From positions 1 through 64,000 of the forward strand of contig JAMWFC010000028.1 of NCBI GenBank assembly GCA_027475525.1: DNA of 64,000 nt. The letters run 5' to 3'. How positions within the stretch are numbered: the stretch's first letter is position 1; every line of letters begins with the position of its first letter. This DNA is from Macrolepiota albuminosa. Its lineage: Eukaryota; Basidiomycota; Agaricomycetes; Agaricales; Agaricaceae. Position numbers and translations under genes: made by a program. This document shows positions 1 through 64,000 of the stretch, one piece after another. The notes below the pieces were generated by a model, which was not told where the DNA came from, searched no databases, and saw nothing but the letters and a program-made list of their open reading frames with translations.

Positions 1-285
1 TAGTATTCGCGTGCTATAAGTTTGGTACGCACTTCGCGACTCTTAAGTTACTAACTTGGTCTCGTCTTAGAACCTCCAGTTCACGACTCGACCCCCTCTA
101 ACTCCCAGCCACTCTCACCCAAAACCCCCGGACTCTAGTCCCTTATCCCGGGATTACTCCTGTCCTCGTCTTGAACCCCGGAGTCCTTAGCCCCGGAGTT
201 CCAGACACCTGAGTATCCGTAGATCAAGTCCGCATCGTAAGGGCGTCGCTTTCCCGGAAAGCCCCCGATTCAGCGGAACCTGACA
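1..285 (+). repeat. 5' LTR, partial (R/U5 part)
   Basis: This is the right-hand 285 bp of the LTR, ending in TGACA. It matches 10319-10680 of the 3' LTR, which is 77 bp longer only because of a tandem 77-bp duplication at 10403-10556. Three differences, all C/T, are seen around 164, 210 and 230. Confidence 0.92.
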
Positions 286-286
286 T

Positions 287-298
287 AATATCAAGACT
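287..298 (+). promoter_or_regulatory. Self-primer binding site
   Basis: One base after the LTR end, the 12 bases AATATCAAGACT are the exact reverse complement of AGTCTTGATATT in the LTR at 10229-10240. The site does not begin with TGG, so it does not look like a tRNA primer site. Tf1/sushi-type elements prime reverse transcription with a folded-back 5' end of their own mRNA, and chromodomain elements of fungi include that group. Self-priming here is inferred. Confidence 0.75.
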
Positions 299-1483
299 CT
301 TTCCTTACACCGTTCTTGATGGCTATGTATACTCACACCTACTACCCCACGGGGTACCAGACCGACCCTTACGGACGCCCGGTACCCGACCACTACTCCG
401 CGCAGACCCCCCGCCCTGTCTACCCACCCCTCCCATACGAACCTCAGTACCTCCACCGCCACTGGGCCCCCGACCCATCCCTCTATGATCTGGGGCCCTC
501 AGCCAGCTGGGCCCCTCCGCCCAACCTAGCCATGGCACGACCCGTGGAGGTCCCCTCGTACCGGAGCATTCCCGGGGGCCTGCCGGAGACCCCTCCTGTA
601 CCCAGTGGGCCTCGCCCGATTCCCCCCAGCGAGGGCCCCTTTGCACCCACCCCCTACTACGGTTACCAGCGCCCCGTCCCCCAACCCCGAGAACCCCGAG
701 GACCCCCCTACCCCGACTACCCCCCTCGTCATTACCCGGCCGCCGCTCCACCCGCTCGAACCCCTCCCTTGCCAATGGGACGACGACGCCTCGAGGAGTA
801 TGAACGGCAACGGGACGAGATACTCCGCTCCCTCAGGATCTCACCGGAGGACTTCGCGCAACGGACAAGGACGCTGCTTGTGGAATTCGGGCACGACGAC
901 TTCGAAGGCACTCCGGAGGAATGGGCTCACTGCCTGGTCGAATTCGGGGATCGCCTCACGCGAGGAGAACTCCCGGAGCAAACCATGGTAAAGTATAGGC
1001 GCAATACGATCCTCCGGGAAGAATTACAGCAACTGCTCGACGAAGTCCACGCGTCCCCCTCCCCTCGGCCCCTCAACGACCCCGCGGACCCAGGTCGCTC
1101 GATTCACATTCGACGGGAACCCCCGGAACCGGCCCCAGCAGTCCCGGCAGCCCCCACGGTCCCCACTCCGGAGCAACGGCAACGGGAAGAACGGCAGAAC
1201 GCCTCAGCCATACTACGGTCCCTCAACCCGACGGGAGGCCTCTTCAATCAACCCGCTGCTCGCACGGTAGGCTTGTCAACTCGCCGCAGGGCTAACTCCG
1301 TTCCTAGTACCTTCGAGACCTGGGGGCAGCCCCAGAGACCCCTGGAACCCCTCCCGCGAATGGACAACGCCCGACCCCCGCCCCCGACGAACCCCGGTAG
1401 AGCCCGGGTGGACACCCCTAGTACGGACGACACGCTATGCTACATTGACGAGCTCACGCGCGACAACAACGAACAACGTCCCA

Positions 1484-1637
1484 CGCCCGCGCCCGCCCCG
1501 GCACCAGCACCACCCCCCACGTCCGCCCCGGCCCTCCCAGAACGCAACTTCCGCCGCGATCGCCCGCGCCCGCCCCGGCACCAGCACCACCCCCCACGTC
1601 CGCCCCGGCCCTCCCGGAGCGCAACTTCCGCCGCGAT
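1484..1637. repeat. 77-bp tandem duplication in gag
   Basis: Copies at 1484 and 1561, offset 77, two mismatches. Shifts the gag frame. Confidence 0.85.
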
Positions 1638-1679
1638 CCGCCACCCCACTTCGACCTACGGAACCCCCCGCGACCCCCG

Positions 1680-1833
1680 ATGCAAGCCCGACCCTCCCGG
1701 ATTGAACGTCCCCCGCGCAACCCGGCACCCGACCCAGCACCTAACCCCCCTCCGCGATGCAAGCCCGACCCTCCCGGATTGAACGTCCCCCGCGCAACCC
1801 GGCACCCGACCCAGCACCTAACCCCCCTCCACC
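1680..1833. repeat. 77-bp tandem duplication in gag
   Basis: Copies at 1680 and 1757, offset 77. Shifts the gag frame. Confidence 0.88.
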
Positions 1834-3072
1834 CGACCCGACACCGCCGAACCCTCCCCGACCGCCTCCGCCACCCCCAGCTGAACCCTGAGGACGACCC
1901 CCAGGCCCTCCACCCCCACCACTCCCTGCGTGGAGACCCGGGCCCCCTCCTGGCAGGAACGAACCCCCTTGGGACAACGGGCCTCCCGGGCGTGGACCCC
2001 CAGGTGAGCCACCCGGAGGAGGACCTCCCGGCGGGTGGGGTCCCGCCCTTGGTGCTTTTCCTCCTCAAGGAGGGGGGGGTAACCATTACTACTATTATTA
2101 CAATGCTGGCCCCCCTCCCCGTAACGCTGCCGGACCGGACGACGCTCGCGACGCCCTCGCCCGCGAAGGACGACTGGACATCCAAAAGCCCAACGCTTTC
2201 ACGGGCCGGGACCCCCGAAAATGGCGTACCTTCCTCACTCAGTGTCTCAATACATTCCAGGCAAAGCCGCTCACGTTTCAGGTTGACAGCTCCCGGGTGG
2301 CCTTTGCCGCGTCGTACCTCCAGGGGATCGCCTTCGATCACTACACGGCCCTCATCCAGTTCGACCCCAACAACCCGGCACTCACTCGCTGGCAAGCCTT
2401 CGTCGACGAGTTCTCCGGGAAATTCGGGATATACGATACCGTGGCCGAGGCCGAGGACAACCTCTTCAACCTTCAGATGCGCTCTGAAGAACGTTTCACT
2501 ACCTTCATCGTACGTTTTGAAAAGGAAGCTTACGAGACAGGTTGGAATTACAGCGCCCTCCGGTACGCCCTCCCACAACGTATCAAGGACGTCCTCCGAC
2601 TCGCCCCAAAACAACCCTCCTACGACGGATACAAGGCCCTCGTCATGCAGATTGACCAACGCTACTGGGAAGACCGCAGCGAGTATTCGAATTCCCGACC
2701 CCCCTGGAACCCTAGAGGAGGACCCCCTTGGCCCTCCGGCGAAGCCCCCAACCCCCAAGGTCGGAACCCTGGTCCCCCCGCGTTCCCTGGCGGCCGACCC
2801 CCGGTGAGCCGCGGCCCGCCCAATGCTAACCCCGGCAGCGGCGCCCGCCCCCAGGCCCAACTCAACGCCGCCGTAGCCGCCCACGACCCGGACAACGCGC
2901 CAAGCCCCGAGGAACCCCCGGAAGACCCCGAAAACTTCGACTTCGACGACGAACGAGACGAAGAGGCCCTCCGGGCCAACCGGCTTCAGAAGAAGGGATG
3001 ACCCTGGATCGAAGTCCCGACGGATGTGCAGGAACAACGGAGAAGGGAGAGTGTCTGCATACTCTGCGGTGA

Positions 3073-6000
3073 GAAAGACCATTTCATCTCCGAGTGTCCC
3101 AAACGACAGGTCATGGGACGTGCCACCTGGACCTTCGAAGGGGAGGACGCCACCTACAAGTATTCGGAAAACGACCCGGCGATTTAGACCCGGAAGACGC
3201 CCTAAATCGCGGAATCGACCCCGACGTCTTCTCCGCCCCGGTCTCACACCTTCGCTCTACGGCACTCATACAGGACACCCTCACGGCTTACCTACCCTCC
3301 CACTCTTCGCACTCCCTCCTCCTCAAAACCCGCCTCACCCCCTCCGGAACTCCCCTCAACACCCTCGTCGACAGTGGCGCCACCGACAACTTCATCGATG
3401 AAGCATGGTCTACCTTCGCCCCGGAACCCGCCCAGCGACTCCCGGTCCCGGTACGACTCTGCCTCTTTGACGGAGACGCCTCTACAGCGGGGGACATCAC
3501 CCACTTCGTGCGTATGCCCGTTACCTTCGCCAACGGACAGACTCACAACCTCCGGATGTTGATAACAAAACTCCACCCTTCCGCACCCCTGGTCTTAGGA
3601 CTCCCGTGGCTCCGGGACACTAACCCCCGCATCGATTGGCGACACCTCACCCTTTGCCTGACCCGGGACCCGACCCCCGACAACCAGCAACTCCCCTTCG
3701 ACATTCCCCACTCCTCAAACCCAGCCCCGAAGGACCCCCCGGACGAGCCCTCACCAACCCCCGGACTCCAATCCCGCTCGTCCCAATCCTTCGTCATCAA
3801 TGCCAGGCTGGACGGCACCCCGGGACCGATATCGGCCCTTATCGACAGCGGAGCCACCGGGGTTTTCATCAGCGACGCTCTCGACCTCCCCCACGACTCC
3901 CTCGACCAGCCCCTCCGCCTGCAACGCCTCGACGGCACCCCCTCCTCCTCCGGCCCCATCCAAAGGTCTCACTCGGGACGCGTGACCCTGGACAACAACT
4001 ACGAGTTCACTTCCGACTTCCTGGTCATGCGACTTCACGAATCAACCCCGATGGTGCTGGGGCTACCCTGGCTGCACGACACGAATCCCGACATCGATTG
4101 GAGGACGCTCACCATGACCTTCCCGGGGCCCGAAGACCACCCCTCGACCGCCGTGCACCTCCGGGCTCTAGGAAGCGACCCGACGCCCGACACCCCCGGG
4201 ACGACTGCCGCGCCCCCCACGCATGCACCACCCCCGCCCATCCGAGACCGCAAGGCCCCCGATCGACCCCCAAACATTCCTCGGAACAAGTACAAAGGGC
4301 CGAACTACCCGGGCCAGTCTCAGATGCACTTCAAACCCGCTCCAGCCGACACACCCGCGACCCCGGCTGACCCGAGCGCTCTCGACATCAGGATCATTGG
4401 AGCAGCCCCCTTCGCCCGCCTCATGAAGGATGGAACTCCCACGTTCCAGCTCCACACCTCGCCAGCCCTCCCGGAAGAGCACCTACGAGGAGACGCTATT
4501 CCCCCGGAGAAGAAAACCGAGGAGCAGATCCTCCGAGAAGTAGTTCCCCCGGAGTACCATGAGTTCGCTGACGTGTTCTCCGAAGGAGACGCCAAGGAGA
4601 TTCCCCCTCATCGCCCCTACGACCATACGATTGACCTCGAGGAAGGAGTTGCCCCCCCCCTTTGGCAAGGTGTACAACATGTCGGAAGTCGAGCTCCGGG
4701 CCCTCAAGGACTACCTCAACGAAATGCTCGGTAAGGGATTCATCCGACCCTCCGCCTCCGCCGCCGGAGCCCCGGTTCTATTCGCCAAGAAGAAGGACGG
4801 CTCCTCGGTAAGGGATTCATCCGACCCTCCGCCTCCGCCGCCGGAGCCCCGGTTCTATTCGCCAAGAAGAAGGACGGCTCACTCCAACTCTGTGTCGACT
4901 ACCGGGGACTCAACAAGATCACCAAGAAGAACCGCTACCCGCTCCCGCTCATCGGCGATCTGGTCGATCGACTCCGCAGTGCCAAGGTCTACACGAAAAT
5001 CGACCTCCGCTCCGGTTACAACAACGTCCGCATCGCCCCAGGACACGAGTGGAAAACCGCGTTCCGCACGCGGTATGGTCTGTTTGAGTACCTTGTGATG
5101 CCTTTCGGAATGACTAACTCCCCCGCCACGTTCCAATACTTCATGAACGACATCTTCCATGACATGAGCGACGTCTTCGTGATAGTCTACCTGGACGACA
5201 TCCTCATCTATTCCGACTCGCCGGAGGATCACCAGAAGCACGTCTGGCAAGTCCTCGAACGCCTCCGGGAGCACAACCTCCACGCCAAGCCCGAGAAGTG
5301 TTCGTTCCATACGGAAGAGGTTGAGTATCTTGGCGTCATAGTATCCCCGAATGGCGTTCGCAGAAACCCCTCAACCGGCTCACGCGTAAGGACATCGCCT
5401 GGAACTGGGACAGTAAGTGCCAGAGCGTCTTTAACCTGCTTAAGGAGGCTTTCACAGTCGCCCCCGTACTCCGGCACTACGACCCGGCCCTCCCGATCAT
5501 CCTAGAATGCGACGCCTCCGATTACGCCATTGCCGGGATTCTCTCGCAGATGGAATCTGACGGTGGGGAGCCCCGGCCAGTCGCCTTCTACACCCGGTCC
5601 ATGATCGACGCCGAGCTCAATTACGACATTTACGACAAGGAGCTCCTCGCCATCGTCGAAGCCTTCAAACAATGGCGAGCCTATCTCGAGGGAGCCCGGC
5701 ACCGGATCCAGGTCTATTCGGATCATAATAACCTGCAGTACTTCACCACGACCAAGCAACTCAGTCGACGGCAGGCCCGATGGTCCGAGATCCTCTCGGA
5801 GTACGACTTCATGATCCAATACCGCCCGGGACGACTTGGCGCCAAGCCCGACGCCATCACCCGCCGTCCGGACGTCTACCCCAAGAAGTCGTTTGAGGCG
5901 GAACGTAATGCGTTCAATCATCGCGTGGTGATCCCTCCCAAACATTTGAATGCCTTACTGATCTTAAACGAGGAAGGGACCCTGAGTCAGATTCGCCGCG

Positions 6001-7448
6001 CCCCCCGAGACAAGTACTTCACCGATCACGACCCCCGCAACCCCCCTGATGGAACCGACCGGGACCCCGCCTTCTCCCTGTCCCCCGACGAAAAACTCCT
6101 CCTCCGGGACGGCCGCATCTACGTCCCGGATCACGCCCAACTTCGCTACGACGTCCTCCGTCAACACCACGACCACAAGCTCCGGGGACATCCTGGAATA
6201 CGTAAGACCCTCCAGCTCATCTCCCGGACTTACTTTTGGCCAGGGTTGAAGAAGGACGTGACCCGTTACATTCGATCATGCGAGCCCTGCCTCCGGGCCA
6301 AGGTCCCCCGACACCGACCGTATGGACTCCTGAAACCTCTGCCGGTCGGACGACGCCCCTGGTCCTCAATATCTCTGGACTACATCGTCGAGCTCCCGGA
6401 ATCTGAAGGGTTCGATGCCATTCTCGTCGTTGTGTGCAGGCTAACCAAACAGGGCATCTTCCTACCCTGCCACACCACGGATACCGCCCTGGACTTCGCC
6501 CGGCTGTTCCTCGAGCACGTCTTCGCCAAGCATGGTCTCCCGGACGACATCGTCTCCGACCGGGGCCCCCTCTTCGTGTCCAAGTTTTGGACTTCCCTGT
6601 GTAAGGCACTTGAAGTAAAGACTAACCTCTCTACCGCCTACCACCCCGAAACCAACGGTCAAACCGAAAGGGTCAACCAGTCCCTTGAGCAGTACCTCCG
6701 GCTGTACGTCAACTACTTGCAGGACGACTGGCGCGCCGAGCTCCCCCTGGCCGAGTTCACGTACAACAACACGCTGCACTCTGCCACCGGGGTATCGCCC
6801 TTCTTTGCCAACAAGGGATACCACCCTTGACTGACGCTCTCGCTCCGGGACATCCCGTTGCACGCCGCCCATGAGGTCGCCCAGGATCTCCAGTCTCTTC
6901 ACAAATTCCTCCGGGAAGAAATCGACACCGCGAACCAGGCCTATGCGAAACACGCCAACCGGAAACGGGAAGACACCCCCGACTGGACCCCCGGGACAAA
7001 GGTATGGTTAGATCGACGCCACCTCTGCACCCGCCGGCCCTCCCCAAAACTCGATCACAAGCGCCTCGGCCCGTTCAAGATTCTGAAGAAGGTCTCATCC
7101 CACGCCTACAAGATCGAGCTCCCCCCGGGACTTAAGGGGCTGCACCTGGTATTCCACGTCCGCCTCCTGGAACAACACCCCCCGGATCCCTTCCCCAAAC
7201 GGCGACCCGAACCCCCTCCCCCGGTCGAGGTCGAGGACGAGTACTACTACGAGGTCGAAGACATCCTCGACTCCCGGAACATTCGTGGACGACCCCACTT
7301 CCTCGTACGATGGAAGGGATATGGCCCAGAGGACGACACTTGGGAGCCGCGACGAAACCTCGAAGGCGCCCTCAACAAGCTCCGGGACTTCCAGCAACGG
7401 CACCCGGGAAGCGACTCTCCCGGGCGTAGGACTCACAGACGGCAGTAG
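3073..7448 (+). pseudogene. pol of chromovirus: two retropepsins, RT, RNase H, integrase, chromodomain
   Basis: The polyprotein order is protease, RT, RNase H, integrase, chromodomain. Two retropepsin-like domains occur in tandem: LVDSGATDNF near 3366 and LIDSGATGVF near 3840, each followed by a VLGLPWL flap-region motif. RT has YLDD at 5188-5199. Integrase has an HHCC finger (6165-6300), catalytic Asp residues in SLDY and SDRG, and Glu in NGQTERVN. A chromodomain follows the integrase (about 7245-7400, [17 protein letters not shown]), which typically directs integration to methylated-histone chromatin. Breaks: one extra C in the C-run at 4651-4659; a 77-bp duplication at 4727-4880; a deletion near 5370 that joins the RT end (VSPNG) directly to sequence just before RNase H; and TGA at 6828-6830 where CGA is expected. 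Removing the 77-bp repeat rejoins the RT frame; the other lesions remain. Confidence 0.88.
4727..4880. repeat. 77-bp tandem duplication in RT
   Basis: Copies at 4727 and 4804, offset 77, exact. Removing one rejoins the RT frame. Confidence 0.92.
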
Positions 7449-7707
7449 TGGGCGTAACCCCCGCCTCTGGACTCAACAGGGATTCAACTCCCACGTATAC
7501 TTCTGTTTTCCCTCTCTTGATCTTGCTTTCTTTGAGTACCTTTCCCACAGTAGCCCCCCGGACTCTGGACCAGGTACTCCTTCTCGTTTTCCCGCCACTT
7601 TACTTACATCATTAGAGCACCACGTCCAAGTATATACATTTTCTAGACTACATATTACTACAGCTCCGGGTCACGAGAACACGCGAACGACAAGAAAAAC
7701 GGGGCCC

Positions 7708-9618
7708 CTAGAGCTGGGGCCCCGAGCCACCCTCACCCTCTCCCCCCCTCGGCCAACCCCGGAAGCCTTCCCCCATTCCCCCTGGACCCAGCTCCCGCCA
7801 CACTTCTTCGGCCAACACGTCCCAGGATGGAAGCGGCTCGCCCTCGTCCAGTACGCGCTCGAACCAGGATCCCGGGGCAGGCACGTTCCTTCGCCGGTGG
7901 GCACCCACCAGCCGCCCCAGGAGATCGAGACCGCGTTCCACCCCGGGGGTCGTCAACTCTGGGCGTTGCCCCTCCTGCAACGCAGCCAGTGCCGCGGCGG
8001 CCCCGTCCAGGAGCGAGCGGTGCTCCCGGGCCCAGCCTGGAGACGTCAGCAAAGGGGACAAGTGATGACAGGGGACTCACTCAACGAGGCCATGCGCGCG
8101 ATCACCACATCGCGGCGCAGCCCCTCCACCAGCTCCTGCCCCGGGGGGACCCTCTCTGGGATCCCCACTCCCTGCCCCAACCTGGCTCGCAGCGCCTCCA
8201 GCTCCGCCTCCGCCTCTCCCCGGGCGACCCTGGCCTCCTCCAGGTCCCGGCGAATCCCCTCCTCCCGATCCCCCTCCGGAACCCTCCCGGCCGCCACTTC
8301 CTCCCTCATCTCCTCCCCGCGACTCCCTTCGGCCTGTTCCCGCGCGACCTCGGCGTCGCCTGCCAGGAGCCCCCTGGACAAAGGAGAGAATGTTGCTGGG
8401 GACAGGCGCGGGGGCGAAACCGGAGACGGGGTCTCCGAGGGCAAGCGCGCCCTCTTGGAGGGCCCCATGTTGCTGGGGACAGGCGCGGGGGCGAAACCGG
8501 AGACGGGGTCTCCGAGGGCAAGCGCGCCCTCTTGGAGGGCCCCGGAGAGGGACTGGGCGACGCCCGCCGCTTCCCCTTGTCCAGGTGCCCCCCCTGCCCC
8601 CGGGCAACAGACCGAGGGGCCCGGCACGTGATCAACACCACGGGCCGGCCCCGGCCCCCCACCCGGACTACCCCCCGACTCCCCGATCCCCCACTGGACA
8701 CCTCTGCGGGCGCTGCAGGCCCCTCCCCCACTGGCTCCACCGGCTCCCCTGCCGGCTCCGCCACCCAATCACGCTCCTCAACCCCCATCCTCCGGATAAT
8801 TCCCCCCAGCGGCCATCCCTGCTTCCGGGCGACAGAACGCGCCCTCCACAGCGCCGACACGGAACAGCGCTCGTGATTGAGGCGGCAAGCCTCGCACACG
8901 GCCGTGTCCCGGCGGGACGAGGGGCTCGGGACTTCAAAGGTGCAGAGCACCCCCCAGCGGGCGCAGTGCAAGCACTGCACCAAAGTCAGCAGTAGGGAAC
9001 CTAGGTAAGGGCGCAACTCACCGGACCGTTATTCACACACCAAGCGTGAGTGGGCAGTCCCCGGGGCCTCTTCAGGGCCTCCTCGAACAGCTCCTGCGTG
9101 GCATCCGCCCACGCGACACATTGGCCCTCCGGGACCTCTGCCACGGTCCCTATCGCCATCCGGGAGCGGCGGAAACAAGGGGCAGGCAATCTCGGGCGAG
9201 GAGGGGGCTGAGGACGGGGAGGGCGTACGGTCATCTGCACGAAAGTCGGCGTGGGGCGACTCGGAGAGGGCTCCGGGGGGGCGCTGGGGCCAGCCTCGGG
9301 AATTGACTCCGGGAGTCGGCTGGGACCCGCCTCCGGGGCCGGAACGTTGCGTTGTTCTGAAAAGGAAAGGTCAGTGGGGTAAACTCCGGGAGTCGGCTGG
9401 GACCCGCCTCCGGGGCCGGAACGTTGCGTTGTTCTGAAAAGGAAAGGTCAGTGGGGTAAGGGGTCAGCGCGGGAGTACTCACGTTGCTTGACGAGCGCCG
9501 CCACGCGCTCCCGGTCAAGGCGAGCCCAGTAACGCGCGTCCTGGGCTTCCCATGCCATGAGGGGTGCGACCTCGTTCGTTTGAGGGGGCGTCGGCGAATG
9601 CGTCGGTGTTCGCGACAT
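7708..9618 (-). CDS. Zn2Cys6-like protein gene carried antisense inside the retrotransposon
   Basis: The gene lies on the strand opposite to gag-pol, between pol and the 3' LTR. Exons deduced: 9618-9483, 9433-9022, 8974-8081 and 8036-7708. Introns are 49, 47 and 44 bp, all with GTGAGT donors and AG acceptors. Exons 2 and 3 each hold a 77-bp tandem duplication (9306-9459, 8391-8544). Dropping one copy of each makes every exon phase fit and gives an open frame of about 538 codons. Protein features: N-terminal THSPTPPQ region; WCVNNGP; a CX2CX6CX15CX2CX6C cluster (CLHCARWGVLC...CEACRLNHERC) that fits the spacing of fungal Zn(II)2Cys6 domains; a basic KGKRRASP/SKRARLPSE stretch like a nuclear signal; a Glu/Arg coiled coil; and a C-terminal REHRSLLDG...AHRRRN...PSW domain. 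It is homologous end to end with the gene at 13279-15410. DNA binding is inferred only. Confidence 0.8.
8391..8544. repeat. 77-bp tandem duplication in antisense gene exon 3
   Basis: Copies at 8391 and 8468, offset 77. Removing one fits the exon phase. Confidence 0.92.
9306..9459. repeat. 77-bp tandem duplication in antisense gene exon 2
   Basis: Copies at 9306 and 9383, offset 77. Removing one fits the exon phase. Confidence 0.92.
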
Positions 9619-9747
9619 AGTTGACTTTGATGGTAAAAATTTTTTTTTCGTTACGTGGCAGGGCAGGCGCCGGTTCCCATGCCCAGGTCCGGTCCAAACC
9701 TCCGGCTACGCGCGCCTCGGAGGGTCTCGGCGCTGAGGGGGGGGTGA

Positions 9748-9787
9748 TGTCACGACCCCTCCCCCCCGGAACCTCCCCGGGACATCC
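9748..9787 (+). repeat. Duplicated copy of the 3' LTR start
   Basis: A 77-bp unit spanning the polypurine tract and the first bases of the 3' LTR occurs twice (9711-9787 and 9788-9864). The LTR start TGTCACGACC is therefore present at both 9748 and 9825. Confidence 0.8.
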
Positions 9788-9811
9788 CGCGCCTCGGAGG
9801 GTCTCGGCGCT

Positions 9812-9824
9812 GAGGGGGGGGTGA
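9812..9824 (+). promoter_or_regulatory. Polypurine tract
   Basis: GAGGGGGGGGTGA lies directly before the LTR start TGTCACGACC, in the position where plus-strand synthesis is primed in LTR elements. It is also present 77 bp upstream through the duplication. Confidence 0.7.
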
Positions 9825-10199
9825 TGTCACGACCCCTCCCCCCCGGAACCTCCCCGGGACATCCCCGGAGCCCTGCCCGGGAACCCCTTCCGTCAATCCC
9901 ATAGCGCACCCCGCCCCCACAGCTACCGACGCCGCCATCACACGCATCAATGACCGCCATCAGCCAGCCCCCCGGGACCCCTGCATCACGGACCCCGGGA
10001 TCAACCGCCATCAACGATCGGATCACGCGGCTCACATCCGACCATCACGCATCACGCCCCACGCATCACGACTCCCTCCGCGCCAATTGATCACGCATCC
10101 CCACACGCGCGATCCCGGTATACAGTCCCTGGCCGCTACTCAATGACCCCCGGAACTCATCCCAGACACTCTGGAAGCCCGAGACACGACCCGTAGTAC

Positions 10200-10205
10200 T
10201 TATAG
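10200..10205 (+). promoter_or_regulatory. TATA-like element of LTR promoter
   Basis: TTATAG lies about 27 bp upstream of the self-primer sequence at 10229. That is the usual TATA-to-start distance, so transcripts would begin at or near the primer bases as the self-priming model requires. Inference from spacing. Confidence 0.5.
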
Positions 10206-10228
10206 TGTAGTTCTCCGCTGTATTCGCT

Positions 10229-10240
10229 AGTCTTGATATT
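10229..10240 (+). promoter_or_regulatory. Self-primer sequence in R
   Basis: AGTCTTGATATT is a 12-bp perfect complement of the site at 287-298. In the mRNA it would lie at or near the 5' end and could fold back to prime minus-strand synthesis, as in Tf1. Confidence 0.7.
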
Positions 10241-10402
10241 GCATAACTGTTACTTGGATATTGCGTGCCCTCTGTTTGACTGGTACGCCTTGTTTGGTAC
10301 GCTTCAACTGGCACGCCTTAGTATTCGCGTGCTATAAGTTTGGTACGCACTTCGCGACTCTTAAGTTACTAACTTGGTCTCGTCTTAGAACCTCCAGTTC
10401 AC

Positions 10403-10556
10403 GACTCGACCCCCTCTAACTCCCAGCCACTCTCACCCAAAACCCCCGGACTCTAGTCCCTTATCCCGGGATTACTCCTGACTCGACCCCCTCTAACTCC
10501 CAGCCACTCTCACCCAAAACCCCCGGACTCTAGTCCCTTATCCCGGGATTACTCCT
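10403..10556. repeat. 77-bp tandem duplication in 3' LTR
   Basis: Copies at 10403 and 10480, offset 77. Absent from the 5' LTR. Confidence 0.95.
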
Positions 10557-10680
10557 GTCCTTGTCTTGAACCCCGGAGTCCTTAGCCCCGGAGTTCCAGA
10601 CACCCGAGTATCCGTAGATCAAGTCTGCATCGTAAGGGCGTCGCTTTCCCGGAAAGCCCCCGATTCAGCGGAACCTGACA

Positions 10681-10980
10681 GTCAGTACCGGCAATTTCGA
10701 GCAACAAATGTTGAATTACATGAACATTGACGACTGATATCTTACGATGGCTTTGATACTACCTCTTGAGACATTTTTACCCAACGCGGTCCGTTATATT
10801 TTCACCGAGTTATCCTATTTCTCACATCTGGTCAATCGGTCGTCCCTGCTGAATTGTTCCGCAAGCTCTCATCGCCGTTCCCTCATTACCTTTCTATATT
10901 AACCCCAGTACCGAGCACCGCATATACCACCGTCCATAGCGCTAACATACCACGTACTACCGCCCACATCATGTTGTGTC

Positions 10981-11014
<34 letters not shown>

Positions 11015-13278
11015 TATTTTTCCCAGTTAATACAGTAATAAATAAGTATCATCATCAAAACAACATGTTTTTTTTTTTTTTTTTTTTTTTGTATTTTTCC
11101 CAGTTAATACAGTAATAAATAAGTATCATCATCAAAACAACATGTTGTAATAAGTGTCATCGCATCAAAATAATACATCGATTATATAATCGACCGTATG
11201 GATGAACGGTTTGGCAATAAGTACCTACCAAAGGGAATTATATGTTATTATTATTATTATTTATAATCGACCGTATGGATGAACGGTTTGGCAATAAGTA
11301 CCTACCAAAGGGAATTATATGTTATTATTATTATTATTATTATTATTTTTTTTTTTCTCCCTGAACGCTTGATCAATGATTTATCTAGGTACGATACCTT
11401 TATAAACCGCGGACCAAGAAAGATTAAATACGACATCGACGGATAAGTAGTTATATCACCTCAAACGATACGTGAAGGTAAAAGCAATATTACACGTTTT
11501 AGATTCAATTAGATTGTTTCGCACTCGAAAGAATGTAATAATACGGAATACATGTAGCAAGCACAGAACTCGTGGCTGTACAGCAATAGTATACTCGAAC
11601 GATGCACAGCCACAATAACACGATTGGGATAAATAATTAAATACAGCCGTACGTCTACAATGCTATCTACTTCCGCTACATGGTAGCTAAGGACATATCG
11701 GGTAGGAAACACCTCGGTAGCCACAGCTGAACAGTATAGGCATAACTAAAAGGGTGCAATTGGGGTAGCATCAAAAACCCACTGAAGCAAGCTTGCCACC
11801 ACCGCGAGCGAAATCCACTATTTACATAAAGGAAGAGTTTGAAGGATAAGGCTATTATGATAGAAAGGGCCTGTTAGGATGCGACTAAGCCAGCAAGCGA
11901 GCGTTGGACCCAACCCCTGGTGGCTGTATATCAGTCGAATATACGATTGATACACAGCCACTATATGCATGAAATTACATGCTATTACTATATTGACAAC
12001 AAATAATTAAATATATAATATAAAATGTATGTTCATGATTATAGTGGCTATGCAACGGCCGCATATTCGAATGGTACACAGCCACAACGACAAATAGATC
12101 ATATATTTATTTATTTATTTATTTATTTATTTACGAACGAGTGAATACTTCGGAGGAGGCCGACGTCCTATGCGCCTCTTCACCCGGGTGGCTGCATACC
12201 TGGGACCAAAACAATGTACTGGTTTCAGACAGCAATAACATACTCACGAAGAAATGATATCACACACAGGTGTGATGATACATACAAACCCTAAGATGCC
12301 CTTTCGATTTTATGTAGCCGGCAAGCCACAGAGCTGACTTAAAATGCGTCGGTAAATGAACAATGGTATTATGATCCAATATTATGAATCACTGGATATT
12401 TGTATTAACCCTCTATCTCTCTCTCTCTCCTCTCCTCTCCCCCCCTACCCCCCCATCCCCTCCCCCTCATTCAGTCAAAATATAGTTATGCTCTAACCAA
12501 TCATAATCAGTATCAAAATCGGCATTGGATGTATTATATATTACCTGCGTTGACCCCAGGGCACCTGTACCCAAAATATGGGTCAAGGCGGCCGTGTCTT
12601 GTCGTTGAGGATAGTGAAACCAAAGTCACGCTTGCCGATAATCGGCGGTCTATTCGGCGATCACGTTCCATGCGGATCCGCTGATGCCGAGCACCCGATG
12701 ATCGGCAGTGTATTCGGCGATCACATTCCATGGGGATCCGCTGAATGCCGAGCATCTTAGGATCGACCCTGTATGTGATCGGTGATATATTGTACCATTC
12801 GAGGCTTTGGAACGACACACTGCGCCGAGCATCTTAGGATCGACCCTGTATGTGATCGGTGATATATTGTACCATTCGAGGCTTTGGAACGACACACTGC
12901 GTAGGTCTTACGCAACTGGCAAGGAGTCTAAGTGAGTAATGACATTCCCATCCATCCTTTACGTTCAATTTTTATGACCTTTATATTGTATAAGCGTTGC
13001 ATATGACATTCACAACACATGAAACAGTAAATGACGAAAACGCACTTGAAAAGTGTAGTTAAAAATACATGAACTTTGCAGAGGATTCAAAACTATCTGT
13101 ATGGACACAACGCTCTTATCGTTACTTACGTACAAACTCGGGGTTTATTTTTATTTATTCATCTAAGCGATGTGGCGGTGGCTATGCATTCATAGCGGTA
13201 ATAGAAGTAGAATCTTGATGCCATCATAACGAAAGGGTAGATAAGAAAAACATTTTGACCATCCATCCTTCTTTGACT
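10681..13278. other. Intergenic AT-rich DNA, no gene seen
   Basis: About 2.6 kb with no convincing coding frame. It holds long T runs (10982-11013, 11068-11090), ATT and ATTT simple repeats (11240-11347, 12107-12133), a CT-rich run (12412-12465) and three 77-bp tandem duplications (10991-11144, 11185-11338, 12748-12901). Confidence 0.7.
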
Positions 13279-15410
13279 ATGTTGCGCCACTCTACCCCTA
13301 ACCGTTCGCCTACGCCACCCCAGCCTGGTGATAACTCAACTGCTTCATGGCTACGCTACGAGGAGCGCCGAGAAATATACGAGCGCCGTCTAGACGAGCA
13401 GCGGATAGCAGCCCTTTTCCAGCAGCGTAAGTAGTTTTCCGGCATGTCTGCGTACTCACCAGGCACGCCCTCCTCCCCCCCAGAGATGGCAGGCCGGTCT
13501 ATGGGATCAAGTTCATTGACACTGACATCCGACCCATTGGCACCAGAGAGGAGCACGCAGACAGCCGGTCCGAGCAGCTCAGTCCAATCAGCACCTGCTG
13601 CGAGCTCGTCGACGCATACTGAACAGCCTGTTCTCAGGCCCGGTCAGGTACGGCGAGTCCCGGCAACAAAGCGGATCCCTCAAGCCGATGTGACACCGGA
13701 GCAATTTGCCGCGGCCCAAAACCGGCACCGTGGCCCTCCCACCCTCAAGTGGTGTCAGAACAAGGGTCCTGTGAGTGTTCTCCTGGCCCGGTCGCGCGTC
13801 CAAACCATCACCAGTGCTCGTTATGCTCACGTCAAGGTGAACCATGCAAATTCGAGGCACCAGTGGCAAAATCTCGCAGGGATAATTCCGTGTGTGTTTC
13901 CTGTCGAGCCCGGCACGAGCGATGCTCCGTGGCTCAGGCATGGAAGGCATCTTGCATGAGCAAAGAACAGGGGTGGGACATGACCTGGGTGCTGAGCCAG
14001 TTGGCTAGTGCATCCAGATCGAGGGCCGAGGAGTCGGGTGGGGCACAGGCTGGGAGTTCATCGAGAGGAAGGAAGGCGAAGGCATCGACTACACAGCAGG
14101 ATAAGGGGAAGCGCAGAGCTTCACCTGCGTTGACGGAGGAAGCGCCGACGGCTCGGCATGATAAAGGAAAGCGCAGAGCATCGCCGGAGCCGTACTTCGG
14201 GGAGGCAAGGAATTCGGGTTCAATATTATTTAATCGCGCGCGCGGATACGCGAATACAAAGTCATCGAGTGCGGGTAATGTGCCCAGGTCAAAGGGCGAG
14301 GAGTCAAGTGGATCGCGGCTTGAGGGTTCATCGAAGGATGTGGGGTCGGTTGAGGTGCAGACTGAGGGTTCGTCGCAAGGAGGAAGGGTGGAAGCGTCGT
14401 CTCCGCAACAGGACAAAGGGAAGCGCCGAGCTTCGACCGAGTCGGTGGAGATAATAGGGTACAAGCGTGCGCGGAGGTCCCCAAGCTTGGACATGTCGGA
14501 TATCCGTGAAATCCCCCCGATACCTGCCCAATCGTCTATTGATGAGGAAACGCGCCAGCAGTTGCAAGAGGCCATGGCAAATGGGTACCGGGTAACATTA
14601 CAGCTGCACCACACGCGAGAGGATCTTCAGCGGGAACGACGCGCTCAGGAGGCCATGCGGGAAGAGAGGAATGCGGCTATTCGTGACAGGGACAGAGCAT
14701 TTGGAGACAGGGATGCCGCTTTAGTGGCACGCGTGGCTATCGAAGACGAGTTGGCTGGGTTGCGAGCGCGAGTAGAGAATATCGAGAATCGAGGGTCGGA
14801 CAATGCGGCACCCGGGGCGTCGGAGATAGAGGAGGTACAACAGGCGATACGGCGAGTGGAGGCGGCACAGCCACGGATTTTAAGGAGGAGGAACTGGCTG
14901 TTGAACGCGTTGGCGTCGTCCCATGAAGATGTTATGCGTAAGTGACCCTATGTCCCATACCATATACCTGATACATCTTCACGCCCAGGAATGGTGCGCG
15001 AGTACCGACTGTTATTGGACGGTAGTTCCTCGGTGTTCGCCCTCATCCAGCAAGGGCTGCCCCAGCAGATCCCACCAGAGATTACGCAAGGAATCGATCA
15101 GTTGGGAGGTCTGTTAGCAGCGCACCGACGCAGGAATGCAGTGACACCGGGAACTTGGATGGAAGTGGCAGCGGACGCTGGCCAGCCCATGCCAACATGG
15201 AATGAAATAGTCGTGATGTTGGTATCGACTTTAGAAGAAGAAATGACAACAGCGGAGGCGGGTGAAGCCGCAGTGATGGCAGCAATGACGGGAAGAGTGG
15301 CAACAGCGGAGATGGTTGAAGCGGCGATGGTCGAAGCGGAAGCAGCAGCGACGACGACCGTGGGAGAGACGGAGGAGGAAGATGAGGTTGGGAGGAGGCC
15401 CCTGTCGTAA
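13279..15410 (+). CDS. Zn2Cys6-like coiled-coil protein, free-standing homologue of the transposon antisense gene
   Basis: Four exons: 13279-13426, 13463-13770, 13815-14937 and 14989-15410. The introns are 36, 44 and 51 bp with GTAAGT/GTGAGT donors; all phases agree and give about 666 residues ending in TAA. Features in order: RSPTPPQ N-terminus; a Ser/Pro-rich region; WCQNKGP; the cluster CSLCSRQGEPC...CVSCRARHERC with spacing CX2CX6CX15CX2CX6C; three or more KGKRRASP-type basic repeats; a long Arg/Glu coiled coil (about 14520-14870); then the REYRLLLDG...AHRRRN...MPTW domain and a low-complexity Ala/Glu tail. The cluster spacing fits Zn(II)2Cys6 regulators, though the usual basic first loop is missing. 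No LTRs or pol are seen around it. It may be a host gene or a relic of another transposon copy. Function is not known. Confidence 0.8.
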
Positions 15411-16075
15411 TTTCTTGCTCGCAACCCTAAATATTGTACATTGTATATGTCGTACTGTATATGGTATATGGTTGAACGTTGTATATAGCGTACTACAGAT
15501 GTAGATAGTGTACTATATATGTAGATAGTGTACTACATTGGACTAACGGGCTATACATCAGGACGGTGTGACACCGACAATGTTTCATTGTGGACGTTGT
15601 AAGTGATCGGATGACTTGGACATGCTAATAATCAATTGTATTTAACAAGCCTACGGTATCACAATCAGAAAATTGAAGTATTAAACAGTGTAGGGGAATA
15701 ACAAATCATGATACTATGATACCGATTAAGGTGTTTCGGTAATCCTTTTACCTACTGGCAATAAAGCTCAGTTAGCTGAACGTTGACGATCCAGGTTGGC
15801 ATAAAGACATCATATACGAAAATATGAACGGCTGACTAGTAGTAAGCACGAATGGCACCCGATTGTGTTTTCTTACCTAGGGAGGAGGACGTCGAAGTGA
15901 AAGTTCCCTACGGAACCCAGTCTCACTTGCGCCTCCTCTCCTAGGCTAGCTCACGTGATTGTCGCGATTCATCAGGCCCTTACATTGGTCTTCTGAAAAC
16001 TGGCGGTTTAACGTCAATAAAAAAAAAAATAAAAAAAAATAAAAAAAAATAAAAAAAAATAAAATATAAAAAAAA

Positions 16076-16108
<33 letters not shown>

Positions 16109-18060
16109 AAAAATGTGAAAAGGTAAACTGTTATGCCATTTCCAATGTATCAATTTCCAATAGAAAAAAGTCTTCAGACAGAGGAAATTTGCCGGTTTCT
16201 ATTGTAAAACCTAGCTACGAAACAGGCAACAGGTTTCTTTGCCCTTTTTTTGATAAGAAACAAATTATGGCCTCAGTAGTGAAGTATTAATGTAATTATT
16301 AGCTGCACCGATACAAATGATTAATAAAGGGTCTTCTACTATTATTACGAAACCGTTCCACTAAAGACGTTTAATCTATAAGAGCTTTACTGACAATAGA
16401 GCAAAGACGACGTACCATTCAATGTTCCTCATGAGAATTGCGCCTAAGGCTCCAATGACGGTGGACACCGAACACCGCATAAACCCAGCAGCGTGTGTTT
16501 AGTCTTGACGTCCAGCTACGGGTATAGAATGTATATATAGATATTCTACTAACTACAATAAAAATAACTAGAAACAGAACGTTTAGTACGAGTGTTTCGA
16601 TATGCATAAAGCGAACATACCTCTAGTCGAGCATGAAAATATTGGCCTTTATGCCCAGATCTACTTGATGAGGTATCGTTACGTTGCTGCACTGTGCATA
16701 ACATTAAGCAAGTTCGATCTGAGCGGGTCTAATGTGATACAGCACATCTGAATACCTCTCCGTCACCTGGAGAATCCCCTGACAAGACATGGCGCGCATC
16801 TTGATACCAGAGGGGCGATGGGAGGATGTGTGAGGGTGCCACAATAGGATATCGCGGTAGTGCTCCATGTGGTAGTAAATTGAGGATGAAAGAACGGGTT
16901 GGGTGTCTTTGACCGTATGTCTTGCTAGTGCAAACAACAAAACCCCAGTCCGTAACAGCATTTGAAAATGCTGAAGTCCGTAACATCATTATACGAGCAT
17001 CCCGGGAGCACTATAGATTATGGCTCGTCGACGCACAACGGCCGCTTAAACAGCGAATGTCTCGCTGGTAAGGGTCGTAGCGTGCCGAGTCGTCTCTGCC
17101 ATCATACTTAGAGGGAGGAGCACCACCAAGGGGCACACAAGGGAGCGGATAAAGACATAAAGGAAAAAATAGTGGGACGACGTAGAGAAGCTCGGATTGG
17201 AGAAGACATCAAATCGAGTAGTACGCGCCTTGGTTTTGGGAAACGAAGCATATAAATACCTCTGCTTAGGCGAGGAGATACTTAGAATCATGATGTCAAT
17301 GATACGGTGGCGGCGACCTGTATTCGTCACGAACACATCAATAAGGGATATAGAAACAGCGACGGTGAACGACCACGAGAAAACGCATACGATTCGGAGT
17401 AGAGTCTGAAGTAAGTAGGGAGGGAATCCAAATAACTGTCGGAAGAGTCTGAATAAGAATATTTAACTTTGAGCATAGCCCGTTGTTGCTCCATGTTAAG
17501 CCGCGGCGCATTAATAATCGGTCGTAATGACGGCTTGTCGCATGGCAGACTGTCGAAATCAGTAAGTGCCATGATCTAGTAAATCAATGATTTGTTGTCA
17601 TATATCTATTGCGCTGGATAACAGACCTCTCAAGTGACAATAGGTGTTCATTAGATAGTGGCGATATGCCGAATCTTTCGGGGGGTATATCAGCACTGGT
17701 ATTCAGGGATCGCTCTCCACAGAAGGCAGCCAAGGAAATAAGTCATAATGCATGTGTCTGCTCCGATATATGGTTTTCGCGTGGCGGCTATTATCTGCGA
17801 TCTAATATCGTGTCCTGTCATGCCTGTACCAGGCAGGACATAGAAATACTCACAATTAGTCATCGAAATAGGCCTATTTTTCAGAGACCGCTTGATCTAT
17901 GGGTCGACTGGACATCCAATACATCTGGCAAGGAAAGAACGTCAGCCAAATAAAATTGGAACATTATGGACCGAGTGGGTGTAGAGAATGTGTTAAAACA
18001 GACCCAACCGTGGCTACATCCTGGCGTATGTAGATATCAAATATTAACATAGTAAAGCTA
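15411..18060. other. Intergenic DNA, simple repeats, no gene recognised
   Basis: No frame here has recognisable domains. An A-rich TAAAAAAAAA/AAT tract lies at 16018-16114. An open frame at 17609-17953 (+, 114 codons) has no recognisable motif and is not called. Overall composition is AT-rich, like the spacer at 10.7-13.2 kb. Confidence 0.6.
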
Positions 18061-18079
18061 CGGAACAAATGACGTTAAA

Positions 18080-18990
18080 AAGGGAAGACACTATTCCCAC
18101 ACATATATGTAACCGTACTAGTATCACATGACGTTAAAAAGTGAATATATTATTCCCACGCATCTCTGTAACCCCACACATATATGTAACCGTACTAGTA
18201 TCACATGACGTTAAAAAGTGAATATATTATTCCCACGCATCTCTGTAACTGTACAGACGTACAGTAGTATCACATGACATTAAAAAATGAAGACATTACT
18301 CCCACGCGTACATAGTCTACTGCTGACTAAGTAACCGTACAGACGAACGGTAGTATCACATGACATTAAAAATCGAAGACATTATTCCCACGCGTCTCTG
18401 TAACCGTACAGACGAACGGTAGTATCACATGACGTTAAAAATCGAAGACATTATTCCCACGCATTTCTGTAACCGTACAGACGTACGGTAGTATCACATG
18501 ACGTTAAAAAATGAAGACATTACTCCCACGCGTACATGGTCTACTGCTGACTAAGTAACCGTACAGACGAACGGTAGTATCACATGACGTTAAAAATCGA
18601 AGACATTATTCCCACGCATCTCTGTAACCGTGTAACCGTACAGACGAACGGTAGTATCACATGACGTTAAAAATCGAAGACATTATTCCCACGCATCTCT
18701 GTAACCGTGTTAAAAAGTGAAGACATTACTCCCACGCGTACATAGTTCACTACTGCTGACTAAGTAACCGTACAGACGAACGGTAGTATCACATGACGTT
18801 AAAAATCGAAGACATTATTCCCACGCTTACCNNNNNNNNNNNNNNNNNNNNNNNNNNNNNNNNNNNNNNNNNNNNNNNNNNNNNNNNNNNNNNNNNNNNN
18901 NNNNNNNNNNNNNNNNNNNNNNNNNNNNNNNGCAAAAATCGAAGACATTTTTCCCACACATAGTCCGCTGCACAGAAAAACCTCGATCTA
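18080..18990. repeat. Minisatellite with 69- and 86-bp units
   Basis: The core GTAGTATCACATGACGTTAA recurs at intervals of 69 or 86 bp. The longer unit carries an extra ACATAGTCTACTGCTGACTA-type segment. Each unit includes ACCGTACAGACGAACGGT or the variant with GTACGGT, whose arms ACCGTAC/GTACGGT can pair. Two intervals of exactly 77 bp (18100/18177, 18555/18632) probably come from assembly. The array is cut by an N gap at 18832-18931. Confidence 0.85.
18832..18931. other. Assembly gap (100 N)
   Basis: Exactly 100 N inside the minisatellite, so the true array length is unknown. Confidence 0.99.
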
Positions 18991-19581
18991 TTCTAGATCT
19001 CGGAATGGTTGAGCCACTGATATCAACTGAATTTGCTATGGCACACAAAGCTATGATAACATACATTACACGTACAGTCACAGTTGCCCCCAACGTTGTG
19101 ACTTGGACTGTGACTACTTCGCTCGTTCATGAGACTACTGTGTCCACTGTCCCTCATATAGAATCAGTTGTGCATCAGCCAGTTGAGAAAACATCAACCA
19201 GCAGCACTGCCAGAAGTGAAGGCTCTGATGCCTTGGAGGCCGTGGGAGTTCATCTCATACCAGTTTTATTGTAATTTTCGGAATACAAGATATTTGTGTC
19301 CCAAGCTTCCGTGTTCCAAGATGCTTGACATACCTCTTTCCTCTCCAATTTTATATCATTTCAGACTCTGCTTGGAAACAGTGTATATGGAATATGCCTT
19401 GCGAGCTGTGCCCTGATGCACCAGACAAACAGGGTGTGAAGCGCAGCGTTTTTTATGGGGTGATCATAATCTCCCAAATTGTTATGCAAGATCAATGATC
19501 TCACGTGTGTTTGATGTCTGAAGAAATTGTTTTCTGCGCCTTGTCCTTTGTCCCCCCATCCAATCTCATTCTCCCTCAATT

Positions 19582-22500
19582 ATGAAATATGCAGACGACA
19601 ATGACAAGAAGCTCATTTTATGCCAGTGTACCTTTGCACAGTGTAAGGAAGAGATGATCTCAGACACTCAACGAGGGCATTTTGTTAACCTTTGCACTTA
19701 TAAAAAACATCAATCAAACAATAATACTGAGAAGATTTGATCGATGGTATCCACTAATCAGGTGGCTCAGGCAGCTCATGATGCTGAATTGTCAAGAGCA
19801 ATTGATAATCTCCCAATTGGCAACCTCAATTTGCACCTTGCTGCGATACAGCCATCGATTGCTGCTCCTGCACTAGACTCTCATTTTACTAGAATGAAAA
19901 AATTGGTTTTTCTACTTCATGAAATTGAGAATGGTCTCAAAACTCTGCATTGAGATATCAAGGCTGTTGGGAATGCCCCGACTGGAGCCAGCGACATTAA
20001 GCTGGCAGGCAATATCAAGGAACTAGGCAACCTCAAACAAGCTCTGGCAGAGGAATCAGCCAAGCTTCTTCCAATGGCAATGTCAAAGATTCTGGCTGTG
20101 GTCAAAGCGGGATATGGTCCACAGCCTTTTCGAAGTCATGATGCAGACATGGCAAGATGCCTTGGCGAGACGTATTGCTCAGGAGGATGCTTTAGCTGGG
20201 AGTAAGTTCAACACCGGTCAGTACCAGCAGATTCATGTGTTTCCTGATTATTGACAGATTATTGACAATTCCTCATAGGGGCACATTTCTTGCCCAGTCT
20301 TGTTGGAGTGGCAGCGTTTCTACAGGTGGTGATACTCATGGTTGCTGTTTGCCACATCACTTTCCACCTTTCTCGTCGAGGCACATACTGGTTATTCCAA
20401 ATGTGCGAAAAGCTTTTGGACATTGTCATGGAAGCTCTCCCTCATGCATTGACCACTCTGGGTTTGCACTTTTACAAAATGTTCCCTCATGACATTCGTG
20501 TTGCAATCAAGACTTTGCACCTGGAAGAGAAATCTGAGGTATATGCAGCCTGCCTAGCATGTCACTTGATTTACAGAGCAATCAAAGGCAAGAGTGGCGA
20601 AGATGATGGAAAGGATATATATGATGATATTCCAGTGTATCCAGAGTTGTAGTGCCAGGCATCATGGCAAGAAGTGTAAGGAGCTGCTTGTTTGCCCAAA
20701 ATCTGTTGGGCAACTGAATATCACTATATATGTCCCCATATGGCCCTATGTTCTTTTTGACTTCAAAGATTGGTTTGCAGGTTTACTGTCCCAACATGGT
20801 TATGAGAAAAAGATGGACCAAGCTTGGGAGAAGATGCGCGCTTCTGAAGGTGGGAAAATAACAGATATTTTTCAGGGCTGTGCAATTCGGGAGTTTATGG
20901 GGCCCAATGGCAAAACTCACTTTAGTCTCTCTGGCAACACAAATGCTGGTCATTATCTATTTTTGATTGGAGTGGATTTTTTCAATCCGCTGGGCAATAA
21001 GCAAGCTGGAAAGAAGATCTCTGTTGAAATGATTTCCGTTGCACGTCTTGTTCTACCTATAGAAGAATGGCACAAGCCTGAGAATCTCTACGTTCAGTTG
21101 ATTCCTGGTCTGCACGAGCCTTCTGTGGAGGTGGATGGTATCAACTCCTACCTGAAACCAATTGTCAACGCCTTCCTTGCATTTTGGGAAGGTGTTTGGT
21201 TTAGCCAGACTGCAGACCATCTCTATGGGCGATTGATTTTTTGTGCCATTATCCTCATTATCTGCGACCTCCTGATAGCATGGAAAGTTAGAGGCTTTAC
21301 TGCAATCAACCATAAATTGTTCTGTTCCCGATGCAAATGCTGCAGGTCTTTTCATTCCTACAATAATTTTGAACACAACGTTTGGGTTCTGCGTATCGAT
21401 GCTGACTATAGGCAAAAGGCAGAGAAATACATATCTGCTCCCTCTAAAGAAATTGGTAGAAAAATATGGTATACAATGGACTGAACTTCTCAGGTTGCCC
21501 TATTACAAGCCATCATCCTATCTCGTCATTAATCCCATGCATAACTTCTTTCTCGGTCTCATTAAGGAGCATTTTTGGAGCATTCTTGGTTACAACCCCA
21601 AAGGTAAAAAGAGTCGATGGAAAGAAGTTGTTTCACATAAAGCATTAATTGTAAAGATACCATTCACTTTTGATAACCCTGAGCCACAGGCAAAATTGTC
21701 TATGAAAGCTGCATGGTCACTCCTTCATTGGCTATTGGAACATATGGAATTCAGCGACAAGGATACTGCATTTGAAAGTGCGGTGAAAAAATGGGCTAAA
21801 CTTGCTTTACTGGCCTTGGTTTACATTGCCAGAGGTCTTCAATGTGAAATGCAATTTGGCGCAAAGCGACTTACAAGAGAGGAGTACTCATGAGCTATCG
21901 TAACTTGGGCACATGCTGACATTTTTCTTATTAAATGCAACTAACATTCTTTCGCAGAGAATGAAACAAGTCAAAACCAACACATATATAGAACCTGGAA
22001 ATGTGTTAACAGACAAAGAGATACATAGCATCAGAGATGATATGGATTATATCGTAAAGCCCTCCTGGGTAACTTCAGTTCCTCTTCTGTCAGGATCAAA
22101 GCCCAAGGCTGATGAATGGTGCACACTCGGTTGCTTAAATTTGCCAATCTTCTTGGTTTGGAAATGGTCAGATACCGAACACATGGAATTGCTGCATCTT
22201 ACCATGCTACTCATGACCGCAATTACCTTGGCAACCTCTCAAGTCACCAGTGAAGCACACTCCATACTATACATAAATCGCATGGTTGAATATCGGCGAG
22301 AACTCCAGAGAATATTTCCATTCTATGAGTATATTCCTAATCACCACATGGCTTTTCACATTTCAGAGTTCATAAAGCTCTATGGTCCTGTCCATGGATG
22401 GTGGGCCTTCCCATTTGAACATGTGATCGGTCAGTTGCGATGGATTTCAACCAATTATAAGAAATGTAAATCCTCTGCCTATTCTAGGTTGAGCTGATTC

Positions 22501-23107
22501 TGACTTGAGAAAACTAAATGAATATAAAGAAACGATACTTCAATCCTGGCATAAAGCTGCCAACTTGAGAGGCCTATTTTTCAAGGAAAGTTGTCTGCAG
22601 GTTGTGAAGGAGTGCCTCGAATTCTTTCAAGTTCTAGTTTGACCTCAAGCTCGTGGCATACTTGCAACTGAGCATGATGACGCAGCTATTTTTCAGGATT
22701 TGGAAAATGAGGTCCAGTCTTTCAATGAGGATTTAGGCATCAAAGGGAAAACTGCTTCCATCTCCCTTGAAAGTATAGATGCAATCAAACATGCTGACCT
22801 GCATGCACTCGTCCCATCAGATGCAATCACACAATCTCAAGTTTGGCACCATGGTCTATCTTTCACAACTCAGATGAGGCACCGTGGCAACAGCTCTGTA
22901 ACATTACATGGTACACCTGCTCCATTTACCATTAAACAGATCATCAAGTTTTCCAAAGTGTCTCAAGAGAGTAGGCATTTACAAGGAGTCTGGATTGTCA
23001 GGGTACATCATCAGCCATCTGATATCCCCCACGACCTGTACCAGGAGTATCCTGAGCTTGGAGCAAGCATCTGGAGCACTCAGACTGTAACTGAGGTTAC
23101 AGGCTAA
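19582..23107 (+). pseudogene. CACTA (Tnp2-type) DNA transposase, decayed
   Basis: The first part has a Cys/His segment (CQCTFAQCKEE...H...H) as often found at the start of basidiomycete Tnp2 transposases. The middle part (20650-21350) is the recognisable core: IPVYPEL, DFKDWFAGLL, GVDFFNPLGNKQAGK, PGLHEPS, ICDLLIAWKVRGF and LFCSRC. The later part has NPMHNFFLGLIKEHF (near 21530), PSWVTSVP (near 22060), PNHHMAFHISEF (near 22340) and GPVHGWWAFPFEH (near 22380). A C-terminal tail follows to 23107. The frame changes at about 20290-20600, 21400 and 21900, and stops such as 19738 and 19951 break it. Some breaks may be introns, but several are not. CACTA termini were not found, so element ends are unknown. 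Confidence 0.78.
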
Positions 23108-23344
23108 AACTGTCTTGTGTGGATCATACAGTGCTAAATCAGACTGCAGTATCGGATTTGACTAGAACTAGAGTGAATACAAGATGTTAATCTTATGTAA
23201 TACTCTACTGAATGATTATAGTGTCGCTGACACTGGCAATAAGTGTGACTCTGTTACATATATTAAAAAAAAAAAAAAAAATAGGGTGACCCCTTCTCCG
23301 GGTCCGCTGTATCTACATGCGACTACAACAAAAATATCATGGGT
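23108..23344. other. Short spacer between convergent genes
   Basis: Contains an A-run at 23263-23281. No gene seen. Confidence 0.6.
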
Positions 23345-26031
23345 CTAGGACCTGGATGTCAAAGCTCCTGCAACTGTGCCCATCTCAGTCACCATTGACT
23401 CCTCCTCCAGTGCAACATTAATTGTGGGAGGGGGAGGCGCCGATTCCATCCTCGGTGGGGTTATAGGCCCCTCGACTGCAGGCATGTCATGCGCTGCTGT
23501 GCGTTTTAGGAGACTGACCTGGTTCGGGTCCATGCCAATAAGATAGTAGAGGCCATTGGCCTCAGGGTTTTCTGGAAGACAACTCTCTTTGTCGCGCTTG
23601 AACATAAGACAATAATGATCATCTTTGGTCATCTCCTGCCATCCATCCCATTGTGAGATTGCAGGAGGAGTGCCGTATTCGTTCAAGCGCTCCATGCACT
23701 TGTCGTCAATTTGTTGGAAGATGTCCATAGACATTGTGGGTGCGTGAAACTGCTGTTCCAGGAAGACCACACCATATGTATATGCATGGTCCACCCAGTC
23801 AGGCGGTATCTGGTTGTGCAATAAGATGAGTAACGTGTTGTCGTTGGAGAAGTTCTGTGCAAAATCGTCTGGCACATGAACGGGGTGAAGCTCCAGCTGG
23901 GGCCCTCTCTGGGGCTCAAAAGGCTGGTTGGGGAACATGGCATTGTACGAGGCAACTGCCTCACAATAAAGACCTGGACGGGCCATGACGAGGGTCATTT
24001 GTCGCACCATCATGGGCTTGGCTGCACTGTTTGCACAGAAAGCTCGACATAATGCAAACCCAAAGAGGATTCGCCAGTGCATGCAGTATGCGTGATCAAC
24101 CGCAATGCCCTGATAGGTGTTCTCAAGCCCAGGGTGACCAAAGACCAGTGTGTACTGTGCCAGCTGGTCCAGGTCAAAGGGCGTGGCTGGATCTTGAGCG
24201 CGCATTACGTGCAGCGCGGGGGAGCCATTCTCTTCCATGCGCAGATAGCGCCCCGGAATGTGTCAGCGCTCAACAAGCACTAGGTCATCAGCCCCCTGGA
24301 TTGGGCTGACAAGGTTCTGGTAATGAGGGTCCTCCATCAGGAGCCTCATCGTACGGTCATGCAGAGACTCATCTGTTCGCTGAGCAAATATCTGGAGCTC
24401 TGTAATAAGAAGATATGCGGTAATCACTTGCGTTGAGGGGTGTGTGGGTTTGAATAATACTTGAAGAGCTGGTTGAGCTCTAAGGGACTGCGGGGGAGAC
24501 CGTGAGGGGAGAACTTGTAGATGATGCTGGCTGGTAGGCCAGCACGGCACCCCGACAAGAACTCATAAGCCGCTGCCTGATTGGCATTGGCTCCCAATAG
24601 CACAGCATTCAAATAATACGAATAATATGTGCAGTGGCTGAGTGCTCCTTGGAAGCACGAGTTCATCTGCTCAATATCGAGCGGGCCCCACACCTTCACC
24701 CCCAGTCCGTCAGGGATCTTCCCCAAAAACTCATCTTGGGCCCAATATTTTAGGGCCTGCAGCTCCTTGGCACAATTTGCCTTCTTTTTTGCAATGTGCT
24801 TATTGCACAATACTTGTTGAAATCGTTCTGCTGCTGATTTTCCTTCCTCCGCCTCCTCCTCATGCTCCGAGCTCGACTCTCTGTAGTCGCTCTCATCAGA
24901 TAAGGAGACAACGGGTGCTTTGCCTTTTCCAGGCATGGGCAGGTTCCTTGAGGTCGCCACCAGACCATCGTATTGCTCTGGGGAGTGAGGGTCGGTGGTC
25001 AAGACAATCACAGGAAAGTGTGCCTGCGGTGCAGGCACAGTAACGGGCAACAGGAACAACATTAAGACTTTCCTGGCCTGTGTGGGAATGCCAGCCGGGA
25101 ACTCTATCACCTCCAGTTTGGAGGCATCAAGAGGCAGTTTACGGCCTCGACATTGACATGAAGGCCCTGACTTGGCCAGGGCGGAAGATTTGAGTGGTGG
25201 CTGAGCCACCGGAGGGGCAGGCGCATTTTGCGCCAGATTTCTCCCTCCAGGCTCAGCACGAGGGACGATGGTAACAGGCACTCTTGGCGCCACAGCAATG
25301 GGTTTGGGCCCCATAGGTGGAGCCCAAGATGATGCAGGTTCCTGCTGACCCAGAGACAGCCCTGCCAAGGGCTCACTGACTGCAGTCAGTGACTCTGAGG
25401 GGGCCTGAAGGGCCAGAGTGGGCAACTGTAATGACAATGCAATGGGCTGAGCAGGCAGCTCAGGGCGCACAGATTGCGCAGCCAGTGGCATCCTGGCCTG
25501 TGAAGGGTCGACCGCTCAAGTAGGCTGATACTTGGCCCTCTTGACCTCAGCGGTCGGTTCCTCAAAGGTAGACACTTTGCGCTTAGATGCGCATTCAATC
25601 TGCTCCAGCGCTGTGATGCGCTGCCTCTTCATCAGCTCGATCTGATCAAGCAAGCCCTCCATCACTATCACAGCCAAACTGTCCTGTAGGAAGGACGCAG
25701 TTGCAGGGACTGGCTGTCCTGCTGCTTCCAATCTACTCAGGAGTGCATCTGGCACCAACAACTCCTGCGCTTGTGGCACAGGTTCAACATACGATTCGAC
25801 CATGAGCCGATGCGCCCATGGTACTGATAGCAGCCCTGTCACTGCACCTGCATACGTCGGTCTCGACACACCCAAGCGCAGCGACGGTTCCTGGTAGTAG
25901 TGCTTGTGGCGGCGCTCATAGCACCCTTCGTTGTCAACGTCCATCTCTTGCGAATGAAAGGGAGTCTGGTACAGGAGCGGTTCCTCGTGGCCTGAATAGG
26001 CCACACCCGCTAACTGATATTGGCTCACCAC
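23345..26031 (-). pseudogene. Unidentified long protein gene, convergent to the CACTA transposase, decayed
   Basis: A single coding stretch of roughly 880 codons reads from 26031 to 23345. It is broken by TGA at 25516-25518 and 24263-24265 (each could be a CGA change) and by a frame change near 24400 that may be an intron or a small indel. The N-terminal part is polar with MDVDNEGCYERRHKHYYQEPS; the middle is Pro/Ala-rich; then an acidic SDESDYRESSSEHEEEAEEG segment; then a compact region (AQDEFLGKIPDGLGVKVWGP, MNSCFQGALSHCTYYSYYLN). The C-terminal part contains QYTLVFGHPGLE, MARPGLYCEAVASYNAMFPN and an acidic tail. No domain is recognised. Its position and decay style suggest it was an accessory gene of the neighbouring transposon; this is inference. 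Confidence 0.55.
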
Positions 26032-26459
26032 CAGATATGGCAGCTGCCTCTGGTACTGGCTAGGATTTTCTCATATATTCAGGGGTCTCCCCCCTCCACT
26101 AGAGCCTTGCAGGCTTTGGTCACTCTTGTGCGGCCCCCAATAGGCCATTTTTAAGCAACACATCAACTACGTGTATTGGGACTGAGAAAAGGGAAGAAAA
26201 AAACAATCTTCCAACTCTGCCAGTGGTGTAAACAACCACAAATACATGCCACCCGGTCTCTCACCGGCAATCATAGTTGCATAAACAGCCACAATTAGTA
26301 GCCACCCAGTTATTCACCAGCCATCAAAGTGGACTTTGTCCACATTCCACCACCACACACACATTATGTACATTTTGCCAGCTGTTGAGGGCGTTTCATG
26401 CCCTGCAACTCTAGATACCTGTCCATCGCTGCAAGATCTTTGCAGTTCACTAGCAGTTA
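26032..26459. other. Spacer, probable remains of a transposon end
   Basis: No gene seen. Several TTGTCCACATT/ACCACCACACACAC-like low-complexity stretches. It would be the place for the 3' LTR of the minus-strand Ty3 element that follows, but no matching copy was found beyond 42865. Confidence 0.4.
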
Positions 26460-27839
26460 TCAGGTTGTATCACCTAAGCTCCACCTTATCTTGGATTTGA
26501 GGTTTCCCTTTGTCCACATATGACCTATGAGGTCATCCACAAACCATTCCTGGTTATTACCAGTTCCAAAGTCATACGGCTCCGGAGTTGCACAATTAGG
26601 GAAGAGCGCATCACTACTGGCCATATACGGTTGCAACAGCGACACATGGAACTTGGGAACTATCCTGCGCGCTTGCAGCGCATGGAGTAGTTCCAGCACG
26701 TAGTTAGACATGCTCGGCTCTGCCTCCAGGACCCTATATGGTCCAATCCACTTCGGACACAGCTTACTTGCCCTGCCTTTCAGCAGGTTCAAGTTCTTTG
26801 TCAATAGGTACACTAGGTTCCCTTTCTCGATGTCTGGGTCCTCACATCTGGAATTATTCACATGTTTGGTCTGCCATACACGCAATTCTATAATCACATC
26901 ATGGGCATCTGCCAAGTTCTCTAGCGCATTGCATGCAAACTGCTTTACTCCCACATGAATAGCTTTGTCAGTGCAAAGTTCACGAATCATGGATGGCATG
27001 TAGCCATTATTGAGTTCAAAGAGTGAATACCCTGTGGTTTCCGATATGCTCGCGTTTATCACAAATTCCACAAGTAGACATCTATCCACCCAGTCCTTTT
27101 GATCAGGACATACGAACGCTCGCAGTATTTGCGCAATATTTTTATTCACGTGCTTTGTTTGACCATCTGTTTGCAGATGAAACGACATCGACATGAGCAA
27201 CTTTGCTCCAAGCAGTTTGTGCAACTCCTTCCACCATTTGGAAGTAAACTTAGCATCTCAATTGCTTACAATCGAGCTTGGCAATCCATGGAGGCGCACT
27301 ATCTCCTTGAGATAGATCCACGACAAGTCCGACGCTGTCATGGTGGTTCTCACTGGAATGAGATGGACCATACTGGTTATTCTGCAGATCACTACCCAGA
27401 GGTAGTTAAAACCTTTCGACTCAGGAAATGGACTGATAAAGTCCATCCCAATCAAATCCCAGGGTTTGACTGGTATAGGTAGCAAATGAAGCTTTCCTGG
27501 TGGCTTCAATGTCAATATTTTTGACTGTTGACATAGCTTGCATGTCGAGCAGAATTGGCTCGTTTCTTTGGCCATTTGCGGCCACCAGTACCAGCGTCGC
27601 ACATAGTCCAGCATTTTCTAAGTTCTGAAGTGGCCCACTACTCTATGGGCCTGGTCCAGGATAGTTGTGATTAACAACCTCTCCTGGAGAATGCAGATGA
27701 CTTTGGACTCTGTGGGTCTGGTAAGGTAGACGAGCTGCTGCTCCACCTTGAAGCATGGAGGCGCCTGGATATTATTCACAATCTCCAAGAAGAAATTATC
27801 ATCTTTGTATCCATGCTGGATATGTGTGCGGAATTGCAC
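26460..27839 (-). pseudogene. Integrase of old Ty3 element, catalytic residues lost
   Basis: HHCC finger residues are visible (HRVVGHF, then CSTCKLC at about 27525-27545). The core has GMDFISPFPES with the first catalytic Asp. The second Asp is changed: the expected VSDRD reads VSN, stop, D near 27257. The catalytic Glu of the usual DGQTERVN motif is Lys (DGQTKHVN, near 27165). Both changes are G-to-A or C-to-T. The C-terminal part keeps the GPYRVLE and FHVSLLQPY motifs common after gypsy integrases. No chromodomain was found. A stop interrupts the frame near 27615. Confidence 0.83.
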
Positions 27840-28187
27840 ATTGCCTAAGTCAGCCGGTGCAGGTGTATGGTCCTATGACTCCAGCGCCTGCTGGAGCATC
27901 ATATCAGTACCTCTTGGAGGCACCCCTTGCCTCATCTCTTCACTTGGCTGAGGGACCTCATGATCCACCAGCACCTGGGCCTTGATATCGCAAGCTTCTC
28001 GCTGTTCATGCAGTTGCTTACTGCAAGGTGTTTCCTGTGCTCGCATGGCACATAGCTCAACCCTATGTTCCTTGATTTCATGGAACCTATGCAGGGGCAA
28101 GTCTTTGCCCTCTGGGTCAATACGTTTGTCCGCCTGGACATAGTCATGCGTGTCATGGATGTCATCTCGAGTATCACTCTTGAAATA

Positions 28188-28882
28188 TCAAGACAGGCAA
28201 TCCGCGACTTTGTTCAATTCACCTTTTACATAGGTGATGTCGAACTGATACCATGACATGTAGTCAATCCAGCGACATTGTTGCGGAGATAGGTGCACCT
28301 GAGTCTTGAAAAACTCTAGTGCTTTGTGATCTGTAATGATGTGGATCTTATATCCCATCAGTTTATCCTCCCATTTTAGGAGGGCTTCCAGGATAGCGAG
28401 TGTTTCTAACTCATGTACAGCATAATTTTGCTGGGCAGCAGTGAATTTACGGGCCACATTTTACCTTGGCCAAACATGGCCCCAACCCCAGTCTTCAATG
28501 TGTCACATATGAGCCATATGGGCTCGTCGATGCATGGATCAATTGGCCAGATGACTGGCATCTTTGCGCAAATGCGCTTAATCATCTCAAAGCACTGCTG
28601 ATGCAGCGGTCTCCAGTGAAAAGGGGACCTATTCTGGGTCATGGCCATAAGTAGCCCTGTGTATGCAGTGATGTCTGGCAAAAAGTTGCCAATATAGTTT
28701 ACAAGTCCAACGAATCATTGGATATCATTATATGTGTGTGGAGTACGCCACTCTCAAATTTGGTTGAGCTTATCCATGTCCGGGTGAATACCCTTCTTGT
28801 CAATAACATGACCGAGACAATCTATACTCTTTGCGAACAACTCACACTTCTTCCATTTGAGATAGAGGCTAGCCTCAGGTAG
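28188..28882 (-). pseudogene. RNase H and RT connection of old Ty3 element
   Basis: Codes for typical gypsy sequence: SPFHWRPLHQQCFEMIK, WLICDTLKTGVGAMFGQG, ALLKWEDKLMGYKIHIITDHKALEFF and DYMSWYQFDITYVKGELNKVADCLS. The frame has stops and is separated from the RT palm by the LTR-like insert at 28883-29400. Confidence 0.8.
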
Positions 28883-29400
28883 TGTCAGGGGACTCCTCAT
28901 TCCTTTCTTCTTTCACTCTTTATTTCTTCACTCTCCTTTCATTCACTTCCTTATTTCTTCTATCATTCTCTCATTTTGCTGTTACTACTTTTTCAACACT
29001 ATCTGTTAGTACTATTCTCAACCTTTGAGGTGCTCTGGTTCTTTAGCTATCACTCAGACAAGTGTGGGCCCTTCAGCACCGCTCCAGGCTGCTTAGATAA
29101 GCCGGAGTTTGCCTTTCTGACTTCTAAAGTCCGGAGTTTTCCTCCCTTGTTTGCACACTTGTTTGGTTAGTCAATTTTCGAGTTTTTAAGGTTTTGTTGT
29201 ACTGTACAGTTGTTTCCCACGCTTCAGAGGCCCCAGAAGCGTCCAACCTGGCATAGGGAATCCCCAGACTTGTTCTCTTTGGATCTCCCTCTGCCAGGTG
29301 AGTAGCTACCTTGATATTGTCAGTATATATTCTAATACACTTTGGATCTCCCTCTGCCAGCTGTGTGACTGAGCCACAGCCTCTAGAGGTCGCCCTTACA
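28883..29400. mobile_element. Solo LTR (older copy) inside the RT of the old Ty3 element
   Basis: 518 bp starting TGTCAGGGGACTCCTC and ending GTCGCCCTTACA. It is the same family as the solo LTR at 43694-44446 (which starts TGTAAGGG and ends CCCTTACA). It lies between the RT palm (HL near 29421, FERL near 29405) and the RT thumb (EASLYLKWKKCEL, near 28870), so it splits RT. The flanks are GGTAG and GAGTC, not an obvious target duplication. Confidence 0.75.
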
Positions 29401-30272
29401 GAGTCGTTCAAATATGACTCATAGGTGCTGCTCATGCTCCTCAATGGAATCAGAAAAGATGAATATATCGTCTAAGTAGACGTGCATAAACTTCCCGATT
29501 ACATCTTGGAAGATTGAGGTCATTAACCTCTGAAATGTCGCTGGTGCATTACAATCACCAATCTGCATGATGTTACTCATGAACGTCCCCATCAGGGATG
29601 AGAACAGCGTCTTCGGTATATCCTCTTCATGTATGCAAACCTGTTTGTACATGTCTGTTAGGTCAATTTTCAACCTATACTTTGCTGTCGCGACATCTTC
29701 ACGTATTACTTCCTGATCTGGAAGAGGTATTACATCTTTGACTGTGTTATCATTGCACTGTCACGCATCCAATGCAGTCCTCAATGTTCCATCCTTCTTG
29801 GGGATACAAAGTAAGGGTACAGCTTGCACCGCTGGTTGTGGTTCCCACCACTTTGCATTTATGTATCTATTTGTCTTTTCACAAAGTTGATCCTGTAGTG
29901 CTTGTGGGCAGCGAGGCAAATGATATTTGTACTGCTTGTTATCGTCAATGAGGTTGATCTCATGATTAACCTCCCACCACGGAGGAAGCTCTTCCTTTGT
30001 TCTGTTGACAATATCAGCAAACTCCCATTGCCATTGCTGGCGCAATCAAGGAATATCCTCCTCTGTAAGGCTCACAGCCTTACCTTTCCCTTTTACTATG
30101 CGTGCTATACGTGGCTGAACCTTTGGTTCAAATCGCTCCTGTAAGGCACGTACGTGCTCCTCTGTGAGATCTCCTGGGTTCAACCTTATGACAGGTTGTT
30201 TCTCCAACACTCTTGTCATACTCGACAACGACTGCATGCGTCTCGCTTTCAGCGAGAGTCCGTCAAATACAA
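29401..30272 (-). pseudogene. RT palm of old Ty3 element
   Basis: RT motifs in order: LLCIPKKDGTLRTALDA, KIDLTDMYKQVCIHEEDIPKT, NAPATFQRLMTSIFQD and MHVYLDDIFIFSDS (YLDD). TGA codons at 30046-30048, 29761-29763 and 29419-29421 stand where CGA would restore an expected residue. The protein continues upstream into the half at 38803-39265 across the nested insertion. Confidence 0.84.
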
Positions 30273-31182
30273 TGTAGTACTTGGTTGCAAGTAGTACTGA
30301 TAGTTCTGGGGCTTTCTTGAAGTCTTAGAAAGTGACCTCTAATCCACACTGGTGCTTGATGATAAAAACTTGATGTATTGGGTGCTTCACAGAATATCAA
30401 ATATCCTGATGGGCAGAAGAAGGTTCTCAATAAACTCCAGCCTAAGCAGTTCACTCCCTGGGAACCACCGAGCCTTTGTTTACCAATAGACTTCCAATGA
30501 GAGGTGTTCAATAAACTCTAGCCTAAGTGATTCACTCCCTGGGAACCACCGAGCCTTTGCCTATCAATTGCCTGGTTATTCTCTACTCTACTTGGACTAT
30601 TTATACTAATTTTCCAGTGCACAGACCACCAGATCACATGACTTTTTGCTCTTGACCTCCCAGCATTCCTGACCTAATTTGTTGTTCCATTTTCCATTTT
30701 GGTGATGCATGTTTCAGTGCCACCATTCCATTCATCTCTTCCTTCCTCCATTCAATGCATGTTTCAGTGCCACCATTCCATTCATCCCTCCCTTCCTCCA
30801 TTCAATGCATGTGCCACCATTCTATTCATCTCTTTTGACATCCCTCCATGCTTCTTTCCCTTTCCTCTTTCAGTCATATCAAATTGGGGATTGTCAGATC
30901 AGATCTTGATCTAGATCATCACAATTTGATCCCCTTTTGTCACCTCTGCCAGCTCCCATGCTTCTCCTCCCCATAACAGTGGTTGGACTATTGTTGAGTT
31001 GATAGCTTGAGCTGGTCCCTGCCCTTTGTTCTGTACTGTCTGTGTATTTATTGGGGTGTTTTTGGAGATATAATTTGTTGAGACTGCTACCAGGAGGCTT
31101 ACAGTTTTCAGCCCATAATTAAATGTTTATTTTGACTTCTGGTGCATGTTGTGTCCCTGACTGCTGGTACAGCATCGTATCA
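30273..31182 (-). repeat. 3' LTR of nested element
   Basis: 910 bp. Read on the minus strand it starts TGATACGATG and ends TACTACA. It matches 37889-38798 base for base as far as checked. It contains short internal repeats of the ATGCATGTTTCAGTGCCACC type at a 50-bp interval. Confidence 0.93.
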
Positions 31183-31195
31183 TCTCCCCCCCACC
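31183..31195 (-). promoter_or_regulatory. Polypurine tract of nested element
   Basis: On the minus strand GGTGGGGGGGAGA lies directly before the 3' LTR start TGATACG. Confidence 0.75.
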
Positions 31196-31388
31196 AAATA
31201 AAGACTGTCCTCAGTCATTCACAGTTCCAGATTAGGTCAAGTCCCATTTCTTTGCCACAATTTCAAAAGATATGTCCTGGCCTCCTGTAATGTTTTTGAG
31301 GTCCCTTTTGCATGTTGTTGCTGTCTCCCCCTTTCACTCCAAAAGCCCTTCAAACCCTCCTCTTTGGCCTATTCTCTTTCTTCTCTTC

Positions 31389-34300
31389 TTACTCCTCCCA
31401 GTCATCATGTAGATGCACACCCTGAAGGTACAGGTCCTCCTCCACCTGTCTCTCATTCTTTTCCTCCCTTAGTTCTTGTAGTTTAGATGGTGTAATGTCA
31501 ATCCATTCTTCAATACTAGTAGGCAGAGTGATTTGCTGCCTGGCCTTGTAAGGTATAACCCTAAAGGCAGCCACCCTCTCTTGCCACACAGTACCATCCA
31601 ACTCTGCCACTATGTAGTTCCCTCCTTTGGTCCTAGTCAACACCACCATAGGTCCCCAATAGCGAGCAGACATTTTCCCACTTAGAGATTTAGCTGCCAC
31701 TATGTTTCTAACCAGTACTAAGTCTCTTGGTTTGAACTTGTACTCCTTGATAGAGGCTTCATTTTCCCTTGTGAAGTTCTCTGCCCATCTCAACTTCTCC
31801 TTGCTGACTCTAGCCCTCATTTCCTCCACATGCTGGTAGTGCTTTGCCAGTGCTTGAGCCCTTAAGCCAATTAAGTCTTCTGTAGATACTGGTCCATCAG
31901 GCCAGTCTATCAACCAAGTGGCTTCCACTAAGTCCAAGGGTAGTATAGGATGTGCTCCAGTTACTAAGAAGAATGGGGAGCACCCAAATCTCTTTCTAAC
32001 TGTAATCCTGTCTGCCCACATTACATGCCAGAAGAACCAGTACCACTTGGTTCTGTCTTCACAGGCTTTGTACAAGGCCTGCCTCACATCCCAATGTGGT
32101 CTCTCTATCCTCCCATTAGCTCTAGAATTATAGGGAGCAATAGTTATGCCCTGTATCCCATACTTCTTAGATAGCCAATGTACCACTTTTGTGAACTGCC
32201 CAGCATTATCTGTTACAATAGTGCTTATACAGCCCCATCTACAGATCACTTCTTCAAACAACCACTGCCCAATCAACTTGTGGTTATCCTTCTTCAAAGG
32301 TCTACCCTCCATCCATGAGGTTAAAGCACACCTCCCATGTACAATATACTTGCACCCATTTGAACTTGGTGTCATATGCATGGTATCCAAGTGTATGGTT
32401 TCAAATATACTGGGAGTATAGGCTACCACAGGCTGCCTGCATACTGCAACTTTCTGCCTAACTTGGCAAGCATGACAAGTGTCTATATACCACTTTACAT
32501 CAGCTTCCATTTCTGGCCACCAAAACCTCTCCTCCAGTAAAGCCTTAGTTGCAAAGGTCCCTCTGTGACCAAGTGCATCATGAGCTGATTTTAACATATA
32601 CATCCTCCTGTCCTTCTCTATGACTAGCTTGTGCTTCCCCTCTTCTCCTCTCTTGTAAAACCTTCCCTTGAGATCAAAGAAGAACTGCCTTGCAAATCTA
32701 AGGAATTGCCCTTCTTTCACCTCTCTGGGTACCTTTCCAGGATGCCTAAGCCAGTCCTGTACTAGGGGTAAGAGGTTATCTAAGGCTTTCCCCTTCTCAG
32801 TTCTCCTCTCTTCCTGGTACTCTTCTACAGTAGAGGCAGAGGGCCTTTCTGGCAGCAAGAGTGTAGATAAAGTTAAGACTGCTACTGGATTCAGTGTAGT
32901 CCCTGCTTTAGTACTCTGCTCTTGTAAGCCTAAGGCTATCCCTTGCTCTCTGTCTTTACCCAATCTCACTTCTTCCTGTACATCTTCTGGAGTGACTGCT
33001 AACAAGTAGCCTCCTCTTGTATCAATCTCATCCATGAAGTCCTCTAACTTGAGGGGCACATGTTCCTCCCAGCCAGGTACTTTGTTAATCTCATCTGGAT
33101 ACTCAAAGGACATTGGCTTTGGATCATCCAGTAAAGATGAGTCCACAGGAGGATACTCTTCATCTCCTGGTTGCTTCTCCCTGCGAGATAGACCATCCAT
33201 ACTGAAAGTCTTTCCTGGCACATGCCTCAAGGTGAAGTGATACATAAGTACAGCTTCTACCCAGCGCATTATAGTAGCATTAGGTCCTATTCCTGGGTTG
33301 CTCAGCATGCCCTTGAGGTATTTAGCATCACTCTCAATGATAAGCTTTCTGCACCCTAGTAACCAATAGCTGCTAACTTGTAATGCCCTCATAAGACCAT
33401 ACAGCTCTCTCTTAGGTTGTGAAAACCTAGCCTCCCTCTCATTCAAGGTAATGGACCCCAGTCTAGCACAAGTCCTCTGTTTTGGATTTGTACTGTCTTC
33501 TTGGAAGATCCCAAACCCAACAGCCATCCAAGAAGTGTCTACTGCCAAGATGACAGCTCCTTCAGACTCATAGTCTATAGGTCTTAGAGCTGCACAACTT
33601 GCTAACCTCCTCTTCATCTCCTTCATGGCCTCCTTCTGTTCTTCCTCCCAGACAAAAGCCACATCATCCTTAGTGAGCCTATTGATAGGCTCTGAGATCT
33701 TGGCATAGTCCTGGATGAACATCCTGAAGGTACCACAAGTTCCCAAGAACTTCCTAACCTCAGAGACATTGCGGCAGTCTCCCCAACTCATGACCACTGC
33801 ATATCTCTTTGTCTCTGGCTTGCGCCCCTCATAAGAACACAGGTGTCCTACTACAGTGATTTCATCTGCACATAGCACAGACTTAGTCCCTGAGAAGGTT
33901 CCTCCAGCATACTTGATGCGCTGAACAACTCTATTGACATTGTTCAGGTGCTCCCATACAAAGCGCCTAATCCCTTGATTCTCTGCAATAGTCTCATACC
34001 CTCCTCCTTCCAACTCATACCTAGTCTCAGGTCCTCTTATTGGAACGTCATCAATATAAGGCCAAGTGACATGAGGTATCTCATCCTGCAAGATATAAGT
34101 AACATCATCATGGAAGATGGGAACTGAATTAGTCCATCCCATTGGCAATGTCACCAATCTCAGAGCTCCATAAGGTGTCTGAAAGGTGGTATAGTCTCTA
34201 GACTTAGGGTCCAAAGTCCTTTCATCATATCCAACATAGAGGTCACACATCCCACCACATGCTCTTCCAGCAAAGTGGTTGGCCAGTTCTTCTGTAGCAG

Positions 34301-35170
34301 GAGGTACTCCAGAATGAGCTATAGTGACTTTGTTTAGGGGTTCTAAACTGTGCACAAGCCTTAGACTTTTCCCATCCTTCTTCAGAACAGCAAACCATTG
34401 TGATCTATATGAGGAGTTTGACCTCTCATAAACCCCTGCTTCCAACTTCCTCTTAATCTCCTTGCACAGGTCATTGTACTTCCCAGGAGGTATGGGTCTG
34501 TTTTTCAACACCCAAGGCTGGTGAGGTACTACTGGCATAACAACAGGTGGGAAGTATTCCTCTTTGAACTTCCCCTTCTGACTGTCATTCCATGCAAAGG
34601 CCTCATTCTGCTGCATCATCAGCTGGTGCAGCAACTTCCTCTCTTCTGGCCATAGAAACTCTCCTTCATGTGCTTGGTCAATAATCTGCTTGCACTCCTC
34701 TGTGTACCTCCCAGTAGGTCTGAATTCAGGTGGATGTGGACTCAAAGGTGGCATATCCTTTAAAGGATCACCAGTGATATTCCTCTCTATCCTGAACTCC
34801 TCTGGTGTAGTACCCAACACAGGTCTAACTTTCTTGGCAACAGGCTTATATTTCCCAAACACTTGTACAGTTTCCTCCTGGCTTTTCTCCCCCCCACTCT
34901 TTAACTCTTCAGGTAGGTAGCCTAGCTCTCCATTCAGGTAAGCTCCCAGCAACTGCCCTGTCCTTTCTCCTTCTCCTCCAGTAGCATGGTAAGCAGCCAA
35001 GTACACATCTCTGAGTTCTTGCTGCTCAAAACTCTTCTCCTTGACACAGTACCCCTTGATCCAGAAACCTTCCTCCTCACTCCCCTCTATCATTACTGCA
35101 GCCTCTCCTTGATCTGGTTGACACAGTACCCCTTGATCCAGAAACCTTCCTCCTCACTCCCCTCTATCAT
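31389..35170 (-). CDS. pol of nested element: RT, RNase H, integrase
   Basis: The long frame (over 1230 codons from 35093) holds RT with RSQWFAVLKKDGKSLRLVHSL, FQTPYGALRLVTLPMGWTN and YIDD near 34055. RNase H follows with AVDTSWMAVGFGIF and RELYGLMRALQ. Integrase has an HHCC finger (H-ALGHRG, CHACQ near 32470), then HLDTMHM, TDNAGQF and NGRIERPHW giving D,D and E about 34 residues apart. The C-terminal part has a RYWGPMVVL (GPY/F-like) motif and no chromodomain. The start is inside a 77-bp duplication. With one copy removed the frame reads into the -1 frame of the protease ORF just upstream, at the heptamer at 35218-35224. No internal stops. Confidence 0.92.
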
Positions 35171-35194
35171 TACTGCAGCCTCTCCTTGATCTGG
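35041..35194. repeat. 77-bp tandem duplication in pro/pol junction
   Basis: Copies at 35041-35117 and 35118-35194, offset exactly 77. They artificially separate the protease and pol frames. Confidence 0.9.
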
Positions 35195-35224
35195 TATCAA
35201 CTCCTCAAGGCTGAAGCTTTTCCC
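35184..35224 (-). promoter_or_regulatory. Predicted -1 frameshift site pro/pol
   Basis: In the protease frame the codons are TTG GGA AAA, giving the slippery heptamer G GGA AAA (35218-35224, minus strand). Seven bases later CCTTGA (35210-35205) can pair with TCAAGG (35189-35184), with a 15-base loop. A -1 slip reads into the pol frame; without slipping the ribosome meets TGA at 35197-35199. Heptamer, spacer and stem fit known -1 signals. Function is predicted, not shown. Confidence 0.65.
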
Positions 35225-36215
35225 AACTCCTCCTTGTTGCCACTAGGGGGTGCCTTGCCTCTCTCATAAGTTGGTAGTGCAGTCCTCTTCCCAGTATTAG
35301 GATCCCTGATAGTGATAATTGCACTACCATCCTTCAAGTTCTGCACATTACTCTCAGTGGCTGTATCAAATGGCCTCCCCAGTAATACTGTATAGGCAGG
35401 TTTCTCAAATATATGCACTTGCAAGTATATTGTGAAACCCTCAGCAAACTTGAAGGGCACATTTTTGGCCATCCCCAAAGACTCATTGACCTGTTGATTG
35501 GCACTCTCCATGCGCAACCTTATATCAGGATCCCAAGTCAATCTCAAACTTAGTGCCTTGTCCAAAGCCATGCACACAATCTGAGACCCACTGTCCAGTA
35601 TAGCCTCTACCTTTTCTTGGTCATTCACACTAGGGTACAGAGACCTCAACACTTGTAAGTCTCTGGCCACATAGACCACTTCTGGCCTATCCCCTGGTGG
35701 AAGCTGTTCCAAGAAGGTAGCCACACAGTCCTCATGAACCACTGATCCCTTTGGAATCCCCTCTTCTTCACTCTGAGAGATATGGTACCCTGGTTGAGGC
35801 AAGTCATCTATATTGACCTGGCTCATTACAGAGGCACTTCTATCCTCCTGTGCAAAGACCTTGGCAGCTGTCCACTTGGTAGCACCTTCCCTCCTTCTCC
35901 AAGTCTTCTCCAGAGCCTCCTGCAAGGCTGGCACCTTCAACAATTCCCTTGTAGAAATTGTCACCTCATTGTCCAATATTTTGCTGACAATCTCATCCTC
36001 CCTTCTCTGCCATACTCTGGGCTGGTACAGCTCTTTCTTGTCATTTTGAAATTTTACTATTTTCTCTCCATTGACAGCAGGCACCTGCTCAAAGGGCAGG
36101 TTCCCTTTGCCTACTTCTATAACTCCCCTTTGCCTTTTCAGATCACTCTCAGGTGGTAGTGGTGTCCTCAATTCAGGCTGGACCCTTCCATCTGCCACCA
36201 TCCTTGAGTTCTCTA
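35197..36215 (-). CDS. Protease domain ORF of nested element
   Basis: An aspartic protease of retropepsin type. The frame enters by a -1 shift from gag near 36216 (GFLENSRM) and runs to TGA 35197-35199. The active-site motif AILDSGSQIVCM is near 35585 and the later VLLGRPF motif near 35385 matches the second conserved retropepsin segment. The region before the protease is charged and lysine/arginine-rich. It is a separate reading frame from both gag and pol, like the pro gene of some retroviruses. Confidence 0.83.
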
Positions 36216-37729
36216 AAAACCCTCCTGCTTCTGCTGCTGAGTGTTCTTCTCATAAGTCTGACTCCTAGTAGTTATCAGACTTGCCACCAAGCTCTGCAGT
36301 TCTTCTATCTTCTTCTCCAAATCCCCCCTCTCTTTGGGCACTGCCTGCACATAAGTAGCCACACTAGGCACAACTGTTACTGGTTCCTCTACCCATCCAT
36401 AGAAGGCAGCAGCCTTAGAGTCCATGATAGCATTGACCCTCTCCTTGGGAGACACATTAGGTGGACTCCTGGGAATAGGATCCCCAGAAGGTAGCCTAGG
36501 CCTGCCTTCAACAAGAATAAGCTTGCCTTCTTGGACTTGAGTCCTGAGGTATTCACAGTCAATGGTCCTATGTCCCAGCTCCCAACAATGATAACAGTTT
36601 ATTCCTGCTGCTGAACTGTTGCCTCCTTGAAACTGAACAGTCTGCAAGGCCTGAGCAGGCATCCCCATCCTATTCTGCAGACCTCCCTGCATAGGAACCT
36701 GGCTCTTTGCCTTCCACTCATTGTTCATGGTCTGCATGAACCCCCTCAGACTGCTCATCTCCTTCCCCAGAGCCATGACTCCATCCTGGAGGTTAGCTAA
36801 CCTCCCCTCAGTCTCCAAATCTGGCTCCTGCTTGACTTTGATCACCCCTGGGACCTTCTCCTGTGGACTGTCATTGTCCCTGAATGAGGTTCCAGAATCA
36901 ACCAAAATAGCCACCACATTGATGATTTCCTTCAGATCATATCTATCATCCTTGTGTCTCCTCCTGGTTATGTCACTATAATGACCATATTTTTGCAAGG
37001 CCTGGGCCAGAATAAGTTCCCTGAAGGCTGGGGTGAAGCACTTAGTGAACTTCTCAACCAGTGCCCCATTCCCAAGCACCCCTTTCAACTTCTTGGCTTC
37101 AGCCCTAAACTTCCTGACCAGTGCATGGATCTCTTCTGTATCATTCTGCCCTAACCTTGCATGCTCTCTACAGATCCTGTCAAGTACTGCCACACTCCCC
37201 TCATCAGAGATTGCCTCTGGGTAGGAATCTTGGACCTCCTTGACAAAGACCTCCCAACTTGACTCATCACTAAAACTGTCCAATCCCCTCCACTCACTGT
37301 CTGTCTCTGCATCCACATACTCTGTCACCCTCTCCTTCCTCTCCTCAGCATCATTAATCCCTGCAGCCTTGAAGAGGCTCTCCATCTTTCTGAGGAAGCG
37401 CCTGACTTCAGTGGGCTGTGTGTGGGTGAACCTAGGTGCATCTCTGCTTGTAGACAGAGGCAATTTTTGTCTTGTAACTTCTGGCATTTTTGATAGATTT
37501 GGGTGAACCTAGGTGCATCTCTGCTTGTAGACAGAGGCAATTTTTGTCTTGTAACTTCTGGCATTTTTGATAGATTGGTACTTGAAATTTTGCTTGTTTT
37601 GGATGTTGGCTTTCTGCTTGATCTCAAGACTTGTTCAGGGTCCCCAACACTATTGAGTGTGGTGGTCTTGTTGCTCCTAGTAGTGGGCTTGTGTGCTTGC
37701 TCCCTAGGACTGACCTTTTGCTTGGGCAC
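36213..37729 (-). CDS. gag of nested element
   Basis: Capsid/nucleocapsid protein. The best start is ATG at 37727-37729 (MPKQKVSPREQ), because the region up to 37487 is in frame once one copy of the 77-bp duplication (37423-37576) is removed, giving 479 residues. The capsid part has RRFLRKMESLFKAAG, FVKEVQDSYPEAISDEGS and LVRKFRAEAKKLKG. A CCHC zinc knuckle CYHCWELGHRTIDC is near 36560-36600. A short coiled coil (LEKKIEELQSLVASL) precedes the C-terminus QEGF and TAG 36213-36215. Confidence 0.9.
36216..36222 (-). promoter_or_regulatory. Predicted -1 frameshift heptamer gag/pro
   Basis: Gag codons GAG GGT TTT TAG give the heptamer G GGT TTT directly before the gag stop. A -1 slip reads GGG TTT TTA into the protease frame. 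It fits the X XXY YYZ rule. A clear adjacent stem was not found; GGTGG and CCACC downstream could pair at long range. Confidence 0.55.
37423..37576. repeat. 77-bp tandem duplication in gag start
   Basis: Copies offset exactly 77 bp (37423 and 37500). Removing one fuses the first 56 codons to the main gag frame. Confidence 0.9.
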
Positions 37730-37867
37730 TGTCCTCTTTAGCTTCTCTGGGGTTGACCCTCTTGGTGCAAATGAAATCTTGAATTAAGCTTGAGGTGAAC
37801 CTGACTTGCTGGTCCACAAATGAACTTGATGACAGTGTTTCTTGTTGGTAAACTTTCTAAGCCAAAG

Positions 37868-37886
37868 CCCCTCGCGGTGGGCTCCA
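37868..37886 (-). promoter_or_regulatory. tRNA primer binding site of nested element
   Basis: Two bases after the 5' LTR on the minus strand lies TGGAGCCCACCGCGAGGGG, beginning with TGG as expected for pairing with a tRNA 3' CCA. The matching tRNA would end in GGTGGGCTCCA; its identity was not determined. Confidence 0.75.
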
Positions 37887-37888
37887 GA

Positions 37889-38798
37889 TGTAGTACTTGG
37901 TTGCAAGTAGTACTGATAGTTCTGGGGCTTTCTTGAAGTCTTAGAAAGTGACCTCTAATCCACACTGGTGCTTGATGATAAAAACTTGATGTATTGGGTG
38001 CTTCACAGAATATCAAATATCCTGATGGGCAGAAGAAGGTTCTCAATAAACTCCAGCCTAAGCAGTTCACTCCCTGGGAACCACCGAGCCTTTGTTTACC
38101 AATAGACTTCCAATGAGAGGTGTTCAATAAACTCTAGCCTAAGTGATTCACTCCCTGGGAACCACCGAGCCTTTGCCTATCAATTGCCTGGTTATTCTCT
38201 ACTCTACTTGGACTATTTATACTAATTTTCCAGTGCACAGACCACCAGATCACATGACTTTTTGCTCTTGACCTCCCAGCATTCCTGACCTAATTTGTTG
38301 TTCCATTTTCCATTTTGGTGATGCATGTTTCAGTGCCACCATTCCATTCATCTCTTCCTTCCTCCATTCAATGCATGTTTCAGTGCCACCATTCCATTCA
38401 TCCCTCCCTTCCTCCATTCAATGCATGTGCCACCATTCTATTCATCTCTTTTGACATCCCTCCATGCTTCTTTCCCTTTCCTCTTTCAGTCATATCAAAT
38501 TGGGGATTGTCAGATCAGATCTTGATCTAGATCATCACAATTTGATCCCCTTTTGTCACCTCTGCCAGCTCCCATGCTTCTCCTCCCCATAACAGTGGTT
38601 GGACTATTGTTGAGTTGATAGCTTGAGCTGGTCCCTGCCCTTTGTTCTGTACTGTCTGTGTATTTATTGGGGTGTTTTTGGAGATATAATTTGTTGAGAC
38701 TGCTACCAGGAGGCTTACAGTTTTCAGCCCATAATTAAATGTTTATTTTGACTTCTGGTGCATGTTGTGTCCCTGACTGCTGGTACAGCATCGTATCA
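37889..38798 (-). repeat. 5' LTR of nested element
   Basis: 910 bp, matching 30273-31182. Followed on the minus strand by the primer binding site. Confidence 0.93.
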
Positions 38799-38802
38799 AC
38801 AA

Positions 38803-40042
38803 TATCCGATGCTTCAAAAATCTTGTCCTCTTGTGTGTGACAGTACACTTCTCCCATCTGGGTCGCCTGCACCCTTCCCATAGTCTGCATCACCATTGAC
38901 GCTACCAACTCATTCCACTCCTGTGGCATTCGTGGGTCATATGCCTATTGCACTCCTGGCCAAGGCACTGGTTGATCCATTAGTGACCTTGTGCTTCCCA
39001 CTGTTCCCATCATACTGTATACCTCGTCCTTAACGAGATCCTCAACTTTCACTCGAGAGCTAGTTGGCTGACATTCCAGCGACTCCACTACGCATTTACC
39101 ACGCTTATTCTTGCACTGTACAGCCTGTTTAGGCTTTCCATTGGTACATCCAATCACATCTGGGTGCTTCCCCTTCTTCAGAGTTCCTTGAAACTCTTCC
39201 TCAGACATTAGTATAGCCAGCGAATCTGTTGGCAAGCCTCTTGGTGGGACCTGTTTGTCCTCCACCTCCTGTACAGTCGCTCTCTTGCGACCATCTAGTC
39301 AGTTGCATTCATCATGCCGCTTTTCAGTTGCGTGATAGCGCCTCAGACGACCATCTGTGTTGTTTAACATGACTTTCTCTGCCTTCAAAGGCATACCATT
39401 TACAACAACCATGTTGTTCACGAAATCCAGCGACACCTTGTTCTTACGCATGAACGGCGTACCAACAATCATGTCATAGTGATCAAAATTTGCTATATCT
39501 ACATATTGTTTTGTCGACGTTCCTGACATCTTTATTCTCACTTCCGTGCCAAACTGGACCATGGCACGACTCCCTACAGTACCCAGCTGGAGCATCAATG
39601 GCTCCTCCAATTCATGAACATGAATCGCGTTGACGTGAGCAAACTGGGGCGTAATGCCTGTAGTGGTACTCCCTGAGTCCCACAACATCCATGCTGGATG
39701 TCCATTGACATCAACATACATGACCAGGCACTCCTTCTCCTCGGGAGTATAGCGTGGCCACTGCAACTTATTAGTTGCCTTCTGCAGGGTTATGCGTCTC
39801 ATTTGGACGCGCTGATCTCCACGGCACTCAGTCAGTGCAAACAAGTGTTCCTCCTCGTTATCACAAGCATAATAGTCGCTGTCATACACGTCCACTGCGA
39901 CATATTCATTGCCATCAATCTGGACGCTCTCAGCATCATCCACTTCCGAACTGTCAGCCTCTACTTGCAGCTCTTCCTCCGCTTCTTTGATGATCTCATC
40001 GTCCTTGTTGTCACTGATTACATCGCTAGGTGCTGCAGCCAT
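38803..40042 (-). pseudogene. Protease and RT N-terminal region of old Ty3 element
   Basis: Retropepsin motif PAWMLWDSGSTTTGI near 39690 and MIVGTPFMRKNKVSLDF near 39450. It continues through acidic and basic linkers to EASDIV at 38803, where the nested LTR element interrupts. Stops occur near 39299 and 38945. Confidence 0.8.
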
Positions 40043-42865
40043 ATGGGCTGCTTGGATGTGTGCCTTAGGAGGGGCAGGACATTCCTTAGCAAGATGCCCG
40101 CTCCTGCCACAGTTGTAGCACGCTCAGGGATCTCCGGCAGGCCTTCTCTGGGCCGCTCCTGGGGCCCCAGTGGGTTTGCTTGCCATACACGCTGCAGGCG
40201 CTACTACTCCTCTTGCTGCTACTTGGTTCTGACCCAAAAAGTGTTGACTATCCTTCACTGGCAATTGTCTAGCAGGCTTCGATCGAGGCTGTTGGCCTCC
40301 AGGGATTGTCTTGCAGACAACAAATTGTGGATTGTGATTGTTCTCCATCTCCATCCATTTGGCCAGGAAGGTCCCCATCTTCACTGCCTGATGGTTCACA
40401 GTTCCTCAGCGTGAACTACGCTGCTCATAATGGTTCACAGTCCATGTTGACTGCTCATAACGAATAGCATACGCCAAAAATTCGGTCACAGTATTGACCT
40501 CCAGAGACAAATTGTCGTTGCATATTAACGCTCTCCTCATGTCTGCGGGTATTCCGTCCAGGAATGTCTTGCGAATAGTGTATTCATCTGGATAGACAGC
40601 CATATTCTGTGCATGACCCACCAGGTCATCATAAAAGGTCTGGATGCCAGTCTTAGCGTCATACACTGCCTTTCTAAAGGCATCACAAGCTTCCTGCATC
40701 GTAGCAGCATTGACAAAGCAATTATACAGTCCTATCAGGACTTCTTTAAATGTCCAATGCAGTTTGCCATGATTAATGTGGAGGACATGGCGACGGAACC
40801 AATTCCAAGCCTCTCCCTCCATAAATTCGTGTAGCACAAATATCCTCTCCTGGTCCATGTTGTCTCCACCATAGCAGCATGCTGCCAGGTGATAGCAAAC
40901 ATCCATGGCCCAGTCCTCCAACTGGGAGAACCTATGTCCTCCAGCATACGCACGTATGTGCTTACCATCGGATTTGCAGGGACTCACCCCAGCAGTGAAT
41001 TTAAACCTGACTCCAAGGGAGTCATCCACCAGACAAGTGAGACGGTCATGCATATGATCCATATGGATCCTGACCGCTTCATTCATTCCAGGCATAGTTT
41101 CATGCAATTCATGAGGTGCAGGCATCAAAAATGCCTGAGGACTGCGAAACAGGTGCTCATTGGCCACTCTTTCTGGCCATGGGGTGGGCTGCTGCCTCAC
41201 TTGTTGCTCTGCTGATGATCCAACAGCCTGCCTGCCACTATCACAATGATTATTATTGTCTCAATCATTATTTCTGCGATCACGACCTCCACTGTTGTTA
41301 TTACGACGACTTGGCTCCCTCCGCTTGTAGTGTTCACTACTACTCTTGCTACCACCTGGGTCTCTGTCCAGTTCAGCAGTTCGAGCCACAAATTGTCGCC
41401 ACATGTCGTCGACAGGCGTTACACCCTCACGCCCTTCAAAGGCTACCCCCTGGTTGTCAATCAACAACTCACCATGATTGCACAAGTCCTAGTTGCATAT
41501 CCTCTGGTAATTGACGCGTTCATTCCAGTTGTCCACTAGGTGGACATGTTGCCCTACACGTTGTGGTCACGTTTGCTCCTCAAGAATGTGGAATTCGTCC
41601 ACCTCTTCCTTGATAGTAACTTGCTTTTGAGGTGTCTTAACCTCCTGCACTGCAAGTAGTGCCTCTGGCTCTGCCAGAGTTGTCGTCACAGCCTCTACCT
41701 CAGACAATGCCTGCTGAGGCACTCTCCTGACAATGTGTTGATGGTTTGTGGTGTTCTGATGCCAAACATAGTCTTGCTGAGACTCATTAGCCTGAGGAGG
41801 TACATTGAGCAATTCCATCGTGTCTGCAATTAATGGCGCTCGTCGGCGCACACTCATCTCGCATTCCACTGAGTTGGCTGGAGTGGCCATTGAGACTGCT
41901 GATCCTCGTGCCACTTTGTGCTTAAGGTATTCAACCACTTCGAGTTCAAAGATATGCACAAATAATTTGATATATTCAGTCAAATCTGCACGAGGTACAT
42001 TGTGGCTCCTAGCAGCCAGCAACTGTAAGTGCTTTACTACATAAAGCTGCAGATGCTTTTGTGTTGATTCCTTCGCGACTGACGGATATCGGTCCAACAC
42101 CAGCTGTAACTGGATAGACAAGATCAAATGCAACTTTTTGCTTTCCTCATCGTCTGAGGATTCCAGCTCAGACTCTAAGTCCATAACTCTCCTGAGGCCT
42201 TCATGCCTCACCTGCGGCTGTTTGCCGGCCCTTCTGTGCAACTCTGGAATTCCAGGCGCTGTCGACACCTTTTCCAACCTCACGACCTCGTCGTCCTCCC
42301 TACTGACCACTATCACTGGTCCTTGCTTCTGTCCTTGTGTCGTCAACAATGACAGTCCTGATTCAGTGGCAGCATCAGCCACATATTCCAAATGCCATTC
42401 AGTAGATGCAGTCTGGAATGGGGTACTATGCACAAATGCGCTGCCTTGTACCATCTCTGAGTACTGGGTAAGGTCCTGTTGGCCCTCAGACTGAGCTGAC
42501 GAGCTCTTGGGCAATACTGGATACATCAATGAAGGCATTTGGCTCGCTGGCAGCGACACTCCTGAGAACACGGATCTCTCTCCTAGTTTACCACCAGGTC
42601 ATACAATGGACATCATCCGTGATATGGATAGCCCACCAGGCATTCCAAAGCTCACGCTGACATTGTGAGGTATCTTTTCATCCCGCTTTGGCAGGGGTTG
42701 GTACGCAGACGCAGATTGCGTCTTCCTAGCTTGAAGCACAGGTGGATCACCTGTGTCTTTAGCTGGGAAAGGAGGGTCCGGATCAAGAGAGCCAGTCATG
42801 GAAGCACGTTTTTGACGCAATTTGCAGTTACCCTGCTGCATTCTCTCCAAAAGCATTAATTTCAA
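40043..42865 (-). pseudogene. gag of old Ty3 element
   Basis: The capsid part at 40406-41200 has LEDWAMDVCYHLAACC, EGEAWNWFRRHVLHIN and a helix-rich body typical of gypsy Gag. The zinc knuckle CYNCGRSGHLAKEC is at about 40080-40121. Upstream (41261-42865) lies a long acidic and coiled region with no domain recognised. TGA or TAG interrupts at about 40403, 41490, 41564 and 42598; TGA near 40403 and 41564 would be Arg if CGA. Confidence 0.78.
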
Positions 42866-43693
42866 TCAATATTTTCTAGTAGATGCAATACAACGTATGC
42901 AGATCTTCAATCAGGAAGAATTTGCACATGTCCAGCCATTCCAACGCTGGATGCTTAATTTTGTCCTCACATATACATGCGCTGGTATGACAGAGTTGGT
43001 TGATTGTTGACTTTTTCTTCCGTATCTGGGATATACTTTTCTTTCTTGGTTAAAATGAAATGTATGTATCCATCATAACCATGTCATCATCGGAGCTAAA
43101 ATTTTTCCATGTTTTAAGTTTTGTTGAACACTTTTGGGCAGAAACCCGGTCACCAATCCTTGGGCACTTGTGACGACGTATTGGCTCCCTTACTCACTGA
43201 TACACACCTATTCTACATTAGTTGTGTCGTGCCATGGCTTATTTCGAGGACTGTGATGAGTTTTCTGCTCCTCTCAAAGGGCTCGATGATGAGAAGTGTT
43301 AATGGAGGTCGATGGTTGGTCTTTATTCTATTAAAACTTATACAGAGGTCTTGTCTGAAAAGTTCCATCAGATAGCGTGCTTGTTCTTCATAAGGACAAG
43401 TAGTATTATCCATTGTGTGGGCCCATTGTCGCTCCAGTCAAAGTGGAAATGGATGGTGGAAGAGAAGGATGCCAGAAACACAGTTTTCTATATTACGACT
43501 AACAAGCACATTCTTTCAGATGTGTTATACTGCTTATGTCCTATCTAGAGAATGCAAAATACTTGTTGATGGCATCCTACTTGTAGTCGACCTTGTTGAG
43601 GAGGTCAGTAAATATCATTCATACTGGACAGCCTATCTGGATGTTGATGTGTTTGCAGTTAACGGTCGCCACAATGAGTCTATTATTTGCTAT
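42866..43693. other. Unassigned DNA, possible broken plus-strand gene
   Basis: Broken plus-strand frames around 43218-43690 (MAYFEDCDEFSAPLKGLDDEK, EKDARNTVFYITTNKHILSD, VEEVSKYHSYWTAYLDVDVF) read like protein sequence but have stops and frame changes. No family is recognised. The 5' LTR of the old minus-strand Ty3 element would be expected here and is not seen. Confidence 0.35.
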
Positions 43694-44446
43694 TGTAAGG
43701 GGACTTCTCATTTCTTTCTTTTCTCACTCCTTATCTCTTCACTCTCCTTCCATTCATTCTCTTATTTCTTCTGACATTATTTCATTTTACTGTTNNNNNN
43801 NNNNNNNNNNNNNNNNNNNNNNNNNNNNNNNNNNNNNNNNNNNNNNNNNNNNNNNNNNNNNNNNNNNNNNNNNNNNNNNNNNNNNNNNNNNNNNCTTTTC
43901 TCACTCCTTATCTCTTCACTCTCCTTCCATTCATTCTCTTATTTCTTCTGACATTATTTCATTTTACTGTTTCTATTTTTTCAACACTATCTGTTAGTAC
44001 TACTCTCAGCCCTTGAGATGCTCTGGTTCTTTAGCCACCATTCAGACAAGTGTGGGCCCACTCAGCACCGCTTCCAGACCGCTTATATAAGCCAGAGTTT
44101 GCCAGAGTTTGCCCCTTATTTGTACAAGTGTTTGTATAGGCAATTTTCGAGTTTTTAAGGTTTTGTTGTACTAGTTTGCCAGAGTTTGCCTCTTATTTGT
44201 ACAAGTGTTTGTATAGGCAATTTTCGAGTTTTTAAGGTTTTGTTGTACTGTATAGTTGTTTCCCATGCTTCAGAGGCCCCAGAAGCGTCCAACCTGGCAT
44301 AGGGAATCCCTAGACTTGTTCTCTTTGGATCTCCCTCTGCCAGGTGAGTAGCTACCTTGATATTGTCAGTATATATTCTAATACACTTTGGATCTCCCTC
44401 TGCCAGCTGTGTGACTGAGCCACAGCCTCTAAAGGTCGCCCTTACA
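43694..44446. mobile_element. Solo LTR with 5-bp target duplication
   Basis: It starts TGTAAGGG and ends CCCTTACA (8-bp perfect inverted ends). It is flanked by GCTAT at 43689-43693 and 44447-44451, a 5-bp target duplication. As written it includes a 100-N gap (43795-43894) flanked by the same 77 bp, and a near-exact 77-bp tandem repeat at 44101-44254. Without these it is about 500 bp, the size of the related copy at 28883-29400. Confidence 0.88.
43795..43894. other. Assembly gap (100 N) flanked by the same 77-mer
   Basis: The 77 bases before the gap (43718-43794) are repeated right after it (43895-43971). The two contigs overlap by exactly 77 and probably there is no missing sequence. Confidence 0.97.
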
Positions 44447-45099
44447 GCTATGCTCTACAAGAGGGAGTAAAAATCACACTTGTCGTGAACAAAATCACAT
44501 TAAGGTCACTATCTAGGAGATTAACCATCAGGTTAGTGTTGTGTGCACCATTGACCCAGACCAAGAAGTGCGGTTGAGCCCTGAAAATAGAAATGCTGCC
44601 TTTGCAAGCACAGATGAACTGTTGCTTTACACTTCGTTCCAGGGTTGAGCTTCAGCATCGGTTTTTGCTATGATAATGGTGTCTAGATATCTGCGTCGAA
44701 AGAGAAATGGTTGACATATGATTGCCGCCGGTTAAATTTTAATTCATCATCATTGCCTTTGTGTTTGCCTGGATGCCTCGTGACCCTCATCCAAATTCTC
44801 TCAAAAAGAGAAACAGAAAGAAACTAGAATGAGTACCCTCTATCCGTCTTGCATCCCATGCCTGCAGATTGACCCAACAAGTCTTGCACCCAGGATCTGT
44901 GCCTCTCTCATCCCTGTAGCGCTGCTGCTCAAACTTGGAAAAAGAAGACATTGATCATCCCTAAGGGGGAGCTTTTTTTCTCAGACGAAGAATCAGATTT
45001 CAAGGATGTCAAAAGTCAGATGGTATAATAGTTTCTCTTTTTCAATGCTCTTGACCTCATCATGAGCTCACAGGCAACCTTGCCAGAGGTCAGAACCAG
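44447..45099. other. Region before RING gene, no exon assigned
   Basis: Possible upstream exons of the RING gene (for example around 44829-44940) cannot be confirmed. No repeat recognised. Confidence 0.4.
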
Positions 45100-45830
45100 G
45101 AACCATGACTCTCAGTATATTGACTATTTCTCAGAAAGGACACAGCCTGGAAATGCCGTCAAAATGGAACATTCTTGAGCAGCTAAGAAATTCAAGGAGG
45201 ACAAAAATCAAGTAAGGTTCTTATTATCAGCATTTCTCTTCTTTTTGAGAAACAATTTCAGGAGATTTCTTGGCTAAATTCTATGTTGAATTGTGCAAAG
45301 GAAGAAGTTTCGGGGCTCCAGAAGCAAAGACATGAAGCTTTGCTCGTTTGTGTCTTCTTATAAACAACATTTCATTGTAACTGTTGATCCACCAGGATCA
45401 CGACACTCTCAGAGCCCAATTTCTGAATGAGCAAAATCAACTCGTGGTGACCATGGATGAACTTACAGCTGTCATAGCTGAGAAGGATCATCTGGCACCA
45501 GTATGATGTTGTATTTGATCCCTCACATTCCACATTGAATAACAATCACTGTAGATTGTTTCGAAACTACGGGAGATTGCCATCTGTCCTATCTGCTATA
45601 GGCTGATCACAGGTCTATTACTGCAAGTCAAAACCATTATCTATTTTGTCATTTTGTTTACTTTACTGTGCAGTCTTTACTGCGGTCACACACTCTGTTC
45701 AGAATGTGGTCTCAAGTGGTGGGGTGAAAAGTTCTTCCAATCATGCCCAGTGTGTCGAGCCAGTTCGCTTCTTCCTGATCCTCTTCATATAAGAAATTTG
45801 GAAGAGGTATTTGCAATGGTGGAAACTTGA
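45100..45830 (+). CDS. RING-finger protein (probable E3 ubiquitin ligase), exons partly resolved
   Basis: The last exons code for a C3HC4 RING: CPIC at 45584-45596, then after an intron CGHTLCSEC (45681-45707) and CPVCR (45747-45761), with TGA at 45828-45830. Upstream exons code for a coiled-coil-like stretch (FLNEQNQLVVTMDELTAVIAEKDHL, about 45410-45500, and EVSGLQKQRHEALL near 45310). One clear intron lies at about 45500-45554 (GTATGATG to CTGTAG). The intron inside the RING (about 45613-45673) leaves the frame one base off as I read it, so either the splice site differs or the copy is frameshifted. Small coiled-coil plus RING proteins are common in Agaricomycetes; substrate unknown. Confidence 0.6.
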
Positions 45831-45949
45831 TCTTGTATTATAGACGCATTAGAAAACCGAAAGCCATTAGAATATGATAATTCTTCTAGACTCTGAACAT
45901 ACAGAAATAAATTGTCTTTTTATCTTTTTCCTTTTGTATAGGTAGAGAG

Positions 45950-48090
45950 TAATGGATATCTATGTCGCTGAATTTAATGGCATGAGAATGAGAATGAATA
46001 TTTTATTTCCAATTCCAACTACATTGTTTGCAGGAACAGAGATTGAACGCAGGCATCCGACAGCTCAGCAGGGTCGTCCGCGCTCTCCGCCAAAACAACA
46101 GACGTCGATAAGAAAGCCTCCACAAGAGTATACTATCAGTGTCCTTGGCAGCTCGGACCGACGTGAGCGCACAGGCAGACGCGCGAGTGTTGATGCTGGC
46201 GAGGTGGCGGCATTGGTGCAGGTCCATGCACCCACGTCCGTCTTGAGCTGGCCTGCTTACCCCTATATGGACCAGCTTGGATTATATACGCTTTTATCAT
46301 CTCTGGGCGTATGATAGGATCAACGCCCCGTGGAGTGAGTATTCTGATGTTGTTGCCAACTTCAACGCTGACATTTGTGTCGCCATAGATTCGTTCATCT
46401 CCAAGGTGGAGCAAAACTCGGGTGTCAATTTCCACGAGGTGCAAGTCGCACTTGCGCGCCAGTGGATCGGGCAAGACCCCGCAAGCACACACAAGGAAGT
46501 GACGCTTGCGATACTGGAACCTACGAGTGAAGCTATAGTTCAATCTGAGAAAACGCCCGTTAGGACCGAGACGGTGCGGATCCCGGAGTCGGCTGAGGAA
46601 GCAAGGGAGATCGTGAGGAAGTTTGAGAGTGGCGCGGAGGGTCTGAGAGGGGATCAGGAGGTGTCAGATACTGTTTCGCAGCATATGTTGTGGGATCGGA
46701 CGGAGTTGGTAGAAGAGAAATGGTTTGGGACTGAGAAGGAGGAGTTGAATGCGTATGTGATGCCTTTTCTCTCTCTCTCTTGATCTCTTGATTATCACTG
46801 ATTTAGCTGCCTTGTATTCATTCAAAGGTTATGATTGTTGATGACTACAAAGTTATTGTATGTGCATGTGCATTTGTCTGACATTGGCTCATACGAGTTC
46901 ATTTTTCGTTTAAGATGGGGTCAGCAAATATCAATGATCGTTGTGGTAGAGGAGGAAGAGTTGTTGATGGAATCAGGCGGAGGGCAACGTTGGGCAAGTA
47001 GACTGGGTTTGACTACGAATTCGGCAAGTACAGGTAAAACAATGAAGAAGCGTTCGAGCAAGATGAAGGTATCAAATGACGAAGCCGGATTAGGGAATGG
47101 GATGTACGAATAGAGCGAGGGAGGAAATAGAGTTTCAACATTATGAGACCGACCAGCAGTTGGAAACAGAATCGGGGAGAAATCGACGATTTGAAGTAAC
47201 TTCGGGGTAGATCGTCGATTCCGAGAACATGTAAAATAGATATAAAAGGCAAGAAAAACATACCAATAGACAGCTTTCGGCACCTCACATCTCCTGGTCT
47301 TGGGCTTAGCTTGATTCGCACGTCTCGTAACTCTGTCTCGTCGCTGTCTGGTCTGTTCTCGGAGTCTCGTCCCATCTGGCATTCTTCTGGCTTCGTAGAC
47401 GTCTGATCCGACGTCAAGCCTTGCGCGTTCGCTGTCTTCGGCAGCGCGCTCGGTTCTTCTCGGCTTCTCGGTATTCTGCGCTTCTCTGTCTCGGCTCTGT
47501 CTTTCTCTCGGCTCTGTTCTTGGTTGTTCGGTTTCCTGGAATCTGGGCGTCTTGACTGTTTCCGGCTTGCTTGTGTCTGCCTCGGCTTGATCCTCGAGTT
47601 GTACTCTTGACTCGGCTTCTCTGCTTTGATCTCGGCTCTGTTCTCGACTTACTGGCTCTTCGGTCTCTTGACGTCTCGTACCTTCTGCTAGTCAACCTCC
47701 TTGACCGTCTTGACTCTGTTTCTATTCATCTACTCGGAGCTTCGGTCCTCTGCTGTTTTCTCTCTCTGGCTACTGGAACACCCTTAGTCTCTCTGGAGTA
47801 CGTCCGCAACCGTCCTACGATTCTCCTTCCTATCGCGACGAACGTGCTCTACGTACACGACGCATACATACACCTCCACATCTATTTCGACCCCTACCCA
47901 TATCCTCTACTTCCAGCTCTTTCGACTTCGTCATCGATCCATCAGTTAGTCCACCTCACGTCCACATCGTAGCCAGAAGGCAAGGTATATTATGAAACCG
48001 AGGACATCAAGAAGATTGATTCGTTCATGGATGGTCAGCCTTACCGTGCCACACGTTTCGCTGCTACATTGCGTCAAAACTCTTCCCGAG
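45950..48090 (+). pseudogene. Phospholipase D (PLD1-type) C-terminal half, copy A
   Basis: PLD cleaves phosphatidylcholine to phosphatidic acid. This copy holds the region IRFYHLWAYDRINAPW (near 46280), VNFHEVQVALARQW, IPESAEEAREIVRKFESGAEG and EKWFGTEKEELNAYV (to 46755). The second HKD motif follows as IHSKVMIVDD (near 46820), with catalytic His and Lys kept, then an intron and MGSANIND (46915-46940). A 1026-bp solo LTR then interrupts (46942-47967), after which KIDSFMDGQPYRATRFAATL resumes (48010-48080). The start is truncated: the sequence upstream of 46020 is not PLD, and the GTEIERRHP segment at 46035 also occurs at 53170. Downstream of 48090 the PLD similarity ends, whereas copy B continues to the C-terminus. 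Confidence 0.75.
46942..47967. mobile_element. Solo LTR inserted in PLD copy A
   Basis: 1026 bp beginning TGTGG and ending CCACA, flanked by TCGT at 46938-46941 and 47968-47971. The empty site is seen in copy B, where AATATCAATGATCGTAGCCA is continuous near 54020. It carries a TATAAAAG-like box near 47240. The full element is not in the window. Confidence 0.87.
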
Positions 48091-48439
48091 GTTCGTTAAG
48101 TTACTCCCATGTTTACTTTCTGTATAGAGCTGCTCGTGTGTTGTTCCTTCTGAAAACTGTCGTTGGTAATAAACTCCTTCGTGAGGATATGGAATAGCCC
48201 ATAAATTTGAAGCTGAACACAGACCCATTGAAGCAATCAATAGCGGATTGCCGCATTGAGAAGGTGCGGAACACACGAATTTAAGTCTCGCAGGTGCAGT
48301 GAGGATGATCATGCAATGGTTCGACGCCAAATAAATACACGCTCTCAATGAAATAAATATTCAGGCAGCAAGGTCATGGAGTCAAGGTAAAGAGTGACAA
48401 AGTCTTTGATGAAGGAGATAGAAAGAGAGATTCAAACTG
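48091..48439. other. Spacer between PLD copy A and seven-TM gene A
   Basis: Matches the spacer of copy B (54840-55200). Holds no recognised gene. Confidence 0.5.
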
Positions 48440-49766
48440 CCAGATTCTAGTAGAAGTAGGTCGGTATGGCATCGCTGTGATCAGACACCAGGGGCAGATA
48501 TCTGGAGTGATTGTACAGACTCATGTATGCCTGCAATTGAAAATGGACCACGGATGAGAGCAATTGTCAATGCTGGGTAGACAGCCTGCAGAATACGATC
48601 ATGTTTAAAATCATAGACAAAGATGATACATACTGAGATGGAAAAATAAACACCTTGAAATAAAGTATAGGCAATGTCTTCAGAAAATTCATTGGGGTTA
48701 ATTGCAAAAGATATCACAATCGTCAGGAGCTATTATCCCAGTCGTTAACAGTGTCATAGTCAGATTATCTTCAAAACTCAACCTGCAAACCAGCATGTAA
48801 TGCTCCAGCATCGACCAAGAGACCTAGGATGTGCCATAATTTGAATGATTGACGCTGTCGGCTATCGATGTTTTTTCGTAAGAATCTCTTATATTTCCTA
48901 GACATTGCATCAACTCATAGTAATCAGGCAGATATTACACAAAGAATAGCATACCATAGTGTCCAACCAATAAGGGATGTTGCAACAAAGTTGACCAAGA
49001 ATGAAAACGTGATGCTTGTGTCACTTAGACTATCAAAAGCTGTACTGTTAGATTCAGTAGCTGATATCAAGACGTCAGGGTCTGAGAAAATTGATACAGC
49101 GACAAGTGTGAAAACTGGATATGTTATCAACTTGTATTTCATATTTATTATAGATGTGACACACCAAGAGCACCCAGGCATAGTATGATAGAAAGACGTA
49201 GTATCCAACGTCGTCTTTGGAAGATGACCCATGCACGCCAGATGATGAAGGTATCATTAATGACTGGCTAAGCCAGTTCAGTTGCAGATACTTGGAATTT
49301 GTTTCAATATAGACTCACAGGAAAGGCTTGAAGCCAGAGTAAGGATACATCCCAATTTGCAATAGAGGCATTGACATCTTGGAGATGTTGGGAAAGAGGT
49401 GTAACGCTGCCTTGAAAGACTTGACATTGAATAATTGAAGTCCAAATTTCTAACAAAAGATTGATGGTAGATGCAATAATACCAAACCAGATAACGGCTA
49501 CTTGGCATTTAGAGCGCCAGGTTTGGTTTGGATGCCTGTTTGACATAAAAGGTCAGGTTGAGTATATGCGTTTTTATCAAAAGCCATCGCACTGGCAGGC
49601 AGTAACAATTGCAATTGGTGTAAGCAAACCTTTAGGGAAGTCAGCATCTGGCTCTGACATAGAGAGAGAGGATACCGTATAAAAAAGCTTCAGCTATGTA
49701 AACATTCCAGTCCATAAGTAGATTCCGTCCAATGCCTTGGAGGATTTCCCGTTCGCCAGGAGTCAT
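48440..49766 (-). CDS. Seven-TM membrane protein of an Agaricomycete family, copy A
   Basis: Start ATG 49764-49766 with MTPGEREILQGIGRNLLMDW, then a hydrophobic helix (AEAFLYGILSLYV). A second exon (about 49535-49325) codes for WRSKCQVAVIWFGIIASTINLLLEIW up to a GTGAGT donor. A third (about 49265-49160) has WRAWVIFQRRRWILRLSIILCLGAL. Later exons (49120-48480) code for more hydrophobic helices. Introns are short, and not every junction was resolved. The VWRAWV-type motif and layout are those of a large uncharacterised family of about 300-residue membrane proteins in mushrooms. Copy B at 55240-56540 is a close paralogue. Confidence 0.65.
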
Positions 49767-51702
49767 AATTGGTGCAGATAGTAGAATATGAAATAAGCCA
49801 CTGTTTTGATAGAAGATGGGAACCGGGTTTATTTATAATTCATTTAAATTAATCGATATGACAGATGCCAGAGATGCATCCTCAATGGTTGAATCAGACA
49901 CTTTGAATGATGATAATAATTCTGTGGACGCAATGACCGATCCTGATCTATCCAAATCAGATTCAATTGGAAACTCTATTCTTGTGTTTCTTCCATACTG
50001 GCAATTAGTTGAATTCAAGGGGATGATGAAACTTGTGAATGAAATCTTATCAATCAAAGAATCAATTGCCATCAGTGGGTGATGCCAGGGAATCGACATT
50101 CATTGCTTCACAGCTTCTCTGACATTCATATGGTACACGTATCCTCGACGTTTGTCTGTCATCCTCGTGCATATCAAAACCCATCTTATCGTAACCAATC
50201 TTATTGCTCGTTGTAGGGTTACGCAAACTATGGCGATGGGTTCACACCATACCAAGGCTCATCATTTGCTATGAATTCCTGGAACCAACAATAGTTGTGA
50301 AAGTACAGAACACGTTAACAGTCATTTCCAGACGCTTCCCTTGCCTTGCTCCCCCCCCCCCCCCCAGACAAAGTCGAAGCCCCGCCTAACGAAGCTGTTG
50401 CTCGTCTATCTCACTGTTTCCGCCATGGATATTCCGTCGCTTTTATTATGTCGCTTTAGTCATCCTCTCATATCCAAAAGCGGCACGAAATCAGGCACTA
50501 GCATCACCAGCGCTGGAGCAGGAAAATTTTCCGCAGGTCTGATAATGAAGATGCATCAGCGCTGGAGATCTCAGTTCAGGTTGTGAGGGGCGTGTCGGAT
50601 TAGTCGCATGGGGTTCTGACGGAGAGTAGTATTAAATTCAGATGGCCTCTGAGTACTGGGAGATGTCCAGATATTGCACTAATGAAGGAGCCAAAGTATT
50701 TCATATATTTGCATGTGGCTTGCAGAGATAGTTCAACGAGGCTGTAAAGTTAAACATAGAGAATCAGTCCTTGTAGGTCCCCGCCACCTTACAGGATTGC
50801 TATCATATTTCCAATATCAAAAGCGCCTCCGGGTCTGTTCTCGTATTGAACATTCTCATCATGAGTTACCTAAATCTGTCTGAAACAACCTTTGACATGT
50901 ATCACTATTGATGAAGACATTGATAACCGAAGCTTGGCAGTGACTTTGGAATAAGTGTGTCACTCAATGTAAGAAATCTCTGTGGGAAGAGCCATGCTCT
51001 CGTTGTAGCATTGTATGCTTTTTCAACCAAGCGAGTACGATGCGTGAAATGATTTATGTACAGCCACAAGGTAATTCTTTTCAACTCTGGCGACAGATAT
51101 TATCTCATCATAAAAGATAGCGACTGAAATAATACGTTCTAGATACACAGGAAGGAATGTTATACATGAATGGTTGCATGCCAGCAAGCACGACAGAGGC
51201 TGGATTATCAGCCAAACAACTCAGCAAGAGAAACACAAATGGCCTATCGTTATGGAACTTACTTAATGTGTACCTATCTGGATATTGACAGTTGTAATCG
51301 GGTGGATATCGCTTGCTTCTTCGGCAGTTTGTCGTGATTAATGCCTATGAAGTTCACCCTTGCTGAATGGGTGCTAGTACATGTGACACGCTTTTAGTTC
51401 CAGCCCATTTTGGTTCAATGCTGTTCCTGGACTCAATGTGAGCTGCGGGATACATAAAAGGCCTCTCATATAATGCTGGGAGACATACCGTCCTACAGTT
51501 GTGCTTCTAACAGATTATGCCTTGTATTCTGTCAATGAACCTTGTAGTTCTCTTGAACAGGTTGTTGCTTAACAGCACCATCTGTGCTAACCTTGATTGA
51601 GACAAACTCGATTCCCATGGAGACCCGCGGATATCAGGAGAGAACAATCACTATCAGAATGACTGAGACGAAGACGGCCCGTAAAGACGTTAATTAGGGT
51701 TC
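49767..51702. other. Duplicated spacer, no intact gene
   Basis: Parts match 56640-59400 of the second unit: the region after the seven-TM start, the segment at 50340-50600 (ATGGATATT, TCATCCTCTCATATCC), and the segment at 50960-51550 (ATGCTTTTTCAACCAAGC, AACAGATTATGCC). A C-run at 50350-50364. The matching segment in copy B (57,700-57,950) follows PLD-like sequence. Confidence 0.5.
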
Positions 51703-53230
51703 GTGCCCATCTCTTCTCGTATTCCACTAGATTTGACCTTCGCGGGCTCATCAAGAAGCTCGTTGCCATCGTGTCATCGCTACGTCACAGTGACACGTGT
51801 GACGAACCCCCTCACTTGCAATTTCCAATTGGACAGACCGGCAGACTCGCGACTCCTGACGAACCTCGTCACGCACGAAAAAGACTACGCCAAGTCCCTT
51901 AAGACGCTAGTATCGCCATCGCACGCGCTGTCTGCGTACATGGCGGCGTGTACACCTCCGTTGTCGAATACGCTGCTGCATGTTTCTGCTGCGCTGGGCG
52001 GGGCGGACGAGGCGCTTGCGCGCTATGCGGATGCCGTGGACGAGTGTAGAGATCATCTGCTTAGGATTAAACAGCTCGAGGATGAGTTGAGCGTCGTTGT
52101 TCGTGATCGTGAGATTCTGTGAGTCCAGAGCCTTACAAATTGTTCGTTTACTGAAGCCGGCGAGTAGGGTGACGAGACTAATCAAGGCGTCAAAGAGGTC
52201 GTCGAATAGGGATTCGGTACGGCTCAGCTCGGCGTCGACGCACTCGCTGTCGTCGGGGATTTCGTCGCCTGCGTCGTCGTCACACGTGCATTCGGTACAC
52301 GTGCCGACGACGTCGAAGCTTGGGGCGGCGCAGGCGGAGCTGCAGGCGTGCGAGGCGACGCTTGCGAGCAAGGAGCAGGCGCTGCGTGTGGGACGCGTGG
52401 AGGCGCTCAAGGCGGGCCTTGGGCTGCGATGTCGTGCGCTCATGGAGTGCGGCTGGGTCTGGGCCGAGGTCGGGAAATCCGCGCTGCAGGTGTTGCATGA
52501 CGACGGCGAGTGGTTGTTTTGGTTTTGTAATGGGGTTATATTGACGACTAACGTAGATTATGGACGTGGACTACCGAATGTGCAAACAAATGATGTAGTG
52601 AAACCGCTTCCTGATGCTCCGCAGACGTATTATATACCACCTGCACACGCCATCTCGGATTCACACCCATTTCCTTCTCAGCCCCGTGTCCTCCCACAGC
52701 GTATCACAGAAGAGACACTCCATCGGCAGTCGTCCGACGAGGGCGGCTCGAGCGTTGATGAGTCCGAGACACGGGTGCGCGCGATTGATAACCCGCGGTA
52801 CGTCGCGGATGAGCCCAAGACGCCGGAGCGCGGCTCGAAAAAGACGGGATTGCTGGGACGCCGGACGTCGAGCGCAAGTGGGACACGATTGTTTGGGGGT
52901 TTGAAGGGGCTGTTTGGTGGTGGTGGTGGCTCGCCTCGGTCGGTGGAGTCGAGTCCGGCGTTTTACGAGGCGCCTGAGAAGGGCAGTGGAAGGAAAAAGA
53001 AGGAGTGGACGACGAGGACAGAGAAGAATCTGAGTGATGTCGAGAGGGACATGATGGCTGTAGGGAGCGCGAGAGTGGCGAGTGAGGTGGGTGATGTCAA
53101 GAGGAAGCTGAGAAAGGCCAGGGCGCCCGGGACAGAGGTGGCGGGTGCAGGATTGTTTGCAGGAACAGAGATTGAATGCATGCATCTGGCGGCGATAGAA
53201 CGCAGGCATCCGAGCTCTCCGCCAAAATGA
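51703..53230 (+). CDS. Conserved basidiomycete coiled-coil protein (possible BAR-like), unknown function
   Basis: Exon 1 (start uncertain, ATG 51703 or downstream) has RLLTNLVTHEKDYAKSLKTL and a helical region through QLEDELSVVVRDREIL. A 49-bp intron at 52119-52167 (GTGAGT to TAG) joins in phase to VTRLIKASKRSS. Exon 2 has a Ser-rich linker, AQAELQACEATLASKEQALR (helical), LRCRALMECGWVWAEVGKSALQVL, then a charged Ser/Arg-rich tail with GLKGLFGGGGG. The helix pattern and the HEKDY start resemble BAR-like membrane-binding proteins, but this is an inference. The 3' end (LFAGTEIECMHLAAIERRHP) lies in sequence shared with the start of unit A (46022 on), so the end of the gene is where the duplicated unit begins. 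Confidence 0.6.
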
Positions 53231-53404
53231 CAGACGTCGACGAGGAAGCCTCCACAAGAGTATACCATCAGCGTCCTCGGCAGTTGGACGGCCGTGAGTT
53301 CACAGACAGATGCGCCAGTGTTGACGCTGGCAAGGTTGCGGCATTGGTACAGGTCCATGCCCTGCGTCCGTCTTGAGCCGGCCTGCTTACCTCTATATGG
53401 ACCA

Positions 53405-54808
53405 GCTTGGATTATATACGCTTTTATCATCTCCGGGCGTATGATAGGATCAACGCCCTGTGGAGTGAGTATTCTGATGTTGTTGCCGACTTCAACGCTG
53501 ATATTTGTGTCCGCCATAGATTCGTTCATCTCCAAGGTGGAGTAAAACTCGGGTGTCAAATTCCACGAGGCGCAAGTAGCGATTGCGCGCCATTGGATCG
53601 GGCAAGACCCCGTGAGCACACACAAGGAAGTGACGCTTGCGATACCGGAGCCTACGAGTGAAGCTATAGTTCAATCTGAGAAAACGCCCATGAGGACGGA
53701 GACGGTGCGGATCCCGGAGTCGGATGAGGAGGCGCGGGAGATCGTGAGGAAGTTTGAGAGTGGCGCGGAGGGTCTGGGAGGGAATCAGGAGGTGTCGGAT
53801 ACGGTTTCGCAGCATATGTAGTTGAATGCGTATGTGATACTTTTTTTCTCTCTCTTGATCTCTTGATTATCTTGATTTTGTTAGATAGATATGTTTCGGA
53901 GCTGCTTTATATTCATTCACAGGTTATGATTGTTGACGACTACAAAGTTATTGTATGTGCATTTGTCTGACATTGGCTCATATGAGTTCATTTTTCGTTT
54001 CAGATGGGGTCAGCGAATATCAATGATCGTAGCCAGAAGGTAAGGTATACTATGAAACCAACGAACCATGATATTTATGGCACTAAAGGGCGATGGAGAT
54101 TCAGAGATCTGCTTGATTGTCGAGGACAACGAGAAGATTGATTCGTTCATGGACGGTCAGCCTTACCGTGCCGGACGTCTTGCTGCTACATTGCGTCGTA
54201 AACTTTTCCGAGGTCCGTTACATTACTGCCGTCGTTTACGACCTTATTCAACTCACTTCCTTTTGAAGAGCACCTTGGCCTGATGGCACCGCAGATGGTC
54301 ATGAATGGCGACTCACGTGCGACTTCTTTCATGCGCCCGGCCCCGTATCGCAACGATGATGAGACGTGTTTAGAGCAGGACGCGCTCGTTGCGGATCCGC
54401 TCGATGAGAAGACGGTCGAGTCGGATTGAGAATAGGAAAATCTTTACAGAGATTTTTAGGCCTGTTACGACGAACCTGGTGAGGACATGGGCCGCTTATG
54501 ATGTACGTTGTTTGACCATGATGAGTTTGATATTGACGAGTTGTGATTTTTTCTTTTGTTTCGTTGTAGAATTATGTGCCGAACGTGAAGACTGGGCATG
54601 TCGTTCCGGGTGTAAACCTTCAGCACGCTGAAAGTTGCCTTGCGGGTGTGCGAGGTGCGCAATGTCCATTGGTGCGTTTATTTTGTTAGTGGTTTGTTGA
54701 CACTTTCTGACGAGGCGTGTGATGCAGGATTTCCTTATTGACGAGAAGGATTTCGTTATTGGGCCTGAGTGGAGAGGCCTGAACCCTATGTTGCCCATTT
54801 ATATATAG
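53405..54808 (+). pseudogene. Phospholipase D (PLD1-type) C-terminal half, copy B
   Basis: Starts in IRFYHLRAYDRINALW (53407) and runs to the true PLD C-terminus (DFLIDEKDFVIGPEW, LPIYI, TAG 54806-54808). Exons are separated by introns after DDYKVI (near 53950) and SANINDRSQK (near 54040). In the HKD motif the Lys is Gln: IHSQVMIVDD near 53925, versus IHSK in copy A, so catalysis should be lost. A deletion of about 57 bp relative to copy A at 53820 creates a TAG. TGA near 54427 replaces an expected residue after KTVESD. MPQ-type linkers and AGRLAATLRRKLF match PLD1. Confidence 0.75.
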
Positions 54809-55239
54809 GTAGTAATTCTCTATAGAGATGTTGGTAAGAGGTGAACTGCACGATTCAATGTTTACTTTCTGTATAGACTTGACGAATTTTGTGGAATGCT
54901 GCTCGTGTTTTGTTCCTTCGGAAAACTTTCGATGGTAATAAACTGCTCCATTTAGGATATAGAATAGGCCGTAAATTCGAAGTTGAACACAGACCCATTG
55001 AAGCAATCAATAGCGGAGAGAAGGTGCGGAACACAAGAATTCAAGTCTCGCAGGTGCAGTGAGGATAATCATATAATGTTCGACGCCAAATAAATACACG
55101 CTCTCAATGACATAAATAAATATTCGGGCAGGAAGGTCATGAAGTCAAAGTAAAGAGTAACAAAATCTTTGATGGAGATAGAAAAAGAGATTCAAGATGT
55201 AAGATTCTACTAGAAGTCGATCGGTATGACATCGCTGCC

Positions 55240-56540
55240 ATTAGACACCAGGCGCAGAGATCTGGAGTGATTGTACAGTTTCATGTATGCCTGCAATTGA
55301 AAATGGTCCGCGGATGAGGGCAATTGTCAATGCCGGGTAGATAAACTGCAGAAGATGAACACATTTAAAATCATTAGCAAAGATGATACATACTGAGATG
55401 GAATAATAAACGTCTTGCAGTACAGTATAGGCAATTGATGCAGAGAATTCATTGGAGTTAGTTGCGAAAGACATCACAATCATCAGGAGCTATTAAACCC
55501 AGTCATAAACACTGTCCTAGTCAGATTATGATCGAAAACCAACCTGCAAAACAGCATACAATGCTCCAGCATCTACCAAGAGACGTAGGATGTGCCATAA
55601 TTTGAATGATTGACGCTGTTGACTATCGATGTTTTTTTGTAAGAATCTCTTATATTTCCTGGACATTGCATCAACTCATAGTAATTAGGCAATAAGACTT
55701 GAAGAAGAGGATACCATAACGTCCAACCAATAAAGGATGTTGCAACAGAGTTGGTCAAGAATGACCATATAGTGACTGTGATACTTAGGATATCAAAAGT
55801 GCTATTGTTAGATTCTTCAGCTGACAACAAGACGTCAGGGTCTGTGAACATTGATAGAATGACGAGTGTGAAAACTGTACATGTTATCAACTTGTAACGC
55901 ATATTTATCATAGATGTGACACACCAAGAGCACCCAGGCATAGTATGATAGAAAGACGTAGTATCCAACGTCGTTTTTGGAAGACAACCCATGCACGCCA
56001 GATGATGAAGGCATCATTAATGACTGGCTAAGCCAGTTCAACTGCAGATACTTGGAATTTGTTTCAATATAGACTGACAGGGATGGATTGAAGCCAGAAT
56101 AAGGATACATGACAATTCGCACTAGAGGCACCGACATCTTGGAGATGTTGGGAAAGAGGTGTAACGTTGCCTTGAAAGACTTGATATTCGAGAATTAAAG
56201 CCCAAATATCTAACAAAAGATTGGCGGTAGATGCAGTGATACCAAACCAGAGGACTGCTACTTGACATTTGGAGTGCCAGGTTTGGGTTGGACGCCTGTT
56301 TGACATGATATATTAGGTTTAGTGTATGTGTTTTTTTTTTAAAAAAAAAATTAAAAGTCATACTGGCAGGCAGTCATGATTGCAATTGGTGTCAGTGAAC
56401 CTATGGAGAAGTTAGTAGCTGGTGCTGACTTTGAGAAAGAGGATACCATATAAAAAAGCTGAACTCGCTGTATGAATAATCCAGTCCAAAAGTAGCTTCT
56501 GTCCAATGCCTTGGAGGATTTGCCGTTCGCCAGGATTCAT
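55240..56540 (-). CDS. Seven-TM membrane protein, copy B
   Basis: Paralogue of copy A. Start ATG 56538-56540 (MNPGERQILQGIGQKLLLDW), then hydrophobic segments and the exon HSKCQVAVLWFGITASTANLLLDIWALI. The remaining exons follow copy A closely, including the ALIRGPFSIAGIHETVQSLQ region near 55260. An A/T run at 56330-56351 interrupts the first intron. Exon joints not fully resolved; it may be intact or lightly damaged. Confidence 0.6.
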
Positions 56541-56663
56541 AATTGGTGCAGATAGTAGACTATGAAATAAGCCACTGTTTGAGACAGTGATAGAGGACGG
56601 GAACTTGGTTTGTGCTCTCTGAATCAACATGAGTTTATAGTTAATTCAAATTAATCGATATGA

Positions 56664-56873
56664 CAGAGTTGTATCTCTAATCATGATGATAATGCTGTGG
56701 ACGCGAGGACCGATCCGGGTCCATCCAAATCAGGTTCAATTTGAAGCTCTATTATTGTGTTTCTTTCACAGAGTTGTATCTCTAATCATGATGATAATGC
56801 TGTGGACGCGAGGACCGATCCGGGTCCATCCAAATCAGGTTCAATTTGAAGCTCTATTATTGTGTTTCTTTCG
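56664..56873. repeat. 105-bp tandem duplication
   Basis: Two identical copies offset 105 bp (56664 and 56769), unlike the 77-bp class. Not coding. Confidence 0.8.
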
Positions 56874-57300
56874 GACTGGCAGTCAGTTGAGTTCAAGGGA
56901 TGATGAAACAAGTTACTATAAACATCTTATCAATCAAAGAATCAATTGCCATCGGTTCGGTCCAAGAGGCATGGGCGATGCCAGGGAATCGAGATTAGGG
57001 CAGGTTCATTGCTGAACGGCTTCTCTGACGTCATATGGCACACGTATCTTCGACGTTTTTTTGGCTTTGTCTGTCATCCTCGCAAAACCGATATCATCTT
57101 ATTAAGTACAAAACTATGGCGATGAGTTCACAACATACCAAGGCCCTCCATTTGCTAGAAATTCCCAGAACCAACAATAGATGTGAAAGTACAGAACACG
57201 TCGGAAAAAATCAGCCATACCATCACCTGCATTGGTGCCAGGACAACTGTTTGTTTTGATCCCTTTTCCATTCCGTTGGGCTCACACTTTGGCCTTTCTA
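56874..57300. other. Duplicated spacer, no gene
   Basis: Counterpart of 49950-50330 in unit A. No gene seen. Confidence 0.5.
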
Positions 57301-57960
57301 AGTTCTCATCGTCGATAACCATTTCCTTGCCATGGCAGGCTCGATTCACTTCTGACGCTGGGAGACACACTCACCATCTCTCGGACGTTCACCAACTGGT
57401 TTCGCGCGCACTTTTCCCCTGGGCAGGATTACAATAACGCGCGGGTGATGGATTTCAAGGAGGTGTATAACTATGCGAGCAATACAACGTCGATTTTGGA
57501 AACGACGAGGATGCCATGGTAAGACGTACTTTTTTTACCACTTTTCGTCCGTATATGTTGATGATAAATGGACATAGGTTCATATGACGCTCCTTGGACC
57601 TGTAGTTTTCGACATCGTTCAGCATTTCGTTGAGCTTTGAAATGAGAACGAGTAAGTTACCCTTTCCCCTTCATCCACGCCCAAGTAAGTAATAGTTTTC
57701 CAGACGCTCCCCTTGCCTCAGCCTCCTACACAAAGCTGAAGCCGCACCTAACAAAGCTGTTGCTCGTCCGATTCTATCTCACTGTTTCCGCGATGGATAT
57801 TGTGTCGCCCTCATATCCAAAAGTGGTAAGAAATCGGACACCCGTATCTCCAGCGCTGGAACAGGACATTTTTCAGCAGGTCTGATAATGGAGATGCCTC
57901 CTCCGCCCGGGAGCTTTCAGATTGTGAGAGGCATGTCGGATTAGTCACATGGGGTCCTGA
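57300..57960 (+). pseudogene. Phospholipase D central domain fragment
   Basis: Codes for FSPGQDYNNARVMDFKEVYN, ASNTTSILETTRMPW (about 57410-57520) and, after an intron-like stretch, VHMTLLGPVVFDIVQHFVE (about 57580-57640). These match the central PLD region around the first catalytic domain (RMPWHDVHM). The HD pair of that motif is not restored at the intron junction as read (GACATAGGTTCAT). It lies downstream, not upstream, of PLD copy B's C-terminus, so the order is scrambled by duplication. Confidence 0.65.
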
Positions 57961-58199
57961 CAGAGAGTAGAATTATATTTAGATTGCATGTGAGTACTGA
58001 TAGATGTCCAGATGTTGCACTAATGAAGGAGCCAAAGTATTTCATATATTTGTATGTGGCTCGCAGAGATAGTTCGAGAAGGCTGTAAAGTTAGACTTAG
58101 AGAATCAGTCCTTGTAGGTCCCCGCCACCTTGCGGGATTGCTACCATATTTCCAATATCAGGCGCCTCCGCCACGCAGGACGGTGATCAAGTCGTTAAT

Positions 58200-58480
58200 C
58201 ATATAGCAGACGTGCTCGTCGACAGGTTAATCCGTTGCCTTGATCAGGAGGTGTTGGATACGGTTACAAAGTATGTTGTGGTATAGGATGGAGTTGGTTA
58301 GTTTTGGGCGGGATTGAGGAGGAGGAGCGGAAGGCATATGTGATCTTTCTCTCTCTTGATTATCTCTATCAAGAGGCTGTTCATTGATCTTGTTGGATAG
58401 ATACGTTTCGGAGCTGCTTTATATTTTATGATTGTCGATGATGACAAAGTCATTGTATGTGGCTTTGTCTAATATTGGCC
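58200..58480 (+). pseudogene. Third phospholipase D fragment (HKD region)
   Basis: Codes for EERKAYV and ELLYFMIVDDDKVIVC. The IHSK of the HKD motif is deleted. The flanking intron and the QEVLDTVTKYV-like start also match copies A and B. Confidence 0.6.
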
Positions 58481-60113
58481 TCACATGTTGATTTCTCATC
58501 CCAGTTAGTTATAGATCTTCACCTCCCCTGTCTGGACTCTAACCGGTCTCCGTTCATTCATTACCCTCTTGAGCTCAACTTCATGGTATTCAGGATTCAA
58601 CAGATTGTCTTTGAGGTCTGTTCTCGTATTAAACATTCTCATCATGAGTTCTAAATCTGTCTGAAACAACCTTTGACACGTATCAGTATTGATGAAGACG
58701 TTAATAACCGAAGCTTGGCAGTGATTTTGGAATAAGTGGGTCACTCTTCTTGTTGAGTGTAAGAAATCTCTGTGGGAAGACCCATGCTCTCGTTATAGTT
58801 TTGTATGCTTTTTCAACCAAGCAATTACGACGCGTGAAATGATTTATCTACGTAGTCCAGACGAACTTCTTCGACAGACAATTGCAAACCATAAGGTAAT
58901 TCTTTTCAGCTCTGGCTACAGATATTATCTCATCATGAAAGATAGCAACTGAAATAATATGTTCTAGATACATAGATAGGAATGTTATACATGAATGGTT
59001 GCATGTCTGCAAGCACAACAGAGGCTGTATTATCAGCCAAACAACTAAGCAAGAGAAATACAAATGGGCCTATCGTTATGGAACTTACTTTAATATCAAT
59101 AATGTGTACGTATTGGATATCTACAGTTGTCATCCGGTGGATATCGCTTGCTTCTTCGGCAGTTTGTCGGGATTAATGCCTATCATTATGGAACTTACTT
59201 TATAGGTGCCAGGACATGTGACGTGCTTTTAGTTCCAGCCCATTTTAGTTCAATGCTGTTCCCCTCATATAATGCTGGGAGACATACCGTCCTACAGTTG
59301 TGCTTCTAACAGATTATGCCCTGTATTCTGTCAATGAACCTTGTAGTTCTCAGTGAAATGGTTGTTGCTTAACAACACCATCTGTGCTAACCTTGATTGA
59401 GACAACTTGGTTGCGCAACTGTGTGTTTATTTCGATATGCAACAACGGAACGAGAATTGGGAATATCAATACTGTATACCTATCTCAATTGACGGCTGTC
59501 ATTCGGTGGATATCTCTTCCGATTGTCTGGATTACCGTTTTTACAGTTCACGGAGATTGGATAAACGAATGCCAGAACATGTGACATGCTTCTAAGTTCA
59601 GCCATTTTGGCATGCGTACCCAACTGACTACCTCCCAAACCATCACCTCGGTCTGTACGTGTCAAAGGAGAAGCGCTATCGAAGAGACCTTTATATGTCA
59701 GACTGTTCCTCTGAGATACCTCTAGTCCACCTTGCTCCAAACGACCTATACTTGGCAGTCAGATTTGCTGAGTGCTAATCTAAAGTTAAAGATTCTTGTT
59801 CCCGAGATACTAAATTTGTTGTCATTGAAATTATCCACAACTGTAGTTCTTCGTATTCGAAGAGGCCATGAGTGTTTGATGAATACAAACAGGCAGCTTA
59901 TAGCCAACGAGAATTGAAAAGAAGCTCATTCCCGCTGCAAGCTATCGGTTTTTTAGGCTCTCACGAGCTGAGCATCGAAACTATTGTCATCCTTGCTACT
60001 AGCAAGGCAGTTACTTGTTTCTTGATTCCTGCTCACTCGCCGGCACCCAGTATTCGGACTTGACAAATTGTAGTATAACTGCTCCTCTTGCTGAATATCT
60101 GGACAGGAATCCA
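58481..60113. other. Duplicated spacer, no gene
   Basis: The first part (58600-59400) matches 50820-51600 of unit A. The rest (59400-60113) has no recognised coding sequence. Confidence 0.55.
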
Positions 60114-61918
60114 ATGTCCAAGTCTCCCAGTTCACCTTCGAACTCTGGCACTGAGCTGGATGACTTGGCATCTCATGTAAGCAGCCATAGCAATGCAACT
60201 GCTGACATCACAGAGGAGGTGAAAACATCCATTCCCTTTGCAACCCAGCAATTGGTCAAAACTGTTGTGCAAGATCGCGTAGTCGTTGCAGTTCGAGGCC
60301 AGGTAAAGAGTTGACATGTTTAGCAATGAGGCTTACATATCTTATAGTTCATTGTCGCAGGTTTATGATCTGACAAATTTCATCAAGCGGCATCCAGGTG
60401 GGCAAACTATCTTGCATGCAGCTGCTGGAAGAGATGTGACCCCAATATTTGAGACGTCTCATAGAAAGATTTTTCATAATAAAATGTCTTCTCGTCCATT
60501 TGAGACCCTTTATTCAATAGGAAATTCCATGTCGGCCATCTTGTAGGCAATGAACTTCCCACTTTCAGACCGCCAAATGAATTTGCCAGGACTGTGCGGA
60601 AGGTGAGTTTTGTAATGCACTTCCTGTCGCTATATAATGCTCATCTCACGACTTACCATGAAAGAGACTTAGCAATTATTTCAAGAGAACAGGACTAAAT
60701 CCCAAATATTCGCACTGGATGCTGCTGCGGTATATGACGGCGATAGCTGTAGTAATAGCAGGATATTACAACATGTACTGGAACACCGTTTTCACCGAGA
60801 GCACAATGCTGACACTAGCTTTATGCGTCATCTGGGGTTGGGGCTATGCTGGCTTCTGCATGTACTGGGTACATGACGGATCACACGGTGCTTTTACCCA
60901 CAAGCCATGGGTCTGGGATGTCATGACAAGGAGTTATGATTTTGTCATGGGAAACTCTCATCTAAATTGGTTCTATCAGCATGGTATGATCTGTGATTGA
61001 GTGTGCATTTTGACTCACTGTGTTTGTATTGATAGTCATGGGTCATCATCCATATACTAATATTGATGGTGCTGATCCCAATATTGCTACGCGACATAAC
61101 GATGTCCGACGAATTAAAGACACACAGAAATGGAATTCCCACTATGTCTATCAATACATCTATTGTCCAATCATCTATTGCTTCCTATCTTTCAAGGTCA
61201 AACTGACAGACTACATGCACATCTATCAATTACACAGTCAAGAGAAGATTCGAATCAACCGGCCTACCAAAATGCAACATTATGTGTTCATGCTAGGAAA
61301 GGTATGTCAGAAATTCCAACCATCGGTGCAGATCTCAGAATCTAGGTTTTTTTCCTTATAGATATTCTGGGTTTTTCATTGATTCATAATACCTTCTACC
61401 TTCTCTACCAGTAGTGCAAGCCGAGTTCTCGCTACAAATATCTTTGTTGAGTTTGTTCTTTCATGGACCCTTGCCTTGATTTTCCAGGCCAACCATGTAG
61501 TTGAGGAGGTAAAATGGCCAGTGATTGAGAAGGACGGCATCATAGAGGGTGATTGGACAAAATCGCAAGTGGAGACTGCCCAGGATTATAGCTATGGCTC
61601 GACTTTGATGGCAGCCTTGACTGGCGGTTTGAACTACCAGATTGTACACCATTTGTTCCCTCAGGTACGTCTATTTTGATTTATGCATAAATGTTTGAGG
61701 AGCGTCCTTAGTTGGATCCAAAACAGGTCTCTCAGATTCATTATCATGAACTGGCTCCCATCGTTGTTCAAACATGTAAAGAATTTGGTGTTGAATACAA
61801 GGTCTGTTGAAACATTTGGGAAGCAATGGGTAGACATATAGGATTATTGAAGTATCTTGGAAGTGGAGAAGCTGCTTTTGGGCATGCCAGACATGATGAT
61901 CTGCATTACCAGCACTAG
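60114..61918 (+). pseudogene. Cytochrome b5-fused front-end fatty-acid desaturase, broken
   Basis: Exons: 60114-60302, 60361-60602, 60665-60983, 61036-61301, 61362-61664, 61727-61918; introns 52-62 bp. The N-terminal cytochrome b5 domain has heme motif RHPGG (near 60390) and a second His in SHRKIF. The desaturase domain has HDGSH (60870), the second box HVMGHH spanning the exon 3/4 joint, and QIVHH (61640). Gln in the third box marks front-end desaturases (delta-5/delta-6 or sphingolipid delta-8 type), which add double bonds between an existing one and the carboxyl end. Breaks: a one-base loss near 60520-60536, TGA at 61380-61382 (expected R in FHRF), and TGA at 61808-61810. Both TGAs could be CGA changes. 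If these are sequencing errors the gene could be real; substrate not known. Confidence 0.78.
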
Positions 61919-62137
61919 TTTCTATTGGACTTCTAGCATGCATTTGAATTTCATAAGCTGATTAAATTCTTGTGCCCGTTGATAGAGCGTTACTGTCTGC
62001 ATGAATGTCACTTGACTAACAGGAGGCTCGCAATCTCTACAAATTCAGTTCAGCACAGCTGTAGCTTGTAGCGCATCATAATGGTCTACTTTAAATAAGT
62101 GTTGTGATATCTCACCAGTTTGTGGAGGTAGCTTCGG
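61919..62137. other. Spacer
   Basis: Nothing seen. Confidence 0.5.
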
Positions 62138-63900
62138 TCAATCGGCCAGCAAATGATCGATAGAAGAGGTCAACAAAACCTCTTCCGAATAAGAAGTTGC
62201 AGCTTGCATACAACGAAGATAATACACCAGAATAACAAGAAATATAATGTATATACTATAGTAAATAACAAGATAGTTTACAAGATCAAGACAAGTTGCA
62301 AGAAATCTGATTGTATGTGAGATTAATTTATCGAGAACAATATATATGTATACACAGAGATTCGAGGAGCAGGTCAATTGGGTAAGAATGGATTAAAGAA
62401 GATCCACACAACTGACAGGATGCAATCAAACCAGCGTTCAGCAAGGTTTGTGTCATTGGCACCGATAGCCTCATCTTGGTGACCCACCACCTCCATAGCT
62501 GGTTCGGTGGGGGGCTGACTTGCGACAACTGAAGCTTGGTTTGATAAAGCAATGTCGTGTCCCTCTCCATGACTGGCTTGTCCATTATGACTCTCAATTA
62601 GAAGGTCGTGGATCACCCCACTTAGGTTAGTAACACCATCATGCTGTGTGTAGATGAGCTGACAAGACATGGTTAGGCAAGATAATCGTAATAAAGAAAC
62701 ACTTACATCGTCGTGTGGCTGATTAGGATGAAAGAGCTGTACGTGCAGCTGGACAAGCTCAATTGAACGTAATGGACCGCTGAGAATCGACCGGGCCTGT
62801 GGAGAGACGTCAGGAATGTCCTGGGCAGAGTGTGTTGGCATCGGATAATCAATTGTTATTGCAACGTGGTCTGGAAATGCCGGTAGCACTCTTGAAGGAT
62901 TATAAAGGGTCTGCCGGAAAACAAATAGTCAGCTTTGTCCCTGGACTGGCGCAGTGACTGAATGTTTGCGTGACATTGTGTAGGTTGCAGAGAAGACTTG
63001 ATTTCAGCCACACGGCGAACTCATCGTTGTAGGCACAGCAATCAAAATTTGTCAGAGAACAACGCTGAGAATGAAAGGATCTTCGCCAAAAACGCACTCG
63101 CGGTTGCATCGACCAGCATCAGCTGCAGAGCCAGGCCTTGGAACAAGGACTCGTTGTAGCAATATGTTGATGGTCAACACGGCATCTATATGCCTACAAA
63201 AACAGTGTTGAGAATTCTCACAAGTGTCGACTCATCTGCAGACCTACGTCATGTGTTAACCCTAGCTTTCGCACGAGTTCGATAAACGCCATCGACCGAA
63301 ATGCGGAGTTTTTGGAGCGTAAACACGTTAACCGTCGTTCAGCTGGACAAATCCGTCCGACTATCATCGGATGTTGTGTTCTCTCGCAGGAAAAGTAGCT
63401 TTGAATATGATTGCGAGGCTTGTAAGTAAAAGTATGTTCAGCAAAACTCATGTCTGCAAGATACGTCGCCGTTGTAGAAGACATCAAATTGGCTGAGGAT
63501 CAAGGGTCACCGGAGATCCAAGGAAAAAACATGTAATTTGACTGCGAGGGTCACAAGAAGAAGCTGTGAGGAACCCTAAAAGAGGGCAGTGGCAAAAACA
63601 CCTCAGCTTCCCAACGGCTCCAACGACAATGGCTCTTCTGGTGAGAACCAGCAGATTGGAAAGTTGCTCAAGATTGTCCGGGGCCCTATGCTCCGTCCAA
63701 GTCGGGTCAATATACTTACTGTATTCGTTCAAATGGAAGATTGAGCCAAGATCGGATACTCATCCAGTGACCAGAGGTATAGACAGAAAACTTGTCAACC
63801 AGCACGCTAGCAAGAGATCTCGAAGCGCCACTTCTATTCGTCCTACATATGTGATGATTACATCGGTTTGTTCCCATGAATGATGTGTAATTACACACCT
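62138..63900 (-). CDS. Unidentified minus-strand gene or gene fragments
   Basis: The best supported exon reads minus from about 62889 (PAFPDHVAITIDYPMP, PQARSILSGPLRSIELVQLHVQL). A short gap with an intron-like joint near 62700 leads to QHDGVTNLSGVIHDLLI and a polar stretch, ending with a hydrophobic AERWFDCILSVVWIFFNPF at 62377. Upstream exons on the same strand may lie at 63000-63140 (NILLQRVLVPRPGSAADAG), 63218-63487 and 63484-63732 (LVLTRRAIVVGAVGKL). They cannot be joined with confidence. No known domain is recognised. The C-terminal hydrophobic segment could be a tail anchor. Confidence 0.4.
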
Positions 63901-64000
63901 AGCAATCAACGCTCAGCCTTTGTCTAATTTTGGTTCCCTCTGGTATGTTTTGATGCGGTCTAATGAGTCGTGATTACCAGACGTTGTCGTATTCGATTCC
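63901..64000. other. Window end, nothing seen
   Basis: No feature recognised. Confidence 0.6.

Follow-up and report, generated by a model that had tools for sequence, protein, structure and literature searches.

Organization of the chromovirus

The left end of the window, that is, of the whole 64-kb stretch of DNA analysed, is occupied by a retrotransposon on the plus strand whose pol matches Pfam families in the order protease, reverse transcriptase (RT), RNase H and integrase, with the integrase ending in a chromodomain, an arrangement that identifies it as a Ty3/gypsy chromovirus. The 5' LTR (positions 1–285) is truncated where the contig begins, and its 285 positions include 3 mismatches to the 3' LTR. 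It is followed, according to the Pfam matches, by gag (Retrotrans_gag, 1892–3001), the protease part of pol with two aspartyl protease stretches (3073–4734), the RT part (4804–5505), the RNase H and integrase part (5328–6830) and the SH3-like C-terminus of the integrase together with the chromodomain (6831–7448; Chromo, 7.5e-15). Outside the 77-bp repeats described below, pol is damaged by an in-frame stop at 6828–6830 and by a frame change between 5325 and 5505, and it is also hit by a 77-bp repeat at 4727–4880.

The 3' LTR, also on the plus strand (9825–10680), runs from TGTCACGACC to ACCTGACA and is preceded by the polypurine tract GAGGGGGGGGTGA; the LTRs have TG..CA ends. A 77-bp duplication at 9711–9864 creates a second 3' LTR start at 9748, and another one is placed at 10403–10557. 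A query taken from the first part of the 3' LTR gave pairs of matches about 10 kb apart, as expected of LTRs, and the flanks beyond the LTR differ among the copies read with the exception of L046 and L047, which have one flank in common.

Other mobile sequences are also present in the window. Two more Gypsy-type pol regions lie on the minus strand (26460–29862 and 31389–37508), the second of them flanked by matching repeat arrays (30705–30812 and 38321–38428) that are probably located in its LTRs. Broken tnp2-like transposase frames, with Pfam matches below the cut-off, occupy positions 20570–22497 of the plus strand and presumably belong to the CACTA/Plavaka type.

Structure of the antisense gene

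Direct reading of the sequence that separates the chromodomain-encoding end of pol from the 3' LTR revealed a gene of four exons on the minus strand (7708–9618). Its ATG lies about 130 bp from the start of the 3' LTR, and 260 bp separate its stop from pol. Exon 1 (9483–9618) begins with the ATG at 9618 and is separated by intron 1 (GTGAGT...TTTCAG, 9357–9482 as assembled) from exon 2 (9022–9356), which encodes a proline-rich linker and a basic patch and ends with ..WCVNNGP. Intron 2 (GTGAGT..GTGCAG, 8975–9021) leads to exon 3 (8081–8974), which encodes a cysteine cluster of the form CX2CX6CX15CX2CX6C, a basic KGKRRA..KRAR stretch and, as judged by eye, a coiled-coil-like part. After intron 3 (GTGAGT..CTCCAG, 8037–8080), exon 4 (7708–8036) carries the stop and encodes a conserved C-terminal part that is predicted to be helical. 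All three introns start with GTGAGT and end with AG, and their lengths of 49, 47 and 44 bp are those given in the initial annotation of this DNA, which had described the gene as antisense and composed of four exons. Its estimate of about 538 codons agrees as well with the spliced products of the open copies L038, L039 and L040, each of 538 residues. The window gene differs from intact copies at some residues, as in CARWGVLC, which reads CARRGVLC in L038 and L040.

Upstream of the start codon, the proximal region that reaches to the polypurine tract (9619–9747) is conserved in an alignment of 20 copies. Near its distal end (about 9711–9747), the stretch CTCGGAGGGTCTCGG contains two CGG triplets in direct repeat (CGG-N7-CGG). 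It is kept in 18 of the 20 aligned copies, with variants in L057 and L060, and was picked out by eye as a candidate binding site.

The window contains 15 tandem arrays of period 77 (for example at 4727, 8390, 9306, 35041 and 44096), 13 of them with 100% matches. Two perfect duplications fall inside the gene, at 8390–8543 and 9306–9459, and neither is found at the same place in 32 other copies of the element; 77-bp pairs are present inside the gene in 15 of these 32 copies, at positions that differ from those of the window. We take the 77-bp duplications as assembly artefacts. The pattern looks as if contigs of a k=77 graph had been joined without removal of the overlap. A perfect pair of 105 bp was also seen at 56663–56872.

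The two duplications inside the gene have different consequences. That at 9306–9459 copies the acceptor of intron 1 and the start of exon 2, so that the intron measures 49 bp with the first acceptor and 126 bp with the second, and the frame from exon 1 to exon 2 is open as assembled when the second acceptor is used. The duplication at 8390–8543 alone breaks the frame, in exon 3. Of the two repeats that were originally thought to require removal before the gene reads open, only the latter does; the former lengthens intron 1.

Distribution of the gene among copies of the element

The genome from which the window comes (G000; 100.1 Mb in 129 contigs) was searched with a 1-kb DNA query from the gene; scoring of 40 out of 565 candidates yielded at least 77 matches. 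Twenty places were retrieved from these by their likeness to the gene, and together with the window they form a set of 21 gene-selected copies on which the selection figures given below rest. Exons 1 and 2 are matched at all 20 places and exon 3 at least in part, the integrase-chromodomain end lies beside the gene in 19 of them and the LTR in 18.

Because these places had been picked by the gene itself, sampling based on pol was added. A query from the integrase-chromodomain end gave at least 150 places (150 of 2173 candidates scored) and a query from exon 3 at least 152 matches (150 of 979 candidates scored), of which 150 were used. Among the matches listed, an exon 3 match falls within 6 kb at 76 of the 150 integrase places, and at 74 of these 76 the gene is antisense and downstream, at a distance of 668–1252 bp in 70 cases and of 1616, 1971, 2159 and 5870 bp in the remainder. 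In the two exceptions the exon 3 match lies 3.9 kb upstream and 5.5 kb downstream, respectively. Every sixth of the 74 integrase places with no listed gene was then drawn, which gave 13 places. One of them, L043, was already in the first sample and also has the gene; the other 12, hereafter the pol-selected copies, all carry it, 11 with exons 1–4 and L061 with exons 3 and 4 only. Thus, the recurrence of the gene between pol and LTR, which the initial annotation had named as a check of its reading, was found both among the listed places and in the sampled ones. Exons, splice sites and location recur in the 32 other copies, in L061 only partly, and the element regularly carries the gene in this genome.

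The identity between copies is uneven along exon 3. Its 5' half (window 8472–8998) is 84–93% identical where the 3' part is about 68–78% identical, for example in C1, C126, C43 and C122, a difference that suggests recombination between copies.

Intron conservation and selection on the reading frame

The introns were surveyed in 33 copies (the 20 places retrieved with the gene, the 12 pol-selected copies and the window), in which 89 of 99 introns could be read. GT-AG borders were present in 88 of the 89 and AT-AG in one; by position, they were seen in 30 of 31 readable copies for intron 1, 30 of 30 for intron 2 and 28 of 28 for intron 3. The donors are GTGAGT, GTAAGT and GTAGGT, with GTGAGC and ATGAGT found once each. 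Of the 31 chromoviral copies in which the start codon was readable, 30 have ATG; start codon and splice sites are conserved while the interiors of the introns vary. None of the 89 readable introns was missing (10 of the 99 in the 33 copies being unreadable). A gene in sense orientation within a retrotransposon loses its introns through spliced RNA, and those of an antisense gene stay in the genomic RNA. The absence of intronless copies agrees with such protection, and lends support to the original proposal that the antisense placement is what lets the introns survive retrotransposition.

The openness of the gene was compared in both sets as assembled. Among the 21 gene-selected copies, the number with an open frame is 20 for exon 1, 19 for exon 2, eight for exon 3 and 18 for exon 4; seven copies are open throughout, and six of these, spliced by script, gave products of 538–556 residues. 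None of the 12 pol-selected copies, which are more divergent, has the entire gene open (the exons, taken singly from 1 to 4, are open in 10, seven, one and 11 copies), and seven of them have 77-bp duplications inside the gene. This result does not fit a picture in which every copy keeps the gene.

Median pairwise dN/dS, calculated from open blocks of the gene-selected copies only and over pairs that are not independent, was 0.11 for exon 1, 0.25 for exon 2, 0.28 for exon 3 (8 copies, 23 pairs) and 0.20 for exon 4, none of them near the value of 1 against which the initial annotation had proposed to set them. In the frame of the gene pN/pS is 0.17–0.34 and third positions account for 51–69% of the changes; the other frames of the same strand gave 1.3–2.8. 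On the strand of the element, frames 0 and 2 have pN/pS values of 1.2–2.5, and frame 1, at 0.24–0.54, mirrors the codon positions of the gene and contains stops. Coding on the sense strand was rejected on these grounds, and a chance open reading frame was ruled out by the 32 other copies together with the frame control. The comparison shows purifying selection at the protein level on the antisense gene.

It could be argued that the antisense RNA rather than the protein is what matters, pairing with the genomic RNA and setting the copy number through double-stranded RNA or interference. Such a transcript would extend over roughly the final fifth of the genomic RNA, and PMC7264820 discusses a role of this kind for plant elements. 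This reading is weakened because the constraint acts on codons of the gene's own frame, and start codon and splice sites are kept where intron interiors are free to vary; we regard it as quite improbable.

The selection on the gene is in line with the retained function suggested in the initial annotation. The argument used there, an open gene beside a gag and pol that are broken in the same copy, is not supported. Long open gag-pol frames of up to 1587 residues exist in many copies, the integrase is constrained more strongly than the gene (with a median dN/dS of 0.09 in 12 copies), all 12 pol-selected copies have a broken gene as assembled, and that of the window, as noted above, is not identical to the intact ones.

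The encoded protein

An alignment of six proteins was prepared, including three chromoviral copies, the product of a second gene of the window (gene 2, see below) and two proteins of Termitomyces (P0001 and P0002). Seven cysteines are invariant, with the spacing C-X5-C-X2-C-X6-C-X15-C-X2-C-X6-C, and the six proteins also share a region with the proline-rich linker, the motifs RRD, HERCS and EQGW, and a basic GKRRA..KRAR or similar stretch.

The last six cysteines recall the Zn2Cys6 cluster of fungal regulators (Zn_clus, PF00172), whose spacing is CX2CX6CX5-12CX2CX6-8C. The two CX2CX6C halves and basic residues near the second cysteine are common to both; here, in contrast, the linker is 15 residues long and lies outside the PF00172 spacing, which the remaining distances fit, and a seventh invariant cysteine is present. 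Five of the six aligned members match Zn_clus at E up to 1, and the scores stay below the Pfam cut-off of 21 bits (17.3 for the window piece, 15.5 for L038 and 17.1 for P0002). Because the scores fall below the curated cut-off, the Zn2Cys6 label expresses a likeness only, and we call the protein zinc-cluster-like and not a member of PF00172.

The predicted model of the cysteine region (pLDDT 82.7, pTM 0.67) shows two short helices, at residues 2–7 and 28–32, each starting at a CXXC, and a fold search with this model found no solved relative. The model of exon 4 is weaker (pLDDT 68.7, pTM 0.44) and contains four helices. The nuclear-regulator-like features of the protein are in line with the part of the initial annotation that proposed a regulator of the element or of host silencing.

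Relatives of the gene

A second subfamily of the chromovirus, represented by L065, has RT and RNase H-integrase pieces 84–89% identical to those of the window and an integrase end 70% identical. It also carries a version of the gene, again antisense and about 43% identical; its pieces are 41–46% identical in exon 1, the 5' part of exon 3 and exon 4, and the identity drops to 30% over the 3' part of exon 3. Inspection by eye suggested GT-AG borders at the matching places for introns 1 and 3, and an ambiguous donor for intron 2. On its LTR side, no alignment to the window was found beyond the region of the tract. The 22 integrase places of this subfamily with the highest scores were paired with gene matches by eye. 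At 20 of them a match to the gene lies on the other strand 1.2–1.4 kb downstream; at the other two (C24:621028 and C110:1549707) there is no gene match nearby among the matches listed. The gene is therefore old in the lineage and diverges faster than pol, as judged from the identity of about 43% for the gene against 84–89% for the RT and RNase H-integrase pieces.

These data bear on the possibility that a host gene was recently captured by one element and has been hitch-hiking since. Host genes can indeed be transduced, as the cited part of PMC7264820 states, but a recent capture was rejected on account of the presence of the gene in two subfamilies in versions only about 43% identical, its recurrence, among the matches listed, at 20 of the 22 top places of the second one and the codon-level constraint; the probability left to it is very small.

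Outside this genome, protein searches found homologues only in Termitomyces (P0001–P0003), which makes an agaric host probable. Within the window, gene 2 (13279–15410, plus strand) is open and consists of four exons separated by introns of 36, 44 and 51 bp at matching places. Its product of 666 residues is 37% identical to the L038 protein and has the same invariant residues. Gene 2 is located inside another repeat, which extends from about 10955 to beyond 18060 and has at least 46 DNA matches (40 of 104 candidates scored); no pol was found near it within the window. Three copies of gene 2 with little divergence gave a pooled pN/pS of 0.72, and one copy has a stop in exon 4. An array of related units of about 69 and 86 bp (AAAAATCGAAGACATTATTCCCACGC), interrupted by Ns, occupies positions 18066–18961 and perhaps lies where the repeat with gene 2 ends on the right.

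More than one kind of mobile repeat therefore carries the gene family. The four exons, the matching intron places and the shared residues of gene 2, together with the repetition of its surroundings, would be explained if the gene had entered a chromovirus ancestor from a repeat of the gene 2 type by insertion or recombination, or had moved in the reverse direction. We give this origin, which is compatible with a regulatory role and would leave the present role of the gene the same in either direction, a little less than an even chance.

Within the window subfamily, no support was found for co-divergence of gene and LTR, the rank correlations of the exon blocks being 0.12–0.38 with LTR distances and 0.20–0.53 with integrase distances. 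Three of the four exon blocks track the integrase more than the LTR, and exon 1, which adjoins the LTR, shows the reverse. Because most blocks follow the integrase more closely, a binder co-evolving with its own LTR is not seen. The block with the cysteines correlates weakly with both distances, which suggests recombination between copies.

Proposed role of the gene

We lean towards the view that this is an accessory gene of the fungal chromovirus lineage whose product, expressed from the side of the 3' LTR, acts as a nuclear regulator. Transcription would proceed towards pol from a putative promoter in the approximately 130 bp beside the 3' LTR, or inside it, with splicing on the same strand. 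In the genomic RNA, which is of sense polarity, the introns would be present only as their reverse complement and for this reason would stay unspliced and persist through each cycle. Less certainly, the protein might enter the nucleus by means of its KGKRRA..KRAR stretch, bind DNA through the cysteine cluster and dimerize through the coiled-coil-like part. By analogy with the antisense proteins of delta-retroviruses, which act on LTRs, it may tune transcription from its own LTR or protect the element from host silencing.

A possible but clearly less probable alternative is that the protein acts in the life cycle by a route other than transcription and with no binding of the LTR, for example by steering integration, by assisting nuclear import or by countering chromatin silencing. 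Its nuclear-type sequence with basic stretches and its constraint would suit such a role, no joint change with the LTR is seen beyond exon 1, and the fast divergence between subfamilies relative to pol would be expected of a conflict with host factors. On the other side, the cysteine cluster with a predicted helix after each CXXC start resembles a DNA-binding unit, and in chromoviruses targeting is already served by the chromodomain.

More tentatively, and combining the regulator reading with the relatives described above, the spliced antisense zinc-cluster-like regulator could be a mobile module, which the chromoviruses would use in the manner of HBZ of HTLV-1 (see below) for LTR control or escape from silencing and which a repeat with no pol found nearby carries too. 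If so, one regulator family would serve elements of different classes.

Three conserved introns, codon-level selection, fully open copies and a candidate DNA-binding cluster come together here in an element lineage whose integrase is matched at no fewer than 150 places of this one genome, so that the question of an HBZ-like regulator becomes directly testable for such genes. The gene also shows a route by which intron-bearing genes can persist in retrotransposons, and it carries a warning for annotation, as some zinc-cluster-like proteins of mushrooms may be retrotransposon genes.

Comparison with known antisense genes

Accessory genes in antisense orientation, designated aORF-3R, have been described before in LTR elements, and their function is given as undetermined in the texts cited (PMC7264820, PMC11963269). 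The closest case is that of Boty, a Ty3/gypsy element of Botrytis cinerea described with a chromodomain in gag-pol (PMC4227169). Boty-like elements carry the antisense gene brtn between pol and the 3' LTR (PMC7264820, after Zhao et al. 2011; also PMC8365987 and PMC4227169). Both are thus fungal chromodomain-containing Ty3/gypsy elements with an antisense gene at this place, and the statement in the initial annotation that no named chromovirus family has such a gene was wrong as to the kind of gene (PMC7264820, PMC4227169). The host of Boty, however, is an ascomycete, and the descriptions cited mention no zinc-cluster-like features for brtn; the two are likened by description only.

In plants, antisense genes are reported in Grande (gene23), RIRE2 and Retand (TRP28 domain), the product of Grande being nuclear and TRP28 predicted to bind DNA, according to the cited parts of PMC7264820 and PMC11963269. 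These cases differ from the present one in their hosts, in the non-chromoviral nature of Retand and in the domain, TRP28 being another one. Words starting with "intron" are absent from the main text of both articles. A figure legend in PMC2864245 notes an additional open reading frame of unknown function in fungal and spikemoss Gypsy elements, in an article whose main text does not contain the words antisense, opposite or reverse orientation. The open-licence literature yielded no report of the gene described here, of its exon structure, of a zinc-cluster-like product or of its sharing with another mobile repeat.

A likeness in mechanism only is offered by the retroviruses HTLV-1 to -4. As reported in PMC10186651, the antisense HBZ gene of HTLV-1 is driven by the 3' LTR and spliced, and its nuclear product reduces the expression of HTLV-1; APH-3 and APH-4, which are likewise made from spliced antisense transcripts, suppress transcription driven by the 5' LTR. 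HBZ contains a bZIP domain, which the APH proteins lack. As a kind, the antisense accessory gene is therefore known, including in a fungal chromovirus, and the gene described here is a variant of it with conserved introns.
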